NCBI GenBank assembly: GCA_944388705.1
Contig: CALXJU010000013.1
Coordinates: 1 to 38,793, forward strand
DNA length: 38,793 nucleotides
Reading direction: 5' to 3'
Source: an uncultured Clostridia bacterium
GTDB lineage: Bacteria > Bacillota > Clostridia > TANB77 > CAG-508
The position numbers and the translations under genes were made by a program. Positions 1 to 38,793 of the stretch are shown one piece after another; position 1 is the stretch's first letter, and the number at the start of each line of letters is the position of its first letter. The notes below the pieces were generated by a model. It did not search any database. It saw only the letters and a program-made list of their open reading frames with translations, and was not told where the DNA came from.

Positions 1-92
<92 letters not shown>

Positions 93-125
93 AAAAGTTA
101 GATAGGCTTAAAATATCTAACTTTT
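93..125 (+). terminator. hairpin between the two tRNA-Ser genes
   Basis: A perfect 12-bp inverted repeat (93-104 with 114-125, arm aaaagttagata) with a 9-nt loop lies directly after the CCA of the first tRNA and ends in a short T run. It looks like an intrinsic terminator or processing hairpin. If it terminates, the second tRNA needs its own promoter, and I do not see a convincing one in the remaining 11 bases. Confidence 0.6.
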
Positions 126-136
126 CTTAATATAAT

Positions 137-226
137 GGAGATGTACCCAAGTGGTGAAGGGGACTGTTTGCTAAACAGTTAGGTCCAGAAATGGGCGCGG
201 AGGTTCGAACCCTCTCATCTCCGCCA
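137..226 (+). tRNA. tRNA-Ser (anticodon GCT)
   Basis: Second complete type II tRNA with encoded CCA (224-226). The acceptor stem is ggagatg (137-143) with catctcc (216-222). The anticodon stem actgt/acagt encloses loop ttgctaa with GCT at 170-172, reading AGC/AGU serine codons. Adjacent tRNA-Ser genes are common integration points for mobile elements, but I see no repeat of the tRNA 3' end elsewhere in this window. Confidence 0.97.
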
Positions 227-241
227 AGTTATAAAAATTGC

Positions 242-277
242 AAAATGTAGTATGCTGTAAGAGTGTACTACATTTTT
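242..277 (+). terminator. intrinsic terminator after tRNA-Ser(GCT)
   Basis: Perfect 11-bp stem aaaatgtagta (242-252) with tactacatttt (266-276), followed by T residues. It closes the tRNA unit immediately before the accessory patch. Confidence 0.8.
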
Positions 278-295
278 GATATAGGAGTGTATGAG

Positions 296-526
296 ATGGA
301 AATACCAGTAGAATTAAAAAAATATTTTTGGGACACAGAATTTGAAAAATTAGATATAAAAAAGAATATGAAATATATAATAAGTAGGATATTTTGTGAA
401 GGAAACTGGAAAAGCATAAAATGGTTAAAAAGCACTTATACAAAAGCTGAAATTATAGAAACAGCCAAAACGAGTAGAAGATTAACGCCTATAACAGCAA
501 ACTTTTTAAGAAATGTATATGATTAA
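296..526 (+). CDS. small DUF6922-like protein
   Basis: A 76-residue protein. The ATG at 296 was chosen over a GTG at 263 because aggag at 283-287 sits 8 nt upstream of it. From memory, the layout resembles the DUF6922 family: an aromatic N-terminal block (LKKYFWD), a central IISR motif, then WLKSTY and a C-terminal basic segment with TSRRLTP and TANF. Members of that family often sit next to nucleotidyltransferase toxin-like genes, and a nucleotidyltransferase remnant lies 1.1 kb downstream. The molecular function is not established. It may be the surviving half of a decayed two-gene module. No membrane segment is visible. Confidence 0.7.
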   Translation: MEIPVELKKYFWDTEFEKLDIKKNMKYIISRIFCEGNWKSIKWLKSTYTKAEIIETAKTSRRLTPITANFLRNVYD

Positions 527-590
527 AAAAAGAAGAAATGCAGTATTATATAAATAATGAAAATATGAATTATACATTTGGAGGTTGAGT

Positions 591-656
591 ATGTACTGGG
601 AAGTAATTGGTAAAAAAGATATAATACATATATACATATATGAATTGGAGGTTTGA
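591..656 (+). CDS. 21-codon leader-like ORF upstream of fic
   Basis: An ORF of 21 codons starts with ATG at 591, 6 nt after a good ggagg (580-584). Its TGA (654-656) ends one base before the fic ATG (658), and the fic Shine-Dalgarno lies inside it. This arrangement fits translational coupling. Alternatively it is the 5' remnant of a lost gene. I do not recognise the peptide, which is tyrosine/isoleucine-rich at its end. Confidence 0.4.
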   Translation: MYWEVIGKKDIIHIYIYELEV

Positions 657-657
657 A

Positions 658-1647
658 ATGGAGATAGAATACCCACCTTATACAATTACAGATAAAATGC
701 TAAATCTAGCAACAAATATAATGGAAAAAATCGGAGAAGCTAATTATTTTGAAAGTTTAAATAGATTTCCAGAGTTAAGAAGAAAAACAAGAATAAAGTC
801 AATACATTCTTCTTTAGCTATTGAAAATAATCAATTATCATTATTTCAAGTTGAAGCAGTAATAAATGGAAAAGCAGTTATTGGCGAACAAAAGGACATT
901 CAAGAAGTTAAAAACGCATATAAAGCCTATGAACAAATTGATAATATCAATCCATATTCAGTAGAAGATTTAAAGAAGATACATGGAATATTAACTTTTG
1001 CTATTGAAGATGATAGCGGACAGTTTAGAAATCATGGAGAAGCTGTTTATGATGGAGATATCCAAATTTTTATGGCTCCACCTCATAAAATGGTTCCAAC
1101 ATTAATGGATAATTTGTTTAATTGGATGAATGAAGCAAAAGGAAAAGTTAATCCGTTAATTTTATCTTCTATATTTCATTATGAATTTGTATTTATACAC
1201 CCTTTTTCAGATGGAAACGGAAGAACTGCTAGACTATGGCAAACAGCAATACTTGCACATTGGAAAGATTTATTTAAATATATTCCAATTGAAAGTATAA
1301 TAAGAAAACATCAAGAAGAATATTATACAGCTATTCAAAATTGTAATAATGTAGGAAATTCGAACGAATTTATTGAATTTATGCTTAAAATTATAGATGA
1401 AGCTGTAGATGGAATGATTTTAGATCAACAAGAAACTACACAAGAAACTACACAAGAAACCACACAAGAAAAAATAATAAATTTAATTAAGAAAAATCCA
1501 GGTATTACACAGATTGAAATGGCTAAAGCACTTGATTTAACAAGAGATGGTATATCGTACAACATAAAATCACTAAAAGAAAAAGGCATTATTGAAAGAG
1601 TAGGCTCTACAAAAAATGGAATTTGGAAAATAAATGAAATAGAGTAA
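658..1647 (+). CDS. Fic-domain protein (probable AMPylase) with C-terminal winged helix
   Basis: A 329-residue Fic protein. The ATG at 658 is preferred because ggagg lies at 647-651; an in-frame ATG at 640 lacks a site. The catalytic motif HPFSDGNGR is at about 181-189. An N-terminal inhibitory motif [S/T]xxxE[G/N] is present as S52-LAI-E56-N57, which places it with class II, self-inhibited Fic enzymes. Such proteins transfer AMP or another nucleotide to a hydroxyl group on a target protein. The C-terminus (about 263-325) is a winged-helix-like DNA-binding segment (TQIEMAKALDLT, then SLKEKGII). Between the domains lie three tandem ETTQ repeats encoded by a 12-nt repeat. The target is unknown. 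Although Fic proteins can be T4SS effectors, terminators and pseudogenes separate this gene from the T4SS locus. Confidence 0.93.
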   Translation: MEIEYPPYTITDKMLNLATNIMEKIGEANYFESLNRFPELRRKTRIKSIHSSLAIENNQLSLFQVEAVINGKAVIGEQKDIQEVKNAYKAYEQIDNINPYSVEDLKKIHGILTFAIEDDSGQFRNHGEAVYDGDIQIFMAPPHKMVPTLMDNLFNWMNEAKGKVNPLILSSIFHYEFVFIHPFSDGNGRTARLWQTAILAHWKDLFKYIPIESIIRKHQEEYYTAIQNCNNVGNSNEFIEFMLKIIDEAVDGMILDQQETTQETTQETTQEKIINLIKKNPGITQIEMAKALDLTRDGISYNIKSLKEKGIIERVGSTKNGIWKINEIE

Positions 1648-1653
1648 TGACAA

Positions 1654-1790
1654 ATGTATATATGGGTATATGGTTCTTATGCTAAGAAAAAGCAAAAAAA
1701 GAATAGTGATATAGATATTATAGTTAGAACAGAAGATGTATCAGAAGGATTTAAGATAGTAGAAGTAAAATTTGCATTAGTAAATGATTC
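1654..1790 (+). pseudogene. remnant of a minimal nucleotidyltransferase (MNT)
   Basis: The reading frame from ATG 1654 begins almost directly at the family's signature: VYGSYAKKK, then NSDIDIIV, i.e. the GSxAxx...SDxD nucleotide- and metal-binding motif of pol-beta-type minimal nucleotidyltransferases. The helix of roughly 20-25 residues that normally precedes GS is missing, there is no ribosome binding site, and the downstream part of the frame runs into a terminator hairpin (1798-1821). Both ends are therefore lost. MNT proteins usually pair with HEPN or DUF partners as toxin-antitoxin systems. Confidence 0.7.
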
Positions 1791-1797
1791 AAAGCGG

Positions 1798-1829
1798 AAA
1801 GTGTGGAAAAATCCACACTTTTTCGTTTT
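1798..1829 (+). terminator. intrinsic terminator downstream of fic
   Basis: A 10-bp perfect stem aaagtgtgga (1798-1807) with tccacacttt (1812-1821), loop aaaa, followed by ttcgttttt. It probably ends the fic transcript. Confidence 0.8.
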
Positions 1830-1944
1830 TACAGGTGAAATAACAATATATCAATTACCAACAATTCCCGGTTGAAAAGGTAAAAAAAGCATGGTAGAAA
1901 TTAATTGTTATGTAAACAAAAGAAAAAGGGGGAAGTATATAAAA

Positions 1945-2200
1945 ATGAAGAATATCTCTTTTGCTACATCAACTTCAAAAAAAAGAAAATATAAAGAAAA
2001 ATCCAGACAGTTATTGGAGTACTAAAAATGCACCATTATTTTATGGAACAACAAAAATAACATAAAAAAAAGGAAAAATAGATGAAGTAGGAGAATATTA
2101 AATAATATATACAGTAACAGACTCTCATAATAATACAAATAGAGATATTAGGTAATATTGATGTTCCAGAAGAAGATAAAGACGAAGAGAAAATAAATAA
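1945..2200 (+). pseudogene. degraded Ig-like (DUF5011/Big_3-type) surface-protein fragment
   Basis: An ATG at 1945 behind a ggggg-type site opens a frame that stops after 25 codons. In another frame, about 2000-2160, the translation reads APLFYGTTKIT, stop, KKGKIDEVGEY, stop, IIYTVTDSHNNTNRDI. The GEY...YTVTDS.nNT pattern is the hallmark of bacterial Ig-like domains of cell-surface proteins, here broken by two in-frame stops and at least one frameshift. An acidic tail (PEEDKDEEK) follows in yet another frame. Together with the nucleotidyltransferase remnant it fills the 0.6-kb stretch before the T4SS locus. Confidence 0.6.
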
Positions 2201-2236
2201 AAAAATAGTATACAGTTATCTTTATACTATTTTTCT
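2201..2236 (+). terminator. intrinsic terminator before the T4SS locus
   Basis: Stem of 12 bp (2201-2212 with 2223-2234; core arm aaaatagtata), 10-nt loop, ending in tttt. It isolates the T4SS promoter from upstream transcription. Confidence 0.75.
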
Positions 2237-2298
2237 TGCATTAAAATTAGTATAATTAATAATATTAACTAAAAAAAGACGAATTTTGTAAAAAAAAC

Positions 2299-2327
2299 TT
2301 GCAAGAAATTTTCAAATAGTATATAAT
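2299..2327 (+). promoter_or_regulatory. sigma-A-type promoter of the first pilin gene
   Basis: TTGCAA (2299-2304), a 17-bp spacer, then TATAAT (2322-2327), 39 bp before the start codon. The same TTGCAA-17-TATAAT pair precedes the SRP RNA and recurs at the end of the window, so it is probably a normal strong promoter in this organism. Confidence 0.8.
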
Positions 2328-2366
2328 TAGAATAATAGCGTGAAAATAGCTTAGGTAGGTGGTGTT

Positions 2367-2840
2367 ATGAAAAAAAATAAATTTGCAAAAAAAGTATTAT
2401 TAACTATAATAATATTTATAATGATGATATTAACAAATAATATAGAAACTTTTGCTAGGAATGATTTTTCAGAAAATAAATTTTCTAATGAAGATTTTAT
2501 AATGATAACCGAACTTTCAGATACAGGATTTAAAGATCCTACAGAAGATCCGGATTATTGGAATCCAAATAAAGATCAAAATGGGCAGGAAATAACTCAA
2601 GATGAGCCAGAATTATTAAATAAAGCTGGAATATTATTAGGAGTTATAAGTGTATTAGGAGTAGTTTCAGCAGTAATTGCTTTAGTTTTATTAGGAATGA
2701 AATATTTTATTGGAAGTGTAGAGGAAAAAGCAGACATTAAAAAATCTTTATGGATATATATATTAGGAATAGTGTTATTAGTTGCATGTACAACTGTACC
2801 TAATATAATATTTAACCTTTCACAGGGTGTGTTTAAATAA
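2367..2840 (+). CDS. VirB2-like T4SS pilin paralogue 1
   Basis: A 157-residue protein. It has an N-terminal signal sequence ending near TFA (about residue 30), an acidic extracytoplasmic segment (about 31-85), then two hydrophobic helices (about 88-112 and 130-150) joined by a short charged loop. The helix-loop motif LGMKYFIGSVEEKADIKK is shared with the next two genes (GxKYxxGSxEExAxxK), so the three are paralogues. This two-helix topology is that of the TrbC/VirB2 pilin superfamily, whose subunits polymerise into the conjugation pilus. The N-terminal acidic extension is longer than in the other two paralogues. It has its own promoter upstream and an aggtgg-type ribosome site. The family assignment is inferred from topology and context. 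Confidence 0.8.
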   Translation: MKKNKFAKKVLLTIIIFIMMILTNNIETFARNDFSENKFSNEDFIMITELSDTGFKDPTEDPDYWNPNKDQNGQEITQDEPELLNKAGILLGVISVLGVVSAVIALVLLGMKYFIGSVEEKADIKKSLWIYILGIVLLVACTTVPNIIFNLSQGVFK

Positions 2841-2844
2841 AAAA

Positions 2845-2873
2845 TTGACGAATAAACAAATATAATGTATAAT
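2845..2873 (+). promoter_or_regulatory. promoter of the second pilin gene
   Basis: TTGACG (2845-2850), 17-bp spacer, TATAAT (2868-2873), placed in the 56-bp gap between pilin genes 1 and 2. The second and third pilin genes can therefore be transcribed independently of the first. Confidence 0.8.
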
Positions 2874-2896
2874 AATATAGAGGGGAGTTGATTATA

Positions 2897-3307
2897 ATGA
2901 AACATATTTCCCTAGTACTAATAAAAATATTAATGATAATTATTATAATGAATTTAATTTTTTTACCAATTAGTGAAGCAAGTTTTTGGGGAGATATTTT
3001 CAGCGAGGGAGATGAGTTCTTAAAAAACGGAGAAGACCAAACTAATCCAGACGATGGGTCTGAACCAATAGATAATGCTAAATTGAAAGAAGAAGTAAAT
3101 AGATTATATAATATATTATTAACATTAGGTATTGTACTTTCTGTACTAGTTGGAGCAATATTAGGAATAAAATATATGTTTGGAAGTATAGAAGAACAGG
3201 CAAAAGTAAAAGAAACTTTATTTCCGTATTTAATAGGGTGTATAGTAGTATTTTCAGCATTTGCAATATGGAAAATAGTTGTTAATGTATTATCAAAAAT
3301 ATCATAG
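2897..3307 (+). CDS. VirB2-like T4SS pilin paralogue 2
   Basis: A 136-residue protein. The ATG at 2897 was chosen because aggggag (2881-2887) lies 9 nt before it; an in-frame TTG at 2888 would overlap the spacing. The signal sequence ends near SEA, followed by a short acidic stretch rich in Asp/Asn, then two transmembrane helices (about 72-94 and 108-130) around ILGIKYMFGSIEEQAKVK. This is the same pilin-like motif as in its neighbours. It probably serves as a major or minor pilus subunit, or as a membrane component of the channel. No terminator follows before the third pilin gene, so the two may be co-transcribed. Confidence 0.8.
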   Translation: MKHISLVLIKILMIIIIMNLIFLPISEASFWGDIFSEGDEFLKNGEDQTNPDDGSEPIDNAKLKEEVNRLYNILLTLGIVLSVLVGAILGIKYMFGSIEEQAKVKETLFPYLIGCIVVFSAFAIWKIVVNVLSKIS

Positions 3308-3369
3308 TAGTTATTTAAATTCTGGGAAACCAGATTTCAATAAATAAAAATATAAAAGGAGGAGAAAAA

Positions 3370-3762
3370 ATGAGTGTTAAAACACAAAAAATATTAGTAT
3401 TTATAGCAACAATATTATTAGTATTTTCTTTAGGAGCAAATGTAGTATTAGCAGCTTCAGGTAGTAGTACTGGAGGAGGTTTAATAACCCCTGGCGATAT
3501 TGAAGCAACGCCACCAGAAGGAGATGAAATACAAGATGTTGGTGGAAGAATACTAGGTGTATTACAAACAGTAGGTGTTATTTTAGCAGTAATCATATTA
3601 GTAGTATTAGGTATAAAATATATGATGGGTAGTGCTGAAGAAAAAGCTGAATACAAGAAAACAATGATACCATATCTTGTTGGTGCAGTATTTATATTTG
3701 CAGCTCCAATACTTGCTAACATAGTTTATAACTTTGTAAAAAGTTTAGGTGGTAACGAGTAA
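3370..3762 (+). CDS. VirB2-like T4SS pilin paralogue 3
   Basis: A 130-residue protein with a strong aaaggaggag ribosome site. The signal sequence ends near VLA (about residue 28), followed by a glycine/serine-rich segment and two hydrophobic helices (about 62-85 and 98-120) around LGIKYMMGSAEEKAEYKK. It is the most compact and canonical of the three pilin paralogues. A strong terminator directly downstream sets the pilin block off from the channel genes, an arrangement that would let pilin be made in excess. The role is inferred from TrbC/VirB2-like topology and the adjacent PrgI and VirB4 genes. Confidence 0.85.
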   Translation: MSVKTQKILVFIATILLVFSLGANVVLAASGSSTGGGLITPGDIEATPPEGDEIQDVGGRILGVLQTVGVILAVIILVVLGIKYMMGSAEEKAEYKKTMIPYLVGAVFIFAAPILANIVYNFVKSLGGNE

Positions 3763-3796
3763 TTAATAGCTTAAAGTATAAAATAAAACAAAAATA

Positions 3797-3838
3797 AAAA
3801 AAAAACGATAAATACTTCCATTTATCGTTTTTTTTTGT
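3797..3838 (+). terminator. strong terminator closing the pilin block
   Basis: A stem of up to 16 bp (3797-3812 with 3821-3836, core acgataaa/tttatcgt), 8-nt loop, and a run of nine or more T. It separates the pilin genes from prgI-virB4. A TATAAT at 3839-3844 just after it may serve the next unit, but its -35 is unclear. Confidence 0.9.
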
Positions 3839-3882
3839 TATAATATAATAGAATGATTATAAGATAAACTAAGGAGGAAAAA

Positions 3883-4221
3883 ATGGGAACTTATAATTTA
3901 CCAAGAAATGTAAAAGGAGAAGGAAGAATTTTATTTATATTTTCATCAAAATCACTAGTTACAACTGCTATAGGAGGAGCTGCGGGCTTAATATTTTATC
4001 TTATATTTTCTGCAATAGGATTATCTATAGTTGGTATTGTAATAACATTAATTTTTGCTTTTATAGGATATGCAATAGGAATGATGAAAGTTCCAGATAC
4101 AGGAGGATTAGAAATAACACGAAAAACTGGTGGAGAAAATATTGATGATATTATAAAAAGATATATAAAATTTAAAAAAAATAATAAAAAATTATATGTT
4201 TATACAAAGGAGGAAAAATAG
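3883..4221 (+). CDS. PrgI-family protein (VirB3-like)
   Basis: A 112-residue protein. It opens with the PrgI-type N-terminus (YNLPRNVKGEGRILFIFS), then two hydrophobic helices (about 25-45 and 48-70), then a hydrophilic tail. PrgI-family proteins of Gram-positive conjugative elements correspond to VirB3, a small inner-membrane protein that works with the VirB4 ATPase, and some systems fuse the two. Its TAG stop abuts the ATG of the next gene, with that gene's aaggagg inside its 3' end, so translation is coupled. It heads the channel-gene operon that runs to 11067. Confidence 0.9.
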   Translation: MGTYNLPRNVKGEGRILFIFSSKSLVTTAIGGAAGLIFYLIFSAIGLSIVGIVITLIFAFIGYAIGMMKVPDTGGLEITRKTGGENIDDIIKRYIKFKKNNKKLYVYTKEEK

Positions 4222-5421
4222 ATGAATAGTGAATCAACAACACGATTAATAGAAATGTTAATTTATATATTAGTTCCTATAGTAATAGCAATATTTATAT
4301 TAATAGCATTTTTAATATATATTCATTTCAAAGAAAAAAGAAAAAGAACCCCTAAAATAACCGAAAAATCAAATACAAATGTATCAACAAACGAGCAAAA
4401 TAAGCAATCAATATTTAATTTTATGGAATTTGATGATGTAGAAGATAGCATGATATCACAAAAAAATGGAACAAGATATTTGATGGTAATTGGATGTCAA
4501 GGAGTAAATTATGATTTAATGTCAAGTGTAGAGAAAAACAGTGTAGAAGAATCTTTTGTTCAATTTTTAAATACACTAAGAAGTCCAATACAAATATACA
4601 TCCAAACAAGATCTATAAATTTAGAAAGTAGCTTACAAGTATATAGAGAAAAATTGAAAGAAATAGATGACAAATATCGTAATATACAAATAAGATATGA
4701 GCAAATGATAAATTCAGGGGATTATGACGAAGAAAGAATTAAAAAAACATACTATGAATTAACAAGATTATCTAATTTACGTGAATATGGAGAATCTGTT
4801 ATACAAGATACTGAAAGAATGAATTTGAATAAAAATATATTAAATAAAAGCTATTATATAGTTGTACCGTATTTTGCTCTAGAAGCAGGAAATGAAAAAA
4901 TGGACAAAGAAGAATTAAAAAATGTTGCTTTTTCTGAATTATATACAAGATGCCAATCAATTATTTCTTCAATAGCTCCATGTGGTGTTAGAGGAAAAAT
5001 ATTAAGAACAAACGAATTAGTAGAGTTATTATATATGGCATATAATAGAGATGAAGCAGAAACATTTGGATTAGATAAAGCTGTTAAAGCAGGATTTAAT
5101 GAATTATATTCAACAGCTGAAGATATATATGAAAAGAAAGCAAGAGAGCTTGATAAAATAATTCAAGAAAAAGCAATGAGAAAAGCAAGAGAAAAAGTAA
5201 ATGAAGCAAAATCAGAAATACAAAGACAAGTAGAAGAAAAAGAAAACAATATGGATTCAATAGTTGATGAAATTGCAAAAATGATACTAGAACAAAATGA
5301 AGAATATTTAGGACAAGAAGTGAAAGATTTAGCTATAGAAAAATTAGAAGAAACTAAAGAACAAGGAGGTAAACAAGATGGCAAAAAAACACGAGGAAGA
5401 AAGAAAACTACAACAGTATAA
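4222..5421 (+). CDS. membrane-anchored VirB4 N-terminal-domain homologue
   Basis: A 399-residue protein. One N-terminal membrane helix (about 9-32) is followed by a linker, then a domain from about 65 to 300 resembling the N-terminal part of VirB4/TraC-type proteins (RYLMVIGCQGVNYDLMS, then FLNTLRSPIQIYIQTRS). A charged, probably coiled-coil region (about 300-375) and a Lys/Arg tail (KKTRGRKK) follow. There is no Walker A or B, so it is not an ATPase. The next gene encodes a complete VirB4 with its own N-domain; this protein is therefore an extra, tethered copy of the non-catalytic half and perhaps a docking platform. Its 3' end overlaps virB4 by 44 bp in another frame. Confidence 0.75.
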   Translation: MNSESTTRLIEMLIYILVPIVIAIFILIAFLIYIHFKEKRKRTPKITEKSNTNVSTNEQNKQSIFNFMEFDDVEDSMISQKNGTRYLMVIGCQGVNYDLMSSVEKNSVEESFVQFLNTLRSPIQIYIQTRSINLESSLQVYREKLKEIDDKYRNIQIRYEQMINSGDYDEERIKKTYYELTRLSNLREYGESVIQDTERMNLNKNILNKSYYIVVPYFALEAGNEKMDKEELKNVAFSELYTRCQSIISSIAPCGVRGKILRTNELVELLYMAYNRDEAETFGLDKAVKAGFNELYSTAEDIYEKKARELDKIIQEKAMRKAREKVNEAKSEIQRQVEEKENNMDSIVDEIAKMILEQNEEYLGQEVKDLAIEKLEETKEQGGKQDGKKTRGRKKTTTV

Positions 5422-7336
5422 TGATGAAAATAATGTTCAATTCTTAAAAAGACAAAATATAAAAGAATTGATTGCACCTTCAGGAATAGATGCAAGAGAT
5501 ATAGACCATTTGGAAATAATTTCAAATGTAAAAAAATATGCAAGAAGTTTCTTTGTTTCAACATTACCAAGAATGTGTACCTTCCCAAAACTATTTAGAG
5601 ATATGTATTTCTTTGGTGATATAAATACATCTATTTATATTACTCCAGTACAAGAAGCAAAATCACAAAGTGAACTAAATAGAGTAATAAATGAGTTAGA
5701 GACAGAAAGAATAGTAGCAGCAGATAAAGGAAATATAAATAGAGAAAGTAATCTTACTCAAAAAAGATTAGAAGCAGAACAATTAAGAGATGAGATTGCA
5801 GCAGGATTTAATAAATTATATGAAGCATCAGTAGTAGCAACAATATTTTCATATAGTTTAGATGACTTAGATAGATTAACAAAATTATTATCAACAGAAA
5901 TGTCTAAATCATTAGTAGGAATAAAAACAGCATGGGCAATGCAAGAAGATGCATTTAAATCTAATTTACCACTAATGGAAGACAAAATAAATAAAAAACA
6001 TACATTTGATAGACGTTCAATGTCAACAGTATTTCCATTTACAACATCTGATGTAAGTCATTCAACAGGAATACCATTAGGTTTTAATAAACAAACTGGA
6101 ACACCAATATTATTTGACAACTTCCACGAATCACTTACAAACTACAATATGGTAATATTTGCTAAATCTGGTGCTGGTAAATCTGTAACAATGAAAACAT
6201 TAATAAGTAGATCATCATTATTAATGGGAATTGAAAGCTTAGCACTAGATGCTGAAGGTGAATATACAATAGTTGCTGAATCATTAGGTGGAATAAATGT
6301 GGTATTAAGTCCTACATCTAAAACAGTAATAAACTTATTTGATATAGAAACAGAAACAGCTAAAGATGAAATAACAGGAAGAGAAAGATTAGTTCTAAAT
6401 ATAGAAAATAAAGTAGAAGATGTAACACAATCTTTATTAACAATGGCAAGAGGTAGTACAAGAAGTAAAGATGTAAATGAGTTAACTAAACAAATTATTG
6501 CTGAATCTGTCGCAGAAGAATATGCAGGAATGGGAATTACAAGTGATCCAAATAGTTTATATGAATCTGCAAATAGTTTTAATAGAAATGATAAATTATA
6601 TAGAGAAAAGAAAAAGATGCCTACAATTGGTTCTTGGTATAAAAGAATTCAAAGAAAAGCTACAGAAAATACAAATGAAGATTATAGATTCCATTACAGT
6701 TATCTATTAAAAGTAATGAAACAATATATAAGAGAATATAATGGTCAGATGGCATATTTTGATGGACAATCAACATTTGAATTACTAGAAGGAGCACCAT
6801 TTATAAATTTGAATATTTCCCAACTAGAAGAAAAATTTGCAAGACCACTTGCTCAACAAATTCTTCTAACATGGATTTGGGAAAAATTTGTTAAGAAAAA
6901 TAGTGAAGATAGAAGAAGAGCTAGAAAGAAAAGAGTTATAGTTGATGAAGCATGGATGTTATTACCATATCCAGAAGCTGTAGATTTCTTAAATACTATG
7001 GCAAGACGTGCAAGAAAAAGAAATGTATCATTAGCAGTAGTTTCACAAAGATTTCAAGATTTTTATGAAAAACCAGAAGCTCAAGCAGTTCTTACATCAT
7101 CTGATACAAAATTGTTCTTAGCTCAAGATAAATCAGAAATACAATATTTAAAAGAAGTATTTAAATTAAGTGAAGGAGAAGCAGGATTTTTAGTAACTTG
7201 TGGAAAAGGTGAAGGTCTATTTAAGGTTGGACAAGAATCAGCAATATTAAAGATAACTCCAACACAAAAAGAATTTGAATTTGTAGAAACAAATTTAAAT
7301 AAATTAATAGAAACAAGAAGTAGAAGAGAAAATTAA
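5378..7336 (+). CDS. VirB4-family T4SS ATPase
   Basis: A 652-residue motor ATPase. The ATG at 5378 follows aaggagg inside the previous gene. An N-terminal VirB4 domain (about 1-230, including RSFFVSTLPR) precedes the RecA-like domain with Walker A KSGAGKSVTMKT (about 262-273) and Walker B RVIVDEAWMLL (about 518-528); ARKRNVSLAVVSQ beyond it matches the family's sensor region. Length and motifs fit Gram-positive VirB4/TraE-type ATPases such as the CD1110 family. VirB4 powers pilus assembly and substrate movement at the inner membrane. Its intact motifs argue that the locus is, or was until recently, functional. Confidence 0.95.
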   Translation: MAKKHEEERKLQQYNDENNVQFLKRQNIKELIAPSGIDARDIDHLEIISNVKKYARSFFVSTLPRMCTFPKLFRDMYFFGDINTSIYITPVQEAKSQSELNRVINELETERIVAADKGNINRESNLTQKRLEAEQLRDEIAAGFNKLYEASVVATIFSYSLDDLDRLTKLLSTEMSKSLVGIKTAWAMQEDAFKSNLPLMEDKINKKHTFDRRSMSTVFPFTTSDVSHSTGIPLGFNKQTGTPILFDNFHESLTNYNMVIFAKSGAGKSVTMKTLISRSSLLMGIESLALDAEGEYTIVAESLGGINVVLSPTSKTVINLFDIETETAKDEITGRERLVLNIENKVEDVTQSLLTMARGSTRSKDVNELTKQIIAESVAEEYAGMGITSDPNSLYESANSFNRNDKLYREKKKMPTIGSWYKRIQRKATENTNEDYRFHYSYLLKVMKQYIREYNGQMAYFDGQSTFELLEGAPFINLNISQLEEKFARPLAQQILLTWIWEKFVKKNSEDRRRARKKRVIVDEAWMLLPYPEAVDFLNTMARRARKRNVSLAVVSQRFQDFYEKPEAQAVLTSSDTKLFLAQDKSEIQYLKEVFKLSEGEAGFLVTCGKGEGLFKVGQESAILKITPTQKEFEFVETNLNKLIETRSRREN

Positions 7337-7349
7337 GAGGAGTAGGAAA

Positions 7350-10091
7350 ATGAGTTTTTTTACAAATAAGAAGTTTTTATTTAAGTTAATAGCTTCAATA
7401 TGCATATTTTTAACATTGTTTAATTTTACCATGCCGCTTAAAGCTCATGCCGCAGGACAATTATCAAAAATAGGAGGACAATTATTAGACCCATTTGTGG
7501 ACTTATTATCAGCTTTAGGTGATGGGGCAATGGAAATTGTTCAAAATTCAATAATGGGGACAGATGCAACAGTTATATTTGATAATACAGAAGGAGGATG
7601 GTTTGCAAAATTAGCAAAAGCAATTATTGCTATAGTTGTAGCTGTTGCAGCAGTAGCAGTTCTTATTAGCTTAAACTTACTTGGTGCAGTTATACTTGCG
7701 GCAGTAAAAGTAGCAGCGGGATTTGTTGTTGTAAATACATTAACAGATGGAGGTGCAATGGCAGCAATTTCTGGAGTAAGTGCAACAGTTTTTTCTGATA
7801 ATATTGTAATGCCATTATATTCAATAGGGCCAGAAGAAATTTTTACAGGAAGAGTATTACTATTTGACCCTAATATATTTGATCCGGAAGAAGTATTTGT
7901 AGAATATCAAGAAAACCCAGATGAACAAATTGACTCAGAAGAAGAATATCCAACAATGAGTTTAGAAGAATGGGATGAACAGTTACAAAGTGAAAATCCA
8001 AAATATACTACAGAAAATGTAATTCAATATTATTATGAAGATGAAAATGGAGAAAAAATTACTACATCAACAAATAATTCGGCTTATCAATTAAAAGATA
8101 TAATTGCAAAATGGTATTATATAATTAGAAATATAGCAATTATTGGATTAATGCTAGTATTGGTATATGTAGGAATAAGAATGTTATTAACAAGTATAGC
8201 TTCAGAAAAAGCAAAATATAAGCAAATGCTTTTTGACTGGGTTGTTGCTATGTGTCTAGTTTTTGTATTACATTATTTTATGGTATTTGCAAATCATTTT
8301 GTTGATAATCTAGTATCAATATTTTCAAGTACAGCAGAGACAAAAATGCATATTGTTTCTATCAAGGAACCATCAGACAAACTAAAAGAAGCTGTAGAAG
8401 AAGTTAATCCAGATTATATTGCAAGTGATGGTAGTATAGTATGGCCAACAAATATGATGGGTAAAATTAGAGTAGAAGCACAATTACATTCAGGTGAATC
8501 AAATTATATAGGATATGCACTTTGTTATATTGTATTGGTATTTTATACAGCATTTTTCACATTTACATATTTAAAGAGGTTATTATATTTGATGTTTTTA
8601 ACTGTAATAGCACCACTTGTAGCATTAAGTTATCCTATAGATAAAATACGAGATGGGAATGCACAAGCCTTTGAAATGTGGATGAAAGAATATACAATAA
8701 ACTTATTGATACAACCATTCCATTTATTATTATATATTATATTTATAAGTATGGCATTTGATTTAGCAGGAACAAATATTATATATTCTTTAGTGGTGAT
8801 AGGATTCATGATACCAGCAGAGAAGTTTTTAAGAAAAATGTTTGGATTTGATAAAGCTTCATCACCAGGATTTTTAGCTGGAGCAGGAGGAGCTGCTATG
8901 GCAATAACAGCAGTAAAATCTTTAGCTAACTTTGCTTCAGGTGGAAAAGGTTCAAATAAACAAAGTGGAAGTGGAAGTGGAAATAATAAGATACAACAAG
9001 CGCAAAATCCTGAATTGGAAGGTGGTTTAACAGGAAACAGTTTACAAGAATTATTGGATGCCACTGTTAGTGGAAATGGAGGAGCAGGAAATCCTGAGGG
9101 AGCAGGAAACCCTGGAGGAGCAGGAACCCCAGGAGGAGCAGGAAGTCCTGGAGCATCTGGAGGCTTTGGAGCATCAGGAAATCCAGGAGCACCTGGAGAT
9201 TCTAATGGAACAGGAAATGATTCTAATAATCCAATAAGATTTACAAATGAAAATGGAGACATAACACCAGCTTCTGTTGCAATGGGATTAGGACAAACGG
9301 CCGTAAGAGGGGCTCAAGGTGCAGCTACAGGACTTAAAAATGTAGGAACACAGATGGGTTCTAATATAAAAAATAGCCAATATGTAAGAAAATTATCAAA
9401 AATACCAGGTGTTAATTATGCTGGAGCAAGGATTAAAAATATGGCAAGAAGAACTTTTACAAAAGAAAATTTAGCAGCAGGAGCTAAGAAGACAATTAGA
9501 GGTGTTGCAAAATACGGTTTAGGAGCAACAGGAGCTATGCTAGGTGCAGCAGCAGGAATTGCATCAGGAAGCCCAGGAGATACATTAAAATATGGAATTG
9601 CTGGAGCATATGCTTCTTCAGCAATTGGCACAGGTATGACAGATAGAATAGTAAACGGATTTTCTTCAATGGTAAGTAATGAACAACAGCTACATGATGA
9701 AGCAAAGAGAACTCAACTAGGAGAAGAAGAATATAAAAAGTGGAAAGAAGAACAAAATAGAAAAGCTTTTGTAAACAATGCTCAAGAAAGAAGAAAAATT
9801 GCAAAAGAATTTAATATTAAAGATAAAGAACAACTTGATAATATGATGAACCATGCTTGGCAATATAAAAAATGGAATGTTAAAGATGATAAGGTAATGA
9901 TAGAAGCAATGAAATTAAATAAAGATAATCCATCTGATATAAATAATATAGCAGCTGCAAGATTTGCTCAAATGTCAAAAGATGAAAAAAGTTTGGAAAC
10001 AAATATGAAAAGATATGGAAAAGTTAGTGGGGTAACACAAGACAAAGTAAATGATATGGAACAAAGAATTAGACAAATAAATGATATGTAA
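7350..10091 (+). CDS. VirB6/TrbL-like polytopic membrane channel protein with collagen-like segment
   Basis: A 913-residue protein. Signal sequence 1-35 (ending AHAA), then a long hydrophobic region near 85-130, an acidic extracytoplasmic segment (about 170-250), and hydrophobic helices near 258-282, 290-316, 388-412, 413-430 and 452-495. This is the VirB6/TrbL arrangement of an inner-membrane channel core. The region GIRMLLTSIASEKAKYKQ (about 271-288) resembles the pilin motif GxKYxxGSxEEKAxYK. After the last helix comes a cytoplasmic or exported Gly-rich tail: Gly/Ser linker, collagen-like Gly-x-y stretch (about 577-620), an Ala/Gly-rich region, and a charged helical C-terminus (about 780-913). 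It lies in the operon directly after virB4. Confidence 0.85.
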   Translation: MSFFTNKKFLFKLIASICIFLTLFNFTMPLKAHAAGQLSKIGGQLLDPFVDLLSALGDGAMEIVQNSIMGTDATVIFDNTEGGWFAKLAKAIIAIVVAVAAVAVLISLNLLGAVILAAVKVAAGFVVVNTLTDGGAMAAISGVSATVFSDNIVMPLYSIGPEEIFTGRVLLFDPNIFDPEEVFVEYQENPDEQIDSEEEYPTMSLEEWDEQLQSENPKYTTENVIQYYYEDENGEKITTSTNNSAYQLKDIIAKWYYIIRNIAIIGLMLVLVYVGIRMLLTSIASEKAKYKQMLFDWVVAMCLVFVLHYFMVFANHFVDNLVSIFSSTAETKMHIVSIKEPSDKLKEAVEEVNPDYIASDGSIVWPTNMMGKIRVEAQLHSGESNYIGYALCYIVLVFYTAFFTFTYLKRLLYLMFLTVIAPLVALSYPIDKIRDGNAQAFEMWMKEYTINLLIQPFHLLLYIIFISMAFDLAGTNIIYSLVVIGFMIPAEKFLRKMFGFDKASSPGFLAGAGGAAMAITAVKSLANFASGGKGSNKQSGSGSGNNKIQQAQNPELEGGLTGNSLQELLDATVSGNGGAGNPEGAGNPGGAGTPGGAGSPGASGGFGASGNPGAPGDSNGTGNDSNNPIRFTNENGDITPASVAMGLGQTAVRGAQGAATGLKNVGTQMGSNIKNSQYVRKLSKIPGVNYAGARIKNMARRTFTKENLAAGAKKTIRGVAKYGLGATGAMLGAAAGIASGSPGDTLKYGIAGAYASSAIGTGMTDRIVNGFSSMVSNEQQLHDEAKRTQLGEEEYKKWKEEQNRKAFVNNAQERRKIAKEFNIKDKEQLDNMMNHAWQYKKWNVKDDKVMIEAMKLNKDNPSDINNIAAARFAQMSKDEKSLETNMKRYGKVSGVTQDKVNDMEQRIRQINDM
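9079..9210 (+). repeat. collagen-like GC-richer repeat within the virB6-like gene
   Basis: Degenerate repeats of 9-15 bases of the type ggaggagcaggaa/atcctg encode alternating GGAGNP, GGAGTP and GASG units. The stretch is visibly richer in G and C than its surroundings. Such repeats tend to change copy number by slippage; the one-residue-in-three Gly pattern is approximate rather than strict. Confidence 0.8.
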
Positions 10092-10119
10092 TTACTTATT
10101 TTGAAAGGAGAATTATAAT

Positions 10120-11067
10120 ATGCATAAATTGAGAAAATTTTATTATGATAATAAATATAAAATATGGGGTATTATAGCATTTATAATTCTTCTTATTGGA
10201 ATTATACAAGTTACTAATGCAATATTAGCTAATAATAATAAATTAAATAATAATACAGTAGAGAAAAATGTTATTGAAAATATAAACAGTGAAAATAAAG
10301 ATACTTATTTTTCTACAGATGAGTCAGTTGTATCAGGAGAAAAAATTGATTCTAATAAACTAGAAAAGGCAAGTAAGGCAATAGAAGAATTTATATCAGA
10401 ATGTAATAATGGGAATATAGAAAAAGCATATAATTTATTAACAGATGATTGTAAAAACGAAATGTATCAAGATATAGAAAAATTTACAAATTATTATTAT
10501 AATCAAATTTTTAATAATAATACTAAAAAAACTGCTATAATAGAAAATTGGATTTTAAACACTTATAAAGTAACCATTTCAGATGATATAATGGCAACAG
10601 GAGGAGTATCAACGACTAATGTTCAGGATTATATTACAGTGATAGAAGATGATGATATATTGAAGATATCTTTAAATAATTATATAGGAAAAGAAGAAAT
10701 AAATAAAGTACAGGTAGTAAATGATATTGAATTTGAAATAGTAGAAAAAGATGTGTATATGGATTATGAAATATATACGATTAAAGTTAACAATAATACA
10801 GAAAATAATATAGTTTTAGATGATTTAACTAATACAAAATCAATTTACTTGGAAGATAATAATGGAGTTAAACATTATGCTAAAAGTAGTGAAATTATTC
10901 CTAATTTATTGAAAATTAATAAAGGATTTTCAACGCAAATAGATATTAAATTTAATAGAACTCTTACAGATGAATCTATAGAAATTAATTCAATTGTATT
11001 TTCAGCAGTTAAATTCAATACTAATCAAGAAGAACAACAAAAACAAGTAATAAAAATTGATTTATAA
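10120..11067 (+). CDS. VirB8/TcpC-like bitopic protein with NTF2-like domain
   Basis: A 315-residue protein with an aaaggag site. A short basic N-terminus and one membrane helix (about 14-34) are followed by an Asn-rich linker and an extracytoplasmic domain. The segment from about residue 80 (AIEEFISECNNGNIEKAYNLL, then FTNYYYNQIF) has the helix-helix-strand pattern of NTF2-like folds used by VirB8/TcpC scaffold proteins; a beta-rich domain follows (about 200-310). Position after the VirB6-like gene supports a VirB8-type role in the wall-spanning part of the channel. It is the last gene of the channel operon and ends in a terminator. Sequence identity to known VirB8 proteins cannot be judged by eye. 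Confidence 0.65.
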   Translation: MHKLRKFYYDNKYKIWGIIAFIILLIGIIQVTNAILANNNKLNNNTVEKNVIENINSENKDTYFSTDESVVSGEKIDSNKLEKASKAIEEFISECNNGNIEKAYNLLTDDCKNEMYQDIEKFTNYYYNQIFNNNTKKTAIIENWILNTYKVTISDDIMATGGVSTTNVQDYITVIEDDDILKISLNNYIGKEEINKVQVVNDIEFEIVEKDVYMDYEIYTIKVNNNTENNIVLDDLTNTKSIYLEDNNGVKHYAKSSEIIPNLLKINKGFSTQIDIKFNRTLTDESIEINSIVFSAVKFNTNQEEQQKQVIKIDL

Positions 11068-11096
11068 AATTGCATTTTTTAATGCAATTTTTTTTA
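11066..11096 (+). terminator. terminator after the VirB8-like gene
   Basis: Stem aaaattgcatt (11066-11076) with aatgcaatttt (11081-11091), TTTT loop, then a T run. It overlaps the stop codon. The following gene has a TATAAT at 11141-11146 in the gap but no good -35. Confidence 0.85.
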
Positions 11097-11178
11097 AGAA
11101 AATTAAGTCTAAAATTATAGAAATAAAAAAATAAATATGTTATAATTAAGTAAATAATGTCTAAAAAGAGGTGAAATT

Positions 11179-14094
11179 GTGGAAAAAGATAACGGCTTAT
11201 TATCACAAAAAACCAAACAGAGAATAAAAAGAATAATCTTAAGTATATTAAGTAAATTACTAATAATTTCAATGCCAATTATTGTGATTTTATCAATAAT
11301 TTCTGCTGCAATTTGGTATATAAATGAAGAAGAGGGAACTTGGAGAGATGATGAAAAAGGAAATCCAGGAATGTATACAAATAATACAACACTTTCATCA
11401 ACAAATGGAATAGAAGTAGACAAAGAAAAATTAATAAAAGAGGCTCTTTTGAGTAAAGGATATTCACAAGAACGAATAGACAGTATGACAGAACAAGAAA
11501 TTATAATAGCTTTAGACATTCAAAATAAATTAAAGAAGACAGTAACAAGTATAAATGAACTTACACATGCAGAAATTTTATGGTGTACAAATGAGATATA
11601 TTCTAAATATTTAAAAAAACCAGAAGATTTACAGAAATTATTAGATGCTGAACTTATAACTCAATATCCTAAAATAGACGGCTTACAGGAAGGAAAACTA
11701 AATGGAATTGTTGAATTTGTTAGATATTCAACTAATCCAGATACTAATCAAGAAGAAGTAAGAACTTTAAAATGGATTTCAACAGAAGAATTTACAAATA
11801 AGATGACAGCATACCAAGAGACAGGAAATACTGATATATTAAATTATTTTACTTTGGATGAAAGTGGTAATGTAAAAATAGCAACGTGGATGAGAGAAGA
11901 AGGAAGTTTTTATAGTAATGATACAACACTTCAAACAGATAGAAAAAAAATTAGAGGTGGCACAACAGGAGAGGCTGTTACAAGTAATTATGATTCTAGA
12001 TATACTATAACAAAAAATGATGCAGCATCTATAGAAGCAACTTATGTTACATATATAATACAAGAAACACTTATTGACTATAAACCAATGATACAAAAAT
12101 ACACTTTACCATTTGAATATTTGTGGGCATTATTAGTTACAACGAAAAGTGATGACTTTGTATTAAATTTGGCAGATTTGGTATATAATTCTGAAATAAA
12201 AATAGGAATATATGATAATATAAGTAAAACAGTAAATACAGATATAGAAAAATATAGAGAAGAATTTAGAGAGAAATATGAAGAATATGAAGACGGAAGT
12301 TTAGTCGAAAAGAGACCATCAGATAAAGAATGGGATACAGAAGAATATGATTATGAAATAAGAAACGTAATTACTACATATGATGAAAATATACAATATG
12401 AGTTATTATATGCTAATACGTGGATTGTAGAAGTTTCTACTCAATATGAAAATACTATTACTGCTCAAGAACCGACTAGTGATATAAATTCTGATTTGGA
12501 TGAAAATTGGACTGATGACATATCTCCAAATCCATATGTTAAAACTTGGACAAGAACAGAACCGCATACAGATCCTGTTGATGGAAGTACTTATACAGAG
12601 ACAATTAATTGTAAAAGTAATTTGTATAAATATAAAAGAACAATAAACCATGAATATATATCAGAGAGAGTTTCTACAATTAGTAAATATCAAAAATTAC
12701 CTACACAAAATCTTAGAGAGAAAACTGATACAGATGAGAATACTGATAACAATTTTGTTAAAATTGCAATAAAGGATGCAAATGCAACCACAGCTTTTGC
12801 TAATTTAGGAACAGTGAATCTATTAAAAAATATACTCGAAAACAGCTCAAATACAAAAGATATGGTACCTTTGACAAAACACTTAATCTATAAAATTACT
12901 AAAAATGAAAATTATAATATTAACTTTAGTTTTTCTTATTATGAATCTATAGCATCTTTTAATACAATATCGAATGGAATTTATGGAGGAAATATACAAG
13001 AAAAAGTTTGGTTTGCATTAAAAGATTTAGGACTTAGTGATATCGCAGTGGCAGGAGCTATGGGAAATATTCATTATGAATCAGGTTCATTTAATCCAAC
13101 ATTAGTAGAAGGTGGATACACTGAAGATAATGGAGGAATAGGACTTTGCCAATGGACAAATTATCCACGTAACAGCGGAAAAGGAAGAAATGCTCAATTA
13201 AAAGCATATGCAGCTTCTAAAGGAACGACATGGCAAGATGAAGATACTCAAGTTGAATTTTTGGTGGCAGAATTAACAAATGGTAATGGATTTGCTGAAA
13301 AACAATTACTTACTTCTTCATCGTCTTATGATGGAGTAAGACATAACCCATCAGAATGGAAGGATGCAGAGGATGTAGAAGTAGCTACAAGAGTATTTTG
13401 CTACTGTTTTGAAAGACCTAATGCAGATGCAGCAAGAAGCAGTATGAATACAAGAATAGAATATGCAAAAATGTACTTGGCAGAGTTTTCTGGAAGAGAA
13501 AAACCAGTAGGTTCGAGCGAAGATTATGCGAATGCAGATAAAGTAACAGTTATGGGATATACATTTCCACATTATTATCAACGTAATTATGCATATAGAA
13601 TGTATGGAGTACCAGGTAAAACGATAAGTAGTTCTGGATGTGGACCAACAAGTATGGCAATGATTGTTGCAGGATTAACAAAAGATCAAACAGTCAATCC
13701 AGATAGTTTTGTAACAGCATTAGAAAATTATTTTCCAAATTATACTAGTTATTATGCTAATGGAGCAGGAAGTATATATGAAGGAATTTGTAATAGTAGA
13801 TTTCTACAAACATTTTATAATTTAAAATCTAGGTTATATCCGAGCTACGAAGAAACACTTACAGCTTTAGCGGAAGGAAAATGTGCTATTGCTAGAGTAG
13901 AAGGACACGTATTAGCACTTGTTCCAGTAACTGAAGAACAAAGACAACAAGGATACGTATTCTATGTAATGGATTCTGCATCTGGATTGGATGGACCTTA
14001 CAGAAATCAAGAGGAACTTAGACAAATGGTTAATATAAAAAGACCAGGTAGAGGTTTTGGATTTGCAGTAAAAGCTATTATAGAGCCAATGTAA
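11179..14094 (+). CDS. VirB1-like bifunctional wall hydrolase (phage-type lysozyme plus C39-like peptidase)
   Basis: A 971-residue protein starting at GTG (11179) behind agaggtg; no better ATG is in frame. A membrane helix (about 26-50) anchors a long Glu/Thr/Asn-rich extracytoplasmic region of unknown fold (about 50-590). Near 603-770 is a phage-tail-type lysozyme domain: AGAMGNIHYESGSFNP with the likely catalytic Glu about 633, then GIGLCQW. The C-terminal domain (about 785-971) resembles a C39-family/papain-like cysteine peptidase, with SGCGPTSMAM (Cys about 820) and the His in VEGHVLALVPV (about 909). Gram-positive T4SSs use such paired domains (compare TcpG/Orf14-type VirB1 proteins) to open peptidoglycan for channel assembly. 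It begins a separate transcription unit within the locus. Confidence 0.9.
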   Translation: MEKDNGLLSQKTKQRIKRIILSILSKLLIISMPIIVILSIISAAIWYINEEEGTWRDDEKGNPGMYTNNTTLSSTNGIEVDKEKLIKEALLSKGYSQERIDSMTEQEIIIALDIQNKLKKTVTSINELTHAEILWCTNEIYSKYLKKPEDLQKLLDAELITQYPKIDGLQEGKLNGIVEFVRYSTNPDTNQEEVRTLKWISTEEFTNKMTAYQETGNTDILNYFTLDESGNVKIATWMREEGSFYSNDTTLQTDRKKIRGGTTGEAVTSNYDSRYTITKNDAASIEATYVTYIIQETLIDYKPMIQKYTLPFEYLWALLVTTKSDDFVLNLADLVYNSEIKIGIYDNISKTVNTDIEKYREEFREKYEEYEDGSLVEKRPSDKEWDTEEYDYEIRNVITTYDENIQYELLYANTWIVEVSTQYENTITAQEPTSDINSDLDENWTDDISPNPYVKTWTRTEPHTDPVDGSTYTETINCKSNLYKYKRTINHEYISERVSTISKYQKLPTQNLREKTDTDENTDNNFVKIAIKDANATTAFANLGTVNLLKNILENSSNTKDMVPLTKHLIYKITKNENYNINFSFSYYESIASFNTISNGIYGGNIQEKVWFALKDLGLSDIAVAGAMGNIHYESGSFNPTLVEGGYTEDNGGIGLCQWTNYPRNSGKGRNAQLKAYAASKGTTWQDEDTQVEFLVAELTNGNGFAEKQLLTSSSSYDGVRHNPSEWKDAEDVEVATRVFCYCFERPNADAARSSMNTRIEYAKMYLAEFSGREKPVGSSEDYANADKVTVMGYTFPHYYQRNYAYRMYGVPGKTISSSGCGPTSMAMIVAGLTKDQTVNPDSFVTALENYFPNYTSYYANGAGSIYEGICNSRFLQTFYNLKSRLYPSYEETLTALAEGKCAIARVEGHVLALVPVTEEQRQQGYVFYVMDSASGLDGPYRNQEELRQMVNIKRPGRGFGFAVKAIIEPM

Positions 14095-14107
14095 AAGAGG
14101 TGAATAG

Positions 14108-15412
14108 ATGGATAAATTAAAGAAAATAATTATTATAGCAATTCCAATATTTATTATAATTGCAATAATAATAAGTATAATAATATATTTTTTATTAAAA
14201 AATAATTCTGGCGGAAAGGAGAATCTTCCTCCAGGAGAAATAGAAGAAACATCTCAATATAGTAGAGAAAATTTATCTAAAGTAATGTCACATACTGAAT
14301 TTTATACTGTAGCAAATTCCATACAAATGTATTTAGATTTAATAAATAGAAGAAATACATATAACAGTGATGAAGAATATTTAGATATAATAAATTACAC
14401 TATTATGGAAATATTAAATTCTGATTATATTAATGAAAATCAGATTAATTCAAACAACATTGGGAATTATATTGAGAATATAAATGAAAAGGTAATCTAT
14501 GTTCCTATAAAAATTAGTGGAATAGAACAAAATGATAATATAGTAAGTTATGTGACATACGGATTTATTGAAAATTTAGAAAATGTTTATTTAAAAGATA
14601 TTTATGTAATTGTAAACTTTGATATAATAAATACAACTTTTTCAATTGAGCCATTATTAAATAATACATTAGATATAGAAAATATTGAAGTTAGAAAAAC
14701 TACTCAAAGTGAAATTAAAAAAAATGAAAATAATATTTTTACATATGAAGAAACGAGTCAAGAAAATATTGTAAAAAAATATATTGATACATTTAAAAAA
14801 ATAATTCTAGCAAAACCTGATGTAGCATATGAATTATTAGAAGAGGAATATAAAAAGGCTAGATTTAATAATTTTGAAAAGTTTGAGCAATATGTAAATG
14901 ATAATAAAGATGTAATTCTTTCAACAAGAGCAGAGAAATATTTAGTTGAAAAATCAGATGGTAATACAATATATACGTGTATAGATCAATACCAAAAATA
15001 TTTTATTTTTATAGAAGATGTATATATGGATTATAAAGTAATACTAGACAATTATACATTAGAGAACGAAGAAGATATTGAGAAATATAATGCAATGACT
15101 AATCAAGATAAAATATCTATAAATATACAAAAAATTATTGAAGCAATAAATAACAAAGATTATAATTATGTATATAATAAATTAAATGAACAATATAAAA
15201 ATAATAAATTTCCAAATTTAGAAGAATTTAAAAATTATATAAAAAGTAATTTTTACGATATTAATATATTAAAAGATAGTATGGCAAATATAGATGGAAA
15301 TGTACATATATGTAAAATCAAAATTAGTAATAAACAAAATCAAATAAAAGAAGTAACAATACTTGTTAGATTACTAGAAGGTACAGATTTCGAAATATCT
15401 TTTTCAGAATAA
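14108..15412 (+). CDS. second VirB8-like protein with tandem NTF2-like domains
   Basis: A 434-residue protein, 13 nt after the hydrolase gene. A basic N-terminus and membrane helix (about 5-30) are followed by at least two, possibly three, related extracytoplasmic units. Units near 215-315 (KKYIDTFKKIILAKPDVAYELL...FNNFEKFEQYV) and 333-430 (IQKIIEAINNKDYNYVYNKL...FPNLEEFKNYI) show the same NTF2-like pattern: helix, Y-x-L-L, then a Phe-rich helix. The first unit (about 55-190) is more diverged. It resembles the gene at 10120 in topology and probably forms part of the same scaffold. I do not recognise a named family. Confidence 0.6.
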   Translation: MDKLKKIIIIAIPIFIIIAIIISIIIYFLLKNNSGGKENLPPGEIEETSQYSRENLSKVMSHTEFYTVANSIQMYLDLINRRNTYNSDEEYLDIINYTIMEILNSDYINENQINSNNIGNYIENINEKVIYVPIKISGIEQNDNIVSYVTYGFIENLENVYLKDIYVIVNFDIINTTFSIEPLLNNTLDIENIEVRKTTQSEIKKNENNIFTYEETSQENIVKKYIDTFKKIILAKPDVAYELLEEEYKKARFNNFEKFEQYVNDNKDVILSTRAEKYLVEKSDGNTIYTCIDQYQKYFIFIEDVYMDYKVILDNYTLENEEDIEKYNAMTNQDKISINIQKIIEAINNKDYNYVYNKLNEQYKNNKFPNLEEFKNYIKSNFYDINILKDSMANIDGNVHICKIKISNKQNQIKEVTILVRLLEGTDFEISFSE

Positions 15413-15417
15413 CGGCT

Positions 15418-15476
15418 AAATATCAAAAGTTGAAGAAAAAATTTGAAATTTTCTCTTCAACTTTTGATATTTTTGT
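15418..15476. terminator. bidirectional terminator ending the T4SS locus
   Basis: An 18-bp perfect inverted repeat (15418-15435 with 15455-15472, arm aaatatcaaaagttgaag), with T-rich sequence on the plus side and A-rich sequence before it. It sits between convergent genes and marks the right edge of the T4SS locus. Confidence 0.9.
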
Positions 15477-15486
15477 TTTAAAATAA

Positions 15487-15774
15487 TTAAATAATATATA
15501 TAATAAACAAGGAAATGCCTAATCCCAAAAATAAAAGAAACCATTGAGTTACAGATAATTCTTTTTTATCCTTACGATTATCTAATAAAGTTGCAACAAA
15601 ACCAAAAATGAAAAAGAAAAAACTACGAAAAAAACCAATAAAGAAAGAATCACCGTTATTTTTATATACAAAAATTAAACATAATCCTACAATTATAATA
15701 AATGGTATTCTTATTTTTTTATTTTGTTTAGTTAATAATATAATGATTATTATAATTAATAAATCTGTTATCAT
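15487..15774 (-). CDS. small three-helix membrane protein
   Basis: A 95-residue protein with a clear aaggag site 7 nt before its ATG on the minus strand. It has three hydrophobic segments (about 1-20, 24-42, 72-95) and a short basic loop (LLDNRKDKKE) between the second and third. I do not recognise the family. It converges on the T4SS locus and shares its terminator; nothing links the two functionally. Confidence 0.7.
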   Translation of the reverse strand: MITDLLIIIIIILLTKQNKKIRIPFIIIVGLCLIFVYKNNGDSFFIGFFRSFFFFIFGFVATLLDNRKDKKELSVTQWFLLFLGLGISLFIIYII

Positions 15775-15869
15775 TTTTTACTCCTTCTAATATACAATAT
15801 ATTTTATCATAACATTTTTCTTTTAACAATATTTTAATAAAAATATTTATATAGTAAAACAAAATCAAG

Positions 15870-15899
15870 TTGCATAAAATGATTATATTATGTTATAAT
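15870..15899 (+). promoter_or_regulatory. promoter of the large membrane protein gene
   Basis: TTGCAT (15870-15875), 18-bp spacer, TATAAT (15894-15899), close to the aggag ribosome site at 15906-15910. Transcripts would have a very short leader. Confidence 0.7.
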
Positions 15900-15916
15900 C
15901 ACATCAGGAGAAAGAT

Positions 15917-17575
15917 ATGATAAATAATAAAATAAAACATTTAACAAAAATATTTTTAAGAGAATATATAGAAAAATTAAATATAAAAAATGAAAAAAAT
16001 AAAATAAATAAAAAATCATCAACAATATGGTTAGGTGCAATATTAATATTTTGTATAACATATTTAAGTGTATATTTAATAAGTAATTTAGTAAAACAAA
16101 ATACACCAGAAATATTTTTAAAAATGTATTTACCAATAATAGCAATTTTTATGCTATATGAATTAATAATATTAGTATGCAATTTATTTTTCTATTCAAA
16201 AGATATAGAATATATATTACCATTACCATTAAAACCTATTGAATTATTAATTGCAAAAGTATTTACATTAATATTTATAATGTATATGTTAGAGGCAGTA
16301 TTATTAGTTATACCAATGTTTATGTATGGAATATTAGCTGCAGGGACAATAAGATTTTTTATATATGGAATATTTTTTTTAGCAATATTTCCAATATTAT
16401 TTGTTTTAATAATTGGAATTTTAACACTAATATTAAATAAAATATTTGAAAAAATAAAAAATAAAAATATAATACAATTACTAATAATATTTATTTTAAC
16501 AATTTTATTGACAGTAATTTTATTTAATATTTTAAAGGAAAATATTAACCAAATAAATAATACAGAAAATGTAGAAATAATAAATCAAAATCTTGATAAA
16601 ATAGACCAAAATTTAATAATAATAAAACCAATAATAAATTTATTAACAGAAAAAAATATAATAAATAATATTTTTAATATATTTATATTATTATTTATTA
16701 ATTTTATTTTTTATATAATATTTTTATTTACAGGAAAAAAATTATATACTAATAAAATATTAATAAAACAAATGTCAAATAAAATAAGAAATAAAACAGA
16801 AAATAAAATAAAATACAATTATAAAAAACAAAAAAAAGAAATAAAATATTTAAAAATAGAAATTAAAAAAATATTAAAAAATACAACATATTTTACACAA
16901 ACAATATATAATTATATTAATATAATAATTTTAGCATTATTTTTATTAAAGATATTAACACCAATGTTTATAGAACAATTACAAACAGACAATTACATAG
17001 AAAGTGTCGAACTTGAACAAGTAAAAATAGAGGCAACATGTACAGTTTTAGCAATAATACAAATAATATCAACATTTAATAATTTAGCAATGACAGCAAT
17101 ATCTAAAGAAGGAAAAGAAGCAGCATTTATGAAATATATACCAATGTCGCTATATAAACAAATTTTAATAAAAGTAATTCCACAAATTATATTAAATATA
17201 ATTATGAGTTTATTAGTAATAATAGTAATAAATACATGTATTAAAATACCAATTATATATTCAATAATAGTATTTATAACTTCATTATTAATAAATATAA
17301 TATATAGTTTTATAATGATAATAGTAGATATACGAAAACCAAATTTAGATTGGACAAGTATAGAGTCAATTACAAAAAATAATAGTAATAAAATGTATAG
17401 ATATGTAATTACAATTGCAATTGTTTTAATATTTATGTATTTCGCAAAAATATTTAAAAATATGAATTATAATATTGCAATAATAATTATGAATTTTATT
17501 TTAGCAATTATTTTAATAAGTATAAATATTTATATAAAGAAAAATATTAGAAAAATATTTAATAAAATAATTTAA
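15917..17575 (+). CDS. polytopic membrane protein, putative ABC-2-type exporter subunit
   Basis: A 552-residue protein with about a dozen hydrophobic segments. The early DIEYILPLPLKPIELLIAKV motif after the second helix is typical of large ABC-exporter-like permeases of Firmicutes (ABC_export/ABC-2 type), in which this loop precedes the channel helices. A long Asn/Lys-rich loop lies between roughly 200 and 320, and a second bundle fills the C-terminal half. No ATP-binding subunit is adjacent, so the substrate and partner are unknown. Codons are extremely A/T-biased even for this genome. Confidence 0.55.
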   Translation: MINNKIKHLTKIFLREYIEKLNIKNEKNKINKKSSTIWLGAILIFCITYLSVYLISNLVKQNTPEIFLKMYLPIIAIFMLYELIILVCNLFFYSKDIEYILPLPLKPIELLIAKVFTLIFIMYMLEAVLLVIPMFMYGILAAGTIRFFIYGIFFLAIFPILFVLIIGILTLILNKIFEKIKNKNIIQLLIIFILTILLTVILFNILKENINQINNTENVEIINQNLDKIDQNLIIIKPIINLLTEKNIINNIFNIFILLFINFIFYIIFLFTGKKLYTNKILIKQMSNKIRNKTENKIKYNYKKQKKEIKYLKIEIKKILKNTTYFTQTIYNYINIIILALFLLKILTPMFIEQLQTDNYIESVELEQVKIEATCTVLAIIQIISTFNNLAMTAISKEGKEAAFMKYIPMSLYKQILIKVIPQIILNIIMSLLVIIVINTCIKIPIIYSIIVFITSLLINIIYSFIMIIVDIRKPNLDWTSIESITKNNSNKMYRYVITIAIVLIFMYFAKIFKNMNYNIAIIIMNFILAIILISINIYIKKNIRKIFNKII

Positions 17576-17637
17576 AAAACCTTGTTCTAAAATCATAAAC
17601 AAGCTAATACAATTCAATATAGACAAGGAGGAAGAAT

Positions 17638-18177
17638 ATGAAAAAGAACAAGAAAAAAATAATTGCTATAATTACAATAATAGTAATTATAATAATGGTA
17701 TGGTTTATCTATAAAAATATTAGTATAGAAAAAACCGTAGATGAATATCAAGATTATACACCAGAAGAAGAAATATCAGAAGAACAATTAAGGCAGACAA
17801 AAGTAATGTTATATTTTGCAAATTCAGAAACAGGTGAATTAGAAAATGAAATAAAATTAATAGATGCAAATACTTTAATAGAAAATCCATGTAAAGAATT
17901 AGTAAATTTATTAATAAAAGGACCACAAAGTAGCACTTTAAAAAAACTAATTCCTGAAGGAACTGTTTTACATGATGTAACAGTAGAAGGTTCATGTGCA
18001 ACTATAAATGTATCTAACGAATTTTTAAATTATGAAAATGACGAAAATAAATTAAAAATAATAAATAGTATAGTTGAAACACTTAGTAATTTAAAAGAAA
18101 TAAATTCAGTTAAATTTTTAATTAATGGAGAACAAAATGAAAATTTAGCAGAAGAATATGTAAAAAATAAAGAATAA
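17638..18177 (+). CDS. GerMN-domain lipoprotein-like or membrane-anchored protein
   Basis: A 179-residue protein with an aaggagg site. An N-terminal membrane helix (about 8-25, no Cys for lipidation seen) is followed by one GerMN domain (about 55-170): VMLYFAN at its start, LLIKGPQSS in the middle, LIPEGTVLHDVTV, then ATINVSNEFL and the closing VKFLINGE. GerM and related proteins act in spore germination and sporulation in Bacillus; single-GerMN proteins occur widely in Clostridia. The precise role is unknown. It forms its own unit with a terminator downstream. Confidence 0.88.
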   Translation: MKKNKKKIIAIITIIVIIIMVWFIYKNISIEKTVDEYQDYTPEEEISEEQLRQTKVMLYFANSETGELENEIKLIDANTLIENPCKELVNLLIKGPQSSTLKKLIPEGTVLHDVTVEGSCATINVSNEFLNYENDENKLKIINSIVETLSNLKEINSVKFLINGEQNENLAEEYVKNKE

Positions 18178-18179
18178 AA

Positions 18180-18204
18180 AAATCCAGATTTCGAGTCTGG
18201 ATTT
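18180..18204. terminator. bidirectional terminator
   Basis: Stem aaatccaga (18180-18188) with tctggattt (18196-18204), 7-nt loop, between convergent genes. It has A-rich sequence on the left and T-rich sequence on the right, so it can serve both. Confidence 0.8.
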
Positions 18205-18409
18205 ATTTTCTTTTTAACAAATTATATAATTTTATATATTTTAAAAAAGAATTAAAATCACATAAAAAATGTTCAACATCATTTAAAGAAGAACAGGCAT
18301 TATTTTTTAAACACATAAAATCAAATTTTTTCTTTTTAGGAGGAGGAACTGATGGAGGATGTCTATTTGAAATAAAATTAGGAGGAGGTAAATTTTCATA
18401 TCTATTCAT
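18203..18409 (-). CDS. small Pro/Lys-rich hypothetical protein
   Basis: A 68-residue ORF on the minus strand. The N-terminal half carries proline clusters (LPPPNF, PPSVPPP) followed by KKKK; the C-terminal half looks helical, with three Cys and FLKYIKLYNLL. The only ribosome-site candidate is a weak gagtg about 7 nt upstream. It ends at a terminator shared with the GerMN gene. I do not recognise a family. The Pro/Cys content would suit a small spore-coat-like protein, but that is speculation. Confidence 0.5.
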   Translation of the reverse strand: MNRYENLPPPNFISNRHPPSVPPPKKKKFDFMCLKNNACSSLNDVEHFLCDFNSFLKYIKLYNLLKRK

Positions 18410-18521
18410 ATAATCACACTCATTTTTATAAATTTTATATTATAATATATGAAAAAAATGCAAAAAAAGCTATAAAAATTTTTATAAATATGGTAAAATA
18501 TTCAAATAGGAGTGATAAGTA

Positions 18522-19346
18522 ATGAAAGGAACATTATATATAGTAGCAACACCAATTGGAAATTTAGAAGATATTACATTAAGAGCATTAAGAATATTAA
18601 AAGAAGTAGATTTAATAGCAGCAGAAGATACAAGACAAACATTAAAATTACTAAATCATTTTGAAATATCAAAACCATTAATAAGTTATCATAGGCATAA
18701 TGAAGAAGTAAAGAGTGAAATATTAATTCAAAAATTAGAAAATGGAGAAAATATAGCTTTAGTATCAGATGCAGGAACACCAGGAATATGCGACCCTGGG
18801 GAAGATGTTATTAAAAAGGCTATAGAAGAAGGAATAAATGTTGTACCAATTCCAGGAGCTTGTGCTATGGTAAATGCATTAATTGCTTCAGGAATAGATA
18901 CTAAAGAATTTATTTTTTTGGGATTTTTACCATTAAATAAAAAAACAAGAATAGAAAAATTAAGAGAAATTAAAGAGTCAGAAAAAACAATTATAATATA
19001 TGAAGCTCCACATAAAATGAAAAATACTTTAAAAGAATTAAGCGAAATTTTACAAGAAAGAAAAATTGTATTAGCAAGAGAATTAACCAAAATCCATGAA
19101 GAATTTATAAGAGAAGATATAAATTTTTTAATGGAAAAAATTGAAAATTTAAAAGGTGAAATGATATTAATAATTGAAGGAAAAAAGAAAGAAAATAACA
19201 TAGAAAATGAATTAAATAATTTGAGTTTAGAAGAACATTATAAATATTATGAAGAACAAGGTTTTGACAAAAAAGATATTATTAAAAAAATTGCAAAAGA
19301 TAGAAATGTTAATAAAAATGAAATATATATGAAATTTATAAAATAA
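18522..19346 (+). CDS. rsmI: 16S rRNA 2'-O-methyltransferase RsmI
   Basis: A 274-residue protein of the RsmI/YraL family, which methylates the 2'-O of C1402 in 16S rRNA (E. coli numbering) with S-adenosylmethionine. Family motifs are clear: LYIVATPIGNLEDITLRAL at the start, AAEDTRQTLKLL, SDAGTPGICDPG (SAM pocket), PIPGACAMVNALIASG, FLGFLPL, and YEAPHKM. The aggag site precedes ATG 18522. Length is typical. Confidence 0.97.
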   Translation: MKGTLYIVATPIGNLEDITLRALRILKEVDLIAAEDTRQTLKLLNHFEISKPLISYHRHNEEVKSEILIQKLENGENIALVSDAGTPGICDPGEDVIKKAIEEGINVVPIPGACAMVNALIASGIDTKEFIFLGFLPLNKKTRIEKLREIKESEKTIIIYEAPHKMKNTLKELSEILQERKIVLARELTKIHEEFIREDINFLMEKIENLKGEMILIIEGKKKENNIENELNNLSLEEHYKYYEEQGFDKKDIIKKIAKDRNVNKNEIYMKFIK

Positions 19347-19375
19347 AAGAAGAAGTTTTATTCTTCTTCTTTTTT
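19345..19375. terminator. bidirectional terminator between rsmI and the AbrB-type gene
   Basis: Stem aaaagaagaag (19345-19355) with cttcttctttt (19363-19373). It overlaps the rsmI stop and the end of the convergent regulator gene, whose KKEEE tail codons form one arm. Confidence 0.75.
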
Positions 19376-19621
19376 ATCTAATTCTGCAATTTGTTTTGCA
19401 CATTTTGCACAAATCAACTTATCTTTATATATTGATAAATTTTTAGTATTTCCACAAAAAACACAATTTGGTTCATATTTTTTCAATACTATAGATGAAC
19501 CGTCAACATAAATTTCTATAGGATCTTTTTCAGCAATATCAAATTTATTTCTAATTTCTATTGGAATAACTACTCTTCCTAATTCATCAACTTTTCTAAT
19601 AATTCCTGTCGCCTTCATCAT
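19358..19621 (-). CDS. AbrB/SpoVT-type transition-state regulator with C-terminal zinc finger
   Basis: An 87-residue protein. The N-terminal half is the swapped-hairpin AbrB DNA-binding domain (ATGIIRKVDELGRVVIPIEIR, about 4-24). The C-terminal half has CxxC at 53-56 and CxxC at 71-74, a likely zinc-binding module found in many clostridial AbrB paralogues. Two adjacent ATGs (19621 and 19618) both fit the aaggagg upstream; the first gives 6-nt spacing. Such regulators control the transition to stationary phase and sporulation; the targets here are unknown. Confidence 0.92.
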   Translation of the reverse strand: MMKATGIIRKVDELGRVVIPIEIRNKFDIAEKDPIEIYVDGSSIVLKKYEPNCVFCGNTKNLSIYKDKLICAKCAKQIAELDKKEEE

Positions 19622-19764
19622 AACATGCCTCCTTAAATATTATATTCAATTCATATATATCATAGCATAAATAAGATGGTTGGTCAATCGCTTTTGAAAA
19701 AAATTTCAAAAAATGTATATATTATATTCAAAATTAATATAAATATAAAGTAGGAGTGGAAAAT

Positions 19765-20352
19765 ATGTTAAATATATTATGGCCAATATTTATAATAATC
19801 TCTATAATATATGCAGTAATTTCTGGAAATATCGAAAATTTAAATAATTCAATTTTTGTAGAAACAGAAAATGTAGTTAAATTTTCATTAACATTGCTTG
19901 GGATGACATGTTTATGGAGTGGAATTATGGAAGTTGCATTAAACACTAAAATAATAGATTATTTATCTAAAATGTTAAAACCAATAATAAATTTTCTTTT
20001 TAAAGATATTGAAACAGATAGTGAATGTAATAAAAATATAACTATGAATATAATTGCAAATATATTAGGTTTAGGAAATGCTGCAACTCCGTTAGGGCTT
20101 AAAGCAATGAATGTGCTACAAAAACATAATAAAGAAAAAGATACATTAAGTGATAATATGATAATGTTAATTGTTTTAAATACAGCTTCATTACAGATAA
20201 TTCCTACAACAGTTCTAGCAATAAGAAACTCATTAGGTTCTAATGAACCAACAAAAATTATATTTCCTATATGGCTTGCTACAATTTGTGCTTTAATTGT
20301 TGGGATATTAGTAACAAAAATTTTAATTAAATGTGATAGGAGAAAATTATGA
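19765..20352 (+). CDS. spmA: spore maturation protein A
   Basis: A 195-residue membrane protein of the nucleoside-recognition (Gate) family. The ATG at 19765 is chosen because the aggag site (19752-19756) would overlap a GTG start at 19756. Family features: WPIFIIISIIYAVISGN at the start, GMTCLWSGIMEVAL, and LGLGNAATPLGLKAM, a characteristic SpmA motif. SpmA and SpmB are needed for normal spore core dehydration in Bacillus and Clostridium. It overlaps spmB by 4 bp (ATGA). Confidence 0.95.
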   Translation: MLNILWPIFIIISIIYAVISGNIENLNNSIFVETENVVKFSLTLLGMTCLWSGIMEVALNTKIIDYLSKMLKPIINFLFKDIETDSECNKNITMNIIANILGLGNAATPLGLKAMNVLQKHNKEKDTLSDNMIMLIVLNTASLQIIPTTVLAIRNSLGSNEPTKIIFPIWLATICALIVGILVTKILIKCDRRKL

Positions 20353-20876
20353 GTTTAATTAATTACATATCAGTAGTAGCTATGCCTATAGTAATATTTA
20401 TAATTATTGGAAATGCATTAAGAGAAAAAGTTGCTGTTTTTGATTTATTTTTAAAAGGAGCAAAAGATGGTTTGGAAATTGTATTGAAAATTTTTCCAAC
20501 TTTAATAGGATTATTTGTAGCAATAGGAATGTTAAGAAGTTCTGGAGTTATAGATTTTATTACAAGTGTAGTATCACCTATAACTAACTTTTTTATGCCT
20601 AATGAGATTTTACCACTTGCTATTTTAAGACCAATATCAGGAAGTGCGTCAATGGCGGTAGCTACTGATATAATTAAAATGAATGGAGTTGATTCTTTTA
20701 TAGGAGTTTTAGCAGCTGTAATAATGGGGTCAACAGAAACGACATTATATACAATAGCAGTATATTCTAGTAGTGTAAAAATTAAAAAAACTAGATTTGT
20801 ATTATTTGCATCATTAATCGCTGATATTATAGGTGTAATAGTATCAGTTATAATAGTATCTAAAATGTTTAACTAA
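20349..20876 (+). CDS. spmB: spore maturation protein B
   Basis: A 175-residue partner of SpmA in the same membrane family. Motifs: VAMPIVIFIIIGNALREKV near the N-terminus, FLKGAKDGLEIVLKIFPTL, RPISGSASMAVATDI, and MGSTETTLYTIAVYS, all typical of SpmB. Translation is coupled to spmA through the 4-bp overlap. A short 7-bp hairpin follows the stop. Confidence 0.96.
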   Translation: MSLINYISVVAMPIVIFIIIGNALREKVAVFDLFLKGAKDGLEIVLKIFPTLIGLFVAIGMLRSSGVIDFITSVVSPITNFFMPNEILPLAILRPISGSASMAVATDIIKMNGVDSFIGVLAAVIMGSTETTLYTIAVYSSSVKIKKTRFVLFASLIADIIGVIVSVIIVSKMFN

Positions 20877-20893
20877 TACTGCAAACGCAGTAT
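20876..20893 (+). terminator. short hairpin after spmB
   Basis: atactgc (20876-20882) pairs with gcagtat (20887-20893) around a 4-nt loop. The following T run is poor (ttgtcga), so termination would be weak; it borders the Spo0A-like boxes. Confidence 0.4.
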
Positions 20894-20949
20894 TTGTCGA
20901 TATTTGTCGAAAAGTTTTTCTTGACAAACATAGAAAAATATTGTAATAT
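20893..20949 (+). promoter_or_regulatory. promoter with two tandem Spo0A-like boxes
   Basis: A perfect 10-bp tandem repeat tatttgtcga (20891-20900, 20901-20910) gives TTTGTCGAT (20893-20901) and TTTGTCGAA (20903-20911). The second contains the exact 0A-box core TGTCGAA known from Bacillus. Nine bases further is TTGACA (20921-20926), a 17-bp spacer and TAATAT (20944-20949). The layout suits activation by Spo0A~P of the short gene downstream. The identification rests on the consensus only. Confidence 0.6.
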
Positions 20950-20968
20950 ATTGTCAAAGGAAAAAATT

Positions 20969-21079
20969 ATGATTTTTAAAATTCTAATATTTATTTCAAT
21001 ATTTTTAATAGTCAAAAAAATAATCATAAAAATTTTAGCTCTTGAAATTATTGAAGAAATTACTAAAAAAAGTTTTTAA
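20969..21079 (+). CDS. 36-residue membrane peptide
   Basis: A 36-residue peptide starting at ATG 20969, 8 nt after aaagg. A longer frame from 20894 would include the promoter and is rejected. It is a single hydrophobic Ile-rich segment (MIFKILIFISIFLIVKK) followed by an amphipathic tail (ALEIIEEITKKSF). I recognise no family. It lies behind the Spo0A-like boxes and directly before the structured element at 21082, which is in its predicted 3' untranslated region. It could be a small sporulation-time membrane peptide or a toxin-like peptide. Confidence 0.5.
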   Translation: MIFKILIFISIFLIVKKIIIKILALEIIEEITKKSF

Positions 21080-21081
21080 TC

Positions 21082-21210
21082 TTGTAAAGGGAATAATAAA
21101 AATCCCCATCATAACAAATAACATATACAAAAAAAGAGATTTAAGCTAGGCCCCCTAAAACCTAATTACGTTCTTTTACCTTATTTGTCATTAAAATATT
21201 CCCTTTACAA
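21082..21210. other. structured 129-bp inverted-repeat element (candidate ncRNA or MITE)
   Basis: Outer 14-bp perfect arms ttgtaaagggaata (21082-21095) and tattccctttacaa (21197-21210) enclose further nested pairings: acaaataa (21114-21121) with ttatttgt (21181-21188), and aaaaga (21132-21137) with tctttt (21172-21177). An apical region with an unusually GC-rich block (gctaggccccct) sits in the middle. The whole can fold as one long interrupted hairpin on either strand, between convergent genes. It has no ORF. It might be a 3' UTR structure, a 6S-like RNA, or a miniature transposable element; I cannot decide. Confidence 0.55.
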
Positions 21211-21222
21211 AACAAATATATT

Positions 21223-22011
21223 TTATAATTTAATGAATTTACTAGGATGTTCTCTATTAGCAACTGATAAATTAATAGAATTATTTGGACAACTAATTAA
21301 TTCATCAACAACGGTCTGATAAGCAAGTTCAGGAAAATTACTTTCTTTGCTTAAGTGACCTAACATTGCTGTATGTAAATTACTATTTTTTGATAAATAT
21401 GAAATAGTTTTACCTGCAATAGTATTAGATAAATGTCCTGTATTACTTGCAATACGAGACTTTAATCTGAAAGGATATGAGCAACATTTTAATACTTCAG
21501 TATCATAATTAGATTCTAGTAAAATAAATTCACTACCTTCTAAATATTTTAATATATAATTTGACATATGCCCAATGTCTGTTGCTATACTAATTTGGTG
21601 TTTATCATCTTTAATAATGTTAAAGCCACAAGGATTTGCTGCATCGTGTGGAATACTAAAAGGTAAAATTTCTAAATCATTTATACAAAATTTTTCTTCT
21701 GGCTTAAAATAATTAATATTTTTCTCTGATAGTTTTTCTGTTTGAGTTGGCATTGCTTCAAAAGTTTCTTTTGTGGCAAAAACAGGAATATCAAACTTTT
21801 TTGATATTGTTGATATTCCTTTTATATGATCAGAATGTTCATGTGTAACTAAAATGGCATTTATTGAAGAAGGGTCTGTTTCAATTGATTTTAATGCTTC
21901 TTCAATCTTTTTACAACTCATTCCTGCATCTACTAAGATTTTTGCATTTTCACTTTCTACATATAAGCTATTACCACTACTACCACTAAATAAACTGCAA
22001 AAATTTAACAT
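21223..22011 (-). CDS. walJ: WalJ/YycJ-type metallo-beta-lactamase-fold hydrolase
   Basis: A 262-residue protein. The N-terminus CSLFSGSSGNSLYVES and the metal-binding THEHSDH (His57, His59, Asp61, His62) are diagnostic of the YycJ/WalJ branch of the metallo-beta-lactamase fold. Later SIATDIGHM and ESNYD supply further ligands. WalJ proteins are phosphodiesterase/nuclease-like and in low-GC bacteria have been linked to the coordination of replication and cell division. In Bacillus the gene belongs to the walRK operon; here it lies 20 nt after murA, probably in a spoIIR-murA-walJ unit. Confidence 0.9.
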   Translation of the reverse strand: MLNFCSLFSGSSGNSLYVESENAKILVDAGMSCKKIEEALKSIETDPSSINAILVTHEHSDHIKGISTISKKFDIPVFATKETFEAMPTQTEKLSEKNINYFKPEEKFCINDLEILPFSIPHDAANPCGFNIIKDDKHQISIATDIGHMSNYILKYLEGSEFILLESNYDTEVLKCCSYPFRLKSRIASNTGHLSNTIAGKTISYLSKNSNLHTAMLGHLSKESNFPELAYQTVVDELISCPNNSINLSVANREHPSKFIKL

Positions 22012-22031
22012 ATATATCTTCCTTCTATTGT

Positions 22032-23291
22032 TTATTCATTAACTCTTTTGATTATAGCACCAAGGTTTGAAAATTTCTTTTCTATATTTTCATAACCTCT
22101 ATCAATATGCTCTAAATTGTATATTTCTGTTGTACCTTCTGCAATTATACCTGCAATTATTAATGCAGCACCTGCACGTAAATCAGACGAATATACAGGA
22201 GAACCATATAAAGTTTCTACACCTTCAAAAAATGCTGTTTTTCCTTCTGCTGAAATTTTTGCTCCCATTTTATTTAATTCTTCTGTATATTGGAATCTAG
22301 ATTCCCAAATACTTTCTATTATTTTACTTGTACCATTTGCAATTGAAAGAACAACTCCCATTTGTGGTTGCAAATCAGTTGGAAAACCAGGATAAGGAAG
22401 TGTTTTTATATTAGCCTTTGAAGGTCTTTTATTACAACTTACTCTTATACTATCTCCGTAATCTTCGACTTGACCACCAATTTCAATTATTTTTGCTGTT
22501 ACAGATTCTAAATGTTTTGTAATACAATTTTTTATTAAGATATCTCCTTGAGAAGCTACTGCTGCAAGCATAAATGTTCCTGCTTCTATTTGGTCTGGAA
22601 CAACAGAATATGTACTGTTACCATGTAAATGTTTAACACCATTTATTTTAATTACATCTGTTCCAGCTCCACGAATATCTGCACCCATAGTATTTAAAAA
22701 GTTTGCAACATCTACTATATGTGGTTCTTTTGCAGCATTATCAATAGTTGTTGTTCCTTCTGCTAAAACTGCAGATAACATTACATTGATTGTTGCTCCA
22801 ACAGAAACAACATCCATATAAATAGAAGTTCCAACTAATTTAGAAGCTTTTGCTACGATTTTTCCTTGTCCAACTTCAACAGTTGCACCAAGTGCTTCAA
22901 AACCTTTTATATGTTGATCTATAGGGCGAGCACCTAATTTACAACCACCAGGCATACCTACTGTTATAGAACCTTTACGTCCGAGCATACTTCCAATTAT
23001 ATAATAAGAAGCTCTAAATTTTCTTGTTAATTCTTCTGAAGCTACAGTTTCATGTATATCTCTTGTATCAATTGTTATTTCATTAGGTGTATTCCATGTT
23101 ATTTTAGCGCCTAGACCTTCTAAAATCTTACATATTGTTTTTACATCACTAATATTAGGTAAATTTTCGATTGTACAAACTCCATCTATTAAAAGTGTTG
23201 CTGGTAAAATAGCTACTGCTGCATTTTTTGCTCCACTAATTGTTACTTCTCCCTTTAAGGGTGTTTTTCCGGTAATTACTAATTTTTCCAA
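22032..23291 (-). CDS. murA: UDP-N-acetylglucosamine 1-carboxyvinyltransferase (MurA)
   Basis: A 419-residue enzyme of the first committed step of peptidoglycan synthesis: it transfers enolpyruvate from PEP to UDP-GlcNAc. SGAKNAAVAILPA opens the protein, and PGGCKLGARPID contains the catalytic Cys117, the residue that fosfomycin alkylates. PGFPTDLQPQ and DLRAGAALIIAG are further family motifs. The start codon is TTG, 7 nt after a perfect aggagg; no ATG lies in frame nearby. Low-GC bacteria often carry two MurA paralogues, and I cannot tell which this is. Confidence 0.97.
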   Translation of the reverse strand: MEKLVITGKTPLKGEVTISGAKNAAVAILPATLLIDGVCTIENLPNISDVKTICKILEGLGAKITWNTPNEITIDTRDIHETVASEELTRKFRASYYIIGSMLGRKGSITVGMPGGCKLGARPIDQHIKGFEALGATVEVGQGKIVAKASKLVGTSIYMDVVSVGATINVMLSAVLAEGTTTIDNAAKEPHIVDVANFLNTMGADIRGAGTDVIKINGVKHLHGNSTYSVVPDQIEAGTFMLAAVASQGDILIKNCITKHLESVTAKIIEIGGQVEDYGDSIRVSCNKRPSKANIKTLPYPGFPTDLQPQMGVVLSIANGTSKIIESIWESRFQYTEELNKMGAKISAEGKTAFFEGVETLYGSPVYSSDLRAGAALIIAGIIAEGTTEIYNLEHIDRGYENIEKKFSNLGAIIKRVNE

Positions 23292-23371
23292 ATGTATTCC
23301 TCCTAAAAATATTTTTCTTAAGAAAATATATCATAAATATTTAAATATTACAATATTTTTTTAGACATATT

Positions 23372-24037
23372 CTAATTTTTTGCTGTGAAGAGACCATTTT
23401 GAGCAAAAAATTCAATTAATTTAAATTTAAATTTAATTTCAGAGTGTGTATTGTCTGATATGATTTCATATGATTCTTTATCTAAATTATCTTCAAGGTT
23501 TTCTTTTGCTTCATCATCTACAATACCTGAACTTACATCAATAAAACAAAGAGAAGGGAACATTACACACCACCAATTTTGACCTTTGGCTTCTCCAATT
23601 TCAACTCGTAAAGCATCATAAAAACCAGCAGGTAAAGAAATATCACCATAATTTTTAGTAGGAAAATAAAAATTTCCAATATTAATTTTTACACTATAAT
23701 CATATCCATTTTCCTTTATAGTATTTTCTGCAATTTTTTGAAATTCCTCTTTATGAGATTCTGCCACAGAAATTGCTTCAGCTTTTGTAGAACAATTTGA
23801 ACTTATTGAATTCATATATTTTAACAGTTCATCTCTAACTTTTATTTTTAATGCTTGATCTGCATCTGAGTCACTATTTGCCAAAACATGCAATCTGAAT
23901 ACAGCATCTGATAAATTTTCAGAAACAGCAGTAACATATGATTGTGCAGAAATAAATACATATAAAAAAAGTAAAAATATTAATAAAATTGCATTTTTTA
24001 ACTTGGTATTTTTCATAAAATTTAAAAGTTTTTTCAT
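23372..24037 (-). CDS. spoIIR: stage II sporulation protein R
   Basis: A 221-residue protein. The ATG at 24037 follows aaggagg; the frame extends further upstream without a site. A signal-like hydrophobic segment (about 14-35) precedes the conserved core: FRLHVLANSDSDADQALKIK, then VRDELLKYM, a C-terminal NWWCVMFPSLCF and a Val/Asp-rich end. SpoIIR is made in the forespore under sigma-F and signals across the septum to trigger SpoIIGA cleavage of pro-sigma-E. I could not pick a convincing sigma-F promoter in the AT-rich upstream DNA. Confidence 0.93.
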   Translation of the reverse strand: MKKLLNFMKNTKLKNAILLIFLLFLYVFISAQSYVTAVSENLSDAVFRLHVLANSDSDADQALKIKVRDELLKYMNSISSNCSTKAEAISVAESHKEEFQKIAENTIKENGYDYSVKINIGNFYFPTKNYGDISLPAGFYDALRVEIGEAKGQNWWCVMFPSLCFIDVSSGIVDDEAKENLEDNLDKESYEIISDNTHSEIKFKFKLIEFFAQNGLFTAKN

Positions 24038-24122
24038 AAAAATCCTCCTTGTATAAAATAAAACTTTTTTGTAAAAAAATATCTTTAAAATAATTATTAA
24101 CCAAAAAATATAAAATATACAT

Positions 24123-24188
24123 TGTCGAAAAAATATCAATTAATTTAATCAAAAAAAGCTTGACAAAATATTAATTAAATGGTAATAT
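24123..24188 (+). promoter_or_regulatory. promoter with an upstream Spo0A-like box
   Basis: TTGACA (24160-24165), 17-bp spacer, TAATAT (24183-24188). A TGTCGAA core (24123-24129) lies 30 nt upstream of the -35. The -35/-10 pair and the box repeat the arrangement at 20893-20949, with larger spacing. It also lies in the divergent region upstream of spoIIR. Confidence 0.5.
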
Positions 24189-24213
24189 TTACCAGGAAGT
24201 AAAAACGAAAGGG

Positions 24214-24654
24214 ATGAACAAATTGATTGTTGAAAATAAAAAAATAGAGAAGATATGTAGTTTTTATGTAAGTGATTATCATCTAGAAATGGTATTAATT
24301 CCATACATCAATGAAAAATTAAGCAAAAATGAAGAAATAGAAATTATTTCAGAGAAAGATTTAAGAGAAACAGTAAATGCATTAGTATCAAAAATGAATA
24401 TAAATGAATGTAATAAGAAAAAAATATTAGAACTTAATTGGGATAAAAGTAAAGAAACAGAATTAAAAGAAAATATAATAGTTGTTGGAACAAAATCATA
24501 TTTAGAAAAAATTAATAATCAGATTGAAGAAGGAAAAGAAAAAAATATAAAAGTAGTAAATTGCTTTAATTTCGAAGAAGTAAAAGGAGATATGGGAAAT
24601 ATAATAAAAAAATATGATAAGAGTTTAAATACTTTAGGGTTTAATATTTGGTAA
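24214..24654 (+). CDS. conserved-looking hypothetical protein
   Basis: A 146-residue soluble protein of mixed alpha/beta character. It has no membrane segment and no motif I recognise; it contains ENIIVVGTKSYLEKI and VNCFNFEEV, which could be strands of a Rossmann-like fold. The start is uncertain: ATG 24214 touches the aaaggg that would be its ribosome site, while an in-frame TTG at 24223 would be 9 nt from it. An aggaag at 24194-24199 is another option for the ATG. It lies divergent from spoIIR behind a strong promoter. Confidence 0.65.
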   Translation: MNKLIVENKKIEKICSFYVSDYHLEMVLIPYINEKLSKNEEIEIISEKDLRETVNALVSKMNINECNKKKILELNWDKSKETELKENIIVVGTKSYLEKINNQIEEGKEKNIKVVNCFNFEEVKGDMGNIIKKYDKSLNTLGFNIW

Positions 24655-24671
24655 AAAAATTGTGAAAACTA

Positions 24672-24700
24672 TTGAAAAAATTAAAAAAATAGTGTATATA
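24672..24700 (+). promoter_or_regulatory. promoter of the UDP-sugar pyrophosphorylase gene
   Basis: TTGAAA (24672-24677), 17-bp spacer, TATATA (24695-24700), 31 bp before the ATG with an aaaggaag site between. Confidence 0.6.
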
Positions 24701-24731
24701 TAATAATATGTAGCAAGAAAGGAAGATACAT

Positions 24732-25973
24732 ATGGAAGAAAAAATGGAATCAATAATGAAAACTCTAAAAAAATATTCTCAAGAACATTTATTAAATGGT
24801 TATTCTCAATTAAGTGAGGTAAAGCAAAAAGAGTTATTAGACCAGATTGAAAATACTGATTTCGAATTAATAAACAGCTTATATAATAAGACAAAAAAAC
24901 AAGTAGATGTTCAAGAAACAAACATTACACCAATAGAATATCTAGACAAAGAAAAGTTAAACGGATATTACAGAAGTTTTCAAGAAACAGGAGAAAAAGC
25001 AATAAGAAGCGGAAAATTAGCAGCAGTAACAATGGCAGGAGGACAAGGAACAAGATTAGGCCATAAAGGTCCAAAAGGAACATTTGATATAGGACTAGAT
25101 TCACACAAATCATTATTTGAATTACTTAGTGATTCTTTAAAAGAACAAGGAAAAAAATATGGAGTAGTAATTCCATGGTTTATAATGACAAGTAAAGAAA
25201 ACAATGATGCTACAGTAGAATTCTTTGCTAAAAATAGATTTTTTGGCTATGAAAAAAATAAAAATATATTTTTCTTTGAACAAGGTGAATTGCCTATGGT
25301 AGATACAGAAGGAAAAATATTAATAGGTGAAGATGGTTTAATTAAAGAAGCTGCTGATGGGCATGGAGGAATTTATGAAGCCTTAGTAAAAAATGGAATG
25401 ACCAAAAAAATGAGAGAATTAGGAGTTGAATGGTTATTTATAGGAGGAGTAGATAACTGTTTAGTAAAAATGGTAGATCCTTTACTTATGGGAATTGCAA
25501 TTCAAAAGCATGTATCTGCTGCTGGAAAATCAGTGGTAAAAGCAAACCCACAAGAAAAAGTAGGAGTATTTTGTAGAAAAAATGGTAGACCTTCAGTTGT
25601 AGAATATACAGAAATACCAGAAGATATGGCACAAGCAACAGACGAAAGAGGAGAATTAATATATGGAGAATCTCATATATTATGTAATTTATTTAATATA
25701 GATGCAGTAGAAAGAATGGGAAGTAAACCACTTCCATATCATACAGCATTTAAAAAAGCTACATATATAGATAAAAATGGTAATACAGTAGTACCAGATG
25801 GACCTAATGCATATAAATTTGAAGCATTTTTGTTTGATGCATTTGGTGAACTAGATGATATGGCTATTTTAAGAGTAAAAAGAGAAGAAGAATTTGCACC
25901 TGTAAAAAATGCTTCTGGAGTAGATAGTCCAGAAACAGCAAGAGAATTATACAAAAAATTTTATAATGTTTAA
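24732..25973 (+). CDS. UDP-sugar pyrophosphorylase, eukaryote-like UDPGP/UAP family
   Basis: A 413-residue nucleotidyltransferase. The signature MAGGQGTRLGHKGPKG (about 101-116) binds UTP; IPWFIMTSKENNDAT, GELPMVD, ADGHGGIYEAL and FIGGVDNCLVK follow in the order seen in UDPGP-family enzymes, which use UTP and a sugar 1-phosphate (GlcNAc-1-P or Glc-1-P) to make UDP-sugar and pyrophosphate. This is not the GalU/GtaB family usual in bacteria. The C-terminal NAYKFEAFLFDAF is also typical. It is followed by a terminator-like hairpin and a phosphoglucomutase gene, so a role in UDP-glucose or UDP-GlcNAc synthesis is likely. The sugar specificity cannot be read from the sequence. Confidence 0.88.
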   Translation: MEEKMESIMKTLKKYSQEHLLNGYSQLSEVKQKELLDQIENTDFELINSLYNKTKKQVDVQETNITPIEYLDKEKLNGYYRSFQETGEKAIRSGKLAAVTMAGGQGTRLGHKGPKGTFDIGLDSHKSLFELLSDSLKEQGKKYGVVIPWFIMTSKENNDATVEFFAKNRFFGYEKNKNIFFFEQGELPMVDTEGKILIGEDGLIKEAADGHGGIYEALVKNGMTKKMRELGVEWLFIGGVDNCLVKMVDPLLMGIAIQKHVSAAGKSVVKANPQEKVGVFCRKNGRPSVVEYTEIPEDMAQATDERGELIYGESHILCNLFNIDAVERMGSKPLPYHTAFKKATYIDKNGNTVVPDGPNAYKFEAFLFDAFGELDDMAILRVKREEEFAPVKNASGVDSPETARELYKKFYNV

Positions 25974-25975
25974 TA

Positions 25976-26007
25976 AAAAAGCTACTGGTATGTTACAGTA
26001 GCTTTTT
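25976..26007 (+). terminator. terminator between the pyrophosphorylase and phosphoglucomutase genes
   Basis: Stem aaaaagctactg (25976-25987) with cagtagcttttt (25996-26007), 8-nt loop, T run. It is only 30 nt upstream of the next start codon, so partial read-through or attenuation may control the downstream gene. Confidence 0.85.
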
Positions 26008-26036
26008 GTAAAAGTAAAAAAGAAAGGAAGAAACAT

Positions 26037-27767
26037 ATGAATTATTTAGAAGAATATAAAAAATGGTGTGAAGAACCAGTTTTTGATGAAGAAACAAAAA
26101 AAGAACTATTAAGTATAAAAGATAATGAGGAAGAAATAAAGGACAGATTTTATAAAGAATTAGAATTTGGAACAGCAGGATTACGTGGAGTAATAGGAAT
26201 GGGAACAAATAGAATGAATAAATATACAGTAGGAAAAGCAACACAAGGGTTAGCAAATTTTATAATAAAAAAAGGAGTTCAAGATAAAGGTGTAGTAATA
26301 AGTTTTGACTCAAGACATATGTCACCAGAATTTGCTAAAATGACAGCACTAATATTAAATGCAAATGGTATAAAAACATATATAATGGATAAATTAAGAC
26401 CTGTTCCAGAATTATCATTTGCAGTTAGAGAATTAAAAGCAACAGCAGGTGTAATGATAACAGCAAGTCATAATCCACCTAAATATAATGGATATAAAGT
26501 ATATTGGGATGATGGTGCACAAATTGTACCACCAATAGATAAAGAAATAATAACTGAAGTAAAAAATATAACAGATTATGCAAATATCAAAACAATTTCA
26601 GAAAAAGAAGCTAGAGAAAAAGGACTATATAATGTAATTGGAAAAGAAATCGATAATCGATATATAGAAGAATTAAAAAAATGTGTATTAAATCCAGAAA
26701 TAATAAAAGAACAGGGTAAAAAACTAAAAATTGTATATACACCATTACATGGTGCTGGAAATGAAATGGTACAGAGAATTTTAAAAGAATTAGGATTTGA
26801 GAATGTATATGTTGTACCAGAACAAGAAAAACCTAATGGAGATTTTCCAACAGTAAGTTATCCAAATCCAGAAGATCCAAAAGCATTTAAAATGGCATTA
26901 GAATTAGCAAAAGAAAAAGATGCAGATGTTGTATTAGCTACAGATCCAGATTCTGATAGATTAGGAATATATTCCAAAGATTCAAAAACTGGGGAATACA
27001 TAGGATATACTGGTAATATGTCTGCTATGTTAATTGCTGAATATGAAATTTCTCAAAAGAAAGATAAAGGAATATTACCTGAAAATGGTATGATAATAAA
27101 AACAATAGTGTCTACAAATTTAACAGATGAAATAGCAGAAGAATATGATTTAGATTTAGTTGAAGTATTAACAGGATTTAAATATATAGGAGAAGTTATA
27201 AGAAAATCAGAAGAAAAAAAAGATAGACAATATGTATTTGGATTTGAAGAAAGTTATGGTTGTTTAATTAGTACATATGCAAGAGATAAGGATGGAGTAG
27301 GAGCAGTTATGGCACTATGTGAAGCAGCAGCATATTATCAATCTAAAGGAATTACTTTATGGGAACAAATGATAAATATTTATGAAAAATATGGTTATTT
27401 TAAAGAAGGACAAATTTCAATAGTATTAGAAGGTGCTGATGGGGCTGAAAAGATAAAATCTATGATGACATCAATGAGAGAAAAGGACATTAGAAGTATT
27501 GGTGATTATAATGTTTTAAGATTTAGAGATTATGATAGAAATATAATAAAAGATATGGCTACAGGCAATACAAGAGAAACAGGATTACCAAAATCAAATG
27601 TTTTATATTATGAATTAGAAAATAATGCATGGTGTTGTGTTCGTCCATCAGGTACAGAACCTAAAATAAAATTGTATGTTGGAGTAAAAGATTATGACCC
27701 AAATAGAATAGATAAAAGATTAGAAGATTTACAATCAGCAATGGAAAATTTAGTAAGAAATGCTTAA
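26037..27767 (+). CDS. pgcA: phosphoglucomutase/phosphomannomutase family enzyme
   Basis: A 576-residue alpha-D-phosphohexomutase of PgcA size. LEFGTAGLRGVIGMG opens the catalytic part; ITASHNPPKYNGYK (catalytic Ser about 144), DPDSDRLGI (Mg2+ loop, about 303-311), GFEESYGC (sugar-binding loop) and RPSGTEPKIKLY (phosphate-binding loop) are all intact. It interconverts glucose 6-phosphate and glucose 1-phosphate and may also accept other hexoses. With the UDP-sugar pyrophosphorylase just upstream it would supply Glc-1-P. The gene symbol follows the Bacillus homologue. Confidence 0.93.
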   Translation: MNYLEEYKKWCEEPVFDEETKKELLSIKDNEEEIKDRFYKELEFGTAGLRGVIGMGTNRMNKYTVGKATQGLANFIIKKGVQDKGVVISFDSRHMSPEFAKMTALILNANGIKTYIMDKLRPVPELSFAVRELKATAGVMITASHNPPKYNGYKVYWDDGAQIVPPIDKEIITEVKNITDYANIKTISEKEAREKGLYNVIGKEIDNRYIEELKKCVLNPEIIKEQGKKLKIVYTPLHGAGNEMVQRILKELGFENVYVVPEQEKPNGDFPTVSYPNPEDPKAFKMALELAKEKDADVVLATDPDSDRLGIYSKDSKTGEYIGYTGNMSAMLIAEYEISQKKDKGILPENGMIIKTIVSTNLTDEIAEEYDLDLVEVLTGFKYIGEVIRKSEEKKDRQYVFGFEESYGCLISTYARDKDGVGAVMALCEAAAYYQSKGITLWEQMINIYEKYGYFKEGQISIVLEGADGAEKIKSMMTSMREKDIRSIGDYNVLRFRDYDRNIIKDMATGNTRETGLPKSNVLYYELENNAWCCVRPSGTEPKIKLYVGVKDYDPNRIDKRLEDLQSAMENLVRNA

Positions 27768-27773
27768 AGAATA

Positions 27774-27812
27774 AAAAATTTACCAGAGGAAAAATTCTTC
27801 TGGTAAATTTTT
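27774..27812. terminator. bidirectional terminator
   Basis: Stem aaaaatttaccaga (27774-27787) with tctggtaaattttt (27799-27812), between convergent genes, with A and T runs at both ends. Confidence 0.85.
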
Positions 27813-27816
27813 TATT

Positions 27817-28542
27817 TTAAGACTGTTCTGGTAAATCTTTAGACCAACCTTTTAAATTTCTTGAAATTGCACCAAATAAATTAGCTCTAACCATTGGTAT
27901 GCCTTTTTGCCATAAAAATATTTGTTCTTTCATTGTTTCTCTTTTTGTGTGTTCATCCATTGGGCAAACTTTAGGCATTATTTCTTTTTTATTCTTTTTT
28001 ATAAATCTTTTTGTATCTTTTTCACTTAATAATATTAAAGGTCTTATTAATGTAATTTTACTTCTATCCATATAGCTTTTTGGTGCAAAAGTTGATAAAC
28101 TTCCTGTATATAGTAAGTTCAATAAAAATGTTTCTAATACATCATCAATTGTATGTCCTAATGCGATTTTGTTACAACCTTCTCTTATTGCTACACTATT
28201 TATTATTCCTCTACGTAAATTTGCACACAATGAACATGGATTTTTTTCTTTTCTTACATCAAATACAATTTCTTTTATATTACTATTTTCTATAAATAAT
28301 GGAACTCCAACTTCATCACAAGTTTTTTGTAAAAAATTAGTGTCAAAATATTCAAATCCTGGATTTACAGATATTGCTATTAATTCAAATTTTTTTGGAT
28401 AAAATCTCTGTAAGGCTTTTAATCCATTTAAAAGTGTTATTGAATCTTTTCCACCTGATAAACATACTGCGATTTTATCTCCATCTTCTATCATTTTGTA
28501 TTCTTCGATTGCTTTTCTCATTTTACTTAATATTTGTTGCAT
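27817..28542 (-). CDS. TtcA-family PP-loop tRNA thiolation enzyme
   Basis: A 241-residue ATP-pyrophosphatase. The PP-loop SGGKDS is at 29-34. Cysteines 103 and 106 (CSLC) and 193 (VCPMD) match the three iron-sulphur cluster ligands of TtcA, which makes 2-thiocytidine at tRNA position 32. GHTIDDVLETFLLNLLYTG is a further family motif. Clostridial TtcA-like proteins are a diverse group, so the exact tRNA target is not certain. aaaggaa precedes the ATG. It is oriented away from the toxin-antitoxin region. Confidence 0.88.
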   Translation of the reverse strand: MQQILSKMRKAIEEYKMIEDGDKIAVCLSGGKDSITLLNGLKALQRFYPKKFELIAISVNPGFEYFDTNFLQKTCDEVGVPLFIENSNIKEIVFDVRKEKNPCSLCANLRRGIINSVAIREGCNKIALGHTIDDVLETFLLNLLYTGSLSTFAPKSYMDRSKITLIRPLILLSEKDTKRFIKKNKKEIMPKVCPMDEHTKRETMKEQIFLWQKGIPMVRANLFGAISRNLKGWSKDLPEQS

Positions 28543-28601
28543 TTATTTTTTCCTTTCAATTAATATATTTATTATTATCCTATATTTCACAGAAAATTTA
28601 T

Positions 28602-28631
28602 TTGACAAATTATATGGTTATGAGGTATAAT
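28602..28631 (+). promoter_or_regulatory. promoter of the antisense RNA
   Basis: TTGACA (28602-28607), 18-bp spacer, TATAAT (28626-28631): consensus hexamers, predicting a strong constitutive start near 28637. Confidence 0.8.
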
Positions 28632-28635
28632 AAGT

Positions 28636-28718
28636 ATAGAAAATGAGAACCACAGAGTGGTTGCCGATGAAAAGTTTAAATAACCATTCTATCGTCCAAG
28701 CAGAATGGTTATTTTTTT
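28636..28718 (+). ncRNA. putative type I antitoxin RNA
   Basis: The stretch of about 82 nt runs from the predicted start after a consensus promoter to an intrinsic terminator: stem ataaccattct (28680-28690) with agaatggttat (28702-28712), 11-nt loop, seven T. A small hairpin aaccac/gtggtt lies near the 5' end. Its 3' end covers the stop codon and 3' end of the convergent toxin gene, the geometry of TxpA/RatA and BsrG/SR4 type I systems, where antisense pairing at the 3' ends blocks or degrades the toxin mRNA. The frame from 28643 that continues through the toxin's antisense is an artefact. Confidence 0.7.
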
Positions 28719-28827
28719 ATTTGCACAAAATTACTACTAACGCAATAATCAAGGCAATAGCTATGATAGTAATTCCTACTAATTCAAAGAATAGTAGATA
28801 TATTATTTGTAATAATAAAGTTTCCAT
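28717..28827 (-). CDS. putative type I toxin, 36-residue hydrophobic peptide
   Basis: On the minus strand, ATG (28827-28825) follows a perfect gaggtgg ribosome site. The 36-residue product is one hydrophobic helix (METLLLQIIYLLFFELVG, then ITIIAIALIIALVVILCK). Size and composition are those of membrane-acting type I toxins and holin-like toxins of Firmicutes; I do not claim membership of a specific family. The stop overlaps the T run of the antisense RNA terminator. The mRNA has its own promoter and a leader that can hide the ribosome site. Confidence 0.7.
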   Translation of the reverse strand: METLLLQIIYLLFFELVGITIIAIALIIALVVILCK

Positions 28828-28831
28828 AGCA

Positions 28832-28937
28832 CCACCTCGCTTTCTCACAGTTGAACTGTGTATGTAAGGTGGCAACGCACTCTGCTTATCTCATTTTCTA
28901 TGCTATCAAATATATAATATTTATTGCAAAAAATCAA
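28832..28937 (-). promoter_or_regulatory. toxin promoter and ribosome-site-sequestering leader
   Basis: On the minus strand, TTGATT (28937-28932), 17-bp spacer, TATATT (28914-28909), start near 28902. In the leader, ccacct (28872-28867) can pair with the ribosome site aggtgg (28837-28832), and a cacagt/actgtg hairpin lies between them (28860-28846). Such sequestration delays translation in many type I toxin mRNAs. Bases 28901-28871 repeat the start of the opposing RNA in inverted orientation. Confidence 0.65.
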
Positions 28938-29044
28938 GCGAACATTCAAATATTTTGTAAAAATTGTACAAACGAAAAAATTCTATTAAGCAAAACTTGA
29001 TTTTATGATGAATTTTTAGTAAAATATTTTTAATAATTTTTTAT

Positions 29045-29120
<76 letters not shown>

Positions 29121-29150
29121 TATAATAAAACTATAAAAGGAGTAATTAGA

Positions 29151-29279
29151 ATGGGTAAATTTAAAAATTGGAAAGATATAAAAAAAGAATTAAATTTTAG
29201 ACCTGAAGAAATAGAAGAAATGGAATTAGAAAAAATTATAAAAGCAACTATAGTGGATAGAAAAAGCAAAATATATTAA
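29151..29279 (+). CDS. truncated HTH-antitoxin-like fragment
   Basis: A 42-residue protein behind a good aaaggag site (29136-29142). FKNWKDIKKELNFRPEEIEEMELEKII is, from memory, the N-terminal helical stretch that precedes the XRE/HTH domain in HigA-type antitoxins of Clostridia; here the frame ends (RKSKIY) where the helix-turn-helix should start. A terminator follows at once. It is either a remnant of a deleted toxin-antitoxin pair next to tRNA-Arg or a stand-alone small protein; no toxin gene is visible nearby. Confidence 0.6.
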   Translation: MGKFKNWKDIKKELNFRPEEIEEMELEKIIKATIVDRKSKIY

Positions 29280-29313
29280 AAAAAGAGTTTATCAGAAATG
29301 GTGAACTCTTTTT
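29280..29313 (+). terminator. terminator after the truncated antitoxin
   Basis: Stem aaaaagagtt (29280-29289) with aactcttttt (29304-29313), 14-nt loop. It also ends the tRNA-Arg unit. Confidence 0.8.
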
Positions 29314-29415
29314 AATATACTTTTATAAAAAAATATATATTAAAAAATTTAAAAATACTATATGAAAAAATAAAAAAGTATTATATAATTATAAAAAAGA
29401 AAAGGGGGAATAAAA

Positions 29416-29793
29416 ATGTTTTGTGAAAAATGTGGGAATGAAATAAAAGAAGGGGAAAAATTTTGTGGAAAATGTGGTAATACCATAGGACAAGGAGAAA
29501 ACAAAAATACTGTAATAAATGATGTGAAAAGTGATAATAATCAAAGTTCGCCACTTATTAAAATAATATTATATATTATAGCAATAATAGTTGTAATAAT
29601 GTTTTTTAAGTGTGCAGGAGATATTGCAGATACAGGTAGTAGTATGGCAAGTATTAGGTCAGTAGGAGGAGAAACTATAGCAGAGGCATATTATCAAGAT
29701 TATGGTAGCTTTATAAAAGGTTTAGCAACAGTTGTCAGAGGAATAGGAATTACATGTGGAATTGTTATAGGATATATAGGAAAAAAATTTTAG
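29416..29793 (+). CDS. zinc-ribbon membrane protein 1
   Basis: A 125-residue protein with aaaggggg site. An N-terminal zinc ribbon (C3, C6, C17, C20) precedes an Asn-rich linker, a membrane helix (about 47-66), and a C-terminal region with a second, weaker hydrophobic segment (GIGITCGIVIGYIG, about 107-121). It is the first of three adjacent genes whose products start with nearly the same ribbon (MFCxKCGxE...FCxxCG). Cytoplasmic ribbon and extracytoplasmic tail are the likely topology. Function is unknown. Confidence 0.85.
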   Translation: MFCEKCGNEIKEGEKFCGKCGNTIGQGENKNTVINDVKSDNNQSSPLIKIILYIIAIIVVIMFFKCAGDIADTGSSMASIRSVGGETIAEAYYQDYGSFIKGLATVVRGIGITCGIVIGYIGKKF

Positions 29794-29804
29794 GGAGAAA
29801 AGTT

Positions 29805-30449
29805 ATGTTTTGTAACAAATGTGGAAGTGAAGTGAGTGAAGGAGCTTCTTTCTGTAAAAATTGTGGAAATAAATTAATAGATAGAAAAAAATACGATTTA
29901 AAAAAATGGTTAAAAATATTTAGAATGGTATTAATAATTTTTATAATTGAAGTTATAGCAACAGCTATAACTTCACAATTAGAATTTGATTTAATTTGGC
30001 AAATATCTAGGATAATAACATTTATAACTATACCACTTGTAATTATACCATTTATAACATGTACAATAATTTCTTTTAAAAATAAAGAAAAAGTACCATT
30101 ATGGTTTACAATATTACAGGGGATAATAATTGCTTTTATAATTATATTTATTATATCAAGTATAATAGAAAAAAAGCAAAATGATAAATTACAAGAAAAT
30201 ATAGAAAAATATAAAAATGAAGATAAAACTACATATAATAGCAGTTATATTACATTACAAGAATTTAATGAGATAGAAATAGGGATGACATATGAAGAGG
30301 TAGTAGAAATAATTGGCGGAGAAGGAGATTTAATAGCAGAAGATGCATATGGAAAAACATATACTTGGGAGCCATCATCTAATAGTGGAATATATTCTGT
30401 AACTATGAGTTTTTATAATGGCAAATTGACAAATAAATTTAAATTTTAA
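29805..30449 (+). CDS. zinc-ribbon membrane protein 2 with SmpA/BamE-like C-terminal domain
   Basis: A 214-residue protein. ATG 29805 is chosen for the agggag site and because it begins at the ribbon (C3, C6, C17, C20) as its neighbours do; a frame from 29754 overlaps the previous gene. Three hydrophobic segments (about 38-58, 66-90, 104-122) follow. The C-terminal domain (about 150-214) has FNEIEIGMTYEEVVEIIGGEGDL and a terminal Val-Thr-Met-Ser-Phe strand, matching the small SmpA/BamE-like (DUF3862-type) fold of exported proteins. Confidence 0.85.
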   Translation: MFCNKCGSEVSEGASFCKNCGNKLIDRKKYDLKKWLKIFRMVLIIFIIEVIATAITSQLEFDLIWQISRIITFITIPLVIIPFITCTIISFKNKEKVPLWFTILQGIIIAFIIIFIISSIIEKKQNDKLQENIEKYKNEDKTTYNSSYITLQEFNEIEIGMTYEEVVEIIGGEGDLIAEDAYGKTYTWEPSSNSGIYSVTMSFYNGKLTNKFKF

Positions 30450-30470
30450 TAATAAATGTTAGGAGGTCAT

Positions 30471-31670
30471 ATGTTTTGTAGTAAATGTGGAAAAGAAATA
30501 AAAGATGAAGATAAATTTTGTACATATTGTGGACAAAAAGTTGAAGAAAATACAAAAAAAGAAAAAAAGCCATCGAGTAATAGAAAAAAATTAATGATAA
30601 TTGCAATTATAGTTATAGCAATTTTAATTGTAACAGGAATTGCAATTTGGATAAAAAGTAATGAAAGAGAAAATGCAGATAATATAAATAATGAAAATAA
30701 TGTTTTAGAAGAAAAAACTCTAATAGAAATTGGAAAAAAATACAAATCAACAAGTGGAAATATGCTAGGAGAAATAACTTTTTTATCAGAAACCGAATTC
30801 GAAAAGAAAATAGGAGAAAAAAATTCAGAATATATAATTACAGAAGGAACATATGAAATCAAAGGAGATAAAATAATATTAACAATAAAATATGATAGTA
30901 ATAATGATTATATAATGGGACAAGGAAGTAATGTTTTTGAACCATATACTGAAGAAATAAAAATCAATGAAGATGGCTGTTTAGAATATAAAAAATATAA
31001 TATAACTTTTATATTTGAAACAGAAAAAGAAATTGAAGAAAGACCAATAGCAACAATGCAAGTAAAGGGATATGGTACAATAAAAATAGAATTATATCCA
31101 GAAAAAGCACCACAAACGGTTAGTAATTTTATACAACTTTCAAATAATGGATTTTATGATGGATTAACATTCCATAGAGTGGTAAAAGGGTTTGTGATAC
31201 AAGGTGGAGATAGATTAGGAGATGGAACAGGTTTAGCAAGAAAAACAGATTTATTAGGCGGATTTGGTGGTTATAAAGAATATTGTATAAAAGGAGAATT
31301 TTCAGCAAATGGAGTTCAAAATGATTTGAAATTTGAAGAAGGAGTAATAGGAATGGCAAGAAATGACTATACTTCATATTCACCTTCATTAGCTGAGGAA
31401 TCATATAATTCAGGAAGTTCACAATTTTTTATAATGACTGAAAAAAATGAATATTTAGATGGTCTTTATACTGCATTTGGAAAAGTGATTGAAGGACTAG
31501 ATGTTGTACACGAAATAGAAGATGTAGAAGTAAAGAGTACACAATATAATAGTGAAGCTAGTACACCAACTACACCTATAATTATAGAATCAATAAGAGT
31601 AGATACAAAAGGTATGTATTATGAAATACCTGATATGTTAGAACCATTTGATAGAACATCTCTATATTAA
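30471..31670 (+). CDS. zinc-ribbon membrane-anchored cyclophilin (peptidyl-prolyl isomerase)
   Basis: A 399-residue protein. ATG 30471 is favoured by aggagg (30461-30466) and by the ribbon beginning immediately (C3, C6, C17, C20). A membrane helix (about 42-62) follows, then a lipocalin/DUF-like strand-rich segment (about 75-180), then a cyclophilin domain (about 190-375): TVSNFIQL, FYDGLTFHRVVKGFVIQGGD, GSSQFFIMT and YTAFGKVIEGLD. The FHR and QGGD residues needed for proline isomerase activity are present. Cytoplasmic ribbon with an extracytoplasmic foldase is the likely topology. It is the third of the ribbon genes and lies 22 bp after the second. Confidence 0.9.
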   Translation: MFCSKCGKEIKDEDKFCTYCGQKVEENTKKEKKPSSNRKKLMIIAIIVIAILIVTGIAIWIKSNERENADNINNENNVLEEKTLIEIGKKYKSTSGNMLGEITFLSETEFEKKIGEKNSEYIITEGTYEIKGDKIILTIKYDSNNDYIMGQGSNVFEPYTEEIKINEDGCLEYKKYNITFIFETEKEIEERPIATMQVKGYGTIKIELYPEKAPQTVSNFIQLSNNGFYDGLTFHRVVKGFVIQGGDRLGDGTGLARKTDLLGGFGGYKEYCIKGEFSANGVQNDLKFEEGVIGMARNDYTSYSPSLAEESYNSGSSQFFIMTEKNEYLDGLYTAFGKVIEGLDVVHEIEDVEVKSTQYNSEASTPTTPIIIESIRVDTKGMYYEIPDMLEPFDRTSLY

Positions 31671-31688
31671 AAGAAATGGAGAAATTAA

Positions 31689-32168
31689 ATGCAAGAATAT
31701 TATATGGAACAAGCTTTAAAAGAAGCGGAAAAAGCATATAAAAAGTTAGAAGTGCCTGTTGGTGCAGTAATAGTCAAAGATGGAAAAATTATAGCAAAAG
31801 GGCATAATCAAAAAGAAACAAAAACAGATACAACAAAACATGCAGAAATAATAGCAATACAAAAAGCTAGTAAGAAATTAAAATCTTGGAGACTAACAGA
31901 TTGTGAAATGTATGTTACATTAGAACCATGTACAATGTGTGCAGGAGCAATAATAAATTCAAGGATAAAAAAAATATACATAGGAGCAATGGATGAAAAA
32001 ACAGGAGTAGCTGGCTCTGTATTAAATATTTTCGAAGATTATACATTTAATCATAAGGTGGAAGTAGAAAAAGGCATAAAAAAAGAAGAATGTGAAAATA
32101 TTTTAAAACAATTTTTTAAAGAATTACGAAAAATAAAAAAACGGAGGAAAAAATGTTCAATAGAATAA
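31689..32168 (+). CDS. tadA: tRNA-specific adenosine deaminase TadA
   Basis: A 159-residue zinc-dependent deaminase. HAEIIAI (His51, Glu53) and PCTMCAG (Cys81, Cys84) are the zinc and catalytic residues. VGAVIVKDGKIIAKGHN fits TadA, which converts A34 to inosine in tRNA-Arg(ACG). It lies upstream of SRP RNA and dnaX, the order found in many low-GC Gram-positives. It overlaps the next gene by 16 bp in another frame. Confidence 0.96.
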   Translation: MQEYYMEQALKEAEKAYKKLEVPVGAVIVKDGKIIAKGHNQKETKTDTTKHAEIIAIQKASKKLKSWRLTDCEMYVTLEPCTMCAGAIINSRIKKIYIGAMDEKTGVAGSVLNIFEDYTFNHKVEVEKGIKKEECENILKQFFKELRKIKKRRKKCSIE

Positions 32169-32896
32169 ATAGAAAAATAATTCACGTTATTTTAATAATA
32201 GTAGTTATATTTGTAATTTTATTTGTATCAGGAATATTTATATTAAGATATCAAGTAGAAGGAGAATCTAATATGCCTTTTACTATAACCAAAATTTCTA
32301 TAATACAAACAGTTGAAGGTATAGAAAATAATGATACAGAAAATAAATGGAATTTTAATGTAAACGAAAATAATGATATATATATTTATTTGGAAAAAAA
32401 TTCAAATTATAATAAAACAGAGATTATAGAATCAGTTACAATAAACAATATTAGTATAAAAAAAGAAAATGAAATAGGAACTTCAAAAATATATAAACCA
32501 GTTACAGATGAAAAAAGAATGTTTATAAATGCAACAGAAAATGAAACTACAGAAATCACATATACAGGAGCTTTAGAGTCAAATATAAAACAACAGGAAA
32601 TATCTAATCAGGGAGGAAAAATCGCATTTAGATATGCAATAGATAATATTTCTCAATATATATCTCAAAATGCAGAAGAAATAAATCATAGTCAATTATT
32701 AAAATTAACAAATGTACAAAAAGAAGATATACAATCAGAAATATCATTTGAATTAACAATAAAATTAAAAAGTGGTAAAGTTTATAAAACAGATATTAGT
32801 GTAGAAATTCCAGGAGAAGATGTAATTGAGGAAGGAACTAAAGGAATAGAAATTACTGATTTACAAAATATAATATTTAAAAGACTTGAAAATTAA
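32153..32896 (+). CDS. bitopic membrane protein of unknown function
   Basis: A 247-residue protein beginning inside the tadA 3' end with ggagg upstream. A basic N-terminus and membrane helix (about 9-32) precede a beta-strand-rich extracytoplasmic domain full of Thr, Asn and Glu. No cysteine, no repeat and no motif I recognise. The position between tadA and the SRP RNA gene, and the overlap, suggest co-expression with tadA. Function unknown. Confidence 0.75.
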   Translation: MFNRINRKIIHVILIIVVIFVILFVSGIFILRYQVEGESNMPFTITKISIIQTVEGIENNDTENKWNFNVNENNDIYIYLEKNSNYNKTEIIESVTINNISIKKENEIGTSKIYKPVTDEKRMFINATENETTEITYTGALESNIKQQEISNQGGKIAFRYAIDNISQYISQNAEEINHSQLLKLTNVQKEDIQSEISFELTIKLKSGKVYKTDISVEIPGEDVIEEGTKGIEITDLQNIIFKRLEN

Positions 32897-32906
32897 TAAA
32901 AACTAC

Positions 32907-32935
32907 TTGCAAATTTCATAATAACAGTATATAAT
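32907..32935 (+). promoter_or_regulatory. promoter of the SRP RNA
   Basis: TTGCAA (32907-32912), 17-bp spacer, TATAAT (32930-32935), start predicted at about 32942, the first base of the RNA helix. Confidence 0.85.
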
Positions 32936-32940
32936 ATCAA

Positions 32941-33084
32941 TGGTATGAGAACTGACCTCTGTATGGAAAACAAAGTCAATAAAAGCCTATGAACCTTGTC
33001 AGGTCCGGGAGGAAGCAGCAATAAATAGATACTTTTATGTGATGATTGTTTTCCATAGAGAGATTGGTACTCAGACCATTTTTT
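32941..33084 (+). ncRNA. ffs: signal recognition particle RNA (4.5S-type)
   Basis: The universal apical domain tgtcaggtccgggaggaagc (about 32997-33016) with its GGAA-like tetraloop region is the site bound by Ffh. It is closed by a long interrupted helix: ctctgtatggaaaacaa (32957-32973) pairs with ttgttttccatagagag (33046-33062), and the ends tggtatgag and ctcagacca pair. A T run ends the gene. At about 144 nt it is longer than E. coli 4.5S but shows no room for the Alu domain of Bacillus scRNA. Confidence 0.93.
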
Positions 33085-33110
33085 AAATGTAATATAAAGG
33101 ATGTGAAATT

Positions 33111-34727
33111 ATGGGGTACACAGCTCTTTATAGAAAATTTAGACCACAAACATTTTCAGAAATGGTAGGTCAAGAACATATAACAAAAACATTAAAAAAT
33201 CAAATAATGTCAAATAGAGTTGGTCATGCATATTTGTTTAATGGTGGAAGAGGAACTGGTAAAACAACATCTGCAAAAGTATTGGCAAGAGCAATCAATT
33301 GTTTAAATCCTAAAGATGGAGAACCATGTAATGAATGTGAAATATGTAAATCAGCTTTATCAGGTTCATTAACAGATATAGTAGAAATGGATGCTGCATC
33401 AAATAATAGTGTAGAAGATATACGTTCAATTAGAGAAGAAGTAAACTTTTTACCAACAAAAGCAAAATATAGAGTATATATTATAGATGAAGTTCATATG
33501 TTATCACAAGGAGCTTTTAATGCATTATTAAAAACATTAGAAGAACCACCAGAACATGTAAAATTTATATTAGCTACTACAGAACCACAAAAGTTGCCTG
33601 CAACAATATTATCAAGATGTCAGAGATTTGATTTTAAAAGAATTTCAGATGAAGATATTGTAAAAAGATTAGAAATAGTAAGTAAAGAAAGTAATATACA
33701 AATTACAAAACAAGCATTAAATATAATTGCTTCATTATCAGAAGGAGCAATGAGAGATGCTTTATCAATATTAGAAAGATGTATACAAGATGGAGAAAAT
33801 AATATAGACGAAGATAAAATAAAAGAATTAGTAGGAATACCTAAGATTACTTATATACATAGCATTGCACAAGCTATAATAGAATATGATATAGATAAGG
33901 CAATGGATGCAATTACAAAGGTATTAGAAGAAGGAAAAGACTTAAATAATCTTTTATGGGAAATAATAAAATATATAAAAGATATTTTAATGCTCAAAAC
34001 AAACCAAAAATTAACAATATATAATGAAAAAGATTTAGCTAATCTAAAAGAATTGGCTGACCAAATAGAAAAAGAAAAAGCAATAAAACTTATATATGAA
34101 TTATCTGAATTAGAAAATGATATGAAAACATCTACACAAAGATTAATTGTTTTTCAAGCAGGAATAATAAAATTATGTGATAAATATATAGAAAATACAA
34201 CCAAAAGTACAAGTGATTCAAATAATGGAAATAATAATGATGATATATATAGAAGACTAGATAAAATAGAACAATATTTAAGAACTGCTAATATAAATAC
34301 TAAACAACAAATACCCAGGAAAATAGCAGAAGCAAAAGAAAATCAAAAAATAGAAATGAATGTAAATTCAATTACAGGAATAGGAAAAAATGCAAAACCA
34401 GCAGAATATTGGAAAAAAATAGTAAACAATTTTAGAGAAAATGGTAAAATGATATTATATTCAAATTTACTACAAACAAATGCAGTAGAAATAAATGATA
34501 TGACAGTTGGAATAGAATTTCCACAGGGAATAACAGCATTTGATAAAGATTATTTACAAAATCCAGAAAATATGAAACAAATATCTGAACAAGTTTCAAT
34601 AGCATGTGGAAAACCAATGTCAGTAAAACTTATAGATACAAAACCACAAGAAGGAGAAATGACTGAAGAACAGGAACTTTCGAATTTTGCAAGTGGATTT
34701 GATATACCATTTGATATAATAGAATAG
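33111..34727 (+). CDS. dnaX: DNA polymerase III gamma/tau subunit
   Basis: A 538-residue clamp-loader ATPase. GRGTGKTTSAK (about 47-57) is Walker A; four zinc ligands lie in CLNPKDGEPCNECEIC; DEVHMLS is Walker B; LSRCQRFDFKR carries the SRC arginine finger. The C-terminal region beyond about 370 is short and Asn-rich, so no full E. coli-type tau tail is present. No obvious slippery A-run for a gamma frameshift is seen. It heads the dnaX-ebfC-recR operon and follows the SRP RNA. Confidence 0.97.
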   Translation: MGYTALYRKFRPQTFSEMVGQEHITKTLKNQIMSNRVGHAYLFNGGRGTGKTTSAKVLARAINCLNPKDGEPCNECEICKSALSGSLTDIVEMDAASNNSVEDIRSIREEVNFLPTKAKYRVYIIDEVHMLSQGAFNALLKTLEEPPEHVKFILATTEPQKLPATILSRCQRFDFKRISDEDIVKRLEIVSKESNIQITKQALNIIASLSEGAMRDALSILERCIQDGENNIDEDKIKELVGIPKITYIHSIAQAIIEYDIDKAMDAITKVLEEGKDLNNLLWEIIKYIKDILMLKTNQKLTIYNEKDLANLKELADQIEKEKAIKLIYELSELENDMKTSTQRLIVFQAGIIKLCDKYIENTTKSTSDSNNGNNNDDIYRRLDKIEQYLRTANINTKQQIPRKIAEAKENQKIEMNVNSITGIGKNAKPAEYWKKIVNNFRENGKMILYSNLLQTNAVEINDMTVGIEFPQGITAFDKDYLQNPENMKQISEQVSIACGKPMSVKLIDTKPQEGEMTEEQELSNFASGFDIPFDIIE

Positions 34728-34741
34728 AGGAGGAATGAATA

Positions 34742-35086
34742 ATGTCAAAAAGAGGAGGTTTCCCAGGAGGTATGGGAGGATTTGGCGGAATGAATATAAA
34801 TAGTTTAATGAAAGAAGCCAAAAAAATGCAAGCAGATTTAGAAAAATCACAAACAGAACTTGCTGCAAAGGAATTTGAAGCATCTGCAGGAGGTGGTGCT
34901 GTAACAGTAAAAGTTACAGGACAAAAAGAAATTAAAGAATTAAAATTACAAAAAGAAGTAGTTGACCCAGATGATGTAGAAATGTTACAAGATTTAATAA
35001 TAACTTGTATAAATCAAGCTTTTAAACAAGTTGATGATGCACAAAGTGCTTCAATGGGGAAATTTAATATACCAGGATTAATGTAA
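34742..35086 (+). CDS. ebfC: YbaB/EbfC nucleoid-associated protein
   Basis: A 114-residue protein. A Gly/Met/Phe-rich N-terminus (FPGGMGGFGG) precedes MKEAKKMQADL and the conserved AGGGAVTVKVTGQKEI; DPDDVEMLQDLI follows. YbaB/EbfC dimers bind DNA. It lies 14 bp after dnaX and 15 bp before recR, the universal order of these genes. Confidence 0.95.
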   Translation: MSKRGGFPGGMGGFGGMNINSLMKEAKKMQADLEKSQTELAAKEFEASAGGGAVTVKVTGQKEIKELKLQKEVVDPDDVEMLQDLIITCINQAFKQVDDAQSASMGKFNIPGLM

Positions 35087-35101
35087 AAGAGGGAGTAGCA
35101 A

Positions 35102-35701
35102 ATGTCATTTTATTCACCATCAATAGAAAAATTAATAGAAGCATTTGAAAAATTACCTAGCATAGGAAACAAAACAGCAGCAAGACTTGCATTTTATATA
35201 TTAAATGCATCAAAAGAAGAAACAGATGAATTTGTTTCTGCAATAGTAAATGCTAAAAAGAATTTAAAATACTGTAGTAAATGTTTTAATATATCAGATA
35301 CAGATCCATGTATAATTTGTGGAAATCCTAAAAGAGACCAATCAATTATATGTGTAGTAGAAGATGTAAGAGATATTATTGCAATGGAAAGAACACATGA
35401 ATTTAAGGGAGTATATCATGTATTACATGGTTCAATTTCACCAATGAATGGAATTGGACCTGATGATATTAAAATAAAAGAATTGCTTTCAAGACTTATG
35501 GATGGACAAGTTAAAGAAGTTATTTTAGCAACAAATCCTAGAGTTGAAGGAGAAGCAACTGCTATGTATTTATCAAAATTAATAAAACCATTAGGAATTA
35601 AAGTGACTAGAATTGCACATGGAATTCCGGTTGGAGGAGATTTAGAATATACTGATGAAATAACTCTAACAAAAGCTTTAGAAGGCAGAAGAGAACTATA
35701 A
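35102..35701 (+). CDS. recR: recombination mediator RecR
   Basis: A 199-residue protein. N-terminal helix-hairpin-helix ([14 protein letters not shown]), zinc finger with four Cys (CSKCFN...CIIC, about 58-72), and Toprim domain ([15 protein letters not shown], then [15 protein letters not shown]) are all intact. RecR works with RecO and RecF to load RecA at gaps. Last gene of the dnaX operon; an intrinsic terminator follows. Confidence 0.97.
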
Positions 35702-35706
35702 ATAAT

Positions 35707-35740
35707 ACCACTTCATAATAATTATATGAAGTGGTTTTTT
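35707..35740. terminator. terminator after recR
   Basis: Stem accacttcata (35707-35717) with tatgaagtggt (35725-35735), then T run. It lies between convergent genes and may serve both. Confidence 0.85.
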
Positions 35741-35745
35741 ACATG

Positions 35746-36873
35746 TTAATTATTTAATAATATTTTACAAATATCTTTAGTTGAATTCTTTTTTGCAAGA
35801 AGTCTAGCTCTAATTTTCATTTCACGCATTTTAGATGGGTCAGAAAATAAATTATTTAAAATTTCTTCTACATTATCATTTTTCTTTATCCAAATAGCTA
35901 CTTTGTGTTTTTCAAGATAAGTAGCATTTTCTTCTTCTTGACCTGGAATTGGGTTAATTACAACAATTGGTAAACCAGATGCTAAACTTTCTGTTGTAGT
36001 AAGACCGCCAGGTTTAGTTACAACTAAATCAGAAATACTCATAAGTTCTGGAACTTTATCAGTATATTCTAAAACTTTCACAAATTTTTCTTTATCTAAT
36101 TCTTTTACTAGATTTTCAAAATTTTCTTTCATTTTTAAATTCTTTCCTGAAATTGCAACAATTTGTATATTATTATTGTTCTCAACAAAAGATTTAAAAA
36201 TTTTAAATGTTTGAGTTTTTCCTAATCCAAATTCTCCACCACCGAAAAATAGGACTGTTTTTCTATCAGGTGATAATCCAAAATTTTGTAAAATTTGTTT
36301 TTTATCATATTTTAATAAAAACTTGTTAGAAAGTGGTATACCAGTTGCAAATACTTTTTCTTTTGAAATTCCTTTATTAATTAATTGTTTTTTCATTTCT
36401 TCATGTGATACAAAATAGTAATCAACATATTTATTAAATACAAGCCATTGGTCATGTGGTGCGTAGTCAGTCATTACTGTTGCGATTTTTGCATCTAATT
36501 TTCCTAATTTTTTTAAATATGCACACATTTGAGTTCCAAATGGATGTGTAGATATTATAATATTAGGATGAAAATCCTTTAATAATTTATTTAATTTTAA
36601 TGATAATACTTTATTTGATGTTGTACTTATATGAGCAAGTGGTCCTTTTTGAGATTTCCAATAAACTCTTCCCCATGTACGTGGAGCTTTTTTTGCCATT
36701 TCTGTATAAGCTTTTGTTGTAACTTTATTTACTACTTTATTTACATATTCCATACAATCTACTAATTTTAATTCAACATCATCATAATGATTTTCTATAT
36801 ATTCTTTTATAGAACGAGCTGCAGATAAATGACCACCACCATATGATGCATAAAATATAATTATTTTTCTCAT
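35746..36873 (-). CDS. UgtP/MGDG-synthase-type glycolipid glycosyltransferase
   Basis: A 375-residue GT28-family enzyme. The N-terminal half has the MGDG-synthase signature YASYGGGHLSAARSI and later ISTHPFGTQM and VMTDYAPHDQW; the C-terminal half has FFGGGEFGLGKT and the nucleotide-sugar-binding KPGGLTTTESLASGLP, then PGQEEENA. Bacillus UgtP adds glucose from UDP-glucose to diacylglycerol, making membrane glycolipid and the lipoteichoic acid anchor. aggag precedes the ATG on the minus strand. The sugar donor (UDP-Glc or UDP-Gal) cannot be read directly. Confidence 0.9.
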   Translation of the reverse strand: MRKIIIFYASYGGGHLSAARSIKEYIENHYDDVELKLVDCMEYVNKVVNKVTTKAYTEMAKKAPRTWGRVYWKSQKGPLAHISTTSNKVLSLKLNKLLKDFHPNIIISTHPFGTQMCAYLKKLGKLDAKIATVMTDYAPHDQWLVFNKYVDYYFVSHEEMKKQLINKGISKEKVFATGIPLSNKFLLKYDKKQILQNFGLSPDRKTVLFFGGGEFGLGKTQTFKIFKSFVENNNNIQIVAISGKNLKMKENFENLVKELDKEKFVKVLEYTDKVPELMSISDLVVTKPGGLTTTESLASGLPIVVINPIPGQEEENATYLEKHKVAIWIKKNDNVEEILNNLFSDPSKMREMKIRARLLAKKNSTKDICKILLNN

Positions 36874-36989
36874 ATAAATTTCTCCTCAAATTTTTAAAAA
36901 TATTTTATCATAAAAATTAATTATATTGTATAATTTTTGCAAAAAAAACCAAAAATATTTTTAAATTAAGAATTAATTAAGGAGGAGTT

Positions 36990-38321
36990 ATGAAAAAAAA
37001 TATAATTTGGATTACAATTATAGTTATATTATCAATATTAATTATTTTTTTAGGATATAATTATAATAAGGAAAAAGAAAAATATGCAATTACAAAAGAA
37101 AATGATTATAATAGAGCATTTTATGAAGTTGTTGATTATGTACAAAATGTAAAAACTTATCTTGCTAAAACAATGGTTTCAAAAACAGCAGAACATGGTG
37201 CTGAAATGCTTACACATGTATGGAGAGAGTCTAATTTGGCACAAAGTTATTTAGGAATGTTACCAATTGAAAGTCAAGAATTAGAAAATACAGAAAAATT
37301 TTTAAATCAAGTAAGTGAATATAGTTATTCTCTTTCAAGAAAAAATATAGAAGGAGAATCTCTTATTGATGAAGAAATTGGAAAAATAAAAGAATTATAT
37401 AATTATAGTAATGATTTATCAAATACGTTAAATGAAATGTCAGATGAATTAAATAATGGAATAATGAACTGGGAAGATTTAATGAAAAATAACGAAGGAG
37501 CAGAAATTGCAGAAGTAAGTACATTTGATGTAGTAGAAGAAAATTTCCATGAATATACTGGTTTAATTTATGATGGGGCATTTTCAGAACACATTACAAG
37601 TAGTGAGAAAAAAGGATTAACAGGAGAAGAAATTGATGAAGAAACAGCAAAACAAAAAGCAGAGGAATTTATTGGAAAAAATAATGTAAAAAATACACAA
37701 AATAATGGATTTGTAGAAAATGGTGATATTCCAGTTTATAGATTTGAGATTACAACTAATGATAATAAAATAATTGGATTATCAATTTCGAAAAAAGGTG
37801 GACATGTTGTATTTTTAAATTATAATAGAGATGTTTCTGAAGAAAAAATAAGTGCAGAAGAAGCTATTGAAATAGGTAAAAATTTTTTAAACGAAAAAGG
37901 TTTTTCTAATATGCAACAAACTTATTATTTAAAAAATAATGGATTCATTACAGTTAATTATGCTTATAAGCAAGGAGATGTTTTAATATATTCTGATTTA
38001 ATCAAAGTAAAAATTGCATTAGATAATGGAGAAATTATGGGATTAGAAACAACTGGATATTTAAATTGTCATTATGAAAGACAAATTCCTACACCTAAGA
38101 TTTCTATTGATGATGCTAGAAAAAATTTGAGTGACAAAATCGAAATTAAAAGTGAAGGTTTAGCAATGATTCCAACTGAATGGAAAACAGAAACATTTTG
38201 CTATGAATTTAAAGGAAAAGTAGAAGATATTGACTTTATAGCTTATATTAATGCTGAAACTGGTGAAGAAGAAGATATTTTATTGATTACTAATACTCCA
38301 AATGGAACTTTAACTGAATAA
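36990..38321 (+). CDS. ypeB: germination protein YpeB
   Basis: A 443-residue protein with an aaggagg site. A membrane helix (about 5-24) anchors an N-terminal helical domain (RAFYEVVDYVQNVKTYLAK, then LPIESQELENTEKFLNQV) and two or three PepSY-like repeats (about 210-440; for example VSEEKISAEEAIEIGKNFL). This matches YpeB, which in Bacillus spores is required to install and stabilise the cortex-lytic enzyme SleB. sleB normally precedes ypeB in an operon; here the upstream gene is the divergent glycosyltransferase, so sleB must be elsewhere or absent. Confidence 0.92.
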   Translation: MKKNIIWITIIVILSILIIFLGYNYNKEKEKYAITKENDYNRAFYEVVDYVQNVKTYLAKTMVSKTAEHGAEMLTHVWRESNLAQSYLGMLPIESQELENTEKFLNQVSEYSYSLSRKNIEGESLIDEEIGKIKELYNYSNDLSNTLNEMSDELNNGIMNWEDLMKNNEGAEIAEVSTFDVVEENFHEYTGLIYDGAFSEHITSSEKKGLTGEEIDEETAKQKAEEFIGKNNVKNTQNNGFVENGDIPVYRFEITTNDNKIIGLSISKKGGHVVFLNYNRDVSEEKISAEEAIEIGKNFLNEKGFSNMQQTYYLKNNGFITVNYAYKQGDVLIYSDLIKVKIALDNGEIMGLETTGYLNCHYERQIPTPKISIDDARKNLSDKIEIKSEGLAMIPTEWKTETFCYEFKGKVEDIDFIAYINAETGEEEDILLITNTPNGTLTE

Positions 38322-38438
38322 TTAACAAAAATTTCTCAAATAAATTTTGTTTTTTTGCTAATAATATTTTTAGAAAGAGTTAATTAACTTTTTCTAAGCG
38401 GTCCGTAAAACAGATTAAATTTGAAAGGATGAGTAATC

Positions 38439-38618
38439 ATGTCTAGAAATAGCAAATTAATATCTGAAAACTTACGAACAGAAATAGCAAAAGAATTAGG
38501 TGTATATGATCAAGTAAAAAAAGATGGTGGTAGCTGGGAAAATGTATCATCTAAAACATGTGGTAATATAGTTTCAAAAGCTATAGAGATTGCTAATAGA
38601 GCAGTTGAAAATAAATAG
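38439..38618 (+). CDS. small acid-soluble spore protein, alpha/beta type
   Basis: A 59-residue protein with an aaaggatgag site. LRTEIAKELGVYDQVKKDGGS, then SSKTCGNIVSKAIEIA fit the alpha/beta-type SASP core (EIAxELG ... GN-V--AIEIA) in the divergent clostridial GxYD/SSKxxGN form. These proteins coat spore DNA and are degraded at germination by the Gpr protease; the EIAKE segment is where Gpr would cut. A sigma-G promoter is expected, but I could not point to one with confidence. A terminator follows. Confidence 0.87.
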   Translation: MSRNSKLISENLRTEIAKELGVYDQVKKDGGSWENVSSKTCGNIVSKAIEIANRAVENK

Positions 38619-38627
38619 TTTTTAGAT

Positions 38628-38672
38628 AAAAGCAATGTTGTAAATTTATTTTATGACATTGCTTTTTATATT
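38628..38672 (+). terminator. terminator after the SASP gene
   Basis: Stem aaaagcaatgt (38628-38638) with acattgctttt (38656-38666), 17-nt loop, then T-rich sequence. Confidence 0.75.
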
Positions 38673-38676
38673 TTTG

Positions 38677-38705
38677 TTGCAATGTAAATAAAAATAGAAT
38701 ATAAT
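38677..38705 (+). promoter_or_regulatory. promoter for a gene beyond the window
   Basis: TTGCAA (38677-38682), 17-bp spacer, TATAAT (38700-38705). The remaining 88 bases to the window end hold no start codon with a ribosome site that I would call. Confidence 0.65.
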
Positions 38706-38793
38706 AAGAAAAATTCGATAGTGTAAAGTAATCTATGAAAAAATAGAATATGAAAACATTATTTAAAAAATGTAAAAAAGCACATTGAAAAGT

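What the first reader, a model, noticed from the sequence alone, without database searches (positions are those of the whole stretch)
2299..15476. A 13-kb type IV secretion locus without relaxase, coupling protein or integrase
Seen: pilins (three), PrgI/VirB3, a VirB4 N-domain homologue, an intact VirB4, VirB6-like, two VirB8-like and a VirB1-like hydrolase lie together, all frames open. No relaxase, VirD4/TcpA-type ATPase, integrase or oriT-like repeat is visible, and core genes begin directly to the right. Known: Gram-positive conjugative elements normally carry those genes together with the channel genes. Inference: this is either a fixed chromosomal export apparatus (protein secretion, DNA release or uptake) or an ICE that lost its mobility module; intact catalytic motifs and separate promoters argue for maintained use.
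Basis: partly seen in the sequence, partly recalled or inferred. Interest (0 to 1): 0.88.

Follow-up and report, generated by a model that had tools for sequence, protein, structure and literature searches.

The report
Resident origin-proximal type IV secretion machine
A 13-kb gene set close to the replication origin of a Clostridia-type bacterium encodes a type IV secretion machine whose key ATPase 218 of 287 sampled species of its order carry, and it is likely a resident device for sending proteins out of the cell rather than a mobile DNA element.

Summary
The locus is real: three pilins, PrgI, a split VirB4, a VirB6-like protein, two membrane-anchored NTF2-fold proteins and a wall hydrolase, all in one direction. 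It does not behave like an ICE. The gene order recurs in relatives; 52 of 54 relatives with enough left flank have it at one of two core addresses, 31 of them downstream of the parA-parB cluster. Strong VirB4 matches occur in 218 of 287 genomes of the order and in none of 373 sampled genomes of the class outside it. VirB4 dN/dS (0.041) equals parB's (0.040). No relaxase or integrase was seen among the flank genes scanned. Closest analogue: the resident, relaxase-less T4SS of Patescibacteria. Protein export is the best guess, unproven; kin DNA exchange is the main rival. In passing: 147 of 287 genomes hold a Walker A pattern with a +1 frameshift at CGG, a very rare codon without a detected tRNA; in all 11 such genes read out it lies in virD4.

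The parts
1..92 (+). tRNA-Ser(tga), left edge of the locus; the contig begins here
   Evidence: in genome G200 two tRNA genes at 238245-238331 and 238380-238468 lie between the module and parB (238556-239407)
137..226 (+). tRNA-Ser(gct)
293..526 (+). DUF6922 protein, part of a variable slot between tRNA-Ser and the module
   Evidence: PF21956 2.9e-17
640..1647 (+). Fic/DOC protein with winged helix (variable slot, probably not part of the machine)
   Evidence: PF02661 3e-21
1654..1875 (+). short nucleotidyltransferase-domain ORF (variable slot)
   Evidence: PF01909 1.4e-7
2367..2840 (+). pilin 1 (VirB2-type)
   Evidence: PF18895 9.7e-6, just under cut-off
2888..3307 (+). pilin 2 (VirB2-type)
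   Evidence: TrbC 3e-6, T4SS_pilin 3.4e-5, both just under cut-off
3370..3762 (+). pilin 3 (VirB2-type)
   Evidence: PF18895 4e-11, TrbC 6.4e-10
3883..4221 (+). PrgI/VirB3-type membrane protein
   Evidence: PF12666 6.6e-6
4222..5421 (+). separate VirB4 N-terminal half with a membrane helix (helix by eye; TrsD-like)
   Evidence: matches positions 47-293 of NF045975 VirB4 (6.9e-6); found in 79 of 80 relatives
5378..7336 (+). VirB4 ATPase half, overlapping the preceding gene by 44 bases
   Evidence: NF045971 5.7e-60; Walker B VIVDEA
7350..10091 (+). VirB6-like polytopic protein with a glycine-rich 18-nt repeat stretch (9077-9220)
   Evidence: NF045848 3.6e-9; repeats
10120..11067 (+). VirB8-type protein 1: membrane helix, NTF2-like domain, Ig-like beta domain
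11179..14094 (+). VirB1-type membrane-anchored wall hydrolase: lysozyme plus C39-like head
   Evidence: PF18013 7.1e-29; PF13529 7.8e-4, under cut-off
14108..15412 (+). VirB8-type protein 2: membrane helix and, by the order of its helices and strands, three NTF2-like units
15917..17575 (+). ABC-transporter-type membrane protein, right neighbour seen in only a few of the relatives fetched
   Evidence: PF16949 3e-6; 6 loci
17638..38321 (.). core right flank (Germane, rsmI, abrB-like, spmA, spmB, mbl, murA, spoIIR, dnaX, recR, ypeB; names mostly by eye), which in genome G200 leads on to the virD4 block

Best explanation
This is a chromosome-resident type IV translocation machine, found in most sampled species of one order of Clostridia at one of two fixed core addresses (here beside the parA-parB genes near the replication origin), and it likely pushes proteins through the cell wall towards neighbouring cells rather than moving an element of its own. 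Shown: gene content and order, the two addresses, occurrence across the order but not in the sampled rest of the class, purifying selection on VirB4, absence of relaxase and integrase among the flank genes scanned, and a VirD4 coupling ATPase in a fixed dnaJ-u170-virD4 block elsewhere in the same genome. Inferred: PrgI, VirB6 and the split VirB4 (a membrane-bound N half plus a soluble ATPase half) form the membrane pump; the two NTF2-fold proteins and the pilins build the wall-spanning part; the anchored hydrolase opens peptidoglycan, and since its catalytic domains differ from relative to relative, part of the wall it meets may be foreign. VirD4, helped by the co-encoded DnaJ and the 170-aa protein, is predicted to select and unfold the cargo. 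The nature of the cargo is the least certain step.
For: Same module order in the genome-contig relatives fetched (80 loci; many cut by contig ends). 52 of 54 loci with at least 2.5 kb of left flank lie at one of two core addresses: 31 with parB, 21 with two M16 peptidase genes and no parB; 2 elsewhere; 26 too short to tell. Own parB lies at the very end of contig C14, so the own copy also appears to sit at the parB address. VirB4 E below 1e-100 in 218 of 287 genomes of the order (my count of the listing) and in 0 of 373 sampled genomes of the class outside it; the best plasmid VirB4s listed are about 32% identical and none reaches 60%; no close relative in viral contigs. dN/dS own versus closest relative: VirB4 0.041, parB 0.040, mnmG 0.061. 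VirD4: 279 of 287 genomes at E up to 1e-3, 269 of them below 1e-90 by my count; dnaJ-u170-virD4 in 19 of 19 other genomes looked at; T4SS-DNA_transf 3.5e-87. PF03432 relaxase not found in 48 of 71 genomes with strong VirB4, no association (Fisher p 0.80). Hydrolase heads: 14 Pfam families over 44 proteins.
Against: No substrate, effector or activity was identified. VirD4 is also kept where the module is missing (G129, G033, G016: VirB4 matches only 1e-34 to 1e-39, no module after parB), so it may serve the second T4SS-like cluster, or both. The module tree agrees with a parA+parB+rsmG tree only in part: Mantel r 0.58 (highest of 2000 permutations 0.23), but 10 of 25 splits are shared, 9 of 18 supported core splits and 8 of 19 supported module splits are contradicted, so the module has probably been exchanged among relatives. 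dS of pilin 1, VirB6, NTF2 protein 1 and hydrolase (0.67-0.90) exceeds that of parB, mnmG and rsmG (0.24-0.41), again pointing to recombination. Neighbouring tRNA-Ser genes are typical ICE targets (recalled).
Confidence: 0.5

Rival explanations
1. A resident DNA-exchange machine: it exports or imports chromosomal DNA between kin without a relaxase, as the archaeal Ced/Ted systems do.
For: VirD4 carries a DNA-transfer-type domain; sbcD-sbcC (Mre11-Rad50 type, named by eye) follow virD4 in 9 of 19 other genomes and in the own one (two of the 19 stretches end right after virD4), and the Ted paper reports co-occurrence with Rad50 and a HerA-like helicase in some genera (passages of PMC9905601). 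Domesticated VirB4/VirB6/VirB2 systems that lack relaxases are known there.
Against: Ced/Ted have no VirD4-plus-DnaJ block that I know of (recalled). Fast-evolving pilins, VirB6 and hydrolase heads fit contact with varied partners better than kin exchange. sbcCD adjacency is not constant.
Confidence: 0.25
2. A helper conjugation channel: it still conjugates, using relaxases supplied in trans by integrated mobilizable elements.
For: PF03432 relaxases occur in 32 of 95 genomes searched and one fragment lies on own contig C52; VirD4 is intact.
Against: 48 of 71 genomes with strong VirB4 have no PF03432 match and the two are not associated. Other relaxase families were not searched.
Confidence: 0.1
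3. A decayed ICE remnant: an element that inserted at tRNA-Ser, lost its mobility module and is on its way out.
For: tRNA-Ser neighbours; a variable slot with Fic, AbiEii-like and HipA-like genes near the module; empty parB sites in G129 and G033.
Against: Intact frames and motifs, VirB4 dN/dS 0.041, strong VirB4 in 218 of 287 genomes, two core addresses that largely follow clades of the VirB4 tree; the only direct repeat bracketing the module (19 of 21 bases, AT-rich; 15 shuffles reach 18) has no clear counterpart in the closest relative.
Confidence: 0.07

Closest known systems
Resident T4SS of Patescibacteria (PMC12102498; abstract, passages, section 14 and first part of section 13 read)
   Same: Separate VirB4 N-half (TrsD), PrgI, VirB4, VirB6, several VirB2-like pilins, wall hydrolases, mostly no linked relaxase, coupling protein encoded far away, chromosomal and in some classes near the origin genes.
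   Different: Here two NTF2/VirB8-type proteins are regular members (rarely detected in Patescibacteria by that paper), the VirD4 block is fixed with dnaJ, the host is a Clostridia order not known to me as an epibiont, and no VirB4 tree joining the two was made here.
Gram-positive MPF_FATA conjugation systems of ICEs and plasmids (CTn2/CD1110, pCF10, pGO1 types)
   Same: Homologous VirB4, VirB6, PrgI and anchored VirB1; NCBIfam ICE models match below their cut-offs.
   Different: No relaxase or integrase found beside it, fixed core addresses, restricted to one order in the samples searched, about 32% identity to the nearest plasmid VirB4s listed.
Archaeal Ced/Ted DNA-import systems (PMC9905601, passages read)
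   Same: Domesticated VirB4/VirB6/VirB2 machine on the chromosome without relaxase; Rad50-type genes nearby in some genomes.
   Different: Bacterial; has VirD4, PrgI, NTF2 proteins and wall hydrolase; DNA transport not shown.
Streptococcus suis T4SS-like system (recalled; only cited titles seen in PMC12102498)
   Same: Gram-positive chromosomal T4SS linked to protein export.
   Different: Island-borne and strain-specific as I recall it, not order-wide.

Membership tests
ICE / conjugative element (MPF_FATA) | VirB4, VirB6 and VirB3/PrgI channel genes | tested here: met
ICE / conjugative element (MPF_FATA) | relaxase linked to the channel genes | tested here: not met
   none seen in the window, and none among 85 of 104 unclustered flank ORFs of at least 110 aa in relatives (84 of 92 family rows visible); own genome has one PF03432 hit, on a separate 4.9-kb contig
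ICE / conjugative element (MPF_FATA) | integrase and att repeats | tested here: not met
   no integrase family among the rows visible; only a 19-of-21 AT-rich repeat without clear counterpart in the closest relative
ICE / conjugative element (MPF_FATA) | sporadic occurrence and varied insertion sites | tested here: not met
   218 of 287 genomes of the order; 52 of 54 loci at two core addresses
Patescibacteria-type resident T4SS | separate VirB4 N-half beside VirB4 | tested here: met
Patescibacteria-type resident T4SS | coupling protein far from virB4, no linked relaxase | tested here: met
Patescibacteria-type resident T4SS | near the replication origin | tested here: met
   parA-parB adjacent; dnaA-like gene (by eye) at about 9 kb on own contig C14; for relatives at the M16 address this was not tested
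Patescibacteria-type resident T4SS | VirB4 falls in the Patescibacteria VirB4 clade | not tested
Patescibacteria-type resident T4SS | needed for epibiotic growth on a host cell | not testable with these tools
   needs experiment
Ced/Ted DNA import | VirB4/VirB6/VirB2 machine on the chromosome without relaxase | tested here: met
Ced/Ted DNA import | transports cellular DNA | not testable with these tools
   needs experiment
VirB8 (NTF2-fold T4SS protein) | N-terminal membrane helix plus NTF2-like domain | tested here: met
   the fold is shared with penicillin-binding proteins, so the VirB8 identity is inferred from context

The most novel reading that the evidence does not exclude
An order of Clostridia has made a conjugation machine its own: a resident envelope-piercing device whose hydrolase carries interchangeable heads to cut other cells' walls. 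In half of the order its coupling ATPase is gated by translation: a CGG codon, which the cell seems unable to read, sits inside the ATP-binding loop, and only ribosomes that slip +1 onto the following glycine codon make the enzyme, tying secretion to ribosome or tRNA state.
Probability: 0.4. Interest if true: 0.88.

Novelty: new variant of a known kind. Interest (0 to 1): 0.73.

Why it matters
Non-conjugative Gram-positive T4SSs are hardly known outside Patescibacteria and a few streptococci (partly recalled). One that runs through an order of common uncultured Clostridia, with a separately fixed coupling ATPase and varying wall-cutting heads, makes the question 'what do resident monoderm T4SSs move?' testable. 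The recurrent +1 frameshift at CGG in the same ATPase would, if confirmed, be a bacterial case of frameshifting at an unreadable sense codon.

Tried and rejected

Absences are partly artefacts: of 13 genomes with no VirB4 of either kind, 12 also lack a strong parB match, and the contig of the one that has it ends 697 bases after parB, so these MAGs seem to lack that region. Of 18 genomes with a weak VirB4 match that I checked (out of 55 weak ones), 11 have a strong parB; only three of those contigs run on for 15 kb or more, and all three lack the module there.

Full report

Where it sits. The window is the whole of contig C13 of a 1.60-Mb, 65-contig genome, 95.84% complete. Its left end is two tRNA-Ser genes. 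In the closest relative (L006, whose contig has the length of G200:C1) mnmE-mnmG-rsmG-parA-parB lie just before the module, and own parB lies at bases 191-1042 of contig C14, at that contig's end. Of 80 relatives fetched by VirB4, 54 have at least 2.5 kb of left flank: 31 have parB there, 21 have two M16 peptidase genes and no parB, 2 lie elsewhere; 26 are too short. The M16 address is nearly one clade of the VirB4 tree. Names of core genes are my reading of the sequences unless a Pfam call is cited.

How widespread. VirB4 matches in 273 of 287 genomes of the order at E up to 1e-3, and in 218 at E below 1e-100 (my count of the listing, done); the weaker matches may be other VirB4s. In a class-wide sample of 391 genomes 15 pass 1e-100; all 15 are among the 18 listed as belonging to this order, so 0 of the 373 others (356 genomes without a match are not listed by name). 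No plasmid record reaches 60% identity and the best listed are near 32%. Some absences are missing data: 12 of 13 genomes without any VirB4 hit also lack a strong parB match, and in the 13th the contig stops 697 bases after parB. Others are real: in G129 and G033 parB and a DUF4446-type gene are followed, within 18 kb, by genes of the window's right flank (Germane-type gene, rsmI, abrB, spmA, spmB) without the module.

Coupling protein. The own genome has a VirD4 (673 aa, T4SS-DNA_transf 3.5e-87) on contig C37. It matches in 279 of 287 genomes of the order at E up to 1e-3, 269 of them below 1e-90. In 19 of 19 other genomes whose VirD4 region I fetched, the order dnaJ - 170-aa protein - virD4 holds, with murF, ypeB, sbcD, sbcC, prfA or pcrA around it in many of them. 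In G200 one contig links module and virD4, about 38 kb between virB4 and virD4, through rsmI, murA, dnaX, recR and ypeB, the genes of the window's right part; own virD4 is therefore expected a few kb past the window's right end. At least 16 other genomes show both genes on one contig, 27-58 kb apart start to start. VirD4 is also present in genomes that lack the module but keep the second VirB4 (G129, G033, G016), and in G042, which has the module but only a weak match to the second VirB4, so its partner is not settled.

Selection. Own against the closest relative, dN/dS is 0.041 for VirB4, 0.158 for VirB4-N, 0.157 for PrgI, 0.115 for VirD4, but 0.43-0.48 for pilins, 0.47 for VirB6, 0.42 and 0.31 for the NTF2 proteins and 0.36 for the hydrolase; parB 0.040, mnmG 0.061, rsmG 0.111. 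Raised dS in several module genes suggests recombination. In 28 loci (27 relatives and the own one; relatives without a parA or rsmG frame in the stretch were dropped) module and parA+parB+rsmG distances correlate (Mantel r 0.58; none of 2000 permutations above 0.23), yet only 10 of 25 splits are shared and 9 of 18 supported core splits are contradicted. I read this as resident, mostly inherited, with exchange among relatives and losses.

Mobility genes. Flank ORFs of at least 110 aa outside the recurrent clusters numbered 104; 85 were scanned, the other 19 were left out (mostly cut by a contig or stretch end, or dropped after a coordinate failure; three are long frames of L035 and L067). No relaxase or integrase appears in the 84 of 92 family rows visible; two transposase-type families, a reverse transcriptase and toxin-antitoxin-type genes do. 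PF03432 relaxases are in 32 of 95 genomes; 48 of 71 with strong VirB4 have none; no association (p 0.80). Other relaxase families were not searched.

Function. The hydrolase differs strongly among relatives: 44 proteins (own included, out of 54 at hand) carry 14 Pfam families, among them lysozyme (18), amidase (9), NlpC/P60 (7), glucosaminidase (7), GDSL (7), M23 (6), beta-lactamase-like (5), C39 (4) and CHAP (4). With fast-evolving pilins this fits a device that meets varied walls. Together with VirD4 next to DnaJ I judge protein export most likely, kin DNA exchange second; neither is shown.

Comparison. The closest known system is the Patescibacteria T4SS (PMC12102498: abstract, passages, section 14 and part 1 of section 13), which shares the separate VirB4 N-half, PrgI, VirB6, pilins, hydrolases, lack of linked relaxase, distant coupling protein and, in some classes, origin proximity; VirB8 proteins are rarely detected there. 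Ced/Ted (PMC9905601, passages) is the precedent for domesticated DNA transport.

Frameshift seen in passing. Own virD4 reads GTC GGA GGT TCA through the Walker A; 147 of 287 genomes of the order (22 of 45 genera; 0 with the control pattern read backwards) hold a pattern in which a CGG codon stands there, so that the zero frame stops a few codons on. I did not tie each of the 147 matches to virD4. In the 11 genes with this pattern that I read out, and in L119, whose CGG comes four codons later and which the pattern misses, 156-171 codons are open before it and at least 494 after it, and a +1 slip gives VVG|GSGSGKS or a close variant. The downstream part is conserved (pN 0.11-0.13 against pS 0.49-0.52 in four pairs). 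CGG is among the rarest codons: 10 of 40,217 in the shifted loci, shift sites included where the frame was counted, and 7 of 81,113 in the others. In G170 (shifted) and G200 (not shifted) tRNA-Arg anticodons ACG, TCT and CCT were found but not CCG, among 31 and 29 distinct tRNAs; those lists are incomplete (no Ala or Ile, one stretch unread).

Noticed in passing
relatives' virD4: L115-L119, L122-L128; pattern in 147 of 287 genomes of the order: Conserved +1 frameshift at GGA CGG N inside the Walker A region of VirD4; both frames open over nearly full length, downstream part under purifying selection, CGG extremely rare. The own genome lacks it.
   Followed up: partly
G170 and G200 tRNA genes (L158-L220): Only 31 and 29 distinct tRNAs were read; tRNA-Arg with ACG, TCT and CCT but no CCG, so CGG may be unreadable. 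A second, divergent tRNA-Gly(TCC) with loop CTTCCGA is present in both.
   Followed up: partly
own contig C14 (L098:8507-10267; L099:6925-9765): A second T4SS-like set near gyrB/gyrA: VirB4 of 586 aa, VirD4-like of 449 aa, a weakly VirB6-like protein, and by eye a pilin-like and a PrgI-like frame; VirB4 of this type matches in 272 of 287 genomes at E up to 1e-3, in part cross-matches.
   Followed up: partly
own contig C25 (L097:9087-11408): A further coupling-protein-like ATPase (773 aa) among core genes (obg, dacF by eye); its spread was not tested because one search did not complete.
   Followed up: no
own contig C14 (L098:16747-18486; L099:115-1126): A reverse transcriptase with an Avd-like partner (by eye) near a pilin-like protein with an FGE-sulfatase domain, suggesting a diversity-generating retroelement. 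L077 has a reverse transcriptase near the module.
   Followed up: no
hydrolase gene, window 11179-14094 and 43 relatives: One conserved position carries very different wall-cutting domains (14 Pfam families over 44 proteins).
   Followed up: partly
window 293-1875: Variable slot between tRNA-Ser and the module: DUF6922, Fic and nucleotidyltransferase here; AbiEii-like and HipA-like genes in relatives' flanks.
   Followed up: partly
window 9077-9220: Glycine-rich repeats of 18-nt period inside the VirB6-like gene.
   Followed up: no
genomes G059, G091, G093, G121, G138 and others: 12 MAGs rated 86-99% complete lack a strong parB match as well as both VirB4 genes, as if the origin-proximal segment had been lost in assembly or binning.
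   Followed up: partly
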